A stretch of DNA of 64,000 bases from Miscanthus floridulus (lineage: Eukaryota; Streptophyta; Magnoliopsida; Poales; Poaceae): contig NC_089587.1 in the NCBI RefSeq assembly GCF_019320115.1, positions 103,498,347-103,562,346 on the forward strand, written 5' to 3'. The notes under the pieces are model-generated. The model ran no database searches, was not told the DNA's origin, and saw only the letters and a program-made list of their open reading frames with translations. Below, piece by piece: positions 1 to 64,000 of this stretch; position 1 is the first letter of the stretch; every line of letters starts with the position of its first letter. The translations under genes and the position numbers were made by a program.

Positions 1-3000
1 ATTGTTACTTTGGGAGGAATCCAAGATAGCAATGTCCTACGTACTTCGTCCTCATTGTACGAAGAGCGATACAAACGTAGACTAAATACTTGCAACATCT
101 ACTTCCCAAGTGGATATAGCACATACCATATGGACTTTGCACTAGACCGCAGTCGGTTGACGGATATTTCTTGCAACGGTGCTATATTTGCTCCCAAGGT
201 TTGAAAAGCAGTTCTCTATTAAAGTGGCTTGAGCACAACTTCTCGTAAAGGATGTGATCATAAACGGGTAAATGTCCTTTGAGGGTATGAGAAGCTAGTT
301 AACCAATATCCAAACTAGTTGTAGCGGTGCAATCACTTAGATGTCAACTGATGGAAAGCTACATAATGTTCCAGGTGCGCAGTGCTCTTTCTTTGATAAC
401 AATATTGTATGGTCTGAGTCTACCGAGTGAGTGGTAAACGTAATAGTTGACTCTGTCGGCTCAACGTTCTCGATGATCATTCCTTAGGGAGCCTTGGGAT
501 CCAAGTTGCAACAGTGATCTAGGTGGAATCTGATGCAACCTCTTGGGTAAAAACACATATAAGGTACCAAAGGCATGTCAGCATTGGAGAACCATTGATG
601 TAGAAGGATGTTAGCGAGGCTTGGAGGACAACCCAAGTTGCAAGTAATCGCAAAACTAGGGACTAGTTCACTACCAGGCAGGTTAAGTACAATTTGCCTT
701 CGTGGTGCAGTTGCACAGCAAGTTTGGTTGACTTGCATCGTAGCAAAACCAGCCTTCTTACTACATTTGTCGTTGAGGCTTCCATTCTAAGGCCAATCAA
801 TATCTAAAAAAACCATAATCCGAAAATCTGCGGTTTAACACCCTTCCAATCTATTTTTGACTTGCAACGGCACAAGTTGACTTGTAGAACATCTTGACTG
901 CTCAACTATTATCGATACGAGAGGACAAGGGTACGGCACAAACATGGGTGCAAGGAGTCATCTCTAGGGCATGGAGGGTTGTCTAACAGCGATACACCTA
1001 CAAGTTGTAATTCCTTGGCATGAATTACAAACACAACCGTCTAATGCAAATGATGATCGCAGTCACAACGAAATTGCAGATTCTATATCTTTTTGTTTGT
1101 TGTTCATAACTCACAATCTACAGCTCCATTATGTATGAATTTTGGTAGGCATACAGATCCATGAGTCTTCTAAACACTCACCAAAATTCAACTCAAACGG
1201 ACACCGTTTGACCATCCAAACAATTCATCTACCAAAACTGTTGTGTTCTGAAATGGCAGCAAACCGAGCCGACAAGATATCTCTCAAATCTGATGTTTTA
1301 CTCAACCAATACTCAAACCAACTTAAGACATTGAAGGGTCCTAAGCGAGGAATGAGATCACCAAGTTTGAGGTCAATCCAACTTCGTTTGAGTCACTAAT
1401 CGCCGGCTTGAAGATAACTGGTTTAGTGCCACAAAAATCTGGACATATTTCGTGTTCTCCCTTTTCTTTGCTTTCACACATTGATGTGTGTGTTTTGCAC
1501 TCTCTAACGTTTCTCATAGCAGCAGCAGCCTTTCCCTAGCTAAGGATGGAGGCGAGAGTTTTCCTTACATGCTTCTCTGGTAATACTTCAACCATCATTT
1601 TAGACACCAACTTGACGATGCGCAAGCATTGGACTGGTGGGCTGTTTTCGCAGGGCACAAAACATTATTCCACATGTAGGGCATTTCTACATTGACAAGG
1701 AACCATTCCTATATATCCTTCGGCACTTCATCCAATAGAGTCTGGACACATGTGTTAGTGGCACCTTGGGGCACAAAGATGCTGACTAAAAACTAGGGAC
1801 GTGCTTTCGCTAGCTCCTACCTAGCCGATACCACGTCTTGTACTATATACGTGATCGTCCAAGATGGAATTGACTGGATAGCACATTTAGAGAAGAAGTA
1901 GCACTTGCATTGCGGGGCCAGGTTTGCTGTTTCCTTGATCAACATTGTCCTGTGAGATCTGGTCTTCATAGTTACCAAATAGTTGTTACCTATCTGAAGA
2001 CTAACTTTCCTACTGGTAACAAATCAGTTGTCCCTCAACACTAAAAAGGTTCCAAATCTTCACTCTTGATAATAAAAATTTTGGTCGAAGCCTACAGATG
2101 GTCGCCATTGAAGTCAGCAGAAAAGGGGTCACACCAAGAAGGTCGATTCATCTACGTCATCCTTATGCACCTAAAGATTGAGAATTTGGACAGGAATCTC
2201 ATATATACCAGGTGATCTATTACAGCACATAATCTCCTGGTCCATTCATTATCCGACTGATAACTTGTTCAACCTTAAGTGTGGTGCACCTTTTTGATCC
2301 AATGAAAATGACATAAGTTGCTCACTAGATGATCGATGTCATTACAGGGACAGTCACGTCGAGTAGAGTCACTTATCTACCACCTCTTGCAGTCTGTTTA
2401 TGTTCCTGTTAGTGACCTGTTCTTCAAAGGTTAACCATTGGACGACTTCACAAGGGAGTCCTATTGCATCTAGTTCGACATATATATCTCTTGACATGAT
2501 AAGGAGAGATAACCAAGGAAGAGCTCAAGTGAGAATAACATATCGGTGTAGTTCTATAATGGATCATGACTAGAAACCTCGATACCAGCGCGTGTTGAGC
2601 AGCACAGCCTTGTGTGTGCACCCACAGGAGGCTCTCGGTTTCGTCGCGGCACCATAGATCGCTAATCGTGGCACCATTACTGAACATATAACCTACAAGA
2701 AATCTCACATGGCACAAATTGGGTTGCATAGGAGCAAGCACTACGCAAAGGAGGGACAGCAAACAAAGGTAGTCATAAGGTTAGGAGTCAATAAACAGGG
2801 GATCCGAAGATCAAAACACGACGCAAGAGAGCATAACTTAATTGCCAAAGACCACTGAGCAGGGGACTTCTTGCCAAATTTCCATATACGTCTTGTGTCC
2901 ACCAAGTGATTACCAGGTCAAGATTAACATGCGATTTGGTCTTGTCGAGCAGCAACATGAGATCAAGACTGATAAATGTCCAGAGACTTGAGAGATTTGG

Positions 3001-4617
3001 AGACAAAAATAAACAAGATTCAAGGGACAGAGCCAATGCACTGACTAAGGATTCAGTTGTTAAAGCAATGACAGGATCTGCGAGGAAAAGGTTCCAAAGC
3101 AGGGTAGATAGCGATTAGCGTTGCACCAGATCATCAGTAGAAGGAGCAATGAGATCTATCAAGGATTTCTTGCAAGGTCCTCCCACACAGGAGCGGGACA
3201 ACCACAAAACATGCGAGCAAAGAAGGGAGCTAAGCTTGGGTCGAAGGTCAAGCAAAGGCTTGGATAAAGGTCTTCATAGCACAACGTTCAAGGGCTAGCA
3301 ATCACGTGCACAGGCTTAGGTTCCTAAGAGAGAACTTAGTTGGAGACGACCACCATGAGATTATCAAAACTTGGACACTATTCTAGGATAGCGCTCTTCC
3401 ACACTCATATGCTTACTGAGGACAAAAGGGTGACAACTACGGCACTACCGAGATAATGAGCATCCACGCCTACATCATGGTCTTAAGCGAGCATTTCGAA
3501 ACACTCAATCCGATTAGCTTAAGCGACTATTACTAAGCACAAAGCTCACACCTAACAAGTAGTCACCTACAACAACACTGCTACACATATCATGCAAAAC
3601 ATGGTGGTAAAGTATTGTTATCTTTTATTTACTTCTTACTGAGTAGGTGGATATCTCTATAAAACAAGTTTTATTTACATTTAGCAATTTAGTTTTCAAA
3701 GGGGTGAAGTTTTTGCTAATTAATAACTTGTCCTCTATTTCCTTTGGAAGCAATCATACAAGGCAAAGCTAATCACATCCTATCTTCAAGCACAACTATT
3801 CAAGCAACATGGTACCATGCATTTTGTCTAGCTTCACACAGAGAAGATAGTAACATCACATTGATCACAAGTTACTTAGTATTAGAACAAGGTGAGGGAA
3901 GCATATTTATGCACAAGCACAATCATGATGCATGCTTGTCCTATTCGTCCTCACAAAATTGCCAGCCTAAGGTGGCAATCACGTTCTATGTCGGTGGCAT
4001 AACACATACTCTCTCGATATATAGCTAGTCGTCAGCTACATTCAATCTACGCATTCGTGGTTAGCGTACCTGCAGGCAAATTCATTGCAGCCCATTCCCA
4101 TAAGAGATAAATAAGCACACAATGAAAGCAGTAAACTAAGATACTTTCCATATATACATCCCCAGATATATATACTTCGGTGTCCATAGCTACCCGGTAG
4201 ATATAACCACAATTAAGTACCTTCATATATACATGTGTGTAACATGTAAATATTCCAGTAACCACAGCTAACTCTCCCCTAGACCGATAGTTGAACGGTC
4301 ATGCTCTCACAACTCACACTTACCTGGGCGTAGAGGCAATTGATCCATACATTACCATTCAAGTGAACGGCATCCATACAATAGCACGCCGTATGGACGA
4401 CGAAAGAAAAATTGCAATACAGTACATCCCCCAAAGTTAGTACTTAGATAGCCACCTAATAGTCCTTAACTGGGCATAAAGGAGGATGTCGCTAGCATAG
4501 TTTTGCAAATAAGTTTTGTCAAATTTGCCTGTAGCTAAAGTTTTAGTTAAAATAGACCTTTTAAAACCAAAACTTGGCTTTTAAAATTATGTACCTAACA
4601 GTATTATGCTTAATCTT
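1..4617. other. Decayed repeat DNA, no recognisable gene
   Basis: No reading frame here resembles a known protein family with confidence, and the short open frames on both strands look random. The first 450 bases read vaguely like a decayed copia protease region on the plus strand (a frame with a ...GYSTYHMDFALD... stretch near 109-153), but it is interrupted and cannot be assigned. Because a minus-strand LTR and its primer-binding site start at 4618, the part next to it should be the 5' untranslated and gag region of that retrotransposon read leftwards, yet no gag motif is visible. Coding capacity appears lost. Confidence 0.4.
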
Positions 4618-4629
4618 GCTCTGATACCA
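4618..4629 (-). other. Retrotransposon primer-binding site (initiator Met tRNA)
   Basis: Read on the minus strand this is TGGTATCAGAGC, the sequence complementary to the 3' end of plant initiator methionine tRNA that primes reverse transcription. It lies two bases from the end of the LTR that begins at 4632, as expected for the 5' LTR of a minus-strand element whose body extends leftwards out of the window. Confidence 0.8.
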
Positions 4630-7600
4630 GCTGTGACAGAACCGCCCAATTTATACAAGATCAAGTACGGTTGTCCCCACTAACACGTTGACACACCCAT
4701 ACTTTCACTCATATAAACCCGGTAGTCCGCCGAGTGTCCCGAAAGACCTCGGTAAATCAACATTACAACCAAGATCGCGTGATTAAGCAAATACACATCA
4801 CATACATCGGGTTGCAGTGGAAATAATATTACAAAGGAGTTAACAAATAGTAGTACAAGTTTGGGGTTTCAAAACCGATTAGTGAAAACAACATAGCTTT
4901 CAAATGATTACATTAATATAAGTTCCAAATATATTGCTAGCATAGTGACATCATCCGACAAAAGTATATAGATGAGAAGTAAGTATAGAATCACCGAGCC
5001 CACCGGTGGTTAGCCACCATCATCAACAGGTCGAGAACATCACCTGCAACAAGGTGGGATAAACCCTAAGTACTTGAATGTACTCAGCCAGACTTACCCG
5101 TCTTAAACCAAAATAAAGCGACAACAAGGATTATGCAAGGCTTTCTTTAGTGGGCTAGCTGACTTGTTTGCGAAAAGCATAAGCTATCATGAAGAAACCA
5201 TTTTAAGTACTTTGCATCATCTTTATTATGACCTATCCAGCTAGGTAAGCACCTGTACTATAGCAATCACTTGATTAACCAATAACATCCAGTTACCAAT
5301 TTATATTTAGCATATCCCGTACCATCCAGATAACCATCATTGTTCCATAATAATTACTACGATGCAGTAACTCAAGTCAAGTGCTCACTATCCAGGAGCG
5401 ATGGCGATTCGAATCGATTCCTAACCAGCTGGTGATTTATTCCTTACATAAACCTCACTCACCCGCTAAAGTGAGATATTGATCACCGAGTCAACTTTCC
5501 AGGAATCTCGAGTTTGCCAGGAACCACATGTACCCGGGGGCCGACCGACTGCACTTTGGTCTTATCATCTCGCCCCCGTGTCCTACCACACCTGCTCTGG
5601 CACAGTGCGTTGCCGGCAATCTACTCGGCCCGAAAAATCTCCCAGCTTCGCGGTCGGAAGGTACTTTATCCGGCTAGCTAAATGTAAGGCATGCGTTCAA
5701 CATGACTTGAGGCCCAACAACGGTCGGTCCTTAATCGACACAGACGGAAACTAACAGCACCCCAGAACCCTGTCTGGTTGCCTCCAACTTTTTCCGTCCG
5801 GTCTCCAATTATCCATCACACATGGTTAATTCCAGGATATTATTCTTTCCATAGCTAAATTCTTCCAGTAACCACCTATAAATGTAGGTGACCGGATATC
5901 ACCGATCGCTACCGATCTAAGCAAGGCTAAGCAGTTATTCGATCCTGACCTAACAGGGTAAAAAGGTAATAAGGTAGGCAAGGATAGTAATAAATGCATC
6001 AACGGTTTCAATCAACTCCTACAACTTAATGCAACAATATATAACTCATATATAGAAAGAATTGCTTTATAAATTAGGAGACTTATAATGCTCCGGGGCT
6101 TGCCTGGGATCCGCCACAAGTCAGTTCAGTTAGCTTGCACCGTCCTGGTGACATCACAGGTCCTAACACTTGCTTAGTCCTTCCATCTTCGGGATAGATC
6201 CATCAAACACCGTCTTCGGGTTTGGCTCCAACATCACGTCCTTCACGTGGTGCATCTAGGTACCTAGATGAGATGCAATATGCAAGTGCATAAATATGAA
6301 GAATAGTACCATGAGATGCATCACAAAATAGCAAGCAAGACAAGCATAGTTTACACTAACACACTTAACAATATACAAGCAAACACTATAATTGGAATCT
6401 GCTAATTTCTGGACATGCAAACAGCAGCTACAAGATTTAGCAATAACTGGAGTTACACAAATCCAAATGACTTGCAAGAAGACATTATTGAAAGATTATG
6501 AAATTTTCTACAATTCATCTTTAATCATCTTAGCATGATTCTCAAGTTAACTAAGTCAAATGTATCCATTTACAGAAACTGGTCCACAATTGACAGAAAA
6601 CAGCCATTTCTGAAACCCAACTTTAAACAGCTGTAACTCTTAAACTACTTGGCCAAATGACACCAAATTTTAATAGAAGCTAGATACATGAATTATCTAC
6701 AACTTTTGTATAAACAAGTTTCCCAACAAAGCACATTATCATGAAGAACTTTGCTAAGTTCCCAGATCTGTCCATAAACCACATCGGCAAGAAAATAATT
6801 ATTAACTTATGTTGCAAATACATAATTAGGCAAAACCAACTTTACCAACATGTCACACATGACTAAAGAACACCAGAAAACCTAGTGTCCATGACCAAAT
6901 AAATTCTTTTAATGCATTTCTTAATTTATTTTAGATAATAAGGTGACTAAATGAACATATACCAAAAGTGCACAATAACTTCTACAAAAATTACAGTGGC
7001 TCACATATCCTCTCAATAGTCTACTGTACAAATTTCACTCCATTTGGATATGTATAGCAACCTCTATGAAAAAGACAAGTTGCTAAAGCAAGAATTCATG
7101 TGAGAGCAAGATAAACCAACAACTCACTCATACTTCATCCAATACTCATGAAATTTTTACCACACATCAACTATCACATAAGTAGCATGCCACAAAAATT
7201 TCACTTCATTTGGAGCCCTAGATCTACAGTTATGAAAAATAACAAATTCAACTAGCATTACAACCTTACTGCATAAATCTATTTTTACCGCAAAATATTT
7301 AAACTAAAACATGCCATATTATAGATCCACTGCATAGACAATTTCACAAGGATTCCAAAAAGTCCTCATTTACTATTTTACGAATTTTCTACGATTTACT
7401 ATGAATTTCCAAAGTTCTTGCAAAATAATTACAAACCAGTCCTTACGATACTATTCACATGAGTCACTGACTTCGCAGTTAAGACCCTGAACTTCGTCGA
7501 ATTCTAGTAGGAGGTCCCTGACGGGATTTTGAGTAGGGGAGGCCGTTGGAGCTCGCTGCTCCGGCCGTAGGAGGCCATGCCGTCGGCGGCTGAGGGGCGG

Positions 7601-8498
7601 GGGAGCACCAGGGGTCCCGCGCGCGCCCGCTGGTGGTCACGGATGGCCGAGATGTGGCCCGTGGTGGACCGGCCATGTGCACCGGCGGTCGGAGGCGACG
7701 GCGGTCGGAGACTACGGTGCTCCCAACGTGGTTTTGGACGGCGAGCACGAGCACGAGATGCAGGAGGTGAAGGCGAAGCTGCTGGTAGTCCTCAGGAGGA
7801 GTGGAGAGGCGCGGAGTACCGGGAACGCAGTGACCGCGGAGCTCGACGGCGGCGTCCATGGCAACCGCAGCCATGGCGAGAGCAGAGGAAGTGAGGGCGA
7901 GTGGGAGGGCGAGCAAGTGAGAGCAGGGAGGAGTGGGGAGCGTCTGGCGCGCGTTATGGAGGAGCAGAGCACAAGGAGGCGCGCGGCACGTGGCGGAGAG
8001 CAGGGGCGCAGCTCGGGCATGGCTGCCACGCACGGCCACGCGTTGTTCACAGAGGCATATTCCCGAACAGGTGGCGGGCAGCAACGTGGGCACGGTGGGC
8101 GCTGTTATTGGGCCATCTCTGGGCTGATTAAGACCTTGGGCCCAAAACAAAGTTTGAAGCCCGCGAACTGCTCTATATTTAGAGACCAAGGTCATTAGAG
8201 CTCTTCAACAGCGGGTAATTAAGCCACAAACTGCTAGTGTCAGCGCCTTGATAACGGTCACGGAAATTCACTTTCGGAGGTCAAAACTCGGTCAAACTCA
8301 GTGCAACTTTTTGCATGCTCTTCTCCATAGTATAACCTTCAACTTCTCTTTTTGGACCAACTTAAGTTGCTTAATGAATTTCGGAGAACGCGGAATGCCA
8401 ACGTCGTTGCATAGCGAAACTGACTTAGAATAATTCTAAGTGTTGAAATCAGCAGCAGGTTCCAACTTCGAGCCTCTGTTTGACTTATTTCCAAGTTG

Positions 8499-9071
8499 AT
8501 CTAGCTCTTGGTCCAAAAACAAAGTTTGTTCTACATGATATGTACTACAACTTTTATTTAAGGTCCAACCTCAAAAATGGTATAGAACCTACTGTTCTAC
8601 TTTGACCAAAGTAGGATCACGATGATACTTAAATTATCCTTTTTGATCCATTGGAGCATTTTCTTGGTATTTGCTCAACATGAACCCTTCATGACTTTTG
8701 TTGTAGAGTTCATCTAGAGTCATTTGGGCAAGGTTGCAAGGTTTGGTGAACAATCTAGAATTCCATTCACTTTATAAAACGATCCAAGCAAGGACATAAC
8801 TTGTCATTTCATGTGACTTCTTGATTCCAAACTTCACGAAACTTTTCCATGGATCAATATAGATGGTTATTGATGTGAGACACATGAAGATATTCCAATA
8901 ACACCACCCAAGCATATATCTTGAAAAGGGGTCTATAGGCGAGCAAAGGTGCAATCTCCAAGTTTAGGTTGGGGCTCGTTTCTATAGGTTTGACCTTGAC
9001 ATCTTCATCATCACTTAATATATCATGTTTTAGCTCAAACCCATTGCTTAACTGGTGGCAAACACCTGGGG
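8499..9071. repeat. Direct repeat copy 1 flanking the TRIM
   Basis: This 573-bp stretch, starting ATCTAGCTCTTGG and ending ACACCTGGGG, is repeated with a few percent difference at 9822-10395. Both copies belong to the terminal part of the surrounding minus-strand LTR. Copy 1 runs straight into the TRIM, losing the terminal TGTTACA of its own LTR; copy 2 still has it. Confidence 0.85.
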
Positions 9072-9821
9072 TGTAACGTCCCGCCTCTCTAAGGCCGGGT
9101 CCGCTTACATCTGGCAGCTTCTCTAGGATATAGACTGCCCTCACAGACCAACATAGGTCTTTTCTGCGCACTTTGTCCTCACTCGTGCGCACCCGGGAAG
9201 AACTTCCCGGTCGGTCACCCATCGCTCTAGGCCAAGCACGCTTAACCTCAGAGTTATTTGCAGATGGGCTTCTGGAAAAGAAGTTGCAATTTATTGGTAT
9301 GAGTATCCTATTAATCCTGTTAAGCCCTGGGCCGGGATGTTACATCCTCACCCCCTTAAGAGATCGACGTCCTCGTCGATCAATCCCAAGCCAGGAGCGT
9401 CCTCTCTTGGCCACGTCCGTGTGTCCAGAGCCAGCGCATGTGCCATGCTGTGTGACCACACTGGATCCACACCAGCCATGCGCACCATGCCTGCGCAACT
9501 ATGATACACGCGCCCATGAAACCGTGAGAGTCGGCTCTGATACCATTCTGTAACGTCCCGCCTCTCCGAGGCCGGGTCCGCTTACATCTGGCAGCTTTTC
9601 TAGGATATAGACTGCCCTCACAGACCAACATAGGTCTTTTCTGCGCACTTTGTCCTCACTCGTGCGCACCCGGAAAGAACTTCCCAGTCAGGCACCCATC
9701 GCTCTAGGCCAAGCACGCTTAACCTCAGAGTTATTTGCAGATGGGCTTCCAAAAAAGAAGTTGCAACTTATTGGTATGAGTATCCTATTAATCCTGTTAA
9801 GCCCTGGGCTGGGATGTTACA
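9072..9821 (-). mobile_element. TRIM element (miniature LTR retrotransposon)
   Basis: Two 273-bp direct repeats (9072-9344 and 9549-9821), both starting TGTAACGTCCCGCC and ending GATGTTACA, flank only 204 bp of internal DNA. The internal part has GCTCTGATACCA at 9534-9545, the reverse complement of an initiator-Met primer-binding site, three bases from the right LTR, and a pyrimidine-rich stretch (TCCTCACCCCCTT) beside the left LTR that reads as a polypurine tract on the minus strand. This is the layout of a TRIM in minus orientation: no coding capacity, so it depends on proteins from other elements. No 5-bp target duplication is visible; instead it is bounded by the 573-bp direct repeats. 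Confidence 0.85.
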
Positions 9822-10395
9822 ATCTAGCTCTTGGTCCAAAAACAAAGTTTGTTCTACATGATATGGACTACAACTTTTATTTAAGGTCCAACCTCAAAAC
9901 TGGTATAGAACCTACTGTTCTACTTTGACCAAAGTAGGATCACGATGAAGCTTAAATTATCCTTTTTGATCCATTGGAGCGTTTTCGTGGCATTTTCCCA
10001 ACATGAACCTTTCATGACTTTTGTTGTAGAGTTCATCTAGAGTCATTTGGGCATGGTTGCAAGATTTGGTTGATGATCGAGAATTCCCTTCACTTTATAA
10101 AATAATTCAAGCAACGACATAACTCGTCATTTCATGTGACTTCTTGATTCCAAACTTCACGAAACTTTTCCATAGATCAATATAGATGGTTATTGATGTG
10201 AGACACACGAAGATATTCCAATAACACCACCCAAGCATATATCTTGAAAAAGAGGTCTATAGGCGAACAAAGGTGCAATATCCAAGTTTAGGTTGGGGCT
10301 CGTTTCTATAGGTTGGACCTTGACATCTTCATCATCACTTAATATGCCATGTTCGAGCTCAAACCCATTGCTTAACTGGTGGCAAACACCTAGGG
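9822..10395. repeat. Direct repeat copy 2 flanking the TRIM
   Basis: Second copy of the 573-bp LTR segment described at 8499-9071. It begins immediately after the TRIM and continues into the true LTR terminus TGTTACA at 10396-10402. Confidence 0.85.
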
Positions 10396-10402
10396 TGTTA
10401 CA

Positions 10403-11735
10403 TGGACATTGGCCAGCATGTAGAACATCTTGTGCCAGTCCAACATGGAGGGGTGCAGACCCAGACCATGCTGGATCTACTGAAACAGGACCTCGAGATC
10501 TGCTCCTAAGAGGGCATTCAAGCCCTAATTGTGAGTTTTGGTGATAATGACCATGTAATTAGAGGACTAATGAGATTTATCAAGATGACAACTTGGGAAT
10601 TTAGAATCGAGGATGTTATACGAAATGGTAGAGCCTCCAATTACAAATGATGAAGGCTTCAAACTCAAATGAGGTTTAAATTCTTTTATATTTTGAACTT
10701 AGGAATGATGTACTATAAAGGGGGACATAATAAACTTGCTAAAGTGTGCAACCAAGTGCTCAATCTTATACACATACATCCTCAGTTGCTCAGCCAAGAT
10801 AGCCATCTTTTCACTGATTTCATCCTTGCTATCTTGCTTGGTGTGATAGTGCCGCACCTGAAGAGAGGCACTATCGTAGTGTGGCACTACCATAGTTGAG
10901 CCATGACACTATCATGACTTAACTGATCATTGGAGCTCGGGGGGTGTTTATACCTCTCACAAACCCCTCCAATGGCTCTTCTTCTTCCTCTAGCCATTTA
11001 GACGGATGCCAACAGCTATTTGGTCATTTTCTCTCTTCTCCATTGGTGACCTTGAGCTCCCAAGCATTCTTTTGTGATTTTCCCATCAATCCTTAAGAGA
11101 AAAGGCTCCAAAACTTGATTAGAGAGCAGATCCATTGTTTCCCCAAGCCTAAGAGCACTTGGTTCATGCTTTAGCTGGTGGATTGTGTTTGTTACTCTTA
11201 GAGCTTGCTCTTAGCCAGCTAGAGCATCGCCCATAGAGTTGCCAACTTGTGTGGTAGCCCTGGGAGGTTTGTAACAATCTCTTGAAGCTAGTAAACTCAC
11301 CCCTCATCTCAAGAGTTAACTCTTTTGACTTGAGATTGAGGAAGGGTTGCAAAGCCTTATGCCTTAGTGGCTAACCTCAACAACATGGACTTAGGCAAGT
11401 CTTGGTGGCGAGCTAAACCATAGGATAAATACTTGTGTCACCTTGTGCTTGATTTACTTTACTTCCATTTCATATTGTTGTTGAGGTAATTTCTAGGGTT
11501 TGAGGTTGATCTACTTGTATACACTTGTGCTACTACTTTCAGCTGTCGTTCTGTAATCTACTACCCTATAGGAAGCTCAGTATTTTCTCCGATCTAAGTT
11601 TCCAATCAAAGATTTTGAACTATGCCACAATGTTGTTTGTAGGTGCGGTAGTGCCACGGGTTAAATTTGACGTTTGCTTGAGTTCTATTTTAATAGGCCT
11701 ATTCACCTCCCCTCTAGGCTAACCAGAGATCCTAC
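10403..11735 (+). mobile_element. Decayed LTR fragment, Sirevirus-like
   Basis: The stretch from about 10530 (TTGTGAGTTTTGGTGATAATGACCA) to about 11720 (CCTATTCACCTCCCCTCTAGGC) has the start and end signatures common in long grass copia LTRs, which typically open with a TTTTGGTGAT-type phrase and close with CTATTCACCCCCCTCTAG. It has no long open frame. A short inverted motif (GCACTATCGTAG/GTGGCACTAC) sits at about 10866-10895. Orientation is plus. No clear target duplication was found. Confidence 0.4.
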
Positions 11736-13070
11736 AAGAGGCCCTATTGAGCGGACGAAGCTCGCTGTAGCAGTTGGTGATGTAGGCTAGGCTCCCAAAG
11801 TTGAGGACCTAGCTCGAAGGAAAGACACCGACTATGATGAAGAACTCGCTAAGGAATTGGACACCACCATCTAGGGCGGTGCCGCTTGCTTCGGTGATGA
11901 GGCGGGTTTCTCTGGCCATCATAGAGCCCCCTATTTGGTGCGCTAGCTATCATGGGGTCAGAACCATAGCAACCATTGTTGTTCGAGTCAGTGTCAGAGT
12001 ACATGTCTCTAGTGGCTCGGGTGGACTCAAGAACATAAGAATCACAGAGAGGACACAACGGTTTATCTTGGTTCGGGCCGATCGGTGCTCTATGTCCAGC
12101 AGCTGATGATCCTTATACTCAAAAGCACCCAAAATCGGGGGGGGGGGTTACAATAGAGTGTAGAGAGAGATTTGGTAGGGAGTTAGCTCAGTGCTAATCC
12201 TAAGGTTGCCTCGACGCTGGTGGAGCCTTCCCCTCATTAGAGAAGAGGAAGACAATGGGATGTGGTGGAGGAGCTCTTGGTGCCCCTCTCTAGGTTGCCC
12301 CTACTCTCGGTGTTGAGCAGGAGGCTATGGGATATAATGGAATGTCTTGGATCCTCCTCCCCCCTTAGGTCCAACCTCATCCCTTTATAACAAGATAGGT
12401 CAGGTACATGGTGGTTTGGGGAGATGAGTCTATGGTTTACATGCGTCAGAGTCTAGGAGGGTCTTACAGCAGCACTCTATGGACCGTGGTGGTGTCATGG
12501 AGCTGAACAAGCCTTGGGCATTGTTCGGCTGCTCTGTTCTGACACTCTGCATGTCAGGCTATGTCAGCTTGGACTAGCCTCCCCCAAGTGGACCTTCTAG
12601 AGTCTTCTTGGTAGTGAAGGAGGTCAGCTCCAAGGGCTGACGTGTGGGCCTAGGAGCTGCCCAACCCCTAGAGGCCAAAGGAAGCTTGTCTTCTTATGTC
12701 ACTCCCCGTGCGTGACCCTATCGCGGGAGCGGCCGGTAAGGCCATGCTCGAAGCATAGTGTCTAGGAGCCCCTAAGCCCTGATGGCTCGAGGCTTGTCTT
12801 CTTGTGCCTAGGCCCTAGCCAGCATCATAGGCTAGGCAGGAGCCAAGGCCCGAGCTCTAGCATGTCGTTGATCAGAAGCCCAAGGCTTAGGCAAGCCCCT
12901 GAGCTTTAAGCGTGGAATGGCCTAAGCCCAGGCTCGATCAGTTTCCTTCGTCGGAGGGTGCGCGCAAGCGTACCTGATGTATAGCCTCTAAGCCCCCAGG
13001 CAATCTTGGAGGGGTTGGCTGGGGGGTCTCTTGGGTTGGGAACCTTTGATCTTGAGGCTTAACATACCTG
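11736..13070 (-). mobile_element. Decayed gypsy LTR and leader region
   Basis: Around 11930-11950 the minus strand reads TAGCGCACCAAATAGGGGGC, which resembles the leader just downstream of a gypsy 5' LTR (compare TGGCGCGCCAGGTAGGGG at 17867-17882). To its right lies 1.1 kb with the look of a gypsy LTR, including a G9 run at 12138-12147 and a part near 12640-13000 in which short phrases such as CTAGGCCC and GAGGCTTGTCTTCTTG recur. No genes. The boundaries of this second, older gypsy copy are not resolved. Confidence 0.4.
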
Positions 13071-13071
13071 T

Positions 13072-14990
13072 ATGCTAGGATCTCATCACCAACCATTTCA
13101 GGAAAGCTGGGACAACCTCACCCAGGGTGGCCACGTTGACCTCCCTAGCCATGTGCTTCTACCGGTGTTTGGACTCGTACACCATCGGTCCATCAAAGAT
13201 CATGAGGCACCCTTTTGGGTTAGGATACACATCCCCTTTCTCCTCATTGCCAGTGGATCCAGTCAGCGCGTCCATGCCGGTTGCCTTGTAATCGCCATTA
13301 AAGCAGCACTTGATGAGGTCACACTCCTTAAGGGTGTGCTTAACTAGATAGCTATGGTAACAACATGGCATCTTGACTATCTTGTCAAAACTAACATGGT
13401 TGAGCTTGCTAGTCTTCTGCCTATGGACCCTATTGACCGCCGCGATGAACTCGTTGTTGCGGCGCCACCAGTTGTCCTTCTTGCCCTTTCCCCATCAATT
13501 GCGGTCCTTAGCCTCGTCTGTGGGTTGGGCTTGAGCCTTACCCTTGTATTTGGAGAAGATTGCATGGATGGCCTCCTTATCAGAGGCATGGCTTGTCGCG
13601 AGGTTAAGCAACTCCTGCATTGTCTGCAGTTTATAGCATCCGAGCTCATGAATGAGTGCTTTGTTGGTCATGCTGGAGATGAACGCTTCGATCACATATA
13701 TATCCACAATATTAGGAAGCTCGTTGCACTACTTGGAAAAGCGGTGGATGTACTCGCGTAGAGTTTCTCCCGCTTTTTGTCTGTACTCTATAGGCTTTGA
13801 GATCCCAAGAACTTCCCAGGCGCACCTATGTGCCCTGAAAGTTCCCTATGAAGATGCATTTGAAGTCTGTCCATGAGTGGATGCTATCCATAGGGAGATG
13901 CTCAAGCCATGCTAGGGCGCTTTCCATGAGGTATAGTGGTAGGTATTGGATGATGAAGAGATCATTGTTTGCCCTGTCTGTCTTCTAACCACACAGCAGG
14001 GTTGGTATCCCTAGAATATTTGACGATGTTTGGTGGCGCAAAAAAATGCGCCAGGAACGATGTCTGCCAAATCCTTTTCATGAACGCCTACGGGCCGCAA
14101 GCGTCTGGGTGCTAGCTGCATTGAGGATCTCAGATCCTAGGGTGTTGGCCATGGTTGTCCGGGTCACTGTCGCCGTAGTGTAGCTGATCCTTGCCCACCA
14201 GGTCTAGCCCAGGGTGTTTGGCACCTCAAGTCAGATGGGCATTATGGTTTCCGACATAGCGACTGTGCAATGGGGAAGGCTCCCTCCCACGCACCACACT
14301 GCTATCGCTGGGCCAGAGCATGCTGAGGAGATATGTACAAGGCTGGCCTCGGGATGCTGCCTCTCTATAGAGCTTTGAGCCTGCTGTACCACCGTGGTTT
14401 CCAGCAGGTCTCGCTCCTAATGGACATGCTTCCCCTCATCGGTAGAGGGTTTAGGGGCCATCCACATGATCATGGCGACTTTGTGATGTTCTAGCTAGCT
14501 CGAGGGAAGACATACGTCTCCCTCTTGCCTTGTTGGATTTGATCATACACATGGCACAGCCGCGCCCGTGCACCTTCAGCATTGAGTTGTTGGGGGCAAG
14601 GGCTTTTGTCATTGCAGTGTTTGTTGGCCTGATTAGCCTCATGGGCCCTGGCTCATTCTAGGTGCTCCTAGTCATACTATGCTTGTTCTTTAGGGGTGCG
14701 CAGAATCAGATAGGCATCGTCCTCTGCGTCCTCCATCAGTGCCACCCCATCCTCTGAGAGGTGCAACATGTTGCATTCCCTCAGTGGGTGGCAGCTCCCT
14801 TCAGAATCGACTCAGAGTCCGTGTTCTCAGGTGTCGCAAGTAGTAGGTCATAGACGGACTTCGGATCCTTCTCCATCATCCCCACAAACCCAAAGGAACC
14901 TGGTGTCATCGTACGACCATTATGCCTATCTAGCTCTCTTGATCAAAGAGTGTTATCGCGTCCCTCATTTTTAGAGGGTGGTGTGGTGCT
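13072..14990 (-). pseudogene. Ty3/gypsy gag remnant
   Basis: The minus-strand frame at 13159-13371 contains a CCYHSYLVKHTLKEC-type cysteine/histidine cluster followed by ..CLMIFDGPMVYESKHR, a combination typical of the gag-pol junction of grass gypsy elements. A second minus frame at 13495-13707 (KALIHELGCYKLQTMQELLN...ASDKEA) resembles the preceding gag segment. Further right (13800-14990) the frame is broken by many stops. The element would have used the primer-binding site near 17873-17882 and the LTR at 17891-19094, with a solo LTR at 15199-17634 inserted between leader and gag. Non-functional. Confidence 0.55.
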
Positions 14991-15198
14991 GGGGTTCCAG
15001 AATTCGACCTCTGGTGGTAGAGGCCCACTTCTAGAGAGTTGGGCAAACGCTTTTGCTAACACATAGAAAATGTGTTGGCTTAGCTCTAACTCGAGATTTG
15101 CCCTGAGATAGGTGTCGATTCTACATGCTAGCGCATCAGAATCAATGATCGCTGGACCGATGTGGGCCAATCCATGATCGAGCATCGAGATGTGCGGC

Positions 15199-17634
15199 TG
15201 TAGGGTCGAGATGGAGGACTAGAGGGGGATGAATAGTCCTTTCTAAAATTAATCGCACCAGCTTATCGAAACAAATGCAGAATTAAAACTATCGGTCTAG
15301 CCAAGACTATAGCCCTCTATCTAAGTTCTCAAGCACCTTAAAAGGATCCTAAATAGGCAACAAAGGTGTCGGGCTAGCTAGAGCTCACCTAACCAATTCT
15401 AGAAGCAAGATCACACAAACCTATGCAACTAGTACTTCAAGCAACTGGGAGAGCTCCTACACAGCTAGTGATGCAAAGCGCACAAAGCTCCTAAGCTCAC
15501 TAGCAATGCTCAATAATAAGGCTTCACAAGCCAAATTAGAGAGTGCAAATTACTTAGCTACATAAACTAAGCAATGTAACTAATAAGGTTACTAAAACCA
15601 AATTAGTTACGCAAGGGTGCTACTTCTATGCTACACAAGCAAGAAGGTAACTAGCAAGCTACACAAGCTAACTAATTATAAGAGCAACTACACAAGCACA
15701 ATATATATGATATTAAATACAAAGCCTATGTATGGGGGTTGCAAACCAACGGGAAGAGGATGACATGATGATTTTATCCTGAGGTTCACTTAGTTGCCAC
15801 CAAGCTAGTCCCCGTTGTGTCGACTGCTCACTTGGTGGTTCATCGGCTAATTGGCATCACTCGCTAAGCCCACAAGTTGGGCACCACAAGAACCTACCCC
15901 AAAAGTGAGGGTAGTTCAATGACACGCTCAACTAGAGTTGCTCTTCATGTCTCCCACGGGGCGAGCACAATACCCCTCACTATCACTTCTCTGGAGTACC
16001 GCACAATCTTCTTGTATGCTTCACAATGGAGAACTTGCCACCAAGCTATCTAGGAGGTGGCAACCTCCAAGAGTAATAAGCACCACCAGCTTGCAACTCG
16101 ATCACCTATTGCCACTTGAGGCAATCTCACAATGCAACGCACTAGAATCACTCACTCGTAATGGATTCGCACTTCTTGCAAGCACAAGTGAGTTAGAGGC
16201 TTCTCAAACCAAGCACACACAAGGGCAACACATCCCCAAGGTGCTCAACCTCAGCCAAGCCCGAGCTCCACCTCTATTTATTGCCCTTAAGCCAAATTTC
16301 TGTGTATTTCTGCGTGGTCACCGAACAGTAACGTGTGGGCACTGGACAAGGGGTGGCGGTGCCCCAACGGTCGAATTACAATGGCTATTTCAAACTAGCT
16401 ATTGGAAAAGTGGGCATCAGACATAGGGGGGCGGTGCACCGCCCTATGGGTGGCGGTGCCTCCTGCCGACCAAAACCCAAACCCGGTGCTCTCTGGGAAA
16501 ATATGGCGGTGCTAGACACTGGACAGTCCGATGACCATGGTGGTGCCATATTCAGCTCAAACATGATTTCCACCACCTCAAGCTTGTAGATCATTTCATT
16601 AACTTTCCGAAAAGTCCTAGATCGTCGAAATCGGAGTTCAGAGCTAAGAGTTATGCCCAAAATACGAAAGGGTGGTAGTGCTGATTTGGGCACGTTGCAT
16701 GGGGTGGCGGTGCATAGTGCATGGGGTGGCGGTGCCACCACCGTAGGGTGTCTAGCGCACACTGGAAAGGGTGGTGCCACCCCCTAGGCTAGGTTGTGTA
16801 TTGGCCACAAGTTTAGTTGCATTTTCCGACCCTAGGACAACCCAAACTTGCTCTTTTCTTCTTCTTTTTCTTCTCCAACTTCACCAAGTTGATCCAAATC
16901 AACTCCAACAACTTCTCCTTTACAAATGTGCCAACACTACCAAGTGTACAATATCATGTGCAAGTGTGTTAGCATTTTCATAAATATTTTCCAAAGGACT
17001 AGTCACTCAATTCACAATGCCACTAGATCCTACCAACGATGCAAAGTTAGATCACTCAAGTGGCACTAGATAACTGATATGCAAACAAGTTTGACACTCT
17101 TGATAGTACGGCCATCTATCCTAAATCCGATCATAAACTTCTCTACACACCTATGACCGATGAAATGAAATATCCTATAGGTTATACCTTGGCCTTGCAT
17201 ATTCCATTCCATCTCCTCCAATGTTGATGCAACACATGCACCAACCAATCACAAATGATATGATTCACTTCATATTATCACATGACCGTATTGGTTCATC
17301 GATCTTGACTTCACTTGCTCTTCACCGTTGCTTCGGTCCATCGGCGCCAAGGCATCACTCAACTTGCCCTTCATACTTGCAACTGGTCCATCAAGCCAAG
17401 TCTTGTCTCGATCTTTTACACCTTAGCACATGACTCATTGTCATGTCTCATATAGCTTTAAGCTCCTTCATCATATGTGTGAGCCTTGCAACATATCCAA
17501 GCCATCTTCACTGTCATGGCATGAGTTGCTCACACAAGTGTACCTATGGACTAATCACCTGTGTATCTCACATTTAAACACATTAGTTCATCTCAGTTGT
17601 CACTTAATTACCAAACCAAACTAGGAACCTTTCA
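15199..17634 (-). mobile_element. Solo LTR, 2.4-kb TGAAAGG family, copy 1
   Basis: Minus-strand LTR: plus strand opens TGTAGGGTCGAGATGG and closes AACCTTTCA, so the element reads TGAAAGG...CCCTACA. It is flanked by GCGGC (15194-15198) and GCGGT (17635-17639), a five-base target duplication with one change. Length 2436 bp, almost the same as the related copy at 54515-56956 in the other orientation. No internal region is present, so it is the product of LTR-LTR recombination. Frames such as that at 15938-16426 are non-coding LTR sequence. It interrupts a gypsy element between leader and gag. Confidence 0.8.
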
Positions 17635-17639
17635 GCGGT

Positions 17640-17890
17640 GGAGCCACATTCTCTTCGCTGAGTTGCATCTGACCTAGGCGGTCGACTACGAAGTCTAGGT
17701 CCCCGAAGCGCTGGGCTTGGCCAGGGAGAAGACTGTTAACGGGAGTTTGTCCATTGGTGTTGGTGAACTCAAGGCTTCCAAAGTGGATACGGCCGTTGGG
17801 GGCCAAACCAACACAGGTGCAGGGAGCCATCACTTCTTTCTCAACAACGAGAGTGCACGACTATCCCCTACCTGGCGCGCCAACTATCGA
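17640..17890 (-). other. Gypsy leader with primer-binding site
   Basis: On the minus strand TGGCGCGCCAGGTAGGGG (17865-17882 region) sits seven to eight bases from the LTR end at 17891. This is the usual leader motif at the primer-binding site of grass gypsy elements. It marks the LTR at 17891-19094 as the 5' LTR of a minus-strand element. Confidence 0.6.
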
Positions 17891-19094
17891 TGTTTTATAA
17901 ACCAGACTAGTAAACTTATATGATTGCCGCACTGCTCTAGAAAGAAGATAGTAGCATACAAAAGACATGAGGATTTATACTGGTTTAGGCCGGAGCCCTA
18001 CATCCAGTCTCAAAGATGATCGAGTGCATGTTCCTTGCTTGAATGCTATGAAGTTCTTACAATGGGGGGGTGCAACAATGGTGGAAGAGGTAGGATAGCT
18101 AGAGCTAGAAGATAAACTGCCTGAAGGAATGCTTCAAGAGTCCAGAGGTTGTGAAGAATGAGAGAATGAAGAAGAAGATGGCCTAGGAAGGATGCCCTAG
18201 TTGCCCTTATATAGATTTCAGGGCCAGTGCATATACAAAGAAGGAGGTTCTCCTAACCAAGGGGTCATGAGCCTAACGGAGGGGCCTACCTAACTTGGCT
18301 TGCAAGCTACGCTGTCTTGTGGTGTACGTCTGGGCATGGTTGTTATTATGGTCTTGTGCCCACATCATGGTAAGGTGTGGCATGGTGCTACTGTGCCGGC
18401 CGTGGTGGCACTGGAGGTACGGTGGTGGTTCGCCAGCCGTCTTGCGCGATGTGGTCTCCATCATGGCTTTCATCATCGCCTCCAAATCTCCTAGGGGCAT
18501 CGTACTAGAGTTGGTGTCTGCCCCTAGGTCATCGATCGCCTGCTAGCTTGTGGAGTTGGTGGCCACGATCCTGAGCTCTGGGTCGTGGCTCCCGCCAGTT
18601 TAGATGGCCTCTAAGTCAAGGCCTTCGTTGTGGATTCTATCCCATAGTGGGTAGAATCGTACATGCATCTTATTGGGCCGTATTTGGATGATGGATTGCT
18701 GTACTGACAGTCACCACAGTGCGGTGTTTTCTTGTTTGTGCTACGTGGCGTAGGGATGGCGTCTGACCGGACCGAGGTGACCATTGTCCCCTCGATCCTT
18801 GCGGGGTTAGTGTGGCATGCTCACTCCTGTCAGAGCAGGCATGCTTGGCTGGGCTCGACCTCTCCCCATTCCTCCCAAGGGTTGGGATGGTGGAGAGGTC
18901 GTGAGTTTCTCGGGCGTCGTGCGGCTAAGGCGAAAGGGAGAGGTCGTGGCTAACCTTGGCCTTAGCATCTAACCTGGTCCGCTTGGCTTAGCTGGGCCTC
19001 GATTGTTTGGTCTTTCGCTAGTGGATGTATCGTGGACCACTCGTCCCACTAACTAATCGATGTCTTGAGACACCTGTGGATCATAACCCCGACA
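17891..19094 (-). mobile_element. Ty3/gypsy 5' LTR (minus strand)
   Basis: Plus strand runs TGTTTTATAAACC...AACCCCGACA; on the minus strand this is TGTCGGGGTTATGATCC...AACA, a typical TG...CA gypsy LTR of about 1.2 kb. The primer-binding leader follows directly on its left and gag remnants lie further left beyond the nested solo LTR. No partner LTR with high similarity was found in the window. Confidence 0.65.
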
Positions 19095-20454
19095 CATAGA
19101 GAAAACATCAACGTGTTCCTAACCCTCTCTTTGCTTTGAGCATTAGTTTCAAGCAATTTTCATTCATAGAATCGCCATAATAGAATAGGTTGAAACGCCA
19201 TAATAGAATAGGTTGAAACTAGGTTGCAAAACTTTGTGCGGTAGGCTAGAAACACTTGTTTGGGCATTAGGGTGAAATGAGTTGAAGGATAGGTTTTAAT
19301 TTCGTGAGAATTTTAAATTAGTCCAATTCACCTTATTCTTTGGCATTTTTTTGACTTGATCCTTTCCGTTATTCATCGGTTATTATATATTATTATTACA
19401 TTACAAGATCATTATGATCTATAATTAGTGAGGCCCTATTGGGAAATTATGATGGCCGTTGGGGAATGATTTCCCCCATTTGTATGAGGGAGGAGAAAGT
19501 CTCTCTAGTACCCAATCTTGAAAAGGAAACTCCCAATAGGGAAACAATGTTATCTTGATGTTTTGGTTAGCGATGGATCTAGTATTTTTCAAGGGCAAGG
19601 CGCACAAAAAAATTACATATACAATTAGGTAAAACCATTTGCTAATTCGATAAAAAATTATAATTTTTACAACATAATTCAATATACATCCACTAAGGAT
19701 CTAATTGGTTGATGCCGTAGTTTACCACCTGTAGCTGAAACTGTGGCTACCACAGTGTAGCGAGCAAAATCAAAGCTATATTTATGGTAAAGTTTGGCAG
19801 AAAAAAGTTTATAACGCATGGGACAAGGTAATTATGATATTAATTGGTTGAACTAGTTTTATTGTGATTTATAAAAGTAAATTACAATAAAACTAGTTCA
19901 AATGACATATGGGTCGTTCAAACTATAGACGTATATTTATTTGATTTTTTAGCCGATAATTAAATAGATAATGCTTTTTTTTATTATTATTTTTAAATAT
20001 ATATACATGTACTAGAAGCCATATTCCTTTAGATCCGCCTATGGTTTCAGATGCATGCACTTTCTAGAGGAAGACAAAATGAAACAGACATACTTGGCAC
20101 AATGATGTCTGACATTTGCCATTTTAAACAGACATATTGCTCTTTTTATTTTTCTCAATCTTATAATAAACAAACAAAATAGCCAATATATATTTAAATT
20201 CAGTTAAATTTTATTCAATTTGGCGTCCAAAGGATAATATCGACTTGTATACATTCCACTCTCTTGAAGGGAAAATTAGCTGAAAATGATTTTTTGTTCC
20301 TGGTAGTGATACTTGCAATTTCATACAGTGTCATGATTATACGTACCTTGTCAAATACGGAGTACAATATCAGCAATGCCATAATCCGACGATGCTCAAA
20401 ACAACTCAACATATGTTGTTCACAAAGCTTGCAGTTGCTCGAGATGTTCGGTTG
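19095..20454. other. Intergenic, AT-rich, MITE-like inverted repeat
   Basis: No gene. A short inverted repeat, CCCTATTGGGA near 19434 against TCCCAATAGGG near 19531, encloses about 120 bp and could be a small MITE, without an identified target duplication. A duplicated phrase CGCCATAATAGAATAGGTTGAAAC occurs back to back at about 19172-19218. The rest is AT-rich and unremarkable. Confidence 0.4.
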
Positions 20455-20860
20455 ATGGTTTCTACGGCTGATAAGTCGACTGAAACTGATTTGTTATGAG
20501 AGAAAAATATTGTTTCATGACTGAGTTGATTTTGTTGCGAGAGAAAAACACTATTTCAAAACATTCGATTTTCCTTGAGCGCGTGTTTAGTTGGGTGAAT
20601 TTAGGAATTTGAGCTATTGTAGTACTTTTGTTTTTATTTGACAATTAGTGTTCAATTATAAACTAATTAGGCTCAAAACGTTCGTCTCGTAATTTCCCAC
20701 CAAACTGTGCAATTAATTTTTTTCGTCTATATTTAATGCTCCATACACGTATCGCAAGATTCGATGGGATAGATACTGTAGCACTTATTTTGAAGTAGCA
20801 ACTCGCTGAACTATCTTCTCAGCCTGATTTATCGCTATGGGCTGACAAGTTGAATCGAAA
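20455..20860. repeat. MITE fragments (two families)
   Basis: 20461-20570 carries the phrase GATAAGTCGACTGAAACTGATTTG and GAGAGAAAAA, shared with 21667-21790, 50584-50662 and 61838-61960 in this window. 20583-20790 carries the phrase AGGCTCAAAACGTTCGTCTCGTAATTT and a TATTTAATGCTCCATACA-type stretch shared with the MITEs at 20875, 21187, 21425 and 51981. Both are degenerate. Confidence 0.6.
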
Positions 20861-20874
20861 GGAGCAAGAAATTG

Positions 20875-21110
20875 GATCTTGTTTAGATTGCAAGTTTTTT
20901 TCACTTTCTCTTCATCACATCAAATCTTTGAACACATGTATGGAGTATTAAATGTAGATAAAAAAATAACTAATTACACAGTTTGATGGTAAATTACGAG
21001 ACGAATCTTTTGAGTCTAGTTAGACCATGATTGGACAATAATTATTAAATACAAACAAAAGTGCTACAATGCCAAATACTGATTCCTAACCTCAATCTAA
21101 ACGAGGCCTT
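20875..21110 (+). mobile_element. MITE, CTTGTTTAG family, copy a
   Basis: Begins TCTTGTTTAGATTGCAAG and ends CTCAATCTAAACGAGGCC, i.e. imperfect terminal inverted repeats. Internal phrases ACGAGACGAATCTTTTGAG and TGGAGTATTAAAT are shared with three other full-length copies in the window. About 235 bp, no coding capacity. Confidence 0.7.
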
Positions 21111-21186
21111 GTTCTAGGAAAAAAAAGGGTCACCGCTCACGAGCGTTGCCCAGCGTGGCTAGCCTGCTGTAATTCCATTTTACTAT

Positions 21187-21417
21187 GGCTTTGTTTAGAT
21201 TGAGGTTAGAAATTAGTATTTGACACTGTAGCATTTTATTTGTATTTGACAATTATTGTTCAATTATGGCCTAACTAGGCTCAAAAGATTCGTCTCGTAA
21301 TTTACAATCAAACTATGTCATTAGTTATTTTTTATCTATATTTAATACTTCATACATATATCCAAAAATTTAATATGACAAAGAGAGAATGAAAAAACTT
21401 GCAATCTAAACAAGACC
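21187..21417 (-). mobile_element. MITE, CTTGTTTAG family, copy b (inverted)
   Basis: Same family as 20875-21110 in opposite orientation: GGCTTTGTTTAGATTGAGG at the left, GCAATCTAAACAAGACC at the right, internal CTCAAAAGATTCGTCTCGTAA on the plus strand. Confidence 0.7.
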
Positions 21418-21424
21418 TTCTTTA

Positions 21425-21668
21425 GGGCCTTGTTTAGTTTCCATCAAAATTCTAAGTTTTTTCACTTTCTCTCCATCACATCAATTTTTGGACACTTGCA
21501 TGGAGTATTAAATATAGGTAAAAAAAATAACTAATTACATAGTTTAGTTGAAAATCACGAGATGAATCTTTTGAGCCTAGTTGGTCCACGATTGAATAAT
21601 ATTTGCTAAATAAAACGAAAGTGGTACTATTCATCAGGTTGAAAAAACTTTCGATCTAAACAAGGCCT
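21425..21668 (+). mobile_element. MITE, CTTGTTTAG family, copy c
   Basis: GGGCCTTGTTTAGTTTCC at the left and TCTAAACAAGGCC at the right, with internal ACGAGATGAATCTTTTGAGCC. It lies only seven bases from copy b and about 120 bp upstream of the H2B promoter region. Confidence 0.75.
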
Positions 21669-21864
21669 AGAATTTGGCCTGTTCGAGTGGTCATATCGTA
21701 TCGTAAATTATTTACTGCTGGCTGATTTGGTATGAGAGAAAAACACTATTTTTAGCTAAAAATTTACGATCGTTTACGAGCAGGCGATAATGCTGCCTGG
21801 ATTTGGCAACGGCGCGCGGGCGACGAAAAGCATCATTTCCCATCCGCTCCCGCCCTCCTCTCCG

Positions 21865-21882
21865 CCACGTCAGGGATCCGCG
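21865..21882 (+). promoter_or_regulatory. Type I histone element (hexamer plus reverse octamer)
   Basis: CCACGTCA (21865-21872) followed two bases later by GATCCGCG (21875-21882). In plants this composite of the CCACGTCA hexamer and the CGCGGATC octamer (here reversed) is the type I element that directs meristem and S-phase expression of histone genes. It lies about 115 bp upstream of the TATA box of the H2B gene. Confidence 0.85.
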
Positions 21883-21946
21883 TCAAAAGCGCATCGCGAC
21901 CGTCCGTGGGAAGAAGCACCAACGGCCCACGCCGCTTTAAGCCAGC

Positions 21947-21954
21947 GATCCGCG
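21947..21954 (+). promoter_or_regulatory. Second histone octamer
   Basis: GATCCGCG again, the reverse complement of the plant histone octamer, 42 bp upstream of the TATA box. Confidence 0.75.
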
Positions 21955-21969
21955 GCACCTGCCCCTCCA

Positions 21970-22003
21970 CCAATCAGCGCTCACCTCTCCCGTCCTATAA
22001 TTA
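21970..22003 (+). promoter_or_regulatory. CCAAT and TATA boxes of H2B
   Basis: CCAAT at 21970-21974 and TATAATTA at 21996-22003, about 100 bp upstream of the H2B start codon. Spacing fits a transcript starting near 22030 with a leader of about 70 bases. Confidence 0.7.
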
Positions 22004-22101
22004 ACGCACCGCCGCCCGCCTCCTCTCCCATCCAAACAACAGCGAACACATCTCCTCGCGTTTCTTCCCAAATCCCAACCGATCTCCCTCCCTCGCAACC
22101 G

Positions 22102-22560
22102 ATGGCGCCCAAGGCCGAGAAGAAGCCCGCGGCGAAGAAGCCGGCGGAGGAGGAGCCCGCGGCGGCCGAGAAGGCGCCCGCCGGGAAGAAGCCGAAGGCC
22201 GAGAAGCGGCTGCCCGCGGGCAAGTCCGCGGGCAAGGAGGGCGGCGGCGAGGGCAAGCGGGGCCGGAAGAAGGGCAAGAAGAGCGTGGAGACGTACAAGA
22301 TCTACATCTTCAAGGTGCTGAAGCAGGTGCACCCGGACATCGGCATCTCCTCCAAGGCCATGTCCATCATGAACTCCTTCATCAACGACATCTTCGAGAA
22401 GCTCGCCGCGGAGGCCGCCAAGCTCGCGCGGTACAACAAGAAGCCCACCATCACCTCCCGCGAGATCCAGACCTCCGTCCGCCTCGTCCTCCCCGGGGAG
22501 CTCGCCAAGCACGCCGTCTCCGAGGGCACCAAGGCTGTCACCAAGTTCACCTCGGCCTAG
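22102..22560 (+). CDS. Histone H2B
   Basis: 152-residue intronless gene. The start chosen is the ATG at 22102 that gives [10 protein letters not shown], the usual start of plant H2B; an in-frame upstream ATG at 21790 would read through the promoter. Residues 1-60 form the lysine/alanine/proline-rich tail, and residues 61-152 the histone fold ([21 protein letters not shown], then [34 protein letters not shown]) ending AVTKFTSA. The lysine in the final AVTK motif is the conserved site of H2B monoubiquitination in plants. The product pairs with H2A in the nucleosome. Very high GC and C/G-ending codons are normal for grass histone genes. Upstream type I and octamer elements predict S-phase expression. 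I see no damage. Confidence 0.97.
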
Positions 22561-23537
22561 GCTGCGCGGCCGCCGTGCCGATTGCAGGCTTCTCTAGTCT
22601 GGCCATGTGCCTTGCTGTAGTTAGATGTTGGTGGTTTCTCTCTGTCTGTTCTTCTGTAGCAACTGCGTTATCTTATGGAAAAGTAATGGTACTTATTTAA
22701 CCCAGCTGCTTGTTTATCTGTGAATCATCTGCTTTGAATGTGAATGTGAATGTGATCACTTTGAATGTGTATTTCGTGACGTTGAATGTGATCATCTGCT
22801 GGCGCGAGATCGCTTGTAATTTTGTGATGTTGATGTGAATGTGATCACTCTGTTCTGTAGCAACTTTTGAAATTGGCGCTTCTAGTGGAATTATGATTTT
22901 CGTTAAGCAGCTTATTCGCTTGTTGAAAACTAACCAGTCAACAGTGTTTTTTTTTCATAATAAACTAGCACCGGACCCAGAAACCAGCGAACAGGTCGAA
23001 GGTTTCATTCCTGTTGCACTACTAGTGGAATTTTGGGTAACTTCTGAATTTGGCGCTTGAACATGTTTTGATTTGCCGATTTCTTTCCTGGATTTTGAGC
23101 TAATGGTTTGTTTTCAGATACACATGAATCTCTTTATATAATTTTTTGATTGAATTCGTGTCTAAACTTTCGATAACATCTATAGATACGGAGTATACAG
23201 TAATACACAATAGTATTTTCCCTTAAAAAACACAATAGTATTTCTTTTTTTTTGTATTTACAACGCTTTTCTCTTGGTATATTAATGCCATGCCATTAAA
23301 TTTTTACTGACACCTTTTCCTTTTGACTGAAATCGACCCCACACTCTGACCGGCCATTCCCCGAAATCCCACCGCCTCGGCGCCGCTCCAGTTCTCTCCG
23401 CCCTCCCCGCCGCCCCCTGTTCAAATAACCCATCACCCACCCCACGCCCTCGCTAGCAACCGCCCGCTTGCTTCCCCCACGCCCTTGCTAGCAACCGCTT
23501 GCCTGCTTCCTGAAGCTTCTAGAAGGACTGGTGAGCC
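22561..23537 (+). other. H2B 3' flank and promoter region of the next gene
   Basis: Holds the H2B 3' untranslated region (T-rich, no perfect AATAAA) and the upstream region of the RPA70N-array gene. Three short repeats of TTGAATGTGAATGTGATCA type occur at 22734-22850. Just upstream of the next start codon a roughly 38-bp unit (CACGCCCTCGCTAGCAACCG / CACGCCCTTGCTAGCAACCG) is duplicated in tandem at about 23442-23515. No obvious TATA box or E2F site was seen. Confidence 0.5.
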
Positions 23538-23824
23538 ATGGAGGTGGACCTGTCGTTCGGGGCGGTGGCGGCGATCTGGGAGGGCGAGGTGGCGCGGGAG
23601 ATGCCGCTGGTCCTTCAGGTTCTGGTGGTGCGCACGTGCTCGTGCCCAAAGCGGCCAGAACCAGGATGGTGCCATGCGGCGCTCTCCGACGGCGCCCACC
23701 TCATTGCCGGTCATCTGCGCCTCGACGAAACCGCCTCGGCAGCCGTCCGGGCGGCCCCGCGTGGTTACGGCGCCGTGGTCCGCCTCCTCGACTTCGAGAC
23801 CAGAACAAATATCGAGGGTGCGAG
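23538..23824 (+). CDS. Exon 1 of poly-RPA70N gene (type A)
   Basis: Residues 1-95 plus two bases. Starts MEVDLSFGAVAAIWEGE and carries LSDGAHLIAG and GYGAVVRLLDFE; ends at GAG|GTGCGC. It encodes most of module 1; the last strand is supplied by exon 2. Much more GC-rich than the other exons, as usual for the 5' end of grass genes. GAVAAIWE and LSDG.HLI match exon 4 better than any other exon. Confidence 0.85.
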
Positions 23825-26336
23825 GTGCGCGCCGCTTCCCACCCACCTGCTCGGATCGTTTTTCGCAGGAACAATTTGATATTGAATTTTCCCCATTAAT
23901 TTGGAGGGGGAGGGGGATGTTTTAGATTTTTGTCTAAACTTTTGCAAATTTATTATGTGGCGCAAATGAGTAGTAAGTAGGCAGTACATCTTTGGAGGGG
24001 GAGGGGATGTTTACCATCAGGTAGTTTCGGGTGTTGGCAAAGAGTTGGGTGGGGAGGTTTTGCGGTTCCTTGCAGTTACAGTAATCATTTGGTCTTTGTG
24101 TCTGCGCGTGCAGGAATACTCCGGTGCTTGCTTCAACTCTGAACTTGTGAACTTTGTAATTTCGTTGCCTCAGTAATGAAATTCGGGTATTCCGTTGTGG
24201 GAAAAAAGGGCATACTCCGGTTGTCTATCATTGATTTCTGTGGTAACAATTGATTGAGTACATTTAGTAGTTGTAGATGATGTGCTATCTGTTTCACTTG
24301 TAGATATGCAGTAATTTGCAGGGAGTAAATTTCTCTAATATGGGCCATGTTGTTAGTATTGGCTATTTAGCGTTGGTTTCATATTTCCTGTTGACTAGCT
24401 CATGATATCTCTTTATGTTTCCATCCACTTCATGCTATCATGAGTGGCTTAGCGCTGGGGGGTGCAGGGGATGCAGCTGCAACTCATTCAAATTCTTGAT
24501 GACCTTGTCTTGTGGGGTGTATTAAGCTTGTAGACAACTTACATTACTGTGTCTTGCGCACAACAATTTTTATATAGTAAAAAAATGCCAGCTAAATTAC
24601 TTGATTTCTAGAAGAACTTTGCCCTTTTTATTTATCTGATAGATTCAACTATTACGTTCAGTACTTTGATTTAGTTGCATACTCAATGTCTGGTTAGCTG
24701 TCCTTGTGCTATCATAGTATTCATGTTGGTGGAGGTGATTTCGGAGATGTGATGCTAATGATTTCTATGGCCATTTCCCCTAAATTCTTTGGTTCTTCTC
24801 TACGCATTGGTAATGCTAGAGCTAAATAACAGCACCATTGAAGGATACAGTACTTAGCTGTTTTATTTATTGAGTACTTTGAAATTTGAATCCAATGAAC
24901 TCACCATTATTTATTATTTACCTTTTCGTATTTTATCTTTGAATTTCAGGTCAATTGACTCTGAACATGTTGAAGTGCTGCGTACTTCCTTGAAAATTGG
25001 GGATCCCAAAAGATACCAGCCTGGCTACTTGGTAAAAAAGCATGAGAAATTGGATGCTCAATTAGTGAGTAGTTCTTCCAAACAGAACTTTAGAGCCCAT
25101 CCTATCGGTCAAGGCTTGAAACAGCTTTTGATGAGGGGGGTGGTGGCGATGTTGCAGCATCCTGTGATGCAGGTGGTTGGTGTCTCACTATTGAGACCAG
25201 AGCCAAAAACTCTCGTGAAGTACCATTTGATCCTCTCTGATGGTGTGCATACACAGAATGCTACGCTACATCCCCGCCTCAACCATCTAGTCAAGGAAAC
25301 TCACCTCCGCAAGGGCACCATTGTCCGCCTCCTCGATTTTGTTTGCTGTAATGTTCGGTATCGCAGGTGCCAATAGTTCCTTATTTTTCTGAAACTGGAT
25401 CCTTGATGTTTGTGGTTTCTTCGCTTTAATCACTTTATTATTCTTTCGGATTTATTTAACATTATTTGCTAGACTGCCACTGTGCCACATAGAGGCAAGA
25501 GTGCAGCACAATTCTCCTTTTTTGTTCAGTGCCACTATGCTTACCAATAGTTTTCATATAGATACAGGAATAACCTCTGATAGACTGGCTATACTTTACA
25601 AGTCCAGGCTATGGTGAATCTTTTTTATTTTTATTTTTATTTTTTTGGGCCCCTTCTTGTTTATTAACAATCATTGAGGTGAAGAATGCCACACTATGTG
25701 AATTATTAGTTCCTAATGTTCTCATGTACTCTATTTTCTGTTATGACTTAGTTGTGATATGACCGATATGCTCATTGCTGTGGAAAGTATGTAACCTGTT
25801 GTCAATGCTGAAAAATCAATAGTCTTAAGTTTCATATTGAAGCCATAAACAAGTTACTGCCTATCACGTTTGTTTCAGTCTTAGTGAGTGCAAGTTTTAG
25901 TAGTGTTTGCTCTTTTGGTCTGTGACTTAAGATTGAAATGTTTGAACTTTGAGTTTAATGTTCAGTGCTCAATTCAGAAGTCTTACCTGTAGAATCATAG
26001 GTATCATGTTTGTGGTTAGTGATTATAGAGATGGACTGAGTTGTAACTCGTAAGCTGTAACTATTGGAGCAGTGCCACTTGTATTTGCTAGATCTCTAGG
26101 TTATTTTTTGTTGTCAAGCTGGCCCTCCAAAGACTGGTACCCTTTTTTTATCAATGTATCTTTTTATAGAGACCATTTCCATAGTTCCATTCCATCTTTA
26201 TTGAGTATATATCAATGTTTTCAGGTCGTCTGGTCGAACCTGGAGTATATACCGACCAGGAGACTAATCGCGATTAGTCGTCGACCAGGCCGATTAGTCG
26301 ACCCTGGTCGTCCATCTAGTCGTCCATGTATATCAG

Positions 26337-26378
<42 letters not shown>

Positions 26379-29300
26379 GTATACACAATAAAGCAAGCAT
26401 CAAGACTGCATTAGTGTTTAGCTGGTGACACTAATGCAGTCTTGATCTTGACGCACCTGAACAGCAGCACTGCTGCAGTAGCAAAATAACTAACATTTAG
26501 TAGACCATAGCAGCCACACAACCATCATATTACATAACCAAATTAGTTCAGTACAGATAAGCTAAAGTGTTCAACACAAAGTCACAAACATTGACATTCA
26601 ATAGTCCTACATGTCCGCCCAGTTAAACAGGCCCAAAAACAGAGTAACCAAACTGGTCGTCCCTGTCCTAGTCGGACGACTAATCGCGATTAGTCGTCGA
26701 CTAATCGAACGACCAGCTTTCTGGTCGAGCTAATGGAGTTGGTCCTCCTAATCGAATACTAGAGACCGACCAGGACGACTAATCGCGATTAATCGGACGA
26801 CCTGAAAACATTGGTATATATCTGTTTAGATCTGTCAATACTTTTCAAGGATAACTGGAATCATTATTTAAACACATTTCTAAAACTAATTTACCATCCC
26901 GTTAGTCATTTCATGCCATCCTTCTGGATGTGACCACATGATTAGCTAGCGAAAGAAGCGATGGAGTGTGTTGCCGTTAGCTGTGCTTTGACTGGAGTAA
27001 TTAGATTTCTTAGTTTTGTAGTAGTGTTTAGTTTCTCTATGGCTTAAACTTAGACTTTTAGTGCTTAGCATGGGTTGAATGCTCTATTATTAGTTCCCAT
27101 ATTTCATTTACTATGATAGGTGTCAGTATGCAAATCATGTCTGTAAGTTATTCAAATGTTGTAGCAGTCATATCGGTATTTTTCATGGTTTATGTTTCCT
27201 GTTGATCATTAGATAGTACTCCGTCCGTTCCAAATTATAAGACGTTTTGGCTTTTTTACATATGTTGCTTTTATTATGTATCTAGACATAATGTATATCT
27301 AAGTGCATAGCAAAAACTATGTATGTAGAAAAGCCAAAACGTCTTATAATTTGGAATGGAGGGAGTATAACTAACTTTATTTGCTAGAGTTGTGATTTCA
27401 TCAGACTAACCCTAGAAGGAGGGTAGCAATGTATATTGGTCATACATGGGCCTCATGGGCCTAATCCACATACTCTCATACTCCAACACCCCCCCGCAGT
27501 CTGAACTACCGGCGCAGCGGAGTTACAGACTGGTCATGAAAAGAAGCACACACGATCACACGATCCCCCCCCACAGACGCAACTAGCCACCAATGATGTT
27601 GAGGCTGGAGCGAAACTCGGTGAAGGTCGATGACGGGAGGCCCTTGGTGAAGATGTCGGCAAACTGGGAGGTGGTCGGGACGTGGAGGACCCGAACATCG
27701 CCGATAGCAACCCGATCACGGACAAAGTGTAGGTCGATCTCCACATGCTTGGTCCGTTGGTGCTGCACAGGGTTGGTGGAGAGGTACACCGCACTGACGT
27801 TGTCGCAGTAGACCAGCGTGCTCCGGGAGAGAGGGCTGTGGAGCTCGGCAAGGAGCTGTCGGAGCCAGGAGGCCTCAGCCACGCCGTTAGCGACAGCTCG
27901 GTATTCCGCCTCGGCACTGGATCGGGAGACCACCGGTTGGCGCTTGGACGACCAGGACACCAGGTTGCCGCCCAGAAAGACAGCGTAGCCTGAGGTAGAG
28001 CGCCGAGTGTCCGGACACCCGGCCCAGTCGGCGTCAGTGTAGACAACGAGCTCGGTGGAGGAAGACCGCTGAAGGAGTAAGCCGTGGTTGACAGTGCCGC
28101 GGAGGTAGCGGAGGAGGCGCTTGAGCGCAGTGAGGTGAGGCTCTCGGGGATCATGCATGTGAAGGCATATCTGCTGTACGGCATAGGTGATGTCTGGCCT
28201 GGTGAAGGTGAGGTACTGAAGGGCACCTGCAAGACTCCGGTAAGCAGTGGGGTCTGCCACGGCGGTTCCCACGGCCTCTGACAGCTTGCCCTGTGTGTCA
28301 ACTGGAGTAGAGCAGGGCTTGCAGTTAGTCATCCCAGCACGCTCCAGGATATCAAGAGTGTACTGCCGCTGGTGAAGGAGAAGGCCGGTGGGGCGAGGCT
28401 CAACAGTGACCCCGAGGAAGTGGTGGAGCACACCAAGATCCTTCATAGCAAACTCCTGGTGAAGAGAGGCGATGACACGGCTGAGTAAGGACGGACTGGA
28501 GGCTGTGAGGACAATATCATCAACGTAGAGCAGCAGATAGGCAGTCTCAGCTCCATGGTGATAGATAAACAGGGACGTATCTGACTTGGCCTCCACAAAC
28601 CCCAGTGTCAGCAAGAAAGCAGCAAACCGAGAATACCACGCCCGGGGGGCCTGCTTGAGCCCGTAGAGAGACTTGTTGAGCCGGCAGACCATGTCCGGAC
28701 GAGAAGAGTCAACAAACCCCGCTGGCTGGCTGCAGTAGACCGTCTCGGTGAGAGTCCCGTGGAGAAAGGCATTTTTGACGTCCAGCTGATGCACGGGCCA
28801 AGAGCGACTGAGAGCCAGTGAGAGCACTGTGCGTACAGTGGCCGGCTTCACCACGGGGCTGAAAGTCTCATCATAATCGACTCCAGGGCGCTGAGTGAAA
28901 CCCCGGAGAACCCAGCGAGCCTTGTACCTCTCAAGGGAACCATCAGCCCGCCGCTTGTGCGTCCAGATCCACTTCCCGGTGACAACGTTGGATCCGGGTG
29001 GACGGGGCACCAGATCCCATGTCTGGTTGGCGAGGAGAGCCGCATACTCCTCTTCCATCGCGCGGCGCCAATGAGGGTCCGACAAGGCGTCGCGAACGGA
29101 AGAGGGTACAGGAGAGATCTGCGAGGCGTCGGGCATCGTCGCGAGAGCCCGGGGCCGCAGGGTTCCAGCCGCGTGTCGCGTCACCATAGGGTGAACATGC
29201 CGCGGGTGTCGGTGAAGGAGTTGCGGGTGGTACACCGGTGACACGACACGGGCAGCCTGAGGCGGCGGCGGCGGTGTAGGGGTCGCCGGCGGAGAAGGGG

Positions 29301-32300
29301 CCACCGGTGGTGTAGGCGTCACCAGTGGAGAAGGGGACCCCGGTGATGCCGGAGGCAGCGGTGCCGCCGGCACACGGCGCCGGTAGACGTGCACCGGCTG
29401 GGCGAAACGCGCAGGAGGTGCGACAGGCGGCGTCTCCGTACCCGCTGCGGACGTAGGGGCAGGAGCAGCTCCGGAGGGCGACGCCTCCGGACCCGGGCAG
29501 GGCGCAGGGCCAGGGGCGTCACTGGTGGGTGGCGAGCGGGGGCACGGGCCCGGCGAGGGGCACGGGGAAGCAGTACCTGCAGGAGACAGCGGTAAAAGTG
29601 GCTGGACCACCGTGTCAGTGGGAAACAAATAGAAGGGGTCCGGATCGGGGGTGGGAGATGGGGTGGTGGTGGTGGAGAAGGGAAAGACAGACTCATCAAA
29701 CACCACATGGCGAGAGATGATGACCCGACGGGAGGTGAGGTCAAAGCACCGGTACCCCTTGTGATCCGGGGAGTACCCAAGGAAGACACACAGAGCGGAA
29801 CGGGGAGCCAGCTTGTGGGGAGCGGTGGCAGTGGTGTTAGGGTAACACGCACACCCGAAGACACGAAGGTGGTCATACCGAGGAGGGGTACCGAAGAGAG
29901 CGTGGTGCGGTGTGGGAGCCGGGCAGGCAGCGGAAGGAAGGCGGTTAAGGAGATAGGTGGAGGTGTGCAGACTCTCTGCCCAGAAGCGAGCAGGAAGCGA
30001 CGCCTGGAGCAGAAGGGTGCGCATGGTGTCGTTCGTGGTGCGAATCATGCGCTCGGCCTTGCCGTTCTGGGAGGAGGTATACGGGCAAGACATGCGCAGC
30101 TGGACACCGTGAGAGAGGAAGAAGGCACGGGAGGTGCCGTTATCGAACTCACGGCCATTGTCACACTGGACGGCCTTGATGGTGAGGCCGAACTGAGTAG
30201 ACACCCAGGCGAAAAAGTGGAGAAGAGTGGGGAAAGTATCCGACTTCGCACGCAAAGGGAAAGTCCACGAATAATGCGAGAAATCGTCAACCACCACAAG
30301 ATAGTATTTATACCCAGAAATGCTGATGACAGGAGATGTCCATAGGTCGCAGTGTACAAGATCAAACACATGCGTAGCATGTGAAGAAGAAGAACAAAAG
30401 GGGAGACGAACATGACGGCCCAGCTGGCACGCATGACACAAGTGCTCATCGTGAGCCCGAGTACAACCAATGTCGGAACTGCGACTAAGCTGCGTCAGAG
30501 CATCACGTCCAGGATGGCCAAGCCGACGGTGCCAAGTGGTGGAAGAAGGAGTGGCGGCGAAGGCAGCTGACAAAGTAGACGGCGACGAAGAGGAAGCGGA
30601 CGCCGGAAACCGAAGGGTGTAAAGGGGTCCCGCGCTGTCACATCGGAGAAGAGGACGCCGGGAAGCCAAATCCTTCACAGTAAGACCAGAAGAGTCAAAT
30701 TCAACAGAACAAGAATTGTCAGCTGTAAAACGACGAATAGAAAGAAGGTTGTGAACCATAGAGGGTGCAACAAGAATGTCAGGAAGACGAAAGGAACCAT
30801 GAGTGCCGGCGGCACCCACGGACGTAACTGGAATACACGAACCATTCGCGACCATGATGGACGAAGGATGAGAGGAAGAAGGAGGGTGAAAAGAAGAGAG
30901 TATACCAGGGTCTGGAGTAGTGTGGTAAGTGGCACCCGAATCGGCAATCCAGTCGGTACCAGCAGGCGGTGTCAGGGCCATGGTGCTGAAGGATCTGGCC
31001 AAGGCCGCCGGGTTCCAACCGACAGGCCCGGGCCAGATGTCGGGAGGTGGCACCCACGAAGATGCGCCGGGAAGTGGAGCCCACGCAGACGGGGAGTGAA
31101 ACCCTGGAGGAGCTCCAGTGAGCAAGGCTGCTGGTGGGCGAGGCTCTCCGCCTGGAGCCGGGAAGGGCCACATGTAGATGCGCCCCGACCACGGGTTGTG
31201 GAAGGAGGGCCAGGGTGCACCCCGTGGGGTCGCGGGCGTAGGGGCTCCGGAGGGCGACTGCACCGGTGTGTGGTGGCTTCCGCGGCCCCCACGTCCCCCT
31301 CCGCGGCGACGGCGGCCGCCACGCCCCCCCCCACCCCCGCCCGGCCCGGGAGGAGGAGAACCAAGAAGCGACGACGGCGGTGGAGCGAGGGAACGCGCCG
31401 GAGGAGTAGCGGCCAGGGCAGTCGAGGAAGACGAGGACCCTGGCGTGGAGGTGGACCCTGGCTGGACGCCCTGAGTGAGCTCCTCCATGACAAGGTCGTC
31501 ACGGACCTGCAGGAAGGAGGGAAAGGGCCTCTGCCGGGTGATCCACGTCCGGAGGTGGGCGTAGCGGTCACTGAGCCCGCGGAGGACATTGAGGACCAGG
31601 ATGCGGTCCTCCACGGGCCAGCCAAGGTCGCCGAGGGAGTCCGCCATGCTCTTCATGCGCCGGCAGAAGTCGCCAACGGAGAGGTCACCCTGGACGAAGG
31701 TGCGGAAGCTCGCATCGAGACGTAGGGCCCGGGCTTCGGCATTGCCCAGAAACTGGCCCTCGAGCGCAAGCCAGGCCCGGCGAGCGTCAGCAGAGTTGCG
31801 GACGAGGTCGTGGAGGTCCAGGGAGATCGTCCCGATGATCCAGGAGAGGACGACACTGTCCAGGCGCAGCCACGATGAGGTCTGGACTGCGACCGAGGCG
31901 TCGACTAGGACGTGGTCGTCGAGGGCGTAGCGGCGGAGGGTGAGGAGAACCAGGTCCCTCCAGCGGGCGTAAGAGGGCGACTCAGGTTCGAGGACGACCG
32001 GGACGAGGAGTCGGATGTTCTGGACACCCCCGGCCTGGTAGTGGAGCTGAGCGACGTGCGGGTCGGCCGGGTCGTGCCAGATGACCGTGGTGTGAGACGC
32101 GCGGTGACCCGTCGAGCCTGAGGAGGTGGCCGCGGTGTCGTAGGATGTAGGGAGGACGAGGAGCTGCTCCGCCTCAGCGATCTGGCGGGCCAGGGCATCA
32201 GCCGCGTCACGCTCGCGCTCCAAAGCGAGGGCGGCCGCCCGCACCCGGGCCTGGCTGTCAGCAGCAGCAGCCCGTGCAGCCACGAGAGCAGCGGCGAGAG

Positions 32301-35300
32301 CGGAGCTGGCCCCTGCCGTCTGGAGAGGGGCAGAGGGCGGGCAGAGGAGGAGGAGCGGGGAAGAAGAAAGGCTCCAGGTTCTCCCCCGCGCCCCCAGCGG
32401 CAGGGGAGTGGCTGCCTGCGCCCGCCCCTGCAAGCAGCGGCGGCGGCAGCGGCCAGGCTGTCCAAGCCCGCGCCCGCGGCGGCAGGGCCAGCGGCCAGGC
32501 GCCTGCGCCCGCGCCCGCGGCGGCAGGGCCGCCTGCGCCCGCGCCCGCAGCGGCGGGGCCGCCTGCGCCCGCGCCCGCAGCGGCGGGGCCGCCTGCGCCC
32601 GCACCCGCAGCAGCGGGCCCGCCTGCGCCCGCAGCGGCGGCGGGGCCACCCACGCCCGCGCCCGCGGCCGCGCCGGCACCCGCGCCGCGCCCGCAGCGAC
32701 AGCGGCGGCGGCCGGGCCTTCCGCGTCCGCGGGAAGGAGGCCTGCGCCCGCGCGCTGGGCCCAGGACGGGTAGGGAAGGGAGGGGAAAGCCTGGGAGTAG
32801 GTTGGGGAGGGAGGGGGAGGACGGCCAGCCATGGCGGCGGCAAGAAATCGGCCGGCGGCGCCTGGCGGCTGGGTGGGAAAGGGGAGGAGGAAAGCCTAGC
32901 TCTATACCATGCTAGAGTTGTGATTTCATCAGACTAACCCTAGAAGGAGGGTAGCAATGTATATTGGTCATACATGGGCCTCATGGGCCTAATCCACATA
33001 CTCTCATACTCCAACATTATTTCTTGAAAATGTTTACTGTTAGAGCAAGAAGAACATTGTGCTATAATCTTAGGAATATGGTTGTGGCATGCTAAGATCG
33101 GTTGGTAGTATTTCTAAAGTACTACTTGTCCAACAAATTCTCAATGCTTTATGATTTATTGCTTTTCCTGTTGTATGTTTCTTAATTCAGTATTATCACT
33201 GTTTGGCAACTTAAAGTGCTGCCGATAGAGTGTGAGTTGATTGGAAGCCCCAAAGCATGTGAGCTCTGTTGCATTGAAAAAGTCTATGGACTCGACAGTG
33301 AATCTGCTGAACCATATTCTGGATCAGTGTCCAATTATGCTCAACCAAATAATGGACCCTATTTTACTTGTCAAGGCTTGAATTGGTACCTTACTCAGGG
33401 TGCAGTAGCGGCAATAATGGAGGGTGAGATGGCGGTAGAGCGGCAGCCAGTGCTGCAGGTGGTTGATTTCTCACTAGTGAGTCACAATGGGTTCAGCTTT
33501 TACCGTATATTGCTCTCAGATGGTGTCCACCAGGTGTACGTCAACCTCTTTCCCCACCTAAGCCACCTGGTTGAGGGCAGTTGCCTCCGGAAAGGTACAA
33601 GAGTCCGCCTTCTCAGGTTCATCCGTGACACAGTCGACCAGGACCAGAATTGCAGGTAAGGATCCCTTGTGTTCTTATATAAAATAAACTAACTGAGTTG
33701 ATATCAAACTTTCTTGCATGTTGAGAGCTCTTGGCTTTATTTTGTTGGAGGCGAGATTGGCCTTCATCTATGTTCGTCTGACAAATAATGTTGCCACATT
33801 AGTCATATGCATGATATAGTATCTTTTGTTGCCTGTGCGTTTTCATTTGCACATGTTAGAAGAATTCTTACTCGTCATTAGGTGGACCTATTACAAAGTG
33901 AATTTATTGCTTGAAATAAGGTCCTTGTACAGCACACCACGTACATCTCAAATTCTCAATAAGGTGCATTCCCTCAGCTGACAGTCTCTAAGTCTTACAA
34001 TTTGCTAAAATTGAACTCATCCATCTTGTGTTATTTCACCTGTTGTTGGCATGAAAAATTCAGGATTGCCATTGCTGTGGAACTTGAAGTACTCCAAACA
34101 GAATGTGAGCTGATTGGAAACCCAACCTTCTATGAGCTTGGAAATAAACAGAGCCACTCCAACTTGGAGTCCTTACTGCCCATTTCTGGAAGCTTCTGCA
34201 ACGATCAGGGAGGCATGGAGATGCAGGCAAGCCTGACGTGGGGAGCTGTGGCGGCCATCTGGGAGGATGTGGCTGTGGTGGTGCAGCCAGTGCTGCAAGT
34301 GTTTGACCTGCTTGTATGGGCAGAGATGGATGAGCCCTGGTTATCCCCTATCTTGCTCTCGGATGGCACCCATTTGATCCGCGGCGGCCTTTCCCCATAC
34401 ATAATCAGCTCATCGATCTTCAGGGACAGCTGCCTCCACATGGGCGCAGTGGTCCGACTCCTTGAGTTCACGTGCCACAATGACAGAAGTGAGAGGTATG
34501 GGTTGCTTCCCTGCATCCAAATTCAATTGGTATTTGATATTGCCAAGTTTTTGGTAATTGTTGGGTGGCTTATGTGTGAATCAGAAGCAAAAGCAGAAAA
34601 TTGGGTTTGTGAAAATTTACAAGTTCCTTTTTTTTATTAATTATTAATTACTATGTTTGATGCACATGCGCATGAGAAATACACCTACCGCACAAAAGTA
34701 TGTTTCCAAGGACATATTTAAACTTGTAGATGTGGGACAAATACGTTACCTCATACTCATAGTGCATGGACACACATTTACCCACACCATAAACTGCTTG
34801 TGCATAAAGGATTCATAGACCTGAAACTCCTATCAACTATAAGGTGGTTTCATCACGTGTTCTGATTGTTGTGCAGTTACGCAGTTGTTGGGGTATGTGA
34901 GTTTAGCCTTCCCTGCTCTAAATTCCCAGTAAGGTTAGGGGATTTATGATATGCTTCTATAAATCATTCATTTTCTCTTGCGTGCCTTGCTCCTGTAGGA
35001 ACACTTTAGCCGCTCACAATCGCTATTAGGTGAACAAGCAGCTCATGCAGTACGTCCAGTAGATTATATGCAACTCATTCGGTTGTAGCTGGGTGGTAAC
35101 TTGCAGGAATAAATTAACGTGGACCATGTAATTAATTTTTTCTATTTAACATTCGGTTCCATTAATTTCTTGTTGGGTAGTTTGAGGCACCTCTTTGTAT
35201 TTTCATATGATCTGCATTTCAGGCTATAATTCAGCACTGGTTGGTTTAAGGGAAGTTTTTGTGTTTTGTTTTATGAATTAAGTTTTGAGTGGCATATTAG

Positions 35301-38300
35301 GCCTGTAGGCTTGTATAAAGTCTTGTGAAAACTCATTTTTTATATTAATATAAATATCAACTAAATTACTAGTGTTTAGAATGATGCCTTTTTTCTCCTT
35401 TTATTTTATTTTATTTTTTGGTGATTTGAACTCTTACTTTCAGTGCTTATCATATTGACTGCATGGTTGCTATGGAAGCACCATAACACTTATGTCTTTG
35501 ATAGAGAAACCCCTTTCGTTAGCGAAGTTTTGCAACAATTTTGGGATGAGTATAAGCTATGGTGTCTAGCCGGAGCTAAGAAGCTCCAAGCTCTGGGACT
35601 GGATGGGGTAGAAACACTCGGATGAGTTTTCCTTTCTTTTTGGCGGTTAAACGTGTTTACCAGATACCAGGTAATTGTGTTGCAAGTGTATCCAACTTTC
35701 TCATGTATGGTCCTGGCATGAGTTGGTAATGTATAGGGGCCATTTTTTCCCCTCTATAATACAAAGATACATAGCTCTCCCGCGTGAAAAAAAAAACTTT
35801 CAGTGCTTTGGTTCGGTTGCATGCTCGAATTTCAGTTTAGATATTCGTGCTGTGCTATCATAGATTCTGAGTTGTAATTCCTTTGTGATAATAATTGAAT
35901 TATTGTCGTGGCCACGTTCCCCTAAATCCATCCAATCTTGTTGATAAGAAGGTGATCTTATTGGCCCTATGCTAGGGCTGCTAACAACATGATCTAAGGG
36001 ATGTACAATTAAATCCTCCATTAGCTATGTGCAGTATGTTCAATGCTATAAATTTGCTGTCCACTTCTATCTACCCTTTCATAAGCTGTCTTTGAAATTC
36101 AGGGTCATCGTTGTGTTAAAACTTGAAGTGCTGCGGACGGATTGCACGTTGGTTGGAAATCCCAAACAGTATCCATCTGGCAAGTTGGAAAACAAGCGTG
36201 AGGAATTGGACGCTGAATCAGTGTCCAGTAATGCCAAACTGAACTGTGAAGCCTATTCTGCTGGGCAACGCCTGAAGGAATTCCTGACAAGAAGGGGGAT
36301 GGTAACCGCATTGCAGCAGCCTGTGATGCAGGTGGTTGATGTGTCACTGATGAGATCTGAGCTGAAGAAGTTTGGGAGGTACCACTTGATACTTTCTGAT
36401 ACTGTGCACACACAGGATGCTACACTAGCACCCGGCCTGAATCACCTGGTTGAAAACATTCTTCTCATCAAGGGTTCCATCATCCGCCTCCTTGAGTTTA
36501 TTTGCGATACCGCCAAGAGTCCCAGGTGCGAATCATTCCTTGTTTTCTCAAAATGGATCCTTGTGCAAGAAAGACTGGTTGAGGCCTTAGGGCCATTTAT
36601 CACTTTGTTAGTTGAAATATTTTTATTTGTTGAAGTATATGTACTGATTTATAATGTGGCCACTTAGTTGCAGTTCAATACATTTTCACTTCACAGCGTG
36701 TGCAGATAGTTTGCATGCAACTTTGCAAGAATACTAACTGATCGATAGCTCATCCATGGGGTGTACTTTTTGATCAATACTATTATATACTTTGTCCACA
36801 TTTTATATAATTTCATCCGATGGTGTTTTTCGGGTCCTACTTAGCTATTAACAGTGATTGAAGAGAGATCAAAATACTGACATACTGTACAAGAAGAGAG
36901 ATACATTTCTACATTCTTTGTTGCAGTGGAAAGTCAACCTTGTCAATGATTGAATTTAGCCTTGTCATATTGAAACATTGGAAAATATCTCAGCATGTCA
37001 CACATGGTTTGCTTTAGTTGAATTTATACTTTACAACAACATTTGTTTTTGCATGACTTCCACTTATCATGTTTTGTGTCCCAACTTGTGTTGAATGGTC
37101 AATATGTCATTCATGTCATTCCAAATTTATCTGGTACCGAGATGTAACATTTGAAACAGTATTTGCTATCCCTCTTGTTTATTCTTAGTCATGAGATTGA
37201 CCTTGTAGATACTGGTATGATTTGCCCAATCAGCACTATACAGAGCTAAACTGTCAAATCTTCAGTTGTTGATTGAGTGTGTATTCTTGGTCATGAGATT
37301 GACCTCAGTTGGTTAAAGGTGTTAAGTGTACACCCTGACCACCTAGGTTCAGGTCCTCAAGTGATCAGGTTTTGTTTTCCTTTTCACTTTTCAAAGATCA
37401 CCTTGTAAACAAAGTTTGAAATAATTCACCACTCTATTTTATCATTTCATGTCATCTTTGACACTATATATTGGCCAGTTGGCCATATTATTGAACTACC
37501 AAACCTAGTAATGGTGTGTGTTGCTGTCAGCTGTGCTTTGGTTGGAGTAACTGGATTCATAATTTTGATATGCTGTTTCTTCTTATTATATTTATGGGGC
37601 TTTCACTTGAACGTGTAGTGCTTAGTTTTGGTTGAGCACTGTATTATTACTCCGCCTATTCTACTCACTACATGGTGTCATGTTGTAGATAGTTGTCATT
37701 TCCACTACTCAATATTACAGCCTTTAAAAAGGGGGTTTAGGATTGTCATGTTACTAGTTTGTCTGTGTTCTGGTTTGTGCTGAGTGCTGGCCACTATAAA
37801 TGTTGTAATTTATTTCTTGGAAAATGTTTTTCAGTCGAGGAAAAACGATTACACTTACCTAACAAATTCACCATACTTTGTTGACCTTTTTTGTTTTTTC
37901 CCTGTCCGCATGCTTACTTCTGAGTTCAGTATGATCATTGTTATCCAACTTGAAGTACTGCAAACAGTATGTGAACTGATTGGAAGCCCTAAAGCATATG
38001 AGCTCTCATTATTTGAAAAACCCTATGTGCCTGAGGGTAAATATAGGGAACCATATCCCAGATCAGTGGCCAATTATGCTCAACCAATGAATAAACCCTG
38101 TCCTAGTGGCCAAGGCTTCAAGGGCCATCTGACTTGGGGGGCAGTGGTGGCAATTCTGGAGGGTCAGATGATAGCAGAACAGCAGCCAGTGATGCAGGTA
38201 GTTGATGTCTCAAAAGATAATCAAGAACGGTACCATATTTCGCTCTCAGATGGTGTCTACTGGATGTGCGGTTTTCTCATATCCAACCTAAGACATCTGG

Positions 38301-38887
38301 TTGATAATAATTGCATCTGCAAAGGAACTATAGTTCGCCTCCACAAGTTCTTCTTTGACACCTTCCGGAATTGCAGGTATGGATCCCTTTTCATGTTGCA
38401 CTATATGTGCAGACTTGTGCAGTGCAAGAGAGATCGAGTTTGCCTTGGCTGTGTGTGTATCTGCATGAAGCATGATGTACTATATGTTTAGAAAACTTTT
38501 GATTCATCTTTAGTGGACCTTTTATTGCTTGAAACAAGTTCTTATATAGGACATAACTACATCTTAATAAGGTGGACACCCTCCTGTCATCTTCCGTTCG
38601 TGGTTTTGTTCACTTACCAATTTGCCACTTTGGAAAAAAGAGGACTCTAGCTTCCTCTGTTACCTAACCTTCTGTGTGTCGGTTACTTGGCTTCTGAATT
38701 CAGGACCATCTTTTTTGCTCAATTTGAAGTGCTCGAAAAGAAATGGGAGCTGATCGGTAGCCCTACCTATAAACCTGTAAACAAGCAGAAGGGATCGGAC
38801 GCTGGCCATGCTTCCTACATTCCTGCAGACGCTGTTGGACAATCCTCTGGCCAATCTCATCCTAGATACAAAGGCACCCCGGGTTGA
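23538..38887 (+). CDS. Poly-RPA70N domain protein (six tandem RPA70N modules)
   Basis: Seven-exon gene; exons 23538-23824, 24950-25366, 33191-33655, 34064-34495, 36103-36525, 37930-38376, 38704-38887. Every junction is GT-AG and phase 2; total 2655 nt, 884 residues. The product is six copies of the RPA70N domain (Rep-A_N), the N-terminal OB fold of replication protein A large subunit, which binds partner proteins rather than ssDNA. Each has the GAVAAI...G.....P.LQV..., LSDGVH, L.HLV, KG..VRLL.F and LEVL...CELIGNP.. signature. Approximate modules: 1-115, 152-255, 302-410, 447-554, 591-695, 742-844, with 30-45-residue linkers and a 40-residue tail. The ssDNA-binding domains A, B and C of RPA1 are absent. 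It lies 978 bp downstream of H2B on the same strand. No frameshift or stop. Intron 2 contains a copia element. Splice sites are predicted by eye; function is unknown. Confidence 0.82.
24950..25366 (+). CDS. Exon 2 of poly-RPA70N gene (type B)
   Basis: 139 codons, phase 2-2. Acceptor TTGAATTTCAG, donor CAG|GTGCCA. Opens with the closing strand of module 1 (HVEVLRTSLKIGDPKRY), then a linker with KKHEKLDAQLVSSSSK, then module 2 (VMQVVGVSLL...YHLILSDGVHTQNATL...LNHLV...LRKGTIVRLLDF). Closest relative in the gene is exon 5. Confidence 0.88.
26213..26813 (+). mobile_element. hAT-like MITE, 601 bp, ATTAGTCG repeats
   Basis: Terminal inverted repeats CAATGTTTTCAGGTCGTC / GACGACCTGAAAACATTG, flanked by the 8-bp duplication GTATATAT (26205-26212 and 26814-26821), which fits the hAT superfamily. 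Both arms repeat the palindrome-like phrase GACTAATCGCGATTAGTCGTC. A (CA)n microsatellite lies near 26346-26371. No coding capacity. Confidence 0.85.
27219..27365. mobile_element. Stowaway MITE
   Basis: 147 bp with inverted ends CTCCGTCCGTTCCAAATTATAAG / CTTATAATTTGGAATGGAGGGAG and TA on both sides (27217-27218, 27366-27367). These are the classical ends of Tc1/mariner-derived Stowaway MITEs of grasses. It lies 14 bases from the copia LTR. Confidence 0.95.
27583..32832 (-). CDS. Copia gag-pol polyprotein, uninterrupted, 1749 residues
   Basis: One frame with no stop. Order: a low-complexity N terminus (about 1-150) with repeated RARAQAAPPL units; gag of the UBN2 type (about 230-440, with FRTFVQGDLSVGDFCRRMKSMAD); a glycine/arginine-rich tract (GGGGGGRGGRRRRGGGRGG) where a CCHC zinc knuckle is expected but not found; aspartic protease with DWIADSGATYHTT; a GAG-pre-integrase HRRLGHP...CHACQLGRH zinc-binding segment; integrase core (HCDLWTSP, VVVDDFSHYSW, QCDNGREFDN, SSQNGKAERMIRT); reverse transcriptase (KARWVLRGFTQ, VHQLDVKNAFLHG, YVDDIVLT); RNase H (YTDADWAGCPDTRRSTSGY, KHVEIDLHFVRD). 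All catalytic motifs appear present. Reading starts at the ATG 78 bp inside the right LTR. It may be an autonomous element; expression is unknown. Confidence 0.95.
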   Translation of the reverse strand: MAGRPPPPSPTYSQAFPSLPYPSWAQRAGAGLLPADAEGPAAAAVAAGAARVPARPRARAWVAPPPLRAQAGPLLRVRAQAAPPLRARAQAAPPLRARAQAALPPRARAQAPGRWPCRRGRGLGQPGRCRRRCLQGRAQAATPLPLGARGRTWSLSSSPLLLLCPPSAPLQTAGASSALAAALVAARAAAADSQARVRAAALALERERDAADALARQIAEAEQLLVLPTSYDTAATSSGSTGHRASHTTVIWHDPADPHVAQLHYQAGGVQNIRLLVPVVLEPESPSYARWRDLVLLTLRRYALDDHVLVDASVAVQTSSWLRLDSVVLSWIIGTISLDLHDLVRNSADARRAWLALEGQFLGNAEARALRLDASFRTFVQGDLSVGDFCRRMKSMADSLGDLGWPVEDRILVLNVLRGLSDRYAHLRTWITRQRPFPSFLQVRDDLVMEELTQGVQPGSTSTPGSSSSSTALAATPPARSLAPPPSSLLGSPPPGPGGGGGGRGGRRRRGGGRGGRGSHHTPVQSPSGAPTPATPRGAPWPSFHNPWSGRIYMWPFPAPGGEPRPPAALLTGAPPGFHSPSAWAPLPGASSWVPPPDIWPGPVGWNPAALARSFSTMALTPPAGTDWIADSGATYHTTPDPGILSSFHPPSSSHPSSIMVANGSCIPVTSVGAAGTHGSFRLPDILVAPSMVHNLLSIRRFTADNSCSVEFDSSGLTVKDLASRRPLLRCDSAGPLYTLRFPASASSSSPSTLSAAFAATPSSTTWHRRLGHPGRDALTQLSRSSDIGCTRAHDEHLCHACQLGRHVRLPFCSSSSHATHVFDLVHCDLWTSPVISISGYKYYLVVVDDFSHYSWTFPLRAKSDTFPTLLHFFAWVSTQFGLTIKAVQCDNGREFDNGTSRAFFLSHGVQLRMSCPYTSSQNGKAERMIRTTNDTMRTLLLQASLPARFWAESLHTSTYLLNRLPSAACPAPTPHHALFGTPPRYDHLRVFGCACYPNTTATAPHKLAPRSALCVFLGYSPDHKGYRCFDLTSRRVIISRHVVFDESVFPFSTTTTPSPTPDPDPFYLFPTDTVVQPLLPLSPAGTASPCPSPGPCPRSPPTSDAPGPAPCPGPEASPSGAAPAPTSAAGTETPPVAPPARFAQPVHVYRRRVPAAPLPPASPGSPSPLVTPTPPVAPSPPATPTPPPPPQAARVVSPVYHPQLLHRHPRHVHPMVTRHAAGTLRPRALATMPDASQISPVPSSVRDALSDPHWRRAMEEEYAALLANQTWDLVPRPPGSNVVTGKWIWTHKRRADGSLERYKARWVLRGFTQRPGVDYDETFSPVVKPATVRTVLSLALSRSWPVHQLDVKNAFLHGTLTETVYCSQPAGFVDSSRPDMVCRLNKSLYGLKQAPRAWYSRFAAFLLTLGFVEAKSDTSLFIYHHGAETAYLLLYVDDIVLTASSPSLLSRVIASLHQEFAMKDLGVLHHFLGVTVEPRPTGLLLHQRQYTLDILERAGMTNCKPCSTPVDTQGKLSEAVGTAVADPTAYRSLAGALQYLTFTRPDITYAVQQICLHMHDPREPHLTALKRLLRYLRGTVNHGLLLQRSSSTELVVYTDADWAGCPDTRRSTSGYAVFLGGNLVSWSSKRQPVVSRSSAEAEYRAVANGVAEASWLRQLLAELHSPLSRSTLVYCDNVSAVYLSTNPVQHQRTKHVEIDLHFVRDRVAIGDVRVLHVPTTSQFADIFTKGLPSSTFTEFRSSLNIIGG
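32490..32665. repeat. 30-bp GC-rich tandem repeat inside copia gag
   Basis: Units of GCCTGCGCCCGCGCCCGCAG plus CGGCGGGGCC recur about four to five times in tandem, with small changes. In the copia frame they encode repeated RARAQAA(P/L)P units near the N terminus. Being a multiple of three, unit gain or loss keeps the frame open. Confidence 0.8.
33191..33655 (+). CDS. Exon 3 of poly-RPA70N gene (type C)
   Basis: 155 codons, phase 2-2. Acceptor CTTAATTCAG, donor CAG|GTAAGG. Opens IITVWQLKVLPIECELIGSPKACEL (end of module 2), then a linker with SVSNYAQPNNGP, then module 3 (LTQGAVAAIMEGE, PVLQVVDFS, LLSDGVHQVYV, LSHLVEGSCLRKGTRVRLLRF). Closest relative is exon 6, with the shared linker phrase NYAQP.N. 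Confidence 0.9.
34064..34495 (+). CDS. Exon 4 of poly-RPA70N gene (type A')
   Basis: 144 codons, phase 2-2. Acceptor AAAAATTCAG, donor GAG|GTATGG. Opens IAIAVELEVLQTECELIGNP (end of module 3), linker, then module 4 (SLTWGAVAAIWEDVAVV, PVLQVFDLLV, LLSDGTHLIRGG, GAVVRLLEF). Module 4 shares GAVAAIWE and GAVVRLL(D/E)F with exon 1. Confidence 0.9.
34496..36102 (+). other. Intron 4, duplicate of intron 1 with a LINE insertion
   Basis: Matches intron 1 in several places, for example TGCAGGAATAAATT near 35102 against TGCAGGGAGTAAATT near 24317, and GCTATCATAG near 35854 against 24710. A truncated LINE at 35449-35795 is absent from the matching place in intron 1. Confidence 0.8.
35449..35795 (+). mobile_element. 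5'-truncated L1-type LINE in intron 4
   Basis: 347-bp insert ending in an A9-10 tail and flanked by the 13-bp duplication ACTTTCAGTGCTT (35436-35448 and 35796-35808). The frame at 35443-35625 reads TAWLLWKHHNTYVFDRETP..., the C-terminal end of plant LINE reverse transcriptase ORFs (zf-RVT region). Intron 1 has the empty counterpart ACGTTCAGTACTT near 24654-24666. Confidence 0.92.
36103..36525 (+). CDS. Exon 5 of poly-RPA70N gene (type B')
   Basis: 141 codons, phase 2-2. Acceptor TTGAAATTCAG, donor CAG|GTGCGA. Opens VIVVLKLEVLRTDCTLVGNPKQY (end of module 4), linker with KREELDAESVSSNAK, then module 5 (VMQVVDVSLMRSELKKFGRYHLILSD, LNHLVENILLIKGSIIRLLEF). Linker and module closely match exon 2. 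Confidence 0.9.
37930..38376 (+). CDS. Exon 6 of poly-RPA70N gene (type C')
   Basis: 149 codons, phase 2-2. Acceptor TGAGTTCAG, donor CAG|GTATGG. Opens MIIVIQLEVLQTVCELIGSPKAYEL (end of module 5), linker with SVANYAQPMNKP, then module 6 (LTWGAVVAILEGQ, PVMQVVDVS, ISLSDGVYWMCG, LRHLVDNNCICKGTIVRLHKF). Pairs with exon 3. Confidence 0.9.
38704..38887 (+). CDS. Exon 7 of poly-RPA70N gene (terminal, A''-like remnant)
   Basis: Acceptor CTGAATTCAG. Encodes the closing strand of module 6 (TIFFAQFEVLEKKWELIGSPTY) and a 40-residue tail ending HPRYKGTPG before TGA at 38885. Its SPTY...NKQK phrase resembles the linker of exon 4 (NPTFYELGNKQS), so it looks like the first part of a third A exon cut off before its own domain. 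Confidence 0.8.
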
Positions 38888-39908
38888 TCTGATCCGGTGC
38901 TTCACATGGAGAATCTGTCTCTTGCTATCCATACCCCGTATAGTATAGTAGTACATCGATGTTCTTGTGTCATACTAGCTACATGGCTGGTATTTTGGTT
39001 GCGAATCTGATTCGATCCATAGTATGATAGTAACTTTTTTTTTTGAGGTCGGTGGTACAAAAAACTTGAACATGGAGCAGAAGTAATGTGAGCGATGTTG
39101 CCTGGGAATATGACTGCCCTGCGATGTAGTAGGCTTCTTTTGTTACCTGCTTTGCCCTCCCGCCTTTGCCGTCAGAGTGGCTGCTTCCACCTGCATTTGC
39201 TTGACAACGGGAAATGCCGAGATACGATAGGCCTTGTGCTTTCATGTTGATCCATGGGCTGTTTTTGGTGAAATAATAAACTGCAGCGCTCGCCATTCAA
39301 AATAAATGCATGGTGACTTGGTGAGGAAAGGAGGGCCGAAATCTGTTACATCCTTTTCTCTCTCTATATAAAAAGGAGCAAGTAAAAAAAAATGTTTCCT
39401 CTGGAATGCCACTGTGGGTCTGTAGCCCTGAATAGGATGCCTGGCTAGAGTGTGCTAGTACTTAACCTTGTCTGAGGATTTGTCTGATGCTGAGGGTCAG
39501 CAACAGTAAGTATTTTTTAACTTGGTAAGCCTGCACGCATGATAGATATGCTACCAGCCCATTGTTGAAGGCAGTGGAAGAGCGAGCTGAAGCGATCTGC
39601 AGACTGCGGTTGAGCAGAAGTGGAATGGAAATGAGGCCGTGCTCTGCCATTGCTCATTTGCTCGTGTAATCAAGACCTTGGTGTTCCAGCCGACCATCCA
39701 CTGAAGCACGAGAGGCAGCAGGGCCGAGCTGAACACCGTCGTCCGTCGCCCAGAAGCGAGGTCATGTGCACAACCAGGGGGGGACGGACAAGCCGTTCGT
39801 GCAAAGCGGGTGAGGGAAGTGGCCTGGCCGGGAAGTTGGGTTTGCAGCTGGGTGCTTGCCAAATGGAGGGATCGCGACCCTTTATCAATGGAGAGGTCAG
39901 GTCTGAGG
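38888..39908. other. 3' flank of the poly-RPA70N gene, no gene
   Basis: Contains the presumed 3' untranslated region and unremarkable unique DNA. CTTTATCAATGGAGAGGTCA at 39878-39899 recurs at about 48417-48436, next to duplicated sequence on the far side of the Mutator-like element. No credible open frame. Confidence 0.5.
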
Positions 39909-40150
39909 CCGAATTTTTTATTTTTTGGCACGTTTTTTTTTAAAGTTATTCACAAATATGTCCCAGCAGGTATGCTTTCAAAATTTGGACCCTTAGCTCG
40001 GCGCCATCGTTGGTGGCGCCGAGGTTACACGTCTCAGTGCCAGAGGGTTTGGCACCTAGGTCAGGGCCACGTTGGCGGCGTGGACGCTGACCTGCCAGCC
40101 AGCTCGGCGCCATGGATCTTGGCGCCGAGCTTGGCGCCAAAGATCCTGGA
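39909..40150 (+). repeat. Left terminal inverted repeat of the MULE
   Basis: CCGAATTTTTTATTTTTTGG tip followed by GGCGCC-rich DNA (GGTGGCGCCGAGG, CTTGGCGCCGAGC) that matches the right end in inverse orientation. Confidence 0.85.
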
Positions 40151-40572
40151 GTCGAGTGGTGTTCTAACCCGGCGCCCAACTTAGCTGCCCTAGCCTTCTT
40201 TCTCTTCTTTCTCCTCCCTCTCGGGTTTTTTCTCTCCCCACTTCGCCCTACCTCACGAATCGGCATGTTGGACCTAGGAAACTTTGATTTGATCCGTAGA
40301 TCTTCGAGAGCAAGGTATCCTCGCTCCCTCCTTGTTTTTTTACATCGATTCGATATATATTAGTTGGATTTTTTAACTTAAGAATCGTCATTACTTAGGG
40401 TTTCATTGAATTTTAATATTTATATTATACAACCGTAGGATGCCAAGACATGAAAAATCTAGCAAACCAAGATAACCTCAGCGCACGTTGTTATGTTATT
40501 GATTCATTGTTGTGGATCAAATGGAAAATCCTAGGTGTAGGGTTTAATGTTAATTGCTTTCGGTTCTTAGAA

Positions 40573-41158
40573 CGAAAATGGCTAAATTATAGTTATGTCC
40601 GGATGACCGAAAATGCCTTCGATCCATTGCCTCTGCCTAGTGGTGTTCCAGTGCCCATGTGCTTTTGCGACGATCCTTGCAAGGTAGCCAAGTCTGACGA
40701 AGAGGACATGTATAGACAGAGGTATTGGATGTGTTCCAATTTTACGTTTGAGCCTACACTTCGTCAGCGCCGTATTAACAAGATGGTGACGAATTGATGT
40801 GTAATAATTATTTTATGTCATATGACATCTTGCATGATTTTTTTGTTTTGTAACAATTGCATTTGTTGTAGACCTCTCCACCGCTCTATGATTTTGAGTA
40901 GTGGATCGACACTGAGATCGAGCCTGAAGACAAGGAATGGATGTAGAAACTGTTGCGGTGGAAGGCAGAGGACAAGGAGATGATAGAGAAGAGATGCGGA
41001 GAGGAGGCTGCAGAAAAGGAGCACAAGGAAGAGGAGGAAAGGAGGCGTGTTGATGCGTACAGGGAGAAGAAGCTTGAGCATGCACGCTGAGCGAAAGCAG
41101 CGATGGAGGAGAATTTCGATGCCCTGAGGAAGGGAAAGTGGCCTTGTTGCACTCAGTA
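40573..41158 (+). pseudogene. MULE-borne GRF-type zinc-finger protein, broken
   Basis: Exon 1 follows an acceptor near 40577 (GGTTCTTAG) and reads KWLNYSYVRMTENAFDPLPL, then PMCFCDDPCKVAKSDEEDMYRQRYWMCSNF, a GRF-like zinc-binding motif (CxC...C...RYWMC). An intron follows INKM (donor GTGACG at about 40786, acceptor TTGTAG at about 40872). The next exon reads PLYDFE*WIDTEIEPEDKEWM* and then a charged coiled-coil stretch (EDKEMIEKRCGEEAAEKEHKEEEERRRVDAYREKKLEHAR) to CCTQ*. At least three in-frame stops replace expected codons, so it is a pseudogene. GRF-type fingers bind nucleic acid; the role in the transposon is unknown to me. Confidence 0.7.
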
Positions 41159-41574
41159 GTCTCCATTACTTGCTAGTTCTATGGTTTATTCATGAACAAT
41201 ATTGTCTACTGTTGCGAACGTAATAATACCCAGTTTAATATTGCGGATGTAGTGAAATATGATCACGTGCTGCAAACAAAATCTAACGAAGTAGGGCATT
41301 ATATAATTCAACACACACAACACATGAAATTGCATGTGAGAACATGTACCGAACTAGGGTACAGAGGTCCTGAACTAAACCTAACATGCCTTACGTAATT
41401 GAAGCGAACAACAAGTACACGAAATGGCATGTGAGAACATGTATCAAATAAGAGTACATAGTTCCTTTGACTAAACCTAACATACCTTAGGTAATTAAAC
41501 CAAACAACAAACATATGGATGTGCCATGTGAATAAGATAGGGTTGTCCTAGTAGTGTTGCCACATAACAAATTA

Positions 41575-42310
41575 TGTTACACCTTCTCCACAGTAGCCTC
41601 CTATTGTTGTTGGTGGTGGTGGTGGTGGGGGGGGGTGACGACGGAGGCCCCTTGTTCTTGTGATTAGGGCAGGTGCAATATAGATCATTGCAAAGTGCCT
41701 CCTGTGAACTTGCACCATTGTTGTTGTTGTCGTCTTCGTCTTTCTTGTACCCGCTGCTAACTTCCCTTTGTAGATCAAAGATTTGGTCCTGCAGGTAGTA
41801 GATGTACTACTGATGCGGATAAATTGGTCGAGGATCGACCCACCTAGTGAACCCATAGTTTTCTTCGAACTCGGAAGACTACAATAAGTATGTCTTGTGA
41901 GTTATAAGGGTATTCAAGAAACATATTTAACAAAAAAATGTAATAGCAATTACCCATGCTCGTGGGCATTTGAAGAAGCGACGACCTCCGTCGATTCCCT
42001 CGGTGAACATCTGCACTAAGCAGTCCTCACTATGCATGCATTTTGGCCAATCTTCCTTCATGTTATCGTATCCTCTGAGAGGGCACTCTTTAGTGAAATC
42101 ACTCTTGCTCTCGGGGAGAAACTGATATACTGGTTCCTCAAAGAAATCAGGCCCAAGAGACCTCTCCCACACAATGGGAGTTCCCTTCGTCCTCCCTTTC
42201 CTCTTCCACTCTCAAAACCCTTTCCTCTAGATGACCCTCCAGACATTCCTACTCCAACGAAACCGAATACTAGTTTGGCTTTCCCTTTGGTTAGCAATGC
42301 ATCCTAGAAC
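41575..42310 (-). pseudogene. Second MULE-borne GRF-type gene, frameshifted
   Basis: Minus strand. Exon 1 in one frame starts near 42297 (KGKAKLVFGFVGVGMSGGSSRGKGFESGRGKGGRRELPL) and continues after a frameshift near 42172 as WERSLGPDFFEEPVYQFLPES, then WPKCMHSEDCLVQMF...GGRRFFKCPRAW, a GRF-like finger. A likely intron (donor GTAATTGC at about 41955, acceptor ATTGTAG near 41882) joins an exon reading ENYGFTRWVDPRP; the C-terminal part (41575-41860) has further frame changes and a proline run. A CCA/ACC microsatellite lies at 41605-41640. It is convergent with the plus-strand GRF-type gene. Confidence 0.6.
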
Positions 42311-43137
42311 ACGTATATATAGGCGGAGGCATGTTTGCTAGCCGTTGTATTGTGCTGTAAATGCTCATGGAAAGTCTACTCAGAATCACTGAAAAGCCTA
42401 CATCGTAGGACACTGTAGAGCCTAGATTCCATGACTGAAAAGCCTATTCAATTTTAGACTTTAATCACTATTTCAAAGGACACTGAAAAGTCTATTCGAC
42501 GGTGACATGACAAATCACTGTAAATGCTACATTATTTTACTAACTGCAATTGGAGACGATGACATAAACGTAACTGCCCGCTAGTCTACTCCGCTGTTGC
42601 TCAGCGGCTCAGTGCTCGGCCACTCGCATGCAAGATTGGCTCACACACATGCAATGTATGTAATCACGTTTGGTTCTTTTGCATAAAATGGAAGGAAAGA
42701 AAAGAAAATCTCAACCAATGTGGTATATAATCATGTTCGGTTCTTTTGCATGAAAGAAAAGATAATCTCAACCAATGCGGTAGGCCGAGAGGCATACATG
42801 CATACTCATAACAAAAACAAATTGATTACTTAATGAACCAAAAAAACTGATGGCGTTGATTAATACGTACTTTAGGCAGAAAATTTTGGCAAAATTTCTC
42901 CTATTTTTTGATGCAATCCATACACAAATATGAGATGAATATTTAACCTCAATACAACATGTTCAAACATACAAATATATGCCATATTCATCTAAAACCA
43001 TATACATGAGCATATTAATAGTCCACATAGTCCATAATTATAGTCTATAGTAGTTCATAGTCGATAATAATAGTCCATACAGTCCACAATAGTTCATAAT
43101 GAAAGTCCACAAAGTCCATAATAGTACATAATAGCAT

Positions 43138-44122
43138 CTACCACAAACCCTCACTGCCTCCTAGTCTTACCCTTACCCTTGTGACCAAGAGTGTCGGTGC
43201 CTGGAGTGTAAGGGTCAGGTGGACGGCATCGCCTAGTGCCTGAAGGCTATGTAGGCTGAGTCGAGGGAGCGTCCTAGAGCTGAGACAGGCCAAGCTCCTC
43301 ATGCCTCTGGTCCACCTCAGCATCTCAACATCACTCTCTGTCAGCTCTCCAATAGGGCGATCATCATCAGAATCAAGAGCCCTTGCCATCTCATATGACT
43401 CCAAATCATTCATAATTTCAACACTATTAGAGCCACATAATCCATCTCCATAGTGCACTTGCGCAGCAACAGGGGGCACATCCACATTGTTAGGAATGTC
43501 TTCTGCAATATAAGTAGCAAAATGGAGAAAGAATGAAAAAATAGATGTAAGGAAGGGGGTAAGCTCCCAATAACCATGCGAATAAGACACTTACTCGGAT
43601 GATTATGTGTCAAAGGGATCTCATGAGGAGGATCTGCCACAACATCATGAGTCTAACAAGCATCTCCAACTAGCTCATTGGGGGCAGATTGAGCATCGGG
43701 AACCGTAGGTGCAACCTCCACATCCATATCAGGTTCCGGGACGGGAGGTCAAAGTGTGCCTGCTGACCCATTGGTGGGAAAAACCCATGAGGGATGGGAT
43801 CAACAAACACCCGACACATAACCACGTCCAAACTTTAGAACAGGCACTTCATAGACGATCTCACATAGTTCTCCCACTGGTTTGCACACCCAATTGGGAT
43901 CATCTTCCTTAGGATGTTGGGAGGGGAACCTAGGTGAAGTACACCCTCCACTGCGATGCCATCATCATCAGCTCCACGACAATGTAGCTCCTCCCGAGCC
44001 CTTGCAACTAACTCACTAAATGAAGGCTTCTCATTGAATAACACAGGCATGCTTTGCATGTCAACAAACTCAATATATCCATAGCGATCTCTTTCCACGG
44101 TGCCTCCATGATATATGCTCAC
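43138..44122 (-). pseudogene. MULE transposase, N-terminal fragment
   Basis: Minus strand, two blocks. 44122-43835 reads MSIYHGGTVERDRYGYIEFVDMQ...FNEKPSFSELVARAREELHC...CANQWENYVRS, the N-terminal region found in MuDR-type transposases of grasses. After frame breaks, 43520-43300 reads DIPNNVDVPPVAAQVHYGDGL...ESYEMARALDSDDDRPIGELTESDVEMLR, the following acidic region. Homology then stops: the DBD-plus-DDE catalytic core and SWIM zinc finger expected downstream are missing. So this is a deletion derivative. The identification rests on my memory of the family, not on a search. Confidence 0.6.
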
Positions 44123-44920
44123 TAGGTTGTTTATCTAGTAGTTCAAATAAAAATTGAAATACAGTTCGTTTATTCAAAGTAGCTGCTATATAGTACCTCT
44201 CTAATACATACTAACCAACCATACCCTAAGTATATAAATACAATCTATTAACTACGTAGCTAAATCCTACCTAAATAACTATGTCACTAGCTATCTAACT
44301 ATATTTATCTCACTAACTAAATCGACTAGCTATCTAATATCTATATCTATGTACCTATGTCACTAGCTATCTAACTATATTTATCTAACTATATCTATCT
44401 CACTAACTAAATCAACTACCTACATCATCAAATTTACTAGAAACTACCAAATAATCAAAGTAGCACTACAATTCAAGCTAACTAAGTACCTACATTGCAT
44501 ATTAAAAAAATTTACATGTCTAAGTCAATGCAACGAATAGAGCACGCGACGTTGGAGGCGAACAGAGCTCTGGTGGTTGTTGCGGCCTTGCAACAGGACA
44601 CCAGCCCCTCCCCTATGGGCGAGGAGTGGCAGGCTCGCGGATGCCGGAGCAGGGGCCGTGGTCGTGGCTGGGCGAAGCAGGCCGGGGATACGACGCGGAC
44701 GCGGACGTCGGGACCGGAGTAGGATGGGGACGCGAAGGACGGGATCGACGACAAGGTCGTGCCACGCTAGGAGCAGGGGCTGTGTCGCGGCCGGGGTCGC
44801 CAGAGGGAGCGCCTATGCACGCAGCGGATGCGGCGAGCCAGGACAGACGAGGCGGCGCTAGCGGGCTGGGGCCGTGTGCGGTCGACAGGCGGGGGCCGAC
44901 GAGGGCGTGGGCCGGGAGGG

Positions 44921-46895
44921 TGAAAGGTCCTAATGGCTAGAGGGGGGGGTGAATAGCCTAATAAAAAATTCTACAACAACACTTAACAAAAGGGTTAGAC
45001 AATTATGAGACGAAGCAAGTGTTGCGCTAGCCTACTCAAAATGCAAACCGCCTACCACAATTCTAGTTTAGGTAGAATCTAATCACTCAATAACTATGAC
45101 ACTACTCTATGTTAGTGTGCTCTCAAAGGCTAACTAAAGAGCCACACCAACCAACCAAGCGAGCTCTCACAACTAACTACACTAAAGAGCTTGATAACTA
45201 GTTTGCGGTAATATAAAGAGAGTGATCAAGAAAGTTATACCGGCATGTAGATGAAGGAACCAATCAATCACAAGAGTGAATAACAATAAAGACCAATCAC
45301 CTCGGAATCAAGGATGAACACAATGATTTTTTATCGAGGTTCACTTGCTTGCCGGCAAGCTACTCCTCATTGTGGCGATTCACTCACTTGGAGGTTCACG
45401 CGCTAATTGACATCACACGCCAAACCCTCAATAGGGTGCCGTACAACCAACACAAGATGAGGATCACACAAGCCACGAGCAATTAACTAGAGTACCTTTT
45501 GGCGCTCCGTCGGGGAAAGGTCAAGAATCCCTCACAATCACCACGATCGGAGCCGGAGACAATCACCACCCTCCGCTCGACGATCCTCGCTGCTCCAAGC
45601 CATCTAGGTGGCGGCAACCACCAAGAGTAACAAGCGAATCCCCAGCGAAACACGAACACCAAGTGCCTCTAGATGCAAACACTCAAGCAATGCACTTGGA
45701 TTCTCTCCCAATCTCACAAAGATGATGAATCAATGATGAAGATGAGTGGAAAGGCTTTGGCTAAGCTCACAAGGTTGCTATGTCAATGCAAATGGCCAAG
45801 AGGGTGAGCTTGAACTGGCCATGGGGCTTAAATAGAAGCCCCCACAAAATAGAGTCATTGTACCCCTACACTAGGTACAGCGCGGGGTGACCAGACGCTC
45901 TGGTCCGATCGACTGGACGCTGGCCTTCAGCGTCCGATCACGTGATTCATGCCACGTGTCCCCTACTTCAAATACCGTTCGCCTGATCCCAATGGTCAAG
46001 AGATGACCAGACGCGTCAGTTAGAAAGTGACCGGACGCTGGACCTCAGTGTCCGGTCGTTTCCAGTAAGGTTCCAAACGTGAATTTTCACGACTGGACGC
46101 GTTCGGTCATTCCCGACTGGACTCACCCAGCGTCCGGTCACTCAATGTCTCCCCTGTGTGCCTCACGTCAGCGTACGTCAGCACTGACCGGATGCACCCT
46201 GCCAGCATCCGGTCGTAGAGCGACCCAGCGTCCGGTCATTTGACCGACGCCAGCGTCTTCACTGTTACACCTGACCAGACGCGCCGGTCCAACCGAGGCC
46301 AGCGTCTGATCACTATCAGTGACCTCCGTCTTTTCTGTCTAGGGCGTCGGTGGCACAGTCGGACTGTCTGCACTCTACGGCCGGACACTCCGCCGGTGGA
46401 GTTTCTTACCCTTGCTCCCAAACTTCACCACCCTTGATCAAATGTGTCAACCACCAAGTGTATCACTATCACTTGTGCACATGTGTTAGCATATTTTCAC
46501 ACACATTTTCAAGGGTGTTAGCACTTCACTAGATCCTAAATGCATATGCAATGAGTTAGAGCATCTAGTGGCACTTTGATAACCGCATTCTGATACGAGT
46601 TTCACCCCTCTTAATAGTACGGCTATCAAACCTAAATGTGATCACACTCTCTAAGTGTCTTGATCACTAAAACAAAATGGCTCCTACAATTTATACCTTT
46701 GCCTTGAGCCTTTTGTTTTTCTCTTTCTTCTTTTCAAGTCCAAGCACTTGATCATCACCATGGCATCACCGTCGTCATGTCATGATCTTCATTTGCTTCT
46801 CCACTTGGAATGTGCTACCTATCTCATGATCACTTGATAAACTAAGTTAGCACTTAGGGTTTCATCAATTCACCAAAACTAAACTAGAGCTTTCA
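44921..46895 (-). mobile_element. Solo LTR, TGAAAG family variant, inside the MULE
   Basis: 1975 bp, plus strand TGAAAGGTCCTAATGG...CTAGAGCTTTCA, flanked by perfect GAGGG duplications (44916-44920, 46896-46900). Layout and many phrases (TTCACTTGCTTGCCGGCAAGC, ACTTTGATAACCGCATTC-type) parallel the LTRs at 15199-17634 and 54515-56956. Contains a cluster of GACCGGACGC/GCGTCCGGTCA motifs at about 45890-46310. No internal coding region. Confidence 0.9.
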
Positions 46896-47174
46896 GAGGG
46901 GCGGCGCGCGGTGGGCGTGGGGCGGCTGGGGCTCCGTGCGGTGAGCCAGCGTGAGCAGGCTAGGGACGCGGGCAACCAACACGGCGGGAGGGGCGGCGTG
47001 CGGCGGGCGCTGGTCGGGAGGGGCGGCGGGCGTGGGACGGTCAGTGCTCCGCATAGCGAGCACAGGACGGCTGGGGCTCCGTGCGGCGGCGGGCACGGCG
47101 GTGCGGCAGCAGTGGTGGCACCCTGGCTCGGGAGCGGTAGAGAGAGAGAGAGGAAAAGACAAAGGAAGGGAGTT

Positions 47175-47394
47175 AAGACAGCGTACGGCGCCAATGATCT
47201 TGGCGTCAAGCTCGGCGCCAAGATCTACGGCACCTAGGTAGCTGCCAAGTCACCACCACGTGTGTGTCGACGCCTATGTCAGCCCAAGACCTAGGCGCCA
47301 AACCCTTTGGCGCCGACACGTGTAAGCTCGGCGCCACCAATGATGGCGCCAAGATGAAAACTTCCAAAAAAGGGCCAAAAAATAAAAAATTCGG
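47175..47394 (-). repeat. Right terminal inverted repeat of the MULE
   Basis: Inverse match to 39909-40150: GGCGCC-rich block ending CCAAAAAATAAAAAATTCGG. Confidence 0.85.
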
Positions 47395-47558
47395 GGTCTG
47401 AGCTTGCAGCAGGGGGATCCATGGAATTTTGTCCTCATGGGTTTATCTTTGTATAGTCGTGTAGAAGGTGTACGCTATGGGTTCTCGTCGTGCCCTGTGG
47501 CACGATTTTTCCCGGGTCAGTGCTGTGTCATCTGGCTCAACTATTAGGTAAACGCTCG
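47395..47558 (+). repeat. Direct repeat beside the MULE, copy 1
   Basis: The stretch GTCTGAGCTTGCAG(C/G)AGGGGGATCC ... CATCTGGCTCAACTATTAGGTA recurs at 48436-48611 with moderate divergence. Copy 1 is the sequence into which the MULE inserted (its left part is at 39878-39908). Confidence 0.8.
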
Positions 47559-48412
47559 CCAACGTCTACTCCACCCCGTTAGCTTAGATTCGCACGCCAC
47601 CCGCACTGACACCGTTTCACGCACGCACATGGGACCGCCCACACCGCCCGAATGATCACCCCCGCCCCTGGCTTAATCACCGTGTGGACGTGTTGGGCGC
47701 CGATCCACCTCCACCGTGTCGGACTCTTCGGCTGAGGAATCGTGTAGCCATCTTCTACACCGACATCGTGCGACCTACACCTCCTCCCCACACCGCCAGC
47801 GGCGGCTTGTGCCTCCTCCCCGCATCGGTGGCTGCAGCCTGGCCCTGCCGCACTCGTCAAAACCAATGCTGGCAGTCTACACTTGCAACATGAAACACTT
47901 GCTGCAACATACGATTCGAACAGATATAACATTTGAAACATATGCTTGCAGCATATGTGTATATCCACTGCAACATATGCAACATTCAGATAAAACATCT
48001 GTAACATACGTCTGAAACAAATGAGACATTTCGAATAGACGCTTGCAACATACAAACACTTCCAATATATGCAACATCCATATGAAACACTTGCAACATA
48101 TCTCTAAAACACTTAAAAACATATATTTGTAACATATGCTTTCAGCCAACATCTCCTTGTTGAGATCGCACATCGCGGTGGCCATGCCCTTCCTGGTGGG
48201 GAACTGCGGTAGCGGAAGCACCTCGGCAGCGCCTCAATGCGGCGAGGGATGGGGCACATCGAGGTGGAGTGGGCACGACAGGTGATGGAGCGTAGTGCAG
48301 CGGCGGATGGGATGCGACGTGGGATGGGGCACACGGCGGGGGAAGGTGGCAGTAGTGAGGCGGAGTGGGACGTGTGGCTTCCGGATGGACGGGGCCCGCG
48401 TCTAAGCATGCG
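47559..48412. repeat. Region of short interspersed GCAACATA repeats
   Basis: Separates the two direct repeats. Between about 47885 and 48145 the phrases GCAACATA, GAAACACTTGCAACATA and AACATATGC recur about a dozen times at irregular spacing on the plus strand. It is flanked by GC-rich sequence at 47640-47860 and 48170-48400. Open frames here follow the repeats and are not convincing genes. It may be the end of an uncharacterised DNA transposon. Confidence 0.5.
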
Positions 48413-48611
48413 GCCCTTTATCAATGGAGAGGTCAAGTCTGAGCTTGCAGGAGGGGGATCCGTAGATTTTTGTCCTCGTGGGTTTATCTTTGCATAGGTG
48501 TGTAGAATGCGGAAGGTTTTTGGCAGTCACCCGTACGCTAGGTGTTCTTGTCGGCCCTGTGACACAATTTTTCCTGGGTCAATCCTGTGCCATCTGGCTC
48601 AACTATTAGGT
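48413..48611 (+). repeat. Direct repeat beside the MULE, copy 2
   Basis: Copy without the MULE: CCCTTTATCAATGGAGAGGTCAAGTCTGAGCTTGCAGGAGG runs through uninterrupted and thus preserves a form of the pre-insertion site. Confidence 0.8.
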
Positions 48612-48620
48612 ATATTCTGA

Positions 48621-50407
48621 CAGAAACATTAGTATCAGAGCGCTTAGGCATCTCCCTCGCATTGTCTCCCTCGGAGGCGACTCGAGGGAGTCCGCCAGCT
48701 AGCTTGGTCGCCGCCGCTGTGGCATCTCGCCTCCTCCCAGGTGGTGGCGGCGGCCAGGGGGATGGGGCTCAAAAAAGGCCCCCTCCTTCATCCTTCCCTC
48801 CCCTATCACCACCGAATCTGCTCCCTCCACACCCCTAAAATCCCTCATCTATGCTTGTTCCTGTCAGATCCGTGCCTCTGGTGGTTGGATCCATGCTAGG
48901 GGAGACCGGATCCATCGAAGGTGATAGTCATCTAGCCGTCCCTGTCGTGCACTCGGCCTGAGGCAGCGGCGACTGCTCTGGCCCCCTCGCCAATGTCCGC
49001 CTGACTAACGCGCTGGGCGCGGGGCCTCAGTCGCGTGCGTTGGGCTGCCTAGGCTCGGACCCTCTGCCTACGTCCGCATGCATGACGCGCCGACCGTGGG
49101 GAGCCGCTGGGTGCGGGGCCTCGGCCGTGTGCGTGGAGCCGCGTCGTAGGGGCCGTCGCGGTGCTTGTGTTGCTGTGCTGCACGGGGACGCTGGGCTCCG
49201 CTTGCGGGCACTGAGGACGCGTGGGAGGATGTTACTGCCTACTGTGATTTAGGCGCCTCTACCGCTACGGCGGCCTCCAACAGCAGCGCGTCGCCACGGC
49301 ACCCGTTCCTCGACGTACGCTCGGCGCAGTACCGGCTAGGCTATGAGCGGTGGCGGTCGGAGGCGGCAGCTGCGTCCTATCCCTGTGCACGCGCAGCATG
49401 TTGTCTTCGACATGATGCCGCAACAGCAGCAGGCACGCCTGGGCCGTCTATGCTTCTCGGGCGTGGCGCATTGATGTCTGCTGGTCGTGGTGGAGCTGCG
49501 ATGTGCAGCGTCGAGGGCTCGCGTATGAATTTGGGTGAAAACCTTGCCCGGCCTCAACTCCGGTCCGGCGACGGTGTCGCAGCCTGCGTCATCTACCTCC
49601 TTGGAGGCGTCGTTGAAAATTCTATTTTGCCATCGATCCTGGCCGAAAGGCAATCCTTGCATGACACTTCGTCCAACGATAGTGGTGCCAGTGGCGTCCG
49701 TGGATGTCACTTCCCTTCTTAAGGCGTCATTGTTGTGCTCCTACCACCGTACCTTCACTCGGTCCTTTGTTCCTCTCGCTGGTTCTACCTCTCGCCATTC
49801 CTGTGTGTGCCTATTGTTCTCCGTAGTGGTCTGTCCTACTTGAGTGCTTGACTTAGCCACCGTCGCTTGGTCTCTGGCGGATGCTTTGCCGTCATTGTCC
49901 TTGGTCCGCTATCTGGCAGATACTTTGTTGCATATCTGTGTAGGCATCTCTCTTTGTAGATACTTTGTTGCCGTCGCTGTTCTAGACCCCCCCTCTTTGC
50001 CAGATACTTTGCTGTCGAGTGTGCGCGGCCGCCAAGGTTGCGCTGATCCTCTTAGGCGGATGCTTAGCCGCCGTTGCTGTTGGTTCACCTTGCGGATGCT
50101 TTGCCGCCAAGGCTGCCTTGATCCTCTCAGGAGGATGCTTTGCCGCCGTTGTCGCTAGTTCTTTGAGTTCTCTAGGTGGATGCTTTGTCACCATGGCCTG
50201 GTCCGCTCTGTAGGCAGCTTTTGCATTGATGTATCTTCTCGTAGGATTGACTAGTAGGGTATTGGGGTTGTGGGTTCTTCCCCTTCGTTGTTCTTTCTCT
50301 CTTTTTACGTGTTGGGTCATCTTTGAATTACCTAAGTTGGTTGTAACCTGTTTAACTCTACTTCTTCTTAATGAAATACGTGTCACGAGGACACGCTCGC
50401 GAAAAAC
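48621..50407 (+). mobile_element. LINE-like retroposon, non-autonomous or 5' part plus 3' end
   Basis: 1787 bp flanked by a perfect 14-bp duplication TAGGTATATTCTGA (48607-48620 and 50408-50421), a length typical of L1-type target-primed insertion. The 5' end is GC-rich with CTCCCTCGGAGGCGACTCGAGGGAG, and the 3' end has CTTCTTCTTAATGAAATACGTG...GCTCGCGAAAAAC, both in the style of grass LINE untranslated regions. No reverse transcriptase frame is present, so it is an internally deleted or non-autonomous copy. Around 49860-50215 a unit of GGATGCTTTGCCGCC type is repeated several times. Confidence 0.75.
49860..50215 (+). repeat. Imperfect repeats of GCGGATGCTTTGCCGCC
   Basis: The phrase (G/A)G(C/A)(G/A)GATGCTTTGCCGCC(G/A)(T/A) recurs at irregular 50-65-bp intervals within the retroposon (for example near 49880, 50050, 50095, 50135 and 50175). 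Confidence 0.65.
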
Positions 50408-50421
50408 TAGGTATATTCTGA

Positions 50422-51980
50422 AACAGTTGAACTATTCAAGTACTTTACTCTATGTTTTAATTTCTCGTGCTTGCTTTGGGACGTAAGCAGGCTAGCCTGA
50501 TAACCCACGTATATAAGCTTCATTATACAGCTGTTACGAATTGTCAAATTGTCCATATCATTAAATCTATATGTGGAGGTTTAGGCTCTGTTCGGCTGAT
50601 ACATAAGCCGGCTGATAAGCCGACTGAAACTGTTTTATTGTGAGAGAAAAATACTATAAATTATAAACATGGCCTTACTTGCTAGCCTATAGGACTCATT
50701 CGGTTCCCCAGAAATGCACCTACAAATTATTCCAGTTGATGAAAAGTTATATAAATTAGTTAAGCAATCCAGGTAGAAATCGTTGTTCCACGAAATGATT
50801 ACCTAGCAACCGAACTGAGGCCTCATTCCCTGCACCCATCTCCGAAAATATAAGGTTGTTGAAAGACACATGACAGCGAATGTGCGCGCGGGACTGAGAG
50901 CGGTTGAGTTCAGTCGTTTGGAAACGAGCCAGTGGAAATGATGGGATCTGAACTTAAAAATTGACAGGCCTAAAAGGGCGAAATGACCAGGGCACGTCAA
51001 CTCGATCACCAATTCACCATGGTGTAATATACTCTGGTGATACAAGGAGAACGTACGAGACTACGAATCTGATTGGGTCTCTCGGCGCTTATTATTCAAC
51101 AATTCTAAAAAATGGAGCTGTGACCCAGATTACACAGGGCACTTAATGAAGCTTTCTCTCAGCTACTGCTACTTCAAAACTCCCTTGACGCAACACCCTT
51201 CACAGAGAGTGCTGACAAATGGTCATTTATTTGGGACTCAGACATCATCTCATCTACAAAAGCCTACAAGGAGTGGACACAGCCTAGTCCACCCTGCCTG
51301 CTTTCCGATGGATAGGGAAGGGTTCATGTCAAAACAAGCACAGTCTTCTTCTCGTTTCGGCTTGAAGACAGATTAAGTACTGCATCTGTTCATAAAAGAA
51401 TACAATTATGAAATAAGTGGCGGTCTTAAATTTGATAAAATTTATAGTAAATAATATTAGCATTTATGTCTTCAAATAATTTTATTATAAAAATACAGAT
51501 ACTAGTTTTTGGTCACGCAGGCGTTAGCGTGACAGAGTGCACGCCTTCGCTGCTGTCAGATCTGATCTGACGATGAAACAACGGAAAGCACCGACTCAGA
51601 GGGACACCGGGCCACACGCCCGCATGCCAGTAAGGGCACGCTCAACAGTTTAGACGGCTGTCGTCTGTAAATACCGATCATGTCACATATAGACAGCAAT
51701 ATAGACAACTTATACAATGTGTTGTCTGTTAGGCTATCTACAAGCTAATTAATTCTTGCGTAGACTCATAAATTAAGGTGCTCAAATATGCCTTGGGAGC
51801 ACGAGCCCCCATCGTACAACGGTGCTGGAGCGGGCGATATGACTTGCGAGCACAAGCCCTTGTCGTTTCTTCGCGAAGAGATGGCGTGCCCATCTCTTAG
51901 CTGAGTCGAGGGGGGTTTTGTAAAAATGACATCTCCCCGACGGTAAAAAGACGGACGTCGTACGTGCCCTAACACATTAG
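50422..51980. other. Intergenic, no credible gene
   Basis: Mostly unique-looking DNA. A fragment at 50584-50662 (GGCTGATAAGCCGACTGAAAC and GAGAGAAAAATACTAT) belongs to the MITE family seen at 20461, 21667 and 61838. Frames at 50803-51376 show no recognisable motif or grass-like codon bias. Confidence 0.5.
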
Positions 51981-52225
51981 GTGCCTGTTTAGTTCCCAAA
52001 ATTTTGCAAAATTTTTCAAGATTCCCCGTCACATCGAATCTTTGGACGCATGCATGAAGCATTAAATATAAATAAAAAATAAAACTAATTACACAGTTTA
52101 GACAAAATTCACGAGACGAATCTTTTAAGCCTAATTAGACTATGATTGGACACTAATTGTCAAATAACAACGAAAATACTACAGTATTATTTTCCAAAAA
52201 ATTTCACCAACTAAATGAGACCTGG
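51981..52225 (+). mobile_element. MITE, CTTGTTTAG family, copy d
   Basis: GTGCCTGTTTAGTTCCC at the left and ACTAAATGAGACC at the right, with internal ACGAGACGAATCTTTTAAGCC and TTGGACGCATGCATGAAGC. Same family as copies a-c upstream of H2B. Confidence 0.7.
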
Positions 52226-53466
52226 TATTCAATCGACGCACACGGACCAAAGAGGTAGTAGCACCAGCCACGTTGACCATGGCATATTGGCACGTGTAAC
52301 TGGTTTATTTACTTTTTGTGCGGTTTTCTAGATGTTGGGTCCAAAGGCGCAAGCGGATCACCTGCGTCTAGTAGCGTAGGTGCGCGATGATGCCCGCAAG
52401 CCAAATATGGAAGGTGGCCGGTAATAGTTTCCAAATATAGACTATGCATCCGGTGCTCTTAATTACTGCATGCCCGTGCTGTAGTAAAGTTCATGAATAT
52501 ATATATTCTATAACTAATCTAATGATACTTGTTTTGTCTAATGAGTGTTAGTAGTTTTTAATATAATTTTAGTCAGTTTGAATGGTTTCACTCCTCAAAA
52601 TGTGAGGATTGCGTTCTTTTGTGGAGATAGTCGCACGTAATGATAGATCCCGCCCATATTAAAAGCTTGCGGTAAGAAGGGGTTTTGTTCTAGCGCATGG
52701 AAATAATATTTCAAAAACCTTTGTATGCTCTCCACTGCTTGCGTGTATAAGGCCTATGTTATATAGTATATAACTTCCATCATAGGGATCAATTCCTACC
52801 CTATGGCAGAAAAGGGATGGTTCGACAGCCCATAAATAGCCCTTCCGCTAGGAGGCTCTCGATATCAGAGAGGCAAGACTAAGAAGGCGAGACCGCTGTC
52901 ACTCGGGTCTTGGCCAGAGCATGTGGATTCCCGACCAAAGGGAGCCCCAACCAAGTTATTGCTCCGGCGGCAGTCCCAAATCTTAGCTCAGGCCAAACAA
53001 GCGTCCCGAGCCAAGATAGAAGCCAGCTCCAAAATCTGCTAGGCGCAGAACCACCACACCGCCGTCCAGTTCCATAGACGCGAGGCACTGTCGGCCACTC
53101 TCTCGACAGGATTACGCCTGGCCTAGGGCATGACGCATAAGGACAAAGAACTCCTCAACCCCGCGGAGTGGAGGGCTCTGGGCCCGCTGATCAGCCCCTC
53201 AGGGCAAGGGGAGGATCCTTGCGTGTCAAGGAAGCCTAGAGGGCCTCCTCCTACACGACAAAGAAGGGCCTAGTGGCGCCAAAACGAAGCAAATAGAAGC
53301 CCAAGGCAAGAAGCCCTAGGTTAGGATCTACCCGTTTTATACCCCATGCCCTCCTCGGTATAAAGGGGAGGTATGGGCTCCCGTAGAAGGGGATTAGTTC
53401 ACGAAAACTTAGCATGAATCGGCCAAAACCCTAGGATAGCACCGTGCAATCCTCTACCACTCCCTC

Positions 53467-53496
<30 letters not shown>
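52226..53496 (+). mobile_element. Gypsy LTR, left part (interrupted)
   Basis: From roughly 52760 the sequence has features of a large gypsy LTR on the plus strand: CATAAATAGCCC, CCTCCTCGGTATAAAGGGG, ACCCTAGGATAGC, then a (CT)n microsatellite at 53470-53496, where it is cut by the Retand-type LTR. It resumes at 59403. The portion 52226-52760 has no identifiable feature. Confidence 0.5.
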
Positions 53497-53501
<5 letters not shown>

Positions 53502-56500
53502 CACCCTAAAATTTGCTCATTTGAAAATATAGCTAGGATGATTTAATTATGAATACTTGGTGCTCATGAAAACATAGGAAATAATAATTTTGTATTAAAT
53601 TAAAATTTATCATAAGGTAGTAACATGTGTGAGCATACATGCTGTTGCATTTTATTTATTGTGATGTGTGGTTTTGATCAAAATTCAAAACAAATTCAAA
53701 TGCTTTTGAAATGAGTTTGAAAAGTGCTTTGAAATAAAAGGAAACAAAATAAAAAGAAGAAAAAGCTCCTCTCTCTCATTTTGGCCCGAAGGCCCACGCT
53801 TCCTCTCCCCCTGGCTTGCTCCGCGCCTTCCCTTCTCGGCCTGGCCTGCTCGGCGGCCTGCTCCACGCCCTTCCTCCCTTCCTTCTTTCCTTCCCGCATC
53901 GGCCTGCTTCGGCTTCGCTCCACGCGCGCGCGCAAGGCAGCGGCCCAGTTAGGCACCACGACCGCTTCGGCCTTCACCGCAGCGCGTCACGCCCGCACGT
54001 GCTCCTTTCCCTTCTCCCTCTCACTGTGTCGCTAGCCCCACCCGTCAACCGCCGCACGCCTGCTCTCTCTTCCTTCCTCTCGCTGTGACACGGGACCCTC
54101 TCGTCAGCACCCGTCGTCTCCCTCCCATTCCTTCCCCCGCACCCTTTCCTTTCTTCACCACCGGCTATGGTGCACGCCATGCACGGCAAGTCGCCGTCAT
54201 CGCGCATGCAGGGCAGGCGACCAATATGCCCGAGCCTCCCGTTTCCCTTCCATCTACCGCAGCACCGCCCACCTACAAAACCCGAGCCGGACCCCCTCCA
54301 TCTCTCCCTTTTCCCATCAACACTCAAGCTCGCCACCGCCATCGCAATTCACCGCTCCAGTGCCGCTAACGCCGTCACCGACGCCTCTCGGAGATCCATC
54401 GTCACTCACCGGAGCTGTAGGTATCATCAATTTGTCGTTTTGGTCAACCGTTGCTCGGATTTCCCTAACCTGCACCCTTTTCTCTCTCTCCATTCGCCAT
54501 CGTTGTTGACCTATTGAAAGGTCCTTGTGTGATTTTGGTAATTGAGTGACAACCTAGGTGGACTAATTGTGTTTATATGAGATACACAGGTAATTAGTCC
54601 ACAGGAACATGTGTGTGAGCAACATATGCCATGAAGGTGAAAATGGCTTGGAGATGTTGCAAAGCTCACACATGTGATGATGAAGGAGCTCATTGCAAAT
54701 GAGACATGACATTGAGTCATGTGATCAAGGTGGAGAAGATCAAGACATGACTTGGCTTGATGGACCAGTTGCAAGCGTGAAGGGCAAGTTGAAGGCTTTG
54801 GAGCGATGGACCACGTGGCGGTGAAGCTTGAGCAAGACTTGGCGCCGATGGACGAAGGCAACGGTGAAAAGCAAGTGAGGTCAAGATCGATGAACCAGCA
54901 AGATCACATGATGATATGAAGTGGATCATATCATTGTTGATCGTGTTGGTGCATGTGTTGCATCGACATTGGAGGAGATGGAATGGAATGCGCAAGGCAA
55001 AGGTATAACCTAGGGCATTTCATTTCACCAGTCATAGGTGTGTAGAGAAGTTGATGATCGGGTTTAGGATAGATGGCTTACTATCAAGAGGGGCAAACTT
55101 GTTTGCATATCGGTCATCTAGTGCCACTCGAGTGATCTAACTTTGCATCGTCGCTAGGATTGAGTGGCGTGGCAAGTTAAGTGGCTAATCCTTTGGAAAA
55201 TGATTGTGAAAATGCTAACACACATACACATGGTGGTGTACACTTGGTGGTGTTGGCACATTTATAAAGGAGATGAAGTTAGAGTTGATGTGGATCAACT
55301 CGGCGATGAAACGGAGACGAGAAGGGTTAGAAACTCCACCGGCAAAGTGTCCACCCGTAGAGTGCGGATAGTCCAATGGTGCTAGGGTCTCACAAAGTGG
55401 ACTGGACGCTGGTCACGTGGTGACTGGACGCTGGGGTCCTGTGTCCGATCAGTGGCGGTAGAGAGCGTGCAGGCGTCGGTCTTCGACCCGACATTGGCGC
55501 TGAAAGTGATCGGACGCTGGCAGGGTGTGTCCGGTCAGGCTGACGAACGGTGACGTAGGCGACACAAAAAGGTTGGTGAAGGACCGGACACTGATGCTGC
55601 GTCTGATCATGACTGACCAGACGCGTCTGGTCGTGACTGGTACCTTACTGGAAATGATCGGACGCTGGGGTTGCTACGTCCGGTCGCTTTGAGCAGCTGC
55701 GTTCGGTCATCACTTGACTGTTGAGATCAAGCGACTGAGGTTGAACGGTGGTGACACGTGGCAAGCATCCGTTGACCGGACGCTAAGGTCCTGTGTCCGG
55801 TCACTTTGATCGGCGCGTTCGGTCGTCCTAAAATTTGCCCAGTGAAGGGGTAACGGCTAGTTTAGCCCATGGGGCTATAAATAGAAGGTGGTCTTGGCCA
55901 TGGCTGGTGCGGAGCACCTCGGGGGACTTTGTGTCCATGCTTGAGAGTGCTTGGGAGCCCTCATCTCACATATGCTTGATAGTGATCATCCGATTGTATT
56001 AGAGAGCGATTCTAGTGCGATTGCATCGTGAGGTTGCATCGAGTGGCACTAGGTGATCGAGTTGCAAGCCGGTGGTGCTTGTTACTCTTGGAGGTTGCCA
56101 CCTCCAAGATGGCTTGGTGGTGGTCTCCGTCGAAGCCTGCAAGAAGCTTGTGCGGTGCTCTAGAGAAGAGCTTTGTGAGGGGCATTGTGCTCGCCCCGCA
56201 GGAGCCACGAAGAGCAACTCTAGTTGAGCGTGTCATTGAGCTACCCTCACTTTCGGGGTAGGTTCTTGCGGTGCCCGACGTGCGGGCTTGGTAGGTGATG
56301 CCAATTAGCTGCCAAACCACCAAGTGAGCGGTCGACACAACGGGGACGTAGCGTGTTGGCAAGCACGTGAACCTCGGGAGAAAATCACCGTGTCAACCTT
56401 GTTCTTTCCGTTGGTTTGCAATCCCCTTACACAAGCTTGTGATTAAATTTATATACATCATGCTTGTGTAGTTGCTCTTGTAATTAGTTAGCTTGTGTAG

Positions 56501-59402
56501 CTCACTAGTTACCTTCTTGCTTGTGTATCATAGAAGTAGCTCCCTTGCTTGGCTAATTTGGTTTGTGTAACCTTGTTAGTCACTTTGCTTAGTTTATGTA
56601 GCTAAGTATTTGCGCTCTCTAATTTGGCATTGGTTGCCTTGTTATTGAGCATTGCTAGTGAGCTTAGCTGGCTTTGTGCTTTTGATTACTAGCATGTGTA
56701 GGAGCTCCCTCATTGCTTGAAATACTAGTGGCATAGGTTTGTGTGACCTTGCTTATAGAATTGGTTAGGTGAGCTCTAGTTAGCCCGGCACCTTTGTTGC
56801 TTAATTAGGATCTTTGCAAGGTGCTAAAAACATAGATAGAGGGGTGTAGTCTTAGCTAGACCGATAGTTTTAATTCCACACTTGTTTCGGTTAGCTGACG
56901 CGATTAAGTTTTAGAAATGACTATTCACCCCCTCTAGTCGCCATCTCAACCCTACACCTGCCCCTTCAGACCCTTCTCCGATGCCGCGACCGTCGTCGTG
57001 GACTCATGGTGAGCTCCTGAACCTCCTCGTCCCCTTCTTGTCGCGGTTGGTGCACTGGAGTGCCGTAACGGCGAGCTCCCGAGCCGCCAATCATGGCACC
57101 GCCATGGGGATCGTCGCCCCGACGTGATCCCCGTTCCACGGTGCCGCATGTGGCATCAGCGCGCGCCCACACCACGAGGTGCACCACGCCAACCAGAGGC
57201 CACCATGTGGCTGCCCAGTCAGCAGCCGCGGTCAGCCGTCGAACGTTTTGCGAATTAGTCCCTAGATTTCCAGAGAATCAACCCGCAGTCCAAATTAGTT
57301 CAAATGAATTGTTTTTTAGTCCTCTTTTTATTCATTTTAGCCCCTGTAGCTTTGAGTATTAGTACTTGCAGTCCAGTTAGCATTTAAAATTCAGAATTAA
57401 TTAGTCTAAATTCAAATTTGAGTTCATTTAATTACAGAAATACCATCAAACTTGTTTAGGCCATAACTTTATCATTTTAACTCCGATTTGACCCGTTCGA
57501 ATTGTGTTAGGACCGTATTTATGTTTTCTACGTGTTTATACTACTGTTATGCATGTTTTCAATATTTAAAATTCATGGGTAGATTTAAGCTATTATTTAA
57601 CTAAAAGAAAACTTGTTTAAATCATGACTTATTCATTTTAACTCCGAAATAGTCCGTACAAGTTGCGTTGGATTCATAACGACGTGACCTACGCATTAGT
57701 ATCAATGTTTTCTATGTCAAAATCTCTAGAATTTCATGGTTTAAATCCCAACTTGAATAATAATTATATCACTAGATTTATAAATAACATGTAATAAATT
57801 CTACTTCGATTTTTAAAACAAAATATAAGTTTGACTTAATTCAACTTAAGTATTTTCTCTGAAATATCATATACATGCTTTTATATAATAAAATAAATAA
57901 AGCTTATGGTTTTCTATTTTATAAGCAAAATCTTTCGGTAGATGTATCTTTTCAACCATAGCTCCGATTAGCATGCTTCCCGCGTCTGTGTGATCGTAGC
58001 AATACGTAGATCTGTTTCAAATCCTTTTTCCACTAGTTGGTGTATTGTTCTAATAGGCTATATATGTATGTTATGCATGTCTGTTTGGATGCTTGTGTGG
58101 TGTTTTATGATCAAGTCCAGTCGGTGAGCTATACGTGGTGAGTCCAGAAGCAGTTCTTGGAAGATTTGGAGCAGAAGATCTTATATGAGTTTAAGGCAAG
58201 TATAGTATGGGACCATCCTTGTTGCCTATTCACTGTTAATCACTTAATTCATATTTCATGTGTCTACCTTGTTGCCAATAAGGATATCCTAGATATTTGA
58301 TATCTTGTACCTTGACATCTTTGGGGTATTGCATTGGGTAGCTTTGCTAGTGCTCAACTACAACCATCATCTTGTAACTTGACTAATGGTATATGCAATA
58401 AACACTAAAAGATGGTTTTTAGCAACATGGAAACAGGGGGCTGGAGTGTTTAAATACTCTAGATTCCTCTCCCTAAGGATTTATCTGTAAGTGATCATCC
58501 GGGACTTATAGTACAACTGTGAGGGCTATATGGCTCTGGCTTTAGCTCATTATGAGGACCTTTTCTAGCTTATTAGTGGTTACCTTTATGGAGCAAGAGG
58601 TGCTTCGACAGGTATGATCTTGGCCTACCAAGAGGGTGCACTTTGGTTAGTCACTCCTTGGAGGGGGGTTCATGCTTATTGATGGAAAAACCTTAGCGGT
58701 CCTAACTTGTTAGACGAACCTTTGAAAGACTTCATAGTGAACCCTGCCGACCTTCCTTGGTAGTGGGTCAAGAGGCTAATCACCTCGGGCGAAAAGGTAA
58801 ATCACGACTCATAGTGAAAGTGTACAACCTCTGCAGAGTGTAAAACTGGTATATCAGTCGTACTCACGGACACGAGCGGCCTTGGAACCCTTATGGAGTA
58901 GAGATGATCACTAATGGTTAATTGTTTATGCTATTCATTATTCATGTTTACCTGATCATGTGGTTATGGGCTTATGATAAATTAGTTGCTACTCAATTGC
59001 TTAAAAAGATGACCTATTAAAAGCTAATCGCAGTAAACCAGTGTCAACCTTTTGAGCCTCATGAACCCAATGTTATATTGCTGAGTACGATATGTATTTA
59101 CGCTTGCTTTACTTTTCTATACTTTGGATAAAAATCCCGGATGGGTACTAGATTGCTAGTCTGGAGGAGTTAGGTTTATGGTCAACCAGTCAGTTGTCCC
59201 TATGGATTTGGAGTCTTCGCCTGAAGATCGGAGTTGTCTTTCTGCTGTCTATACTCTGAGGTTATATTCCTTATACTAATACTTTATGTAATAAGTATTG
59301 TCTTTTGATATTATCCTTATTTGTGGCTATATATGAGATTTGACTTTCTAGGCTCACATATAGTGTGTATCTGGTTTTGACTTTAAAACCGGATGCTACA
59401 CA
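53497..59402 (+). mobile_element. Tekay/Retand-like solo LTR inserted in a CT repeat
   Basis: TGTAACACCCTAAAATTTGC at the start and GGATGCTACACA at the end, with CTCTC on both sides; the flanks are a CT microsatellite, so the exact edge of the duplication is ambiguous. About 3.46 kb of LTR plus a nested 2.44-kb solo LTR. It has a GC-rich block (53770-54380 and 56960-57250), a long AT-rich middle and GCTGAGTACG near 59083. No primer-binding site or internal region follows it, so it is a solo LTR. GC-block frames (such as 53781-54517) overlap in all frames and are not genes. Confidence 0.8.
54515..56956 (+). mobile_element. Solo LTR, 2.4-kb TGAAAGG family, copy 2
   Basis: TGAAAGGTCCTTGTGTG...CATCTCAACCCTACA, 2442 bp, plus orientation, clearly homologous over its whole length to 15199-17634. 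Flanks CCTAT / CCTGC are a weak five-base duplication (three of five). A cluster of GACCGGACGCTGG / GTCCGGTCA motifs occupies 55395-55830. Confidence 0.8.
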
Positions 59403-59700
59403 CTCTCTCTCTCTCTCTCTCGATTCCATCATTATAAGAACCCTCGATTGGGCATTTGTAACACGAGGAACACTATAGTGCTGGACATAGGGCTCAGAAG
59501 CCCGAATTAGGATAAATCACCTATGTCCCTTGATTGTTTTGAGTGTCCGAGCCACCCAAGATCCACACACCGACCTCCGACGAACAACACGGTGCTTGCC
59601 GTGATTACGAACCCATGATAGCTGGGCAATCTGGATGAGCAGAAACAACCTTGTTTTCAAGAACGTACCTGCATCGATCCAAGGTTGCAAAGGCATTTTC
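59403..59700 (+). mobile_element. Gypsy LTR, right part (interrupted)
   Basis: Continues from 53496: CT repeat, then ATTATAAGAACCCTCGATTGGG, TTTGTAACACGAGGAAC and GGACATAGGGCTCAGAAGCCCGAATTAGG, typical of the R-U5 part of gypsy LTRs of the RIRE2 kind. The end is not resolved. Confidence 0.5.
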
Positions 59701-59814
59701 TGCATTGAGCTTGAGGCGCTGCTATGCCGAGTCAAGAAGGAGCACCTCACAAGATTCCAAGAATGGAAAATGAACTTCCAATGAATCCTATATCTTTTTT
59801 CTGTTTCCCTAGTC

Positions 59815-60345
59815 TCATTTTTTTAAGACAAAGAGGTTTCCCAAGCTTTATTGCTAAAGCCAAATACGTTCAGCACAGCGTTTTGGTGCGCCCGCCAATA
59901 TCCAAACAGGTTCCAGAAAGCATGGCCTAAAGGCCTTACAAACAGCAGAAAATCTTTAGAAACAGAAAAGAGATATCTCCTATCTTGAGTGATTAAGCCG
60001 AGTCACAGCGCCGTAGTCCTGTTCCGAAGACCGAGAATCCAACATCTCCAACCTTGATCGCGTTTCCCCATCCCAACAAAGTCTTGGAGGTCGGTTGGCC
60101 AGCATCTCCAGCTCCTGAATCACGGAGTCCACCTTGATCTCCAGGTCCTGAACATACATTGGTTTCCATCTTCTTAACATCCTGGCAATCCAAAGTAGCA
60201 CCGCTTTTTCTCCTGTCCAGACAAGACCCTGAAAGCACATCTTGTTACGAAAATTCCACAACGACCAGATAACAGCAGAGGTTATGATGTTAGTAAAAGC
60301 ATGTTTCTTATTTGCAATCCAAAAGGTTGCTATAGAACCCTTTGT
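59815..60345 (-). mobile_element. LINE 3' end (L1-type), minus strand
   Basis: The minus frame at 60261-59980 reads MWNFRNKMCFQGLVWTGEKAVLLWIARMLRRW, the C-terminal region of plant LINE ORF2. The 3' untranslated part ends in CTTAAAAAAATGAG on the minus strand (59815-59826), after AATAAAGCTTGGGAAACCTCTTTG. The frame continues upstream into 60300 (IANKKHAFTNIITSAVI). 5'-truncated; target duplication not found. Confidence 0.75.
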
Positions 60346-60793
60346 GTTTTTTAATATACAAGTAGGGGCCTAAAAGCCCTCCTGTTTCCATAAAAAACAA
60401 CTTAATGAAGTGTCTGGCCTGCCGTCAGAGGCCCTAGTGTGTAGACTACCTTCTGTGAAGTGAAGGCTTACCTGGCGGTTGAACGTCAGCACGTAGAGAT
60501 TCGTCTGAAATCTGAATCCTGTATCTTCGGAAAAAAAAAAAAAGCCTAGGTCAAGCGATCTGCAACTTAGCTCAGGTGTTCTCAATATCAACTGTAGCAG
60601 TCGCTCGTGTAATGAAGAAAAAAAGGGAGACACGCTTCCATATCGATCAAGTGCCCTGTTATGCATGATGCAGGAAATAAGTAATCATCACTTTTCCTGT
60701 TCAGTAGTTTTACACGAACAACTTTTCCAGCGAGTCTTGTCTCTTGTGATGGGAGTGCATCTGGACATACCTGGCTGGCACTATCTCGCTAAC
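60346..60793. other. Intergenic, no credible gene
   Basis: Unique-looking sequence with an A12-13 run at 60531-60543. No frame with recognisable content. Confidence 0.4.
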
Positions 60794-60798
60794 CATAT

Positions 60799-61518
60799 TG
60801 TTGGGGGAGGCCTTAAGGACTAGGCCCCCTACCTCTCCTACTGGTCGACCAGCGTTTCGCCCGCTACTGACGCGGAAGCCCTACCGACGAAACATGTGGC
60901 GAAAGCCAGCGACGTTTTCACTCGGCTCGCGCCAGAAGGGCGCAAAAGCTTTCGACCAACGTTTCGCCCGCGCGAGCCAGATGACGCATCGGCGATCCCT
61001 ACGGCGAAAGGCATCAACAGCTTTTGCCAGCAAGTGATCAGTAGCAAAGTGCGGTATCCGGAGGAGCTTTTCGGCGTGCCAGTAGCTAATCGTTGTGGAG
61101 CTGTGCAATTGCTTACAGGTTTTTCGTCGCTCCATGGCCCGTTGTCCTGCCAGGAGGGCCCGGTGGGCGCCTTCCAGGGGGGGCCGGACAGAGGGGGACC
61201 CCACCTAAAGGAGGGGGGCGCTATCCGAGGGAGGCCAAATGCAGGCTGGACCAAAGACGCCTCCGGAGCAGAGGAATATGCCCAAGCATCGTAGTGGTTA
61301 GGAGGGCATTATGGTCATTGTAAAAAGATACGGATGTGTATAAATAGAGCTCCACAGGAGCATTGTAAAAGGGATGATGGAACCCAAGTTCCTAGATTAA
61401 TATGCACATACCTTTCGTTCCCACCTGTGTTCGTTTCTGTCCCTTTCGTCCGATATCATTGTGCCTTAGATAGTTTGAGCAGCAGCCTGGTGTTCAAAGG
61501 CTAAGGCCTAGAACAACA
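60799..61518 (+). mobile_element. Solo LTR, 720 bp
   Basis: TGTTGGGGGAGGCC...CTAGAACAACA flanked by perfect CATAT duplications (60794-60798, 61519-61523). TATAAATAG at about 61338-61346 is a plausible promoter. Overlapping frames in the GC-rich first half (60838-61294) are not genes. No primer-binding site or internal region, so a solo LTR; superfamily not determined. Confidence 0.88.
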
Positions 61519-62017
61519 CATATCAATTACGTTGACAATGTGGTGCTCAATACTACAGACTACAGTAGTAGATTCCTCTCGGTTTGCCATTTTTACTGCA
61601 CAAAAACAAACTGTATTTTATCAGTCGTTCGGGGGTAACGCAGCAAAGCCCAACAAATAAACGGCTCGGAGTCATTTGGGATACTGTACCACAGCAAAGT
61701 TCATTTTATCAAGCAATGCTCGTGAACACACATTATCAATAGGAACAGTGTTTCCAAACTTACTAGTTACTACCCAGCGAACCATATTGCTCTTCAAACA
61801 ATGAAAAGGCTCACACACATCGCGCTTCATTACCATGGCCCCGTTCGCTTCTCTTAAAAATGGATTGTTCGGCTTCTTTTTTCAGCCGGAACAGTGTTTT
61901 TCTCTCACAACAATTCAGTCGGAACAGTGTTTTCAGCTGGTTTCAGCCAAGTTTGCATTAGGTTACTGTATGAAAAAAATGGTGAGAGGTCCCCTGCTAG
62001 CGGAAACAACGGCAAAG
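61519..62017. other. Intergenic with a MITE fragment
   Basis: 61836-61965 carries CCCCGTTCGCTTCTC, CAGCCGGAACAGTGTTTTTCTCTCACAA and GCTGGTTTCAGCC, related to the short MITE fragments at 20461, 21667 and 50584. The remainder shows nothing recognisable. Confidence 0.55.
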
Positions 62018-62428
62018 TCAGGCGAAAACGAGCATGAACCTAGCGCACAGCATCTTGAGACAGAAATACACGAGGTTGACGCCGAACTGGAGCGTGCCGC
62101 AGGTCAAGGCCTTTGTGAGCCACACCATCCACCTGAGCATGGGCGGCCACAGCGGCGAGGCGAGAACGGCCGCCCGTGAGAGCGCCATGTCCACGAACAG
62201 AAGGGCCACCCCGAGCATGGCGAGCACAAAGTTTGCGAGCTGGTAGTACCTCTGCTCCGCGTCGTCGTCGTCGCAGGGGCGGCCGCCGCCGGTGCAGAGG
62301 CAGAGCTCCAGGACGGGCGGCGAGAAGAGGCCGTTGATGGCCCCGAACAAGATCGCAGACTTGGCGGTGCGGAGGTCGCCCACCGGCTGCATGCCGGGTA
62401 CGCCCGGTCGGAGGAAGTTGAGCGCCAT
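62018..62428 (-). CDS. Predicted small membrane protein, unknown function
   Basis: 136 residues from ATG at 62428. I do not recognise the family. The sequence has a soluble start (MALNFLRPGVPGMQPVGDLRTAK), then hydrophobic stretches at about 24-46 (SAILFGAINGLFSPPVLELCL), 63-82 (LANFVLAMLGVALLFVDMAL) and 90-131 (a pair: PMLRWMVWLTKALTCGTL and FGVNLVYFCLKMLC), i.e. three or four membrane segments, and an acidic loop (DDDDAEQ) between the first two. Third codon positions are strongly C/G, as in real grass genes, and the frame is single-exon. No TATA box is evident. It could be an intact small gene or a leftover of a larger one. The overlapping frame at 62040-62744 lacks such coherent features. 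Confidence 0.5.
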   Translation of the reverse strand: MALNFLRPGVPGMQPVGDLRTAKSAILFGAINGLFSPPVLELCLCTGGGRPCDDDDAEQRYYQLANFVLAMLGVALLFVDMALSRAAVLASPLWPPMLRWMVWLTKALTCGTLQFGVNLVYFCLKMLCARFMLVFA

Positions 62429-62879
62429 GCAGCGGCCGGTCGAAACGTCGCGACTCGCGAGCGATGTCTGTTCGAGGAAGAATGAAAAGGAATCGTCGTT
62501 GGGCTTGTTGATTGTTGGCCGTGCTTGCGAAGTGGCAGGGCAGCAGGAGCCCTTTTGTAGTTCGTTTAGTTCGTTGCAAGTCGTCGCAAGTCGTCGCCAT
62601 CCTTAGGTCAGGTCTCGCTCGCAGCGTGGGGTTCGACGGAGATTTGGCCGCGTGGATGCAGGTTGTTGCTGTTGCTCCGTTCCCGTAACTTACGGGGCGC
62701 AGAAACGCGGCTAAGTTTTGAGGTGCTTCTGTGGCATTTCTCACCTACGACTTGGCTCCTCGTATGTGGAGTAAACAAGCGTGTTCAATAGTCCATGTCA
62801 TTGCGATCCGCGCTAGTCTGCCGGAAGGGCGAGAGTGACAGCGAACTAGCGAAGTAGTAAGTTCTCTTAGGTAGCGTTG

Positions 62880-63865
62880 GGTCGTGAGTCAATATGGGGT
62901 GGGATGGTCCTATCTCTATTTTCTGTGGCAGGATAGAGATGAGACCATCATATTTTCTATTTGGTTGAGATGAGACGGGATGATCCATTTTGTGTTTGGT
63001 TGAAATAATAAATAGGAATGGGATACACAAGAAAATTGACGCCGTTAGCTACTGTTGTAGTGAAACCCACCAGGACCCATGTGTAAATCTTTTTTTCTTT
63101 TACTACATACATGTCCATCTATTTTCTCCTTTTATATTATACATAATAAATAAATAAAATCCTTCCCTTTCTTCATCCGTGCGCACGCAGCAGCAGATTG
63201 GCCGCGCCACCGTCCGGATGCGGCCCCATCCCCGGCGGTCATGCAACACCGGCCGCCCGCTCAGAGGTCGCTCGGCCACGCCGCGCCCCCCGCTCGGAGG
63301 CCATCTGGCCGCGCCGCCCGCTCGGAGGCCATCTGGCCGCGCCGCGCCACCCGCTTGGATGTCGTTCGTGCTGCGCCGTCAGGAGCTCGCCGTGGCCGTC
63401 CGTGCCCGCTCGGAGGCCGCCACCCAAGCTGGAGCTCGCCTGCCCGGTTGTCTCACCGTCTACAGCTCGCCGAGGCCATCAGTGCCCGCTCGGAGGCCGC
63501 CCAATCCGGAGCTCGCCGCCCGCCCAGCCCCGACTGGCCGCACCTGCCCGGTCCTGCTTAGTCGCACCATGGATCCCAACGCCCATGCAGCTCCTGCTCG
63601 CCGCCCATCCTGCCACATCCGCCGGCAACCCTATCCGCCATGTCCAGCACGGAGGGAAACAGAAGGTGACGGCGGCAAAGGTGGGATGACTCTGCCCGGC
63701 AAATTTTCGGGGACGAGCTCGCCCCAGTTTCACGGGAATATTCCTGGGATATTCTACAGGTGGGATGATCCCACTCTAGCTGCCTCCCAACCAAACAGCA
63801 TTGGAACCGGGCTCGTCCCGTCCCGTCCCGTCCCGTCCCAGCCCGTCCCCTGAACCAAACAGCAT
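62880..63865. repeat. GC-cored repeat element with inverted ends
   Basis: An AT-rich left arm (62880-63170, with GTGTTTGGTTGA and GGGATGATCC) and a right arm (63740-63865, with GGGATGATCCCAC, CCAACCAAACAGCA and a (GTCCC)n run at 63808-63850) carry inverse-matching phrases, and enclose a GC-rich core (63179-63700). The core repeats GCTCGGAGGCCATCTGGCCGC in tandem. It looks like a non-autonomous DNA transposon; the exact ends and target duplication are not resolved. Frames in the core (63179-63853 and overlapping ones) are low-complexity and unlikely genes. Confidence 0.4.
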
Positions 63866-64000
63866 CGGTGAAAGCCTGAAAGGACATGCGCGCTTATACT
63901 AGCAAAACAGAATTAGTGTTAAAATTCTTTGTCGGAGTTGTTGGATCAGTTGAAAGAAGTCCCTTCTAGCAAAACTGTGCACGTCAAGGAAACTCGATTT
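63866..64000. other. Window end, nothing recognised
   Basis: Short unique sequence to the end of the window; no feature seen. Confidence 0.4.

Follow-up and report, generated by a model that had tools for sequence, protein, structure and literature searches.

The RPA1 subunit forms a trimer with RPA2 and RPA3 that binds ssDNA tightly, and RPA recruits partners mainly through the N-terminal domain of this subunit, RPA70N. To our knowledge, each described RPA1 contains one copy of RPA70N, which is followed by DBD-A, DBD-B and DBD-C. RADX and BRCA2 likewise carry several OB folds per chain, and the OB array of BRCA2, which associates with DSS1, is ordered OB1–helical domain–OB2–OB3. Here we analyzed a 64-kb stretch of Miscanthus floridulus DNA (the window), in which one gene encodes a protein that shares the RPA70N domain with RPA1 (plant RPA1C type), but has six of these domains and no DBD, and has lost most of the groove arginines.

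Script-based splicing of seven exons on the forward strand (23538–38887) yielded an 884-residue product, with exon lengths of 287, 417, 465, 432, 423, 447 and 184 nt giving 2655 nt, i.e., 884 codons plus the stop codon TGA (38885–38887). All six introns are GT–AG and all six are in phase 2. Exon 1 (23538–23824, donor GTGCGC) contributes the start codon plus the bulk of domain 1 (class A); exon 2 (24950–25366) contains the last strand of domain 1, a linker and most of domain 2 (class B); and exon 3 (33191–33655) contains the end of domain 2, a linker and most of domain 3 (class C). The order then recurs: exon 4 (34064–34495) harbors the end of domain 3, the putative fusion linker and most of domain 4 (class A), exon 5 (36103–36525) the end of domain 4, a linker and most of domain 5 (class B), exon 6 (37930–38376) the end of domain 5, a linker and most of domain 6 (class C), and exon 7 (38704–38887) the end of domain 6, a tail and the stop codon. 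Intron 2 is long because a Copia-type LTR retrotransposon on the reverse strand (27382–33016) was inserted there; the element, which is not part of the protein, has identical 107-nt LTRs, TTATT at both flanks, and RVT_2, rve and gag matches.

Pfam analysis of the product detected PF04057 (Rep-A_N) in six stretches (E = 1.8e-78, 259.5 bits versus a cut-off of 26.7) and no DBD family up to E = 1. This is the profile check that the initial annotation had called for, and together with the seven-exon splice it bears out the six tandem RPA70N domains in 884 residues described there. A PDB sequence search returned RPA70 chains, aligned over RPA70N, in 13 of 14 rows; the remaining row is an antibody chain (E = 0.89). 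Seven DBD-carrying RPA1-type proteins, compared with the whole 64 kb by tblastn, matched through their RPA70N parts alone, except for a single 13-residue match (E = 0.86); the window thus yielded no DBD part. An extra RPA70N copy was likewise not detected in the remainder of the window, where the best match had E = 0.14. The protein ends in the tail SHPRYKGTPG (38855–38884, forward strand), which is common to relatives. Given the position of this tail just before the stop codon, together with the Pfam and tblastn data, we rejected the possibility that splicing adds a DBD part downstream of 38887, and the product indeed lacks the DBD-A, DBD-B and zinc-finger DBD-C of RPA1, as had been claimed. 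The RPA70N-type OB fold was seen in low-confidence AlphaFold models of the relatives P0037 and P0001 rather than of the window's own protein (mean pLDDT 57.7 and 58.8, pTM 0.26 and 0.32). For each domain group tested, the top match was RPA70N, with the second fold comparison largely confined to the stretches of domains 4–6 of P0001.

The six-domain gene belongs to a real family and is not a freak gene. Forty-one proteins have at least two profile hits, many of them being fragments and two (P0005 and P0093) being RPA1-type proteins with DBD domains. Ten further proteins carry at least three such domains, when the split hits in P0041 and P0004 are each taken as one domain; their named species represent three subfamilies of PACMAD grasses, and these relatives have three to six RPA70N-type domains. 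P0001 from Urochloa is a full-length, six-domain orthologue (65% identical over 99%). P0001 and its kin are unnamed entries designated ‘Replication factor-A protein 1 N-terminal domain-containing protein’ and share the architecture, the entries other than P0001 having three to six domains versus six in Miscanthus. The earlier statement that no described protein of this design was known agrees with searches of open-licence papers, but unannotated database entries share the design. The proposed orthologue search recovered the Urochloa orthologue and PACMAD relatives, but no multi-RPA70N row from sorghum, maize or rice among ~8000 top word-sharing candidates in each of three protein lists. The tail pattern SHPRYKGTPG, composed after inspection of protein ends, occurs in 9 of 94 proteins, always at the very C-terminus (9/9). 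It is present in 7 of the 11 proteins with at least three domains (the window's included) and absent from P0001, P0037, P0039 and P0043. In the same genome, the PF04057 search gave 30 matches; besides a syntenic stretch (C13), 15 of these loci (L001–L008 and L012–L018) were compared and resemble single-domain RPA1-type genes or fragments rather than further intact copies, with L016 lacking a match.

The position and phase of the intron within RPA70N are those of canonical RPA1 (RPA1C type) in the same genome, and the linker style is similar by eye. In the domain tree, domains 1 and 4, 2 and 5, and 3 and 6 cluster pairwise, giving the layout ABC+ABC, while class A as a whole is weakly supported (59/77) in this tree of few columns, with P0002_d1 falling outside it. 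Exon 2 matches exon 5 at 72% (repeat D4), as does exon 3 with exon 6 (repeats D3 and D7). In Aristida two genes are kept, and the domain-4 type opens a separate, adjoining gene: P0070 begins MEPEPALTWGAVAAIW, and its first domain clusters with domain 4 of the Miscanthus protein (support 99/95). Exon 4 of Miscanthus has an in-frame ATG (34215–34217, forward strand; residue 441, ME..LTWGAVAAIW), which may represent the former start codon of a downstream gene. These sequence comparisons suggest that the six-domain gene is likely a fusion of two tandem three-domain (A-B-C) genes. Exon units duplicated from the RPA70N region of an RPA1C-type gene would have produced an A-B-C gene, and two such genes, arranged head-to-tail in tandem, would then have fused in the panicoid line. 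Block duplication within one gene is less likely, because domains of the domain-1 and domain-4 types each start separate genes elsewhere.

Based on these findings, we tentatively favor, at somewhat less than even confidence, a fusion-derived protein that strings together six RPA70N-type OB domains, lacks DBDs and is predicted to bind proteins as a multivalent array with a ligand preference unlike that of RPA70N. Six ligand grooves on flexible linkers could confer avidity for partners distinct from the acidic clients of RPA70N. A broader version, which we consider possible but rather doubtful, is that a PACMAD-grass family consisting of RPA70N domains only arose from RPA1 exon units through an A-B-C cassette that was placed in tandem and fused. 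Its recoded grooves would turn it into a novel multivalent hub, or else into a decoy for viral or transposon replication proteins that use RPA70N, sensing partners that RPA does not.

It is improbable, though worth weighing, that the gene is on its way out, its frame being open merely through recency and its product having little or no function. The syntenic C13 copy, likely a homoeologue, is broken by frameshifts in exons 1, 5 and 6 and lacks exon 3, but also carries the SHPRYKGTPG tail. The copy of a close relative (P0038/P0057) is likewise frameshifted, P0038 leaving the window's frame after residue 501, in domain 4; P0038 also reads from a retained intron 1. The annotated Setaria relatives are fragments, intron 2 bears the 5.6-kb Copia insertion, and evolution has been rapid in domains 1 and 6 (52%, the most diverged, and 59% identical to their Urochloa counterparts, respectively). 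Transcript evidence, which is partial and indirect, also counts against function: no transcript was seen over all seven exons, and none among the close matches for the E1/E2, E5/E6 and E6/E7 joins. However, the frame is open with all splice sites intact, the Urochloa orthologue is full-length, and dN/dS is below 1 between the two halves of the gene and 0.46 (0.30–0.77) between the syntenic copies. Moreover, domains 3 (82% to Urochloa, the best conserved) and 5 are more conserved than canonical RPA70N.

The initial annotation had proposed a multivalent scaffold or a competitor of RPA. In such a role, the domains would retain their affinity for the usual RPA70N clients, either competing with RPA or gathering several clients together. 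Work on human RPA70N (PMC10479964) reports that mutating four arginines lowered the binding of HELB, BLM, RMI1, WRN and RAD9 peptides. At the positions of human R31, R41, R43 and R91, the Miscanthus protein is basic in 6 of 24 cases, versus 95 of 132 in 33 canonical domains and 31 of 188 in 47 family domains, single cells of this count being unsure owing to alignment gaps near 31 and 91. Basic residues at 41 and 43 occur together in none of the six domains but in 26 of the 33 canonical ones (counted by hand). The six-domain protein thus lacks the basic ligand groove of RPA70N. Plant RPA1B also lacks the groove (PMC4731521), so that the groove is not essential for RPA70N membership and its loss does not prove loss of function. 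With these arginines mostly gone, direct competition for the HELB, BLM, RMI1, WRN and RAD9 ligands appears unlikely. The proposal, which presupposed that the six domains share the ligands of RPA70N, is weakened accordingly, while multivalent binding of something else is still compatible with the data. In favor of the scaffold or competitor role are the Rep-A_N match in all six domains, the RPA70N fold in the models of relatives, the R43 position kept in domain 3, and basic residues at the position of R41 in domains 2, 5 and 6. In addition, human RPA70N is reported to drive condensation of RPA–ssDNA (PMC13255724), which an array might enhance. Overall, we regard this scenario as having a small chance of being correct.

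We give an equally slim chance to a nucleic-acid binder, that is, a row of OB folds whose avidity would retain ssDNA, as RADX or BRCA2 achieve with OB folds of other kinds. The RADX profile (35.6 bits, cut-off 33.4; 47 residues in the best stretch, out of 848 profile positions) and BRCA-2_OB1 (35.3 bits, cut-off 25.6; residues 749–809; the sole BRCA2 family listed) both exceed their cut-offs, but these OB-type matches overlap those of RPA70N at far lower scores. Foldseek also listed RADX, BRCA2 and HIN-domain chains, ranked below RPA70N. Domain 2 has a net charge of +7, but the values for the remaining class B domains lie between −2 and +4, and the averages for classes A and C are 0.5 and −1.8, respectively; a conserved basic charge of class B was therefore rejected as a hint of DNA binding, domain 2 being an exception. 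RPA70N itself binds ssDNA weakly (PMC4731521).

That the gene model wrongly joins two separate three-domain genes, as the ABC+ABC layout, the ATG at the start of domain 4 and the two Aristida genes might suggest, is very improbable, since exon 4 is a single open exon that links the last strand of domain 3 to domain 4 with no stop, neither the common tail nor a stop lies between these domains, and the same join is present in P0001, P0038 and P0067.

Under the favored reading of a fusion-derived array, stringing together six RPA70N domains with the DNA-binding part dropped and the grooves changed provides a natural experiment for probing which ligands an RPA70N groove can accommodate. This grass protein also bears on the uncoupling of recruitment from ssDNA. 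The route of its fusion is traceable, as unfused, fused and broken states coexist in living grasses.

Splicing by script of seven forward-strand exons (23538-23824, 24950-25366, 33191-33655, 34064-34495, 36103-36525, 37930-38376 and 38704-38887) gave 2655 nt encoding 884 residues, with every intron GT-AG and in phase 2, so the open frame of the initial annotation splices cleanly. A Pfam search of the product returned six Rep-A_N stretches (E=1.8e-78) and no DBD family, bearing out the earlier reading of six tandem RPA70N domains without a DBD. The motif ME.xLS.GAVAAI lies at the start codon, as in relatives, and 7 of 11 proteins with at least three domains (the Miscanthus protein counted) terminate in [HSYF]PxYKxxPG/D or a close variant. 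Judged by these shared ends, both termini of the protein seem to be correctly placed in the gene model. The joins can be followed in close relatives: P0038 (28 member sequences from JGI; 4433-base contig), 92% identical over residues 96-501, is unbroken across the exon 2/3 and 3/4 joins, and P0057 across the exon 4/5 join. The first codon of P0038, like that of a further homolog, P0068, lies within intron 1 and is not ATG. Because such a start fits a bacterial gene caller, which does not splice, we infer that P0038 and P0057 are products of spliced transcripts. No such unbroken reading was found among close relatives for the exon 1/2, 5/6 and 6/7 joins; the three-domain P0037, from an 1869-base contig, spans three joins that are homologous, at ~50% identity.

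A whole-protein search returned 36 proteins, 32 of them RPA1-type with DBD-type domains and four without: P0001 from Urochloa decumbens (881 aa; 65% identity over 99%), P0002 and P0004 from Eragrostis (850 aa, 42% identity; 633 aa, 44% over 60%), and P0003 from Stipagrostis (590 aa; 46% over 65%). Profiles built from the last two domains and from three-domain forms matched 38 and 41 proteins, respectively. Ten relatives carry at least three domains (P0001-P0004, P0037 and P0039-P0043); those named, P0037 aside, come from three PACMAD subfamilies, Panicoideae, Chloridoideae and Aristidoideae. Wheat-group grasses among the listed proteins have a single RPA70N, alone or with other domains; in wheat P0087 and P0089, the precomputed Pfam list combines Rep-A_N with PF08646 and PF16099, the latter presumably the RMI1 C-terminal domain. 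In P0005 from Panicum miliaceum (1298 aa), RPA70N occurs twice (6-126 and 578-694) alongside DBD domains; perhaps the annotation merged a tandem pair of RPA1C genes. No paper on RPA70N-repeat-only proteins was found in the open-licence literature; plant RPA1 genes with one DBD-F are treated in PMC4731521.

In a tree of 83 domains built on few alignment columns, domains 2 and 5 form class B (99/95), domains 3 and 6 form class C (100/98 without P0037_d3), and B and C join at 100/98. Domains 1 and 4 group together with their nearest kin at 98/91 (class A), while class A as a whole is weakly supported (59/77), with P0002_d1 outside it and domain 1 on a long branch. Pairwise identities (1/4, 42%; 2/5, 60%; 3/6, 49%) agree with these classes, by which the domain order is A-B-C-A-B-C. 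The first domain of P0070, a separate Aristida gene adjoining the three-domain gene P0041, groups with domain 4 (99/95), and domain 1 groups (100/80) with the opening domains of Urochloa genes that have three domains. An in-frame ATG at 34215 in exon 4 matches the position of the P0070 start codon; the surrounding stretch is lost in Urochloa P0001. The six-domain gene thus likely arose by fusion of two tandem A-B-C genes, which predicts both this grouping and the exon 4 ATG. Family members adjoin one another in Eragrostis, Stipagrostis and Aristida, as read from neighboring locus tags. Because every intron interrupts its domain at one identical point, the repeated unit is a domain end, a linker and the next domain's start. 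Two canonical RPA1 genes in this genome, L006 and L007, share the intron position, which splits an arginine codon in phase 2. L007 matches the M. floridulus protein P0008 at 100% identity over 229 aligned residues, which makes Miscanthus, close to M. floridulus (Andropogoneae), the most likely source of the window.

Intron 2 holds a minus-strand Copia-type element (27382-33016) whose two 107-nt LTRs are identical. Its TTATT target-site copies and a single uninterrupted 1770-residue frame with RVT_2, rve and gag add to the features that point to a very recent insertion. Elsewhere, inverted stretches at 15245-17580 and 54568-56911 (84-91% identical, 37-41 kb apart; repeats I1-I6, I8 and I13) probably represent one mobile element present twice, in opposite orientation, on either side of the gene, and direct repeats of 154-300 nt (93-96% identity) occupy 8499-10401. 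On contig C17 of the same genome, RPA70N matches form two arrays, at 8.31-8.47 Mb (minus) and 9.90-10.08 Mb (plus), which are mirror images in order, orientation and score and would stem either from inverted duplication of an RPA1C-like array or from its duplication in the assembly. An intronless plus-strand core histone gene by Pfam, which we take from its sequence to be H2B, lies ~1 kb upstream (22102-22557).

A syntenic copy lies on contig C13, where the flanking histone region is preserved as well; this copy lacks exon 3, has lost the exon 4 acceptor and carries frameshifts in exons 1, 5 and 6, a decay that would count against tight constraint on the gene. Between the two copies dN/dS is 0.46 (0.30-0.77) over 711 codons, a value mixing a live and a dead branch. 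In the P0038/P0057 relative, domain 4 reads as frameshifted; in the homolog P0067, exon 4 is open at 97% identity. Between the first and second halves of the gene, dN/dS is 0.52 (0.39-0.68), lowest in class B (0.30; 0.17-0.50) and 1.4-1.7, with wide ranges, in linkers. Identity to Urochloa across domains 1-6 is 52, 69, 82, 69, 77 and 59%, compared with 68 and 71% for the canonical RPA1C N-domain in two Miscanthus-Paniceae/Paspaleae comparisons, whose pairs are taken as orthologous from their tree group (100/99). By this measure, domains 3 and 5 are conserved no less strictly than the N-domain of RPA itself.

In human RPA70N, according to PMC10479964, changes at R31, R41, R43 or R91 weaken binding of HELB, BLM, RMI1, WRN and RAD9 peptides. 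The four aligned groove positions are basic at 6 of 24 sites in the Miscanthus protein, 31 of 188 in 47 family domains and 95 of 132 in 33 canonical domains (Miscanthus versus canonical, Fisher p=2.9e-5, for domains that are not independent of one another). No domain of the six combines basic residues at 41 and 43; class B instead has a common M/R/K-Y-H, and P-S in place of R91-R92. Low-confidence structure models support six predicted OB units on disordered linkers, and fold comparison of the models of the relatives P0037 and P0001 named RPA70N first. Plant RPA1B, as described in PMC4731521, has also lost this groove yet functions in replication, so groove loss does not mean a dead domain. 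With most basic groove residues gone, the competitor role that the initial annotation had allowed is disfavored, and we favor a multivalent array whose grooves would be re-specialized over a competitor for RPA's clients.
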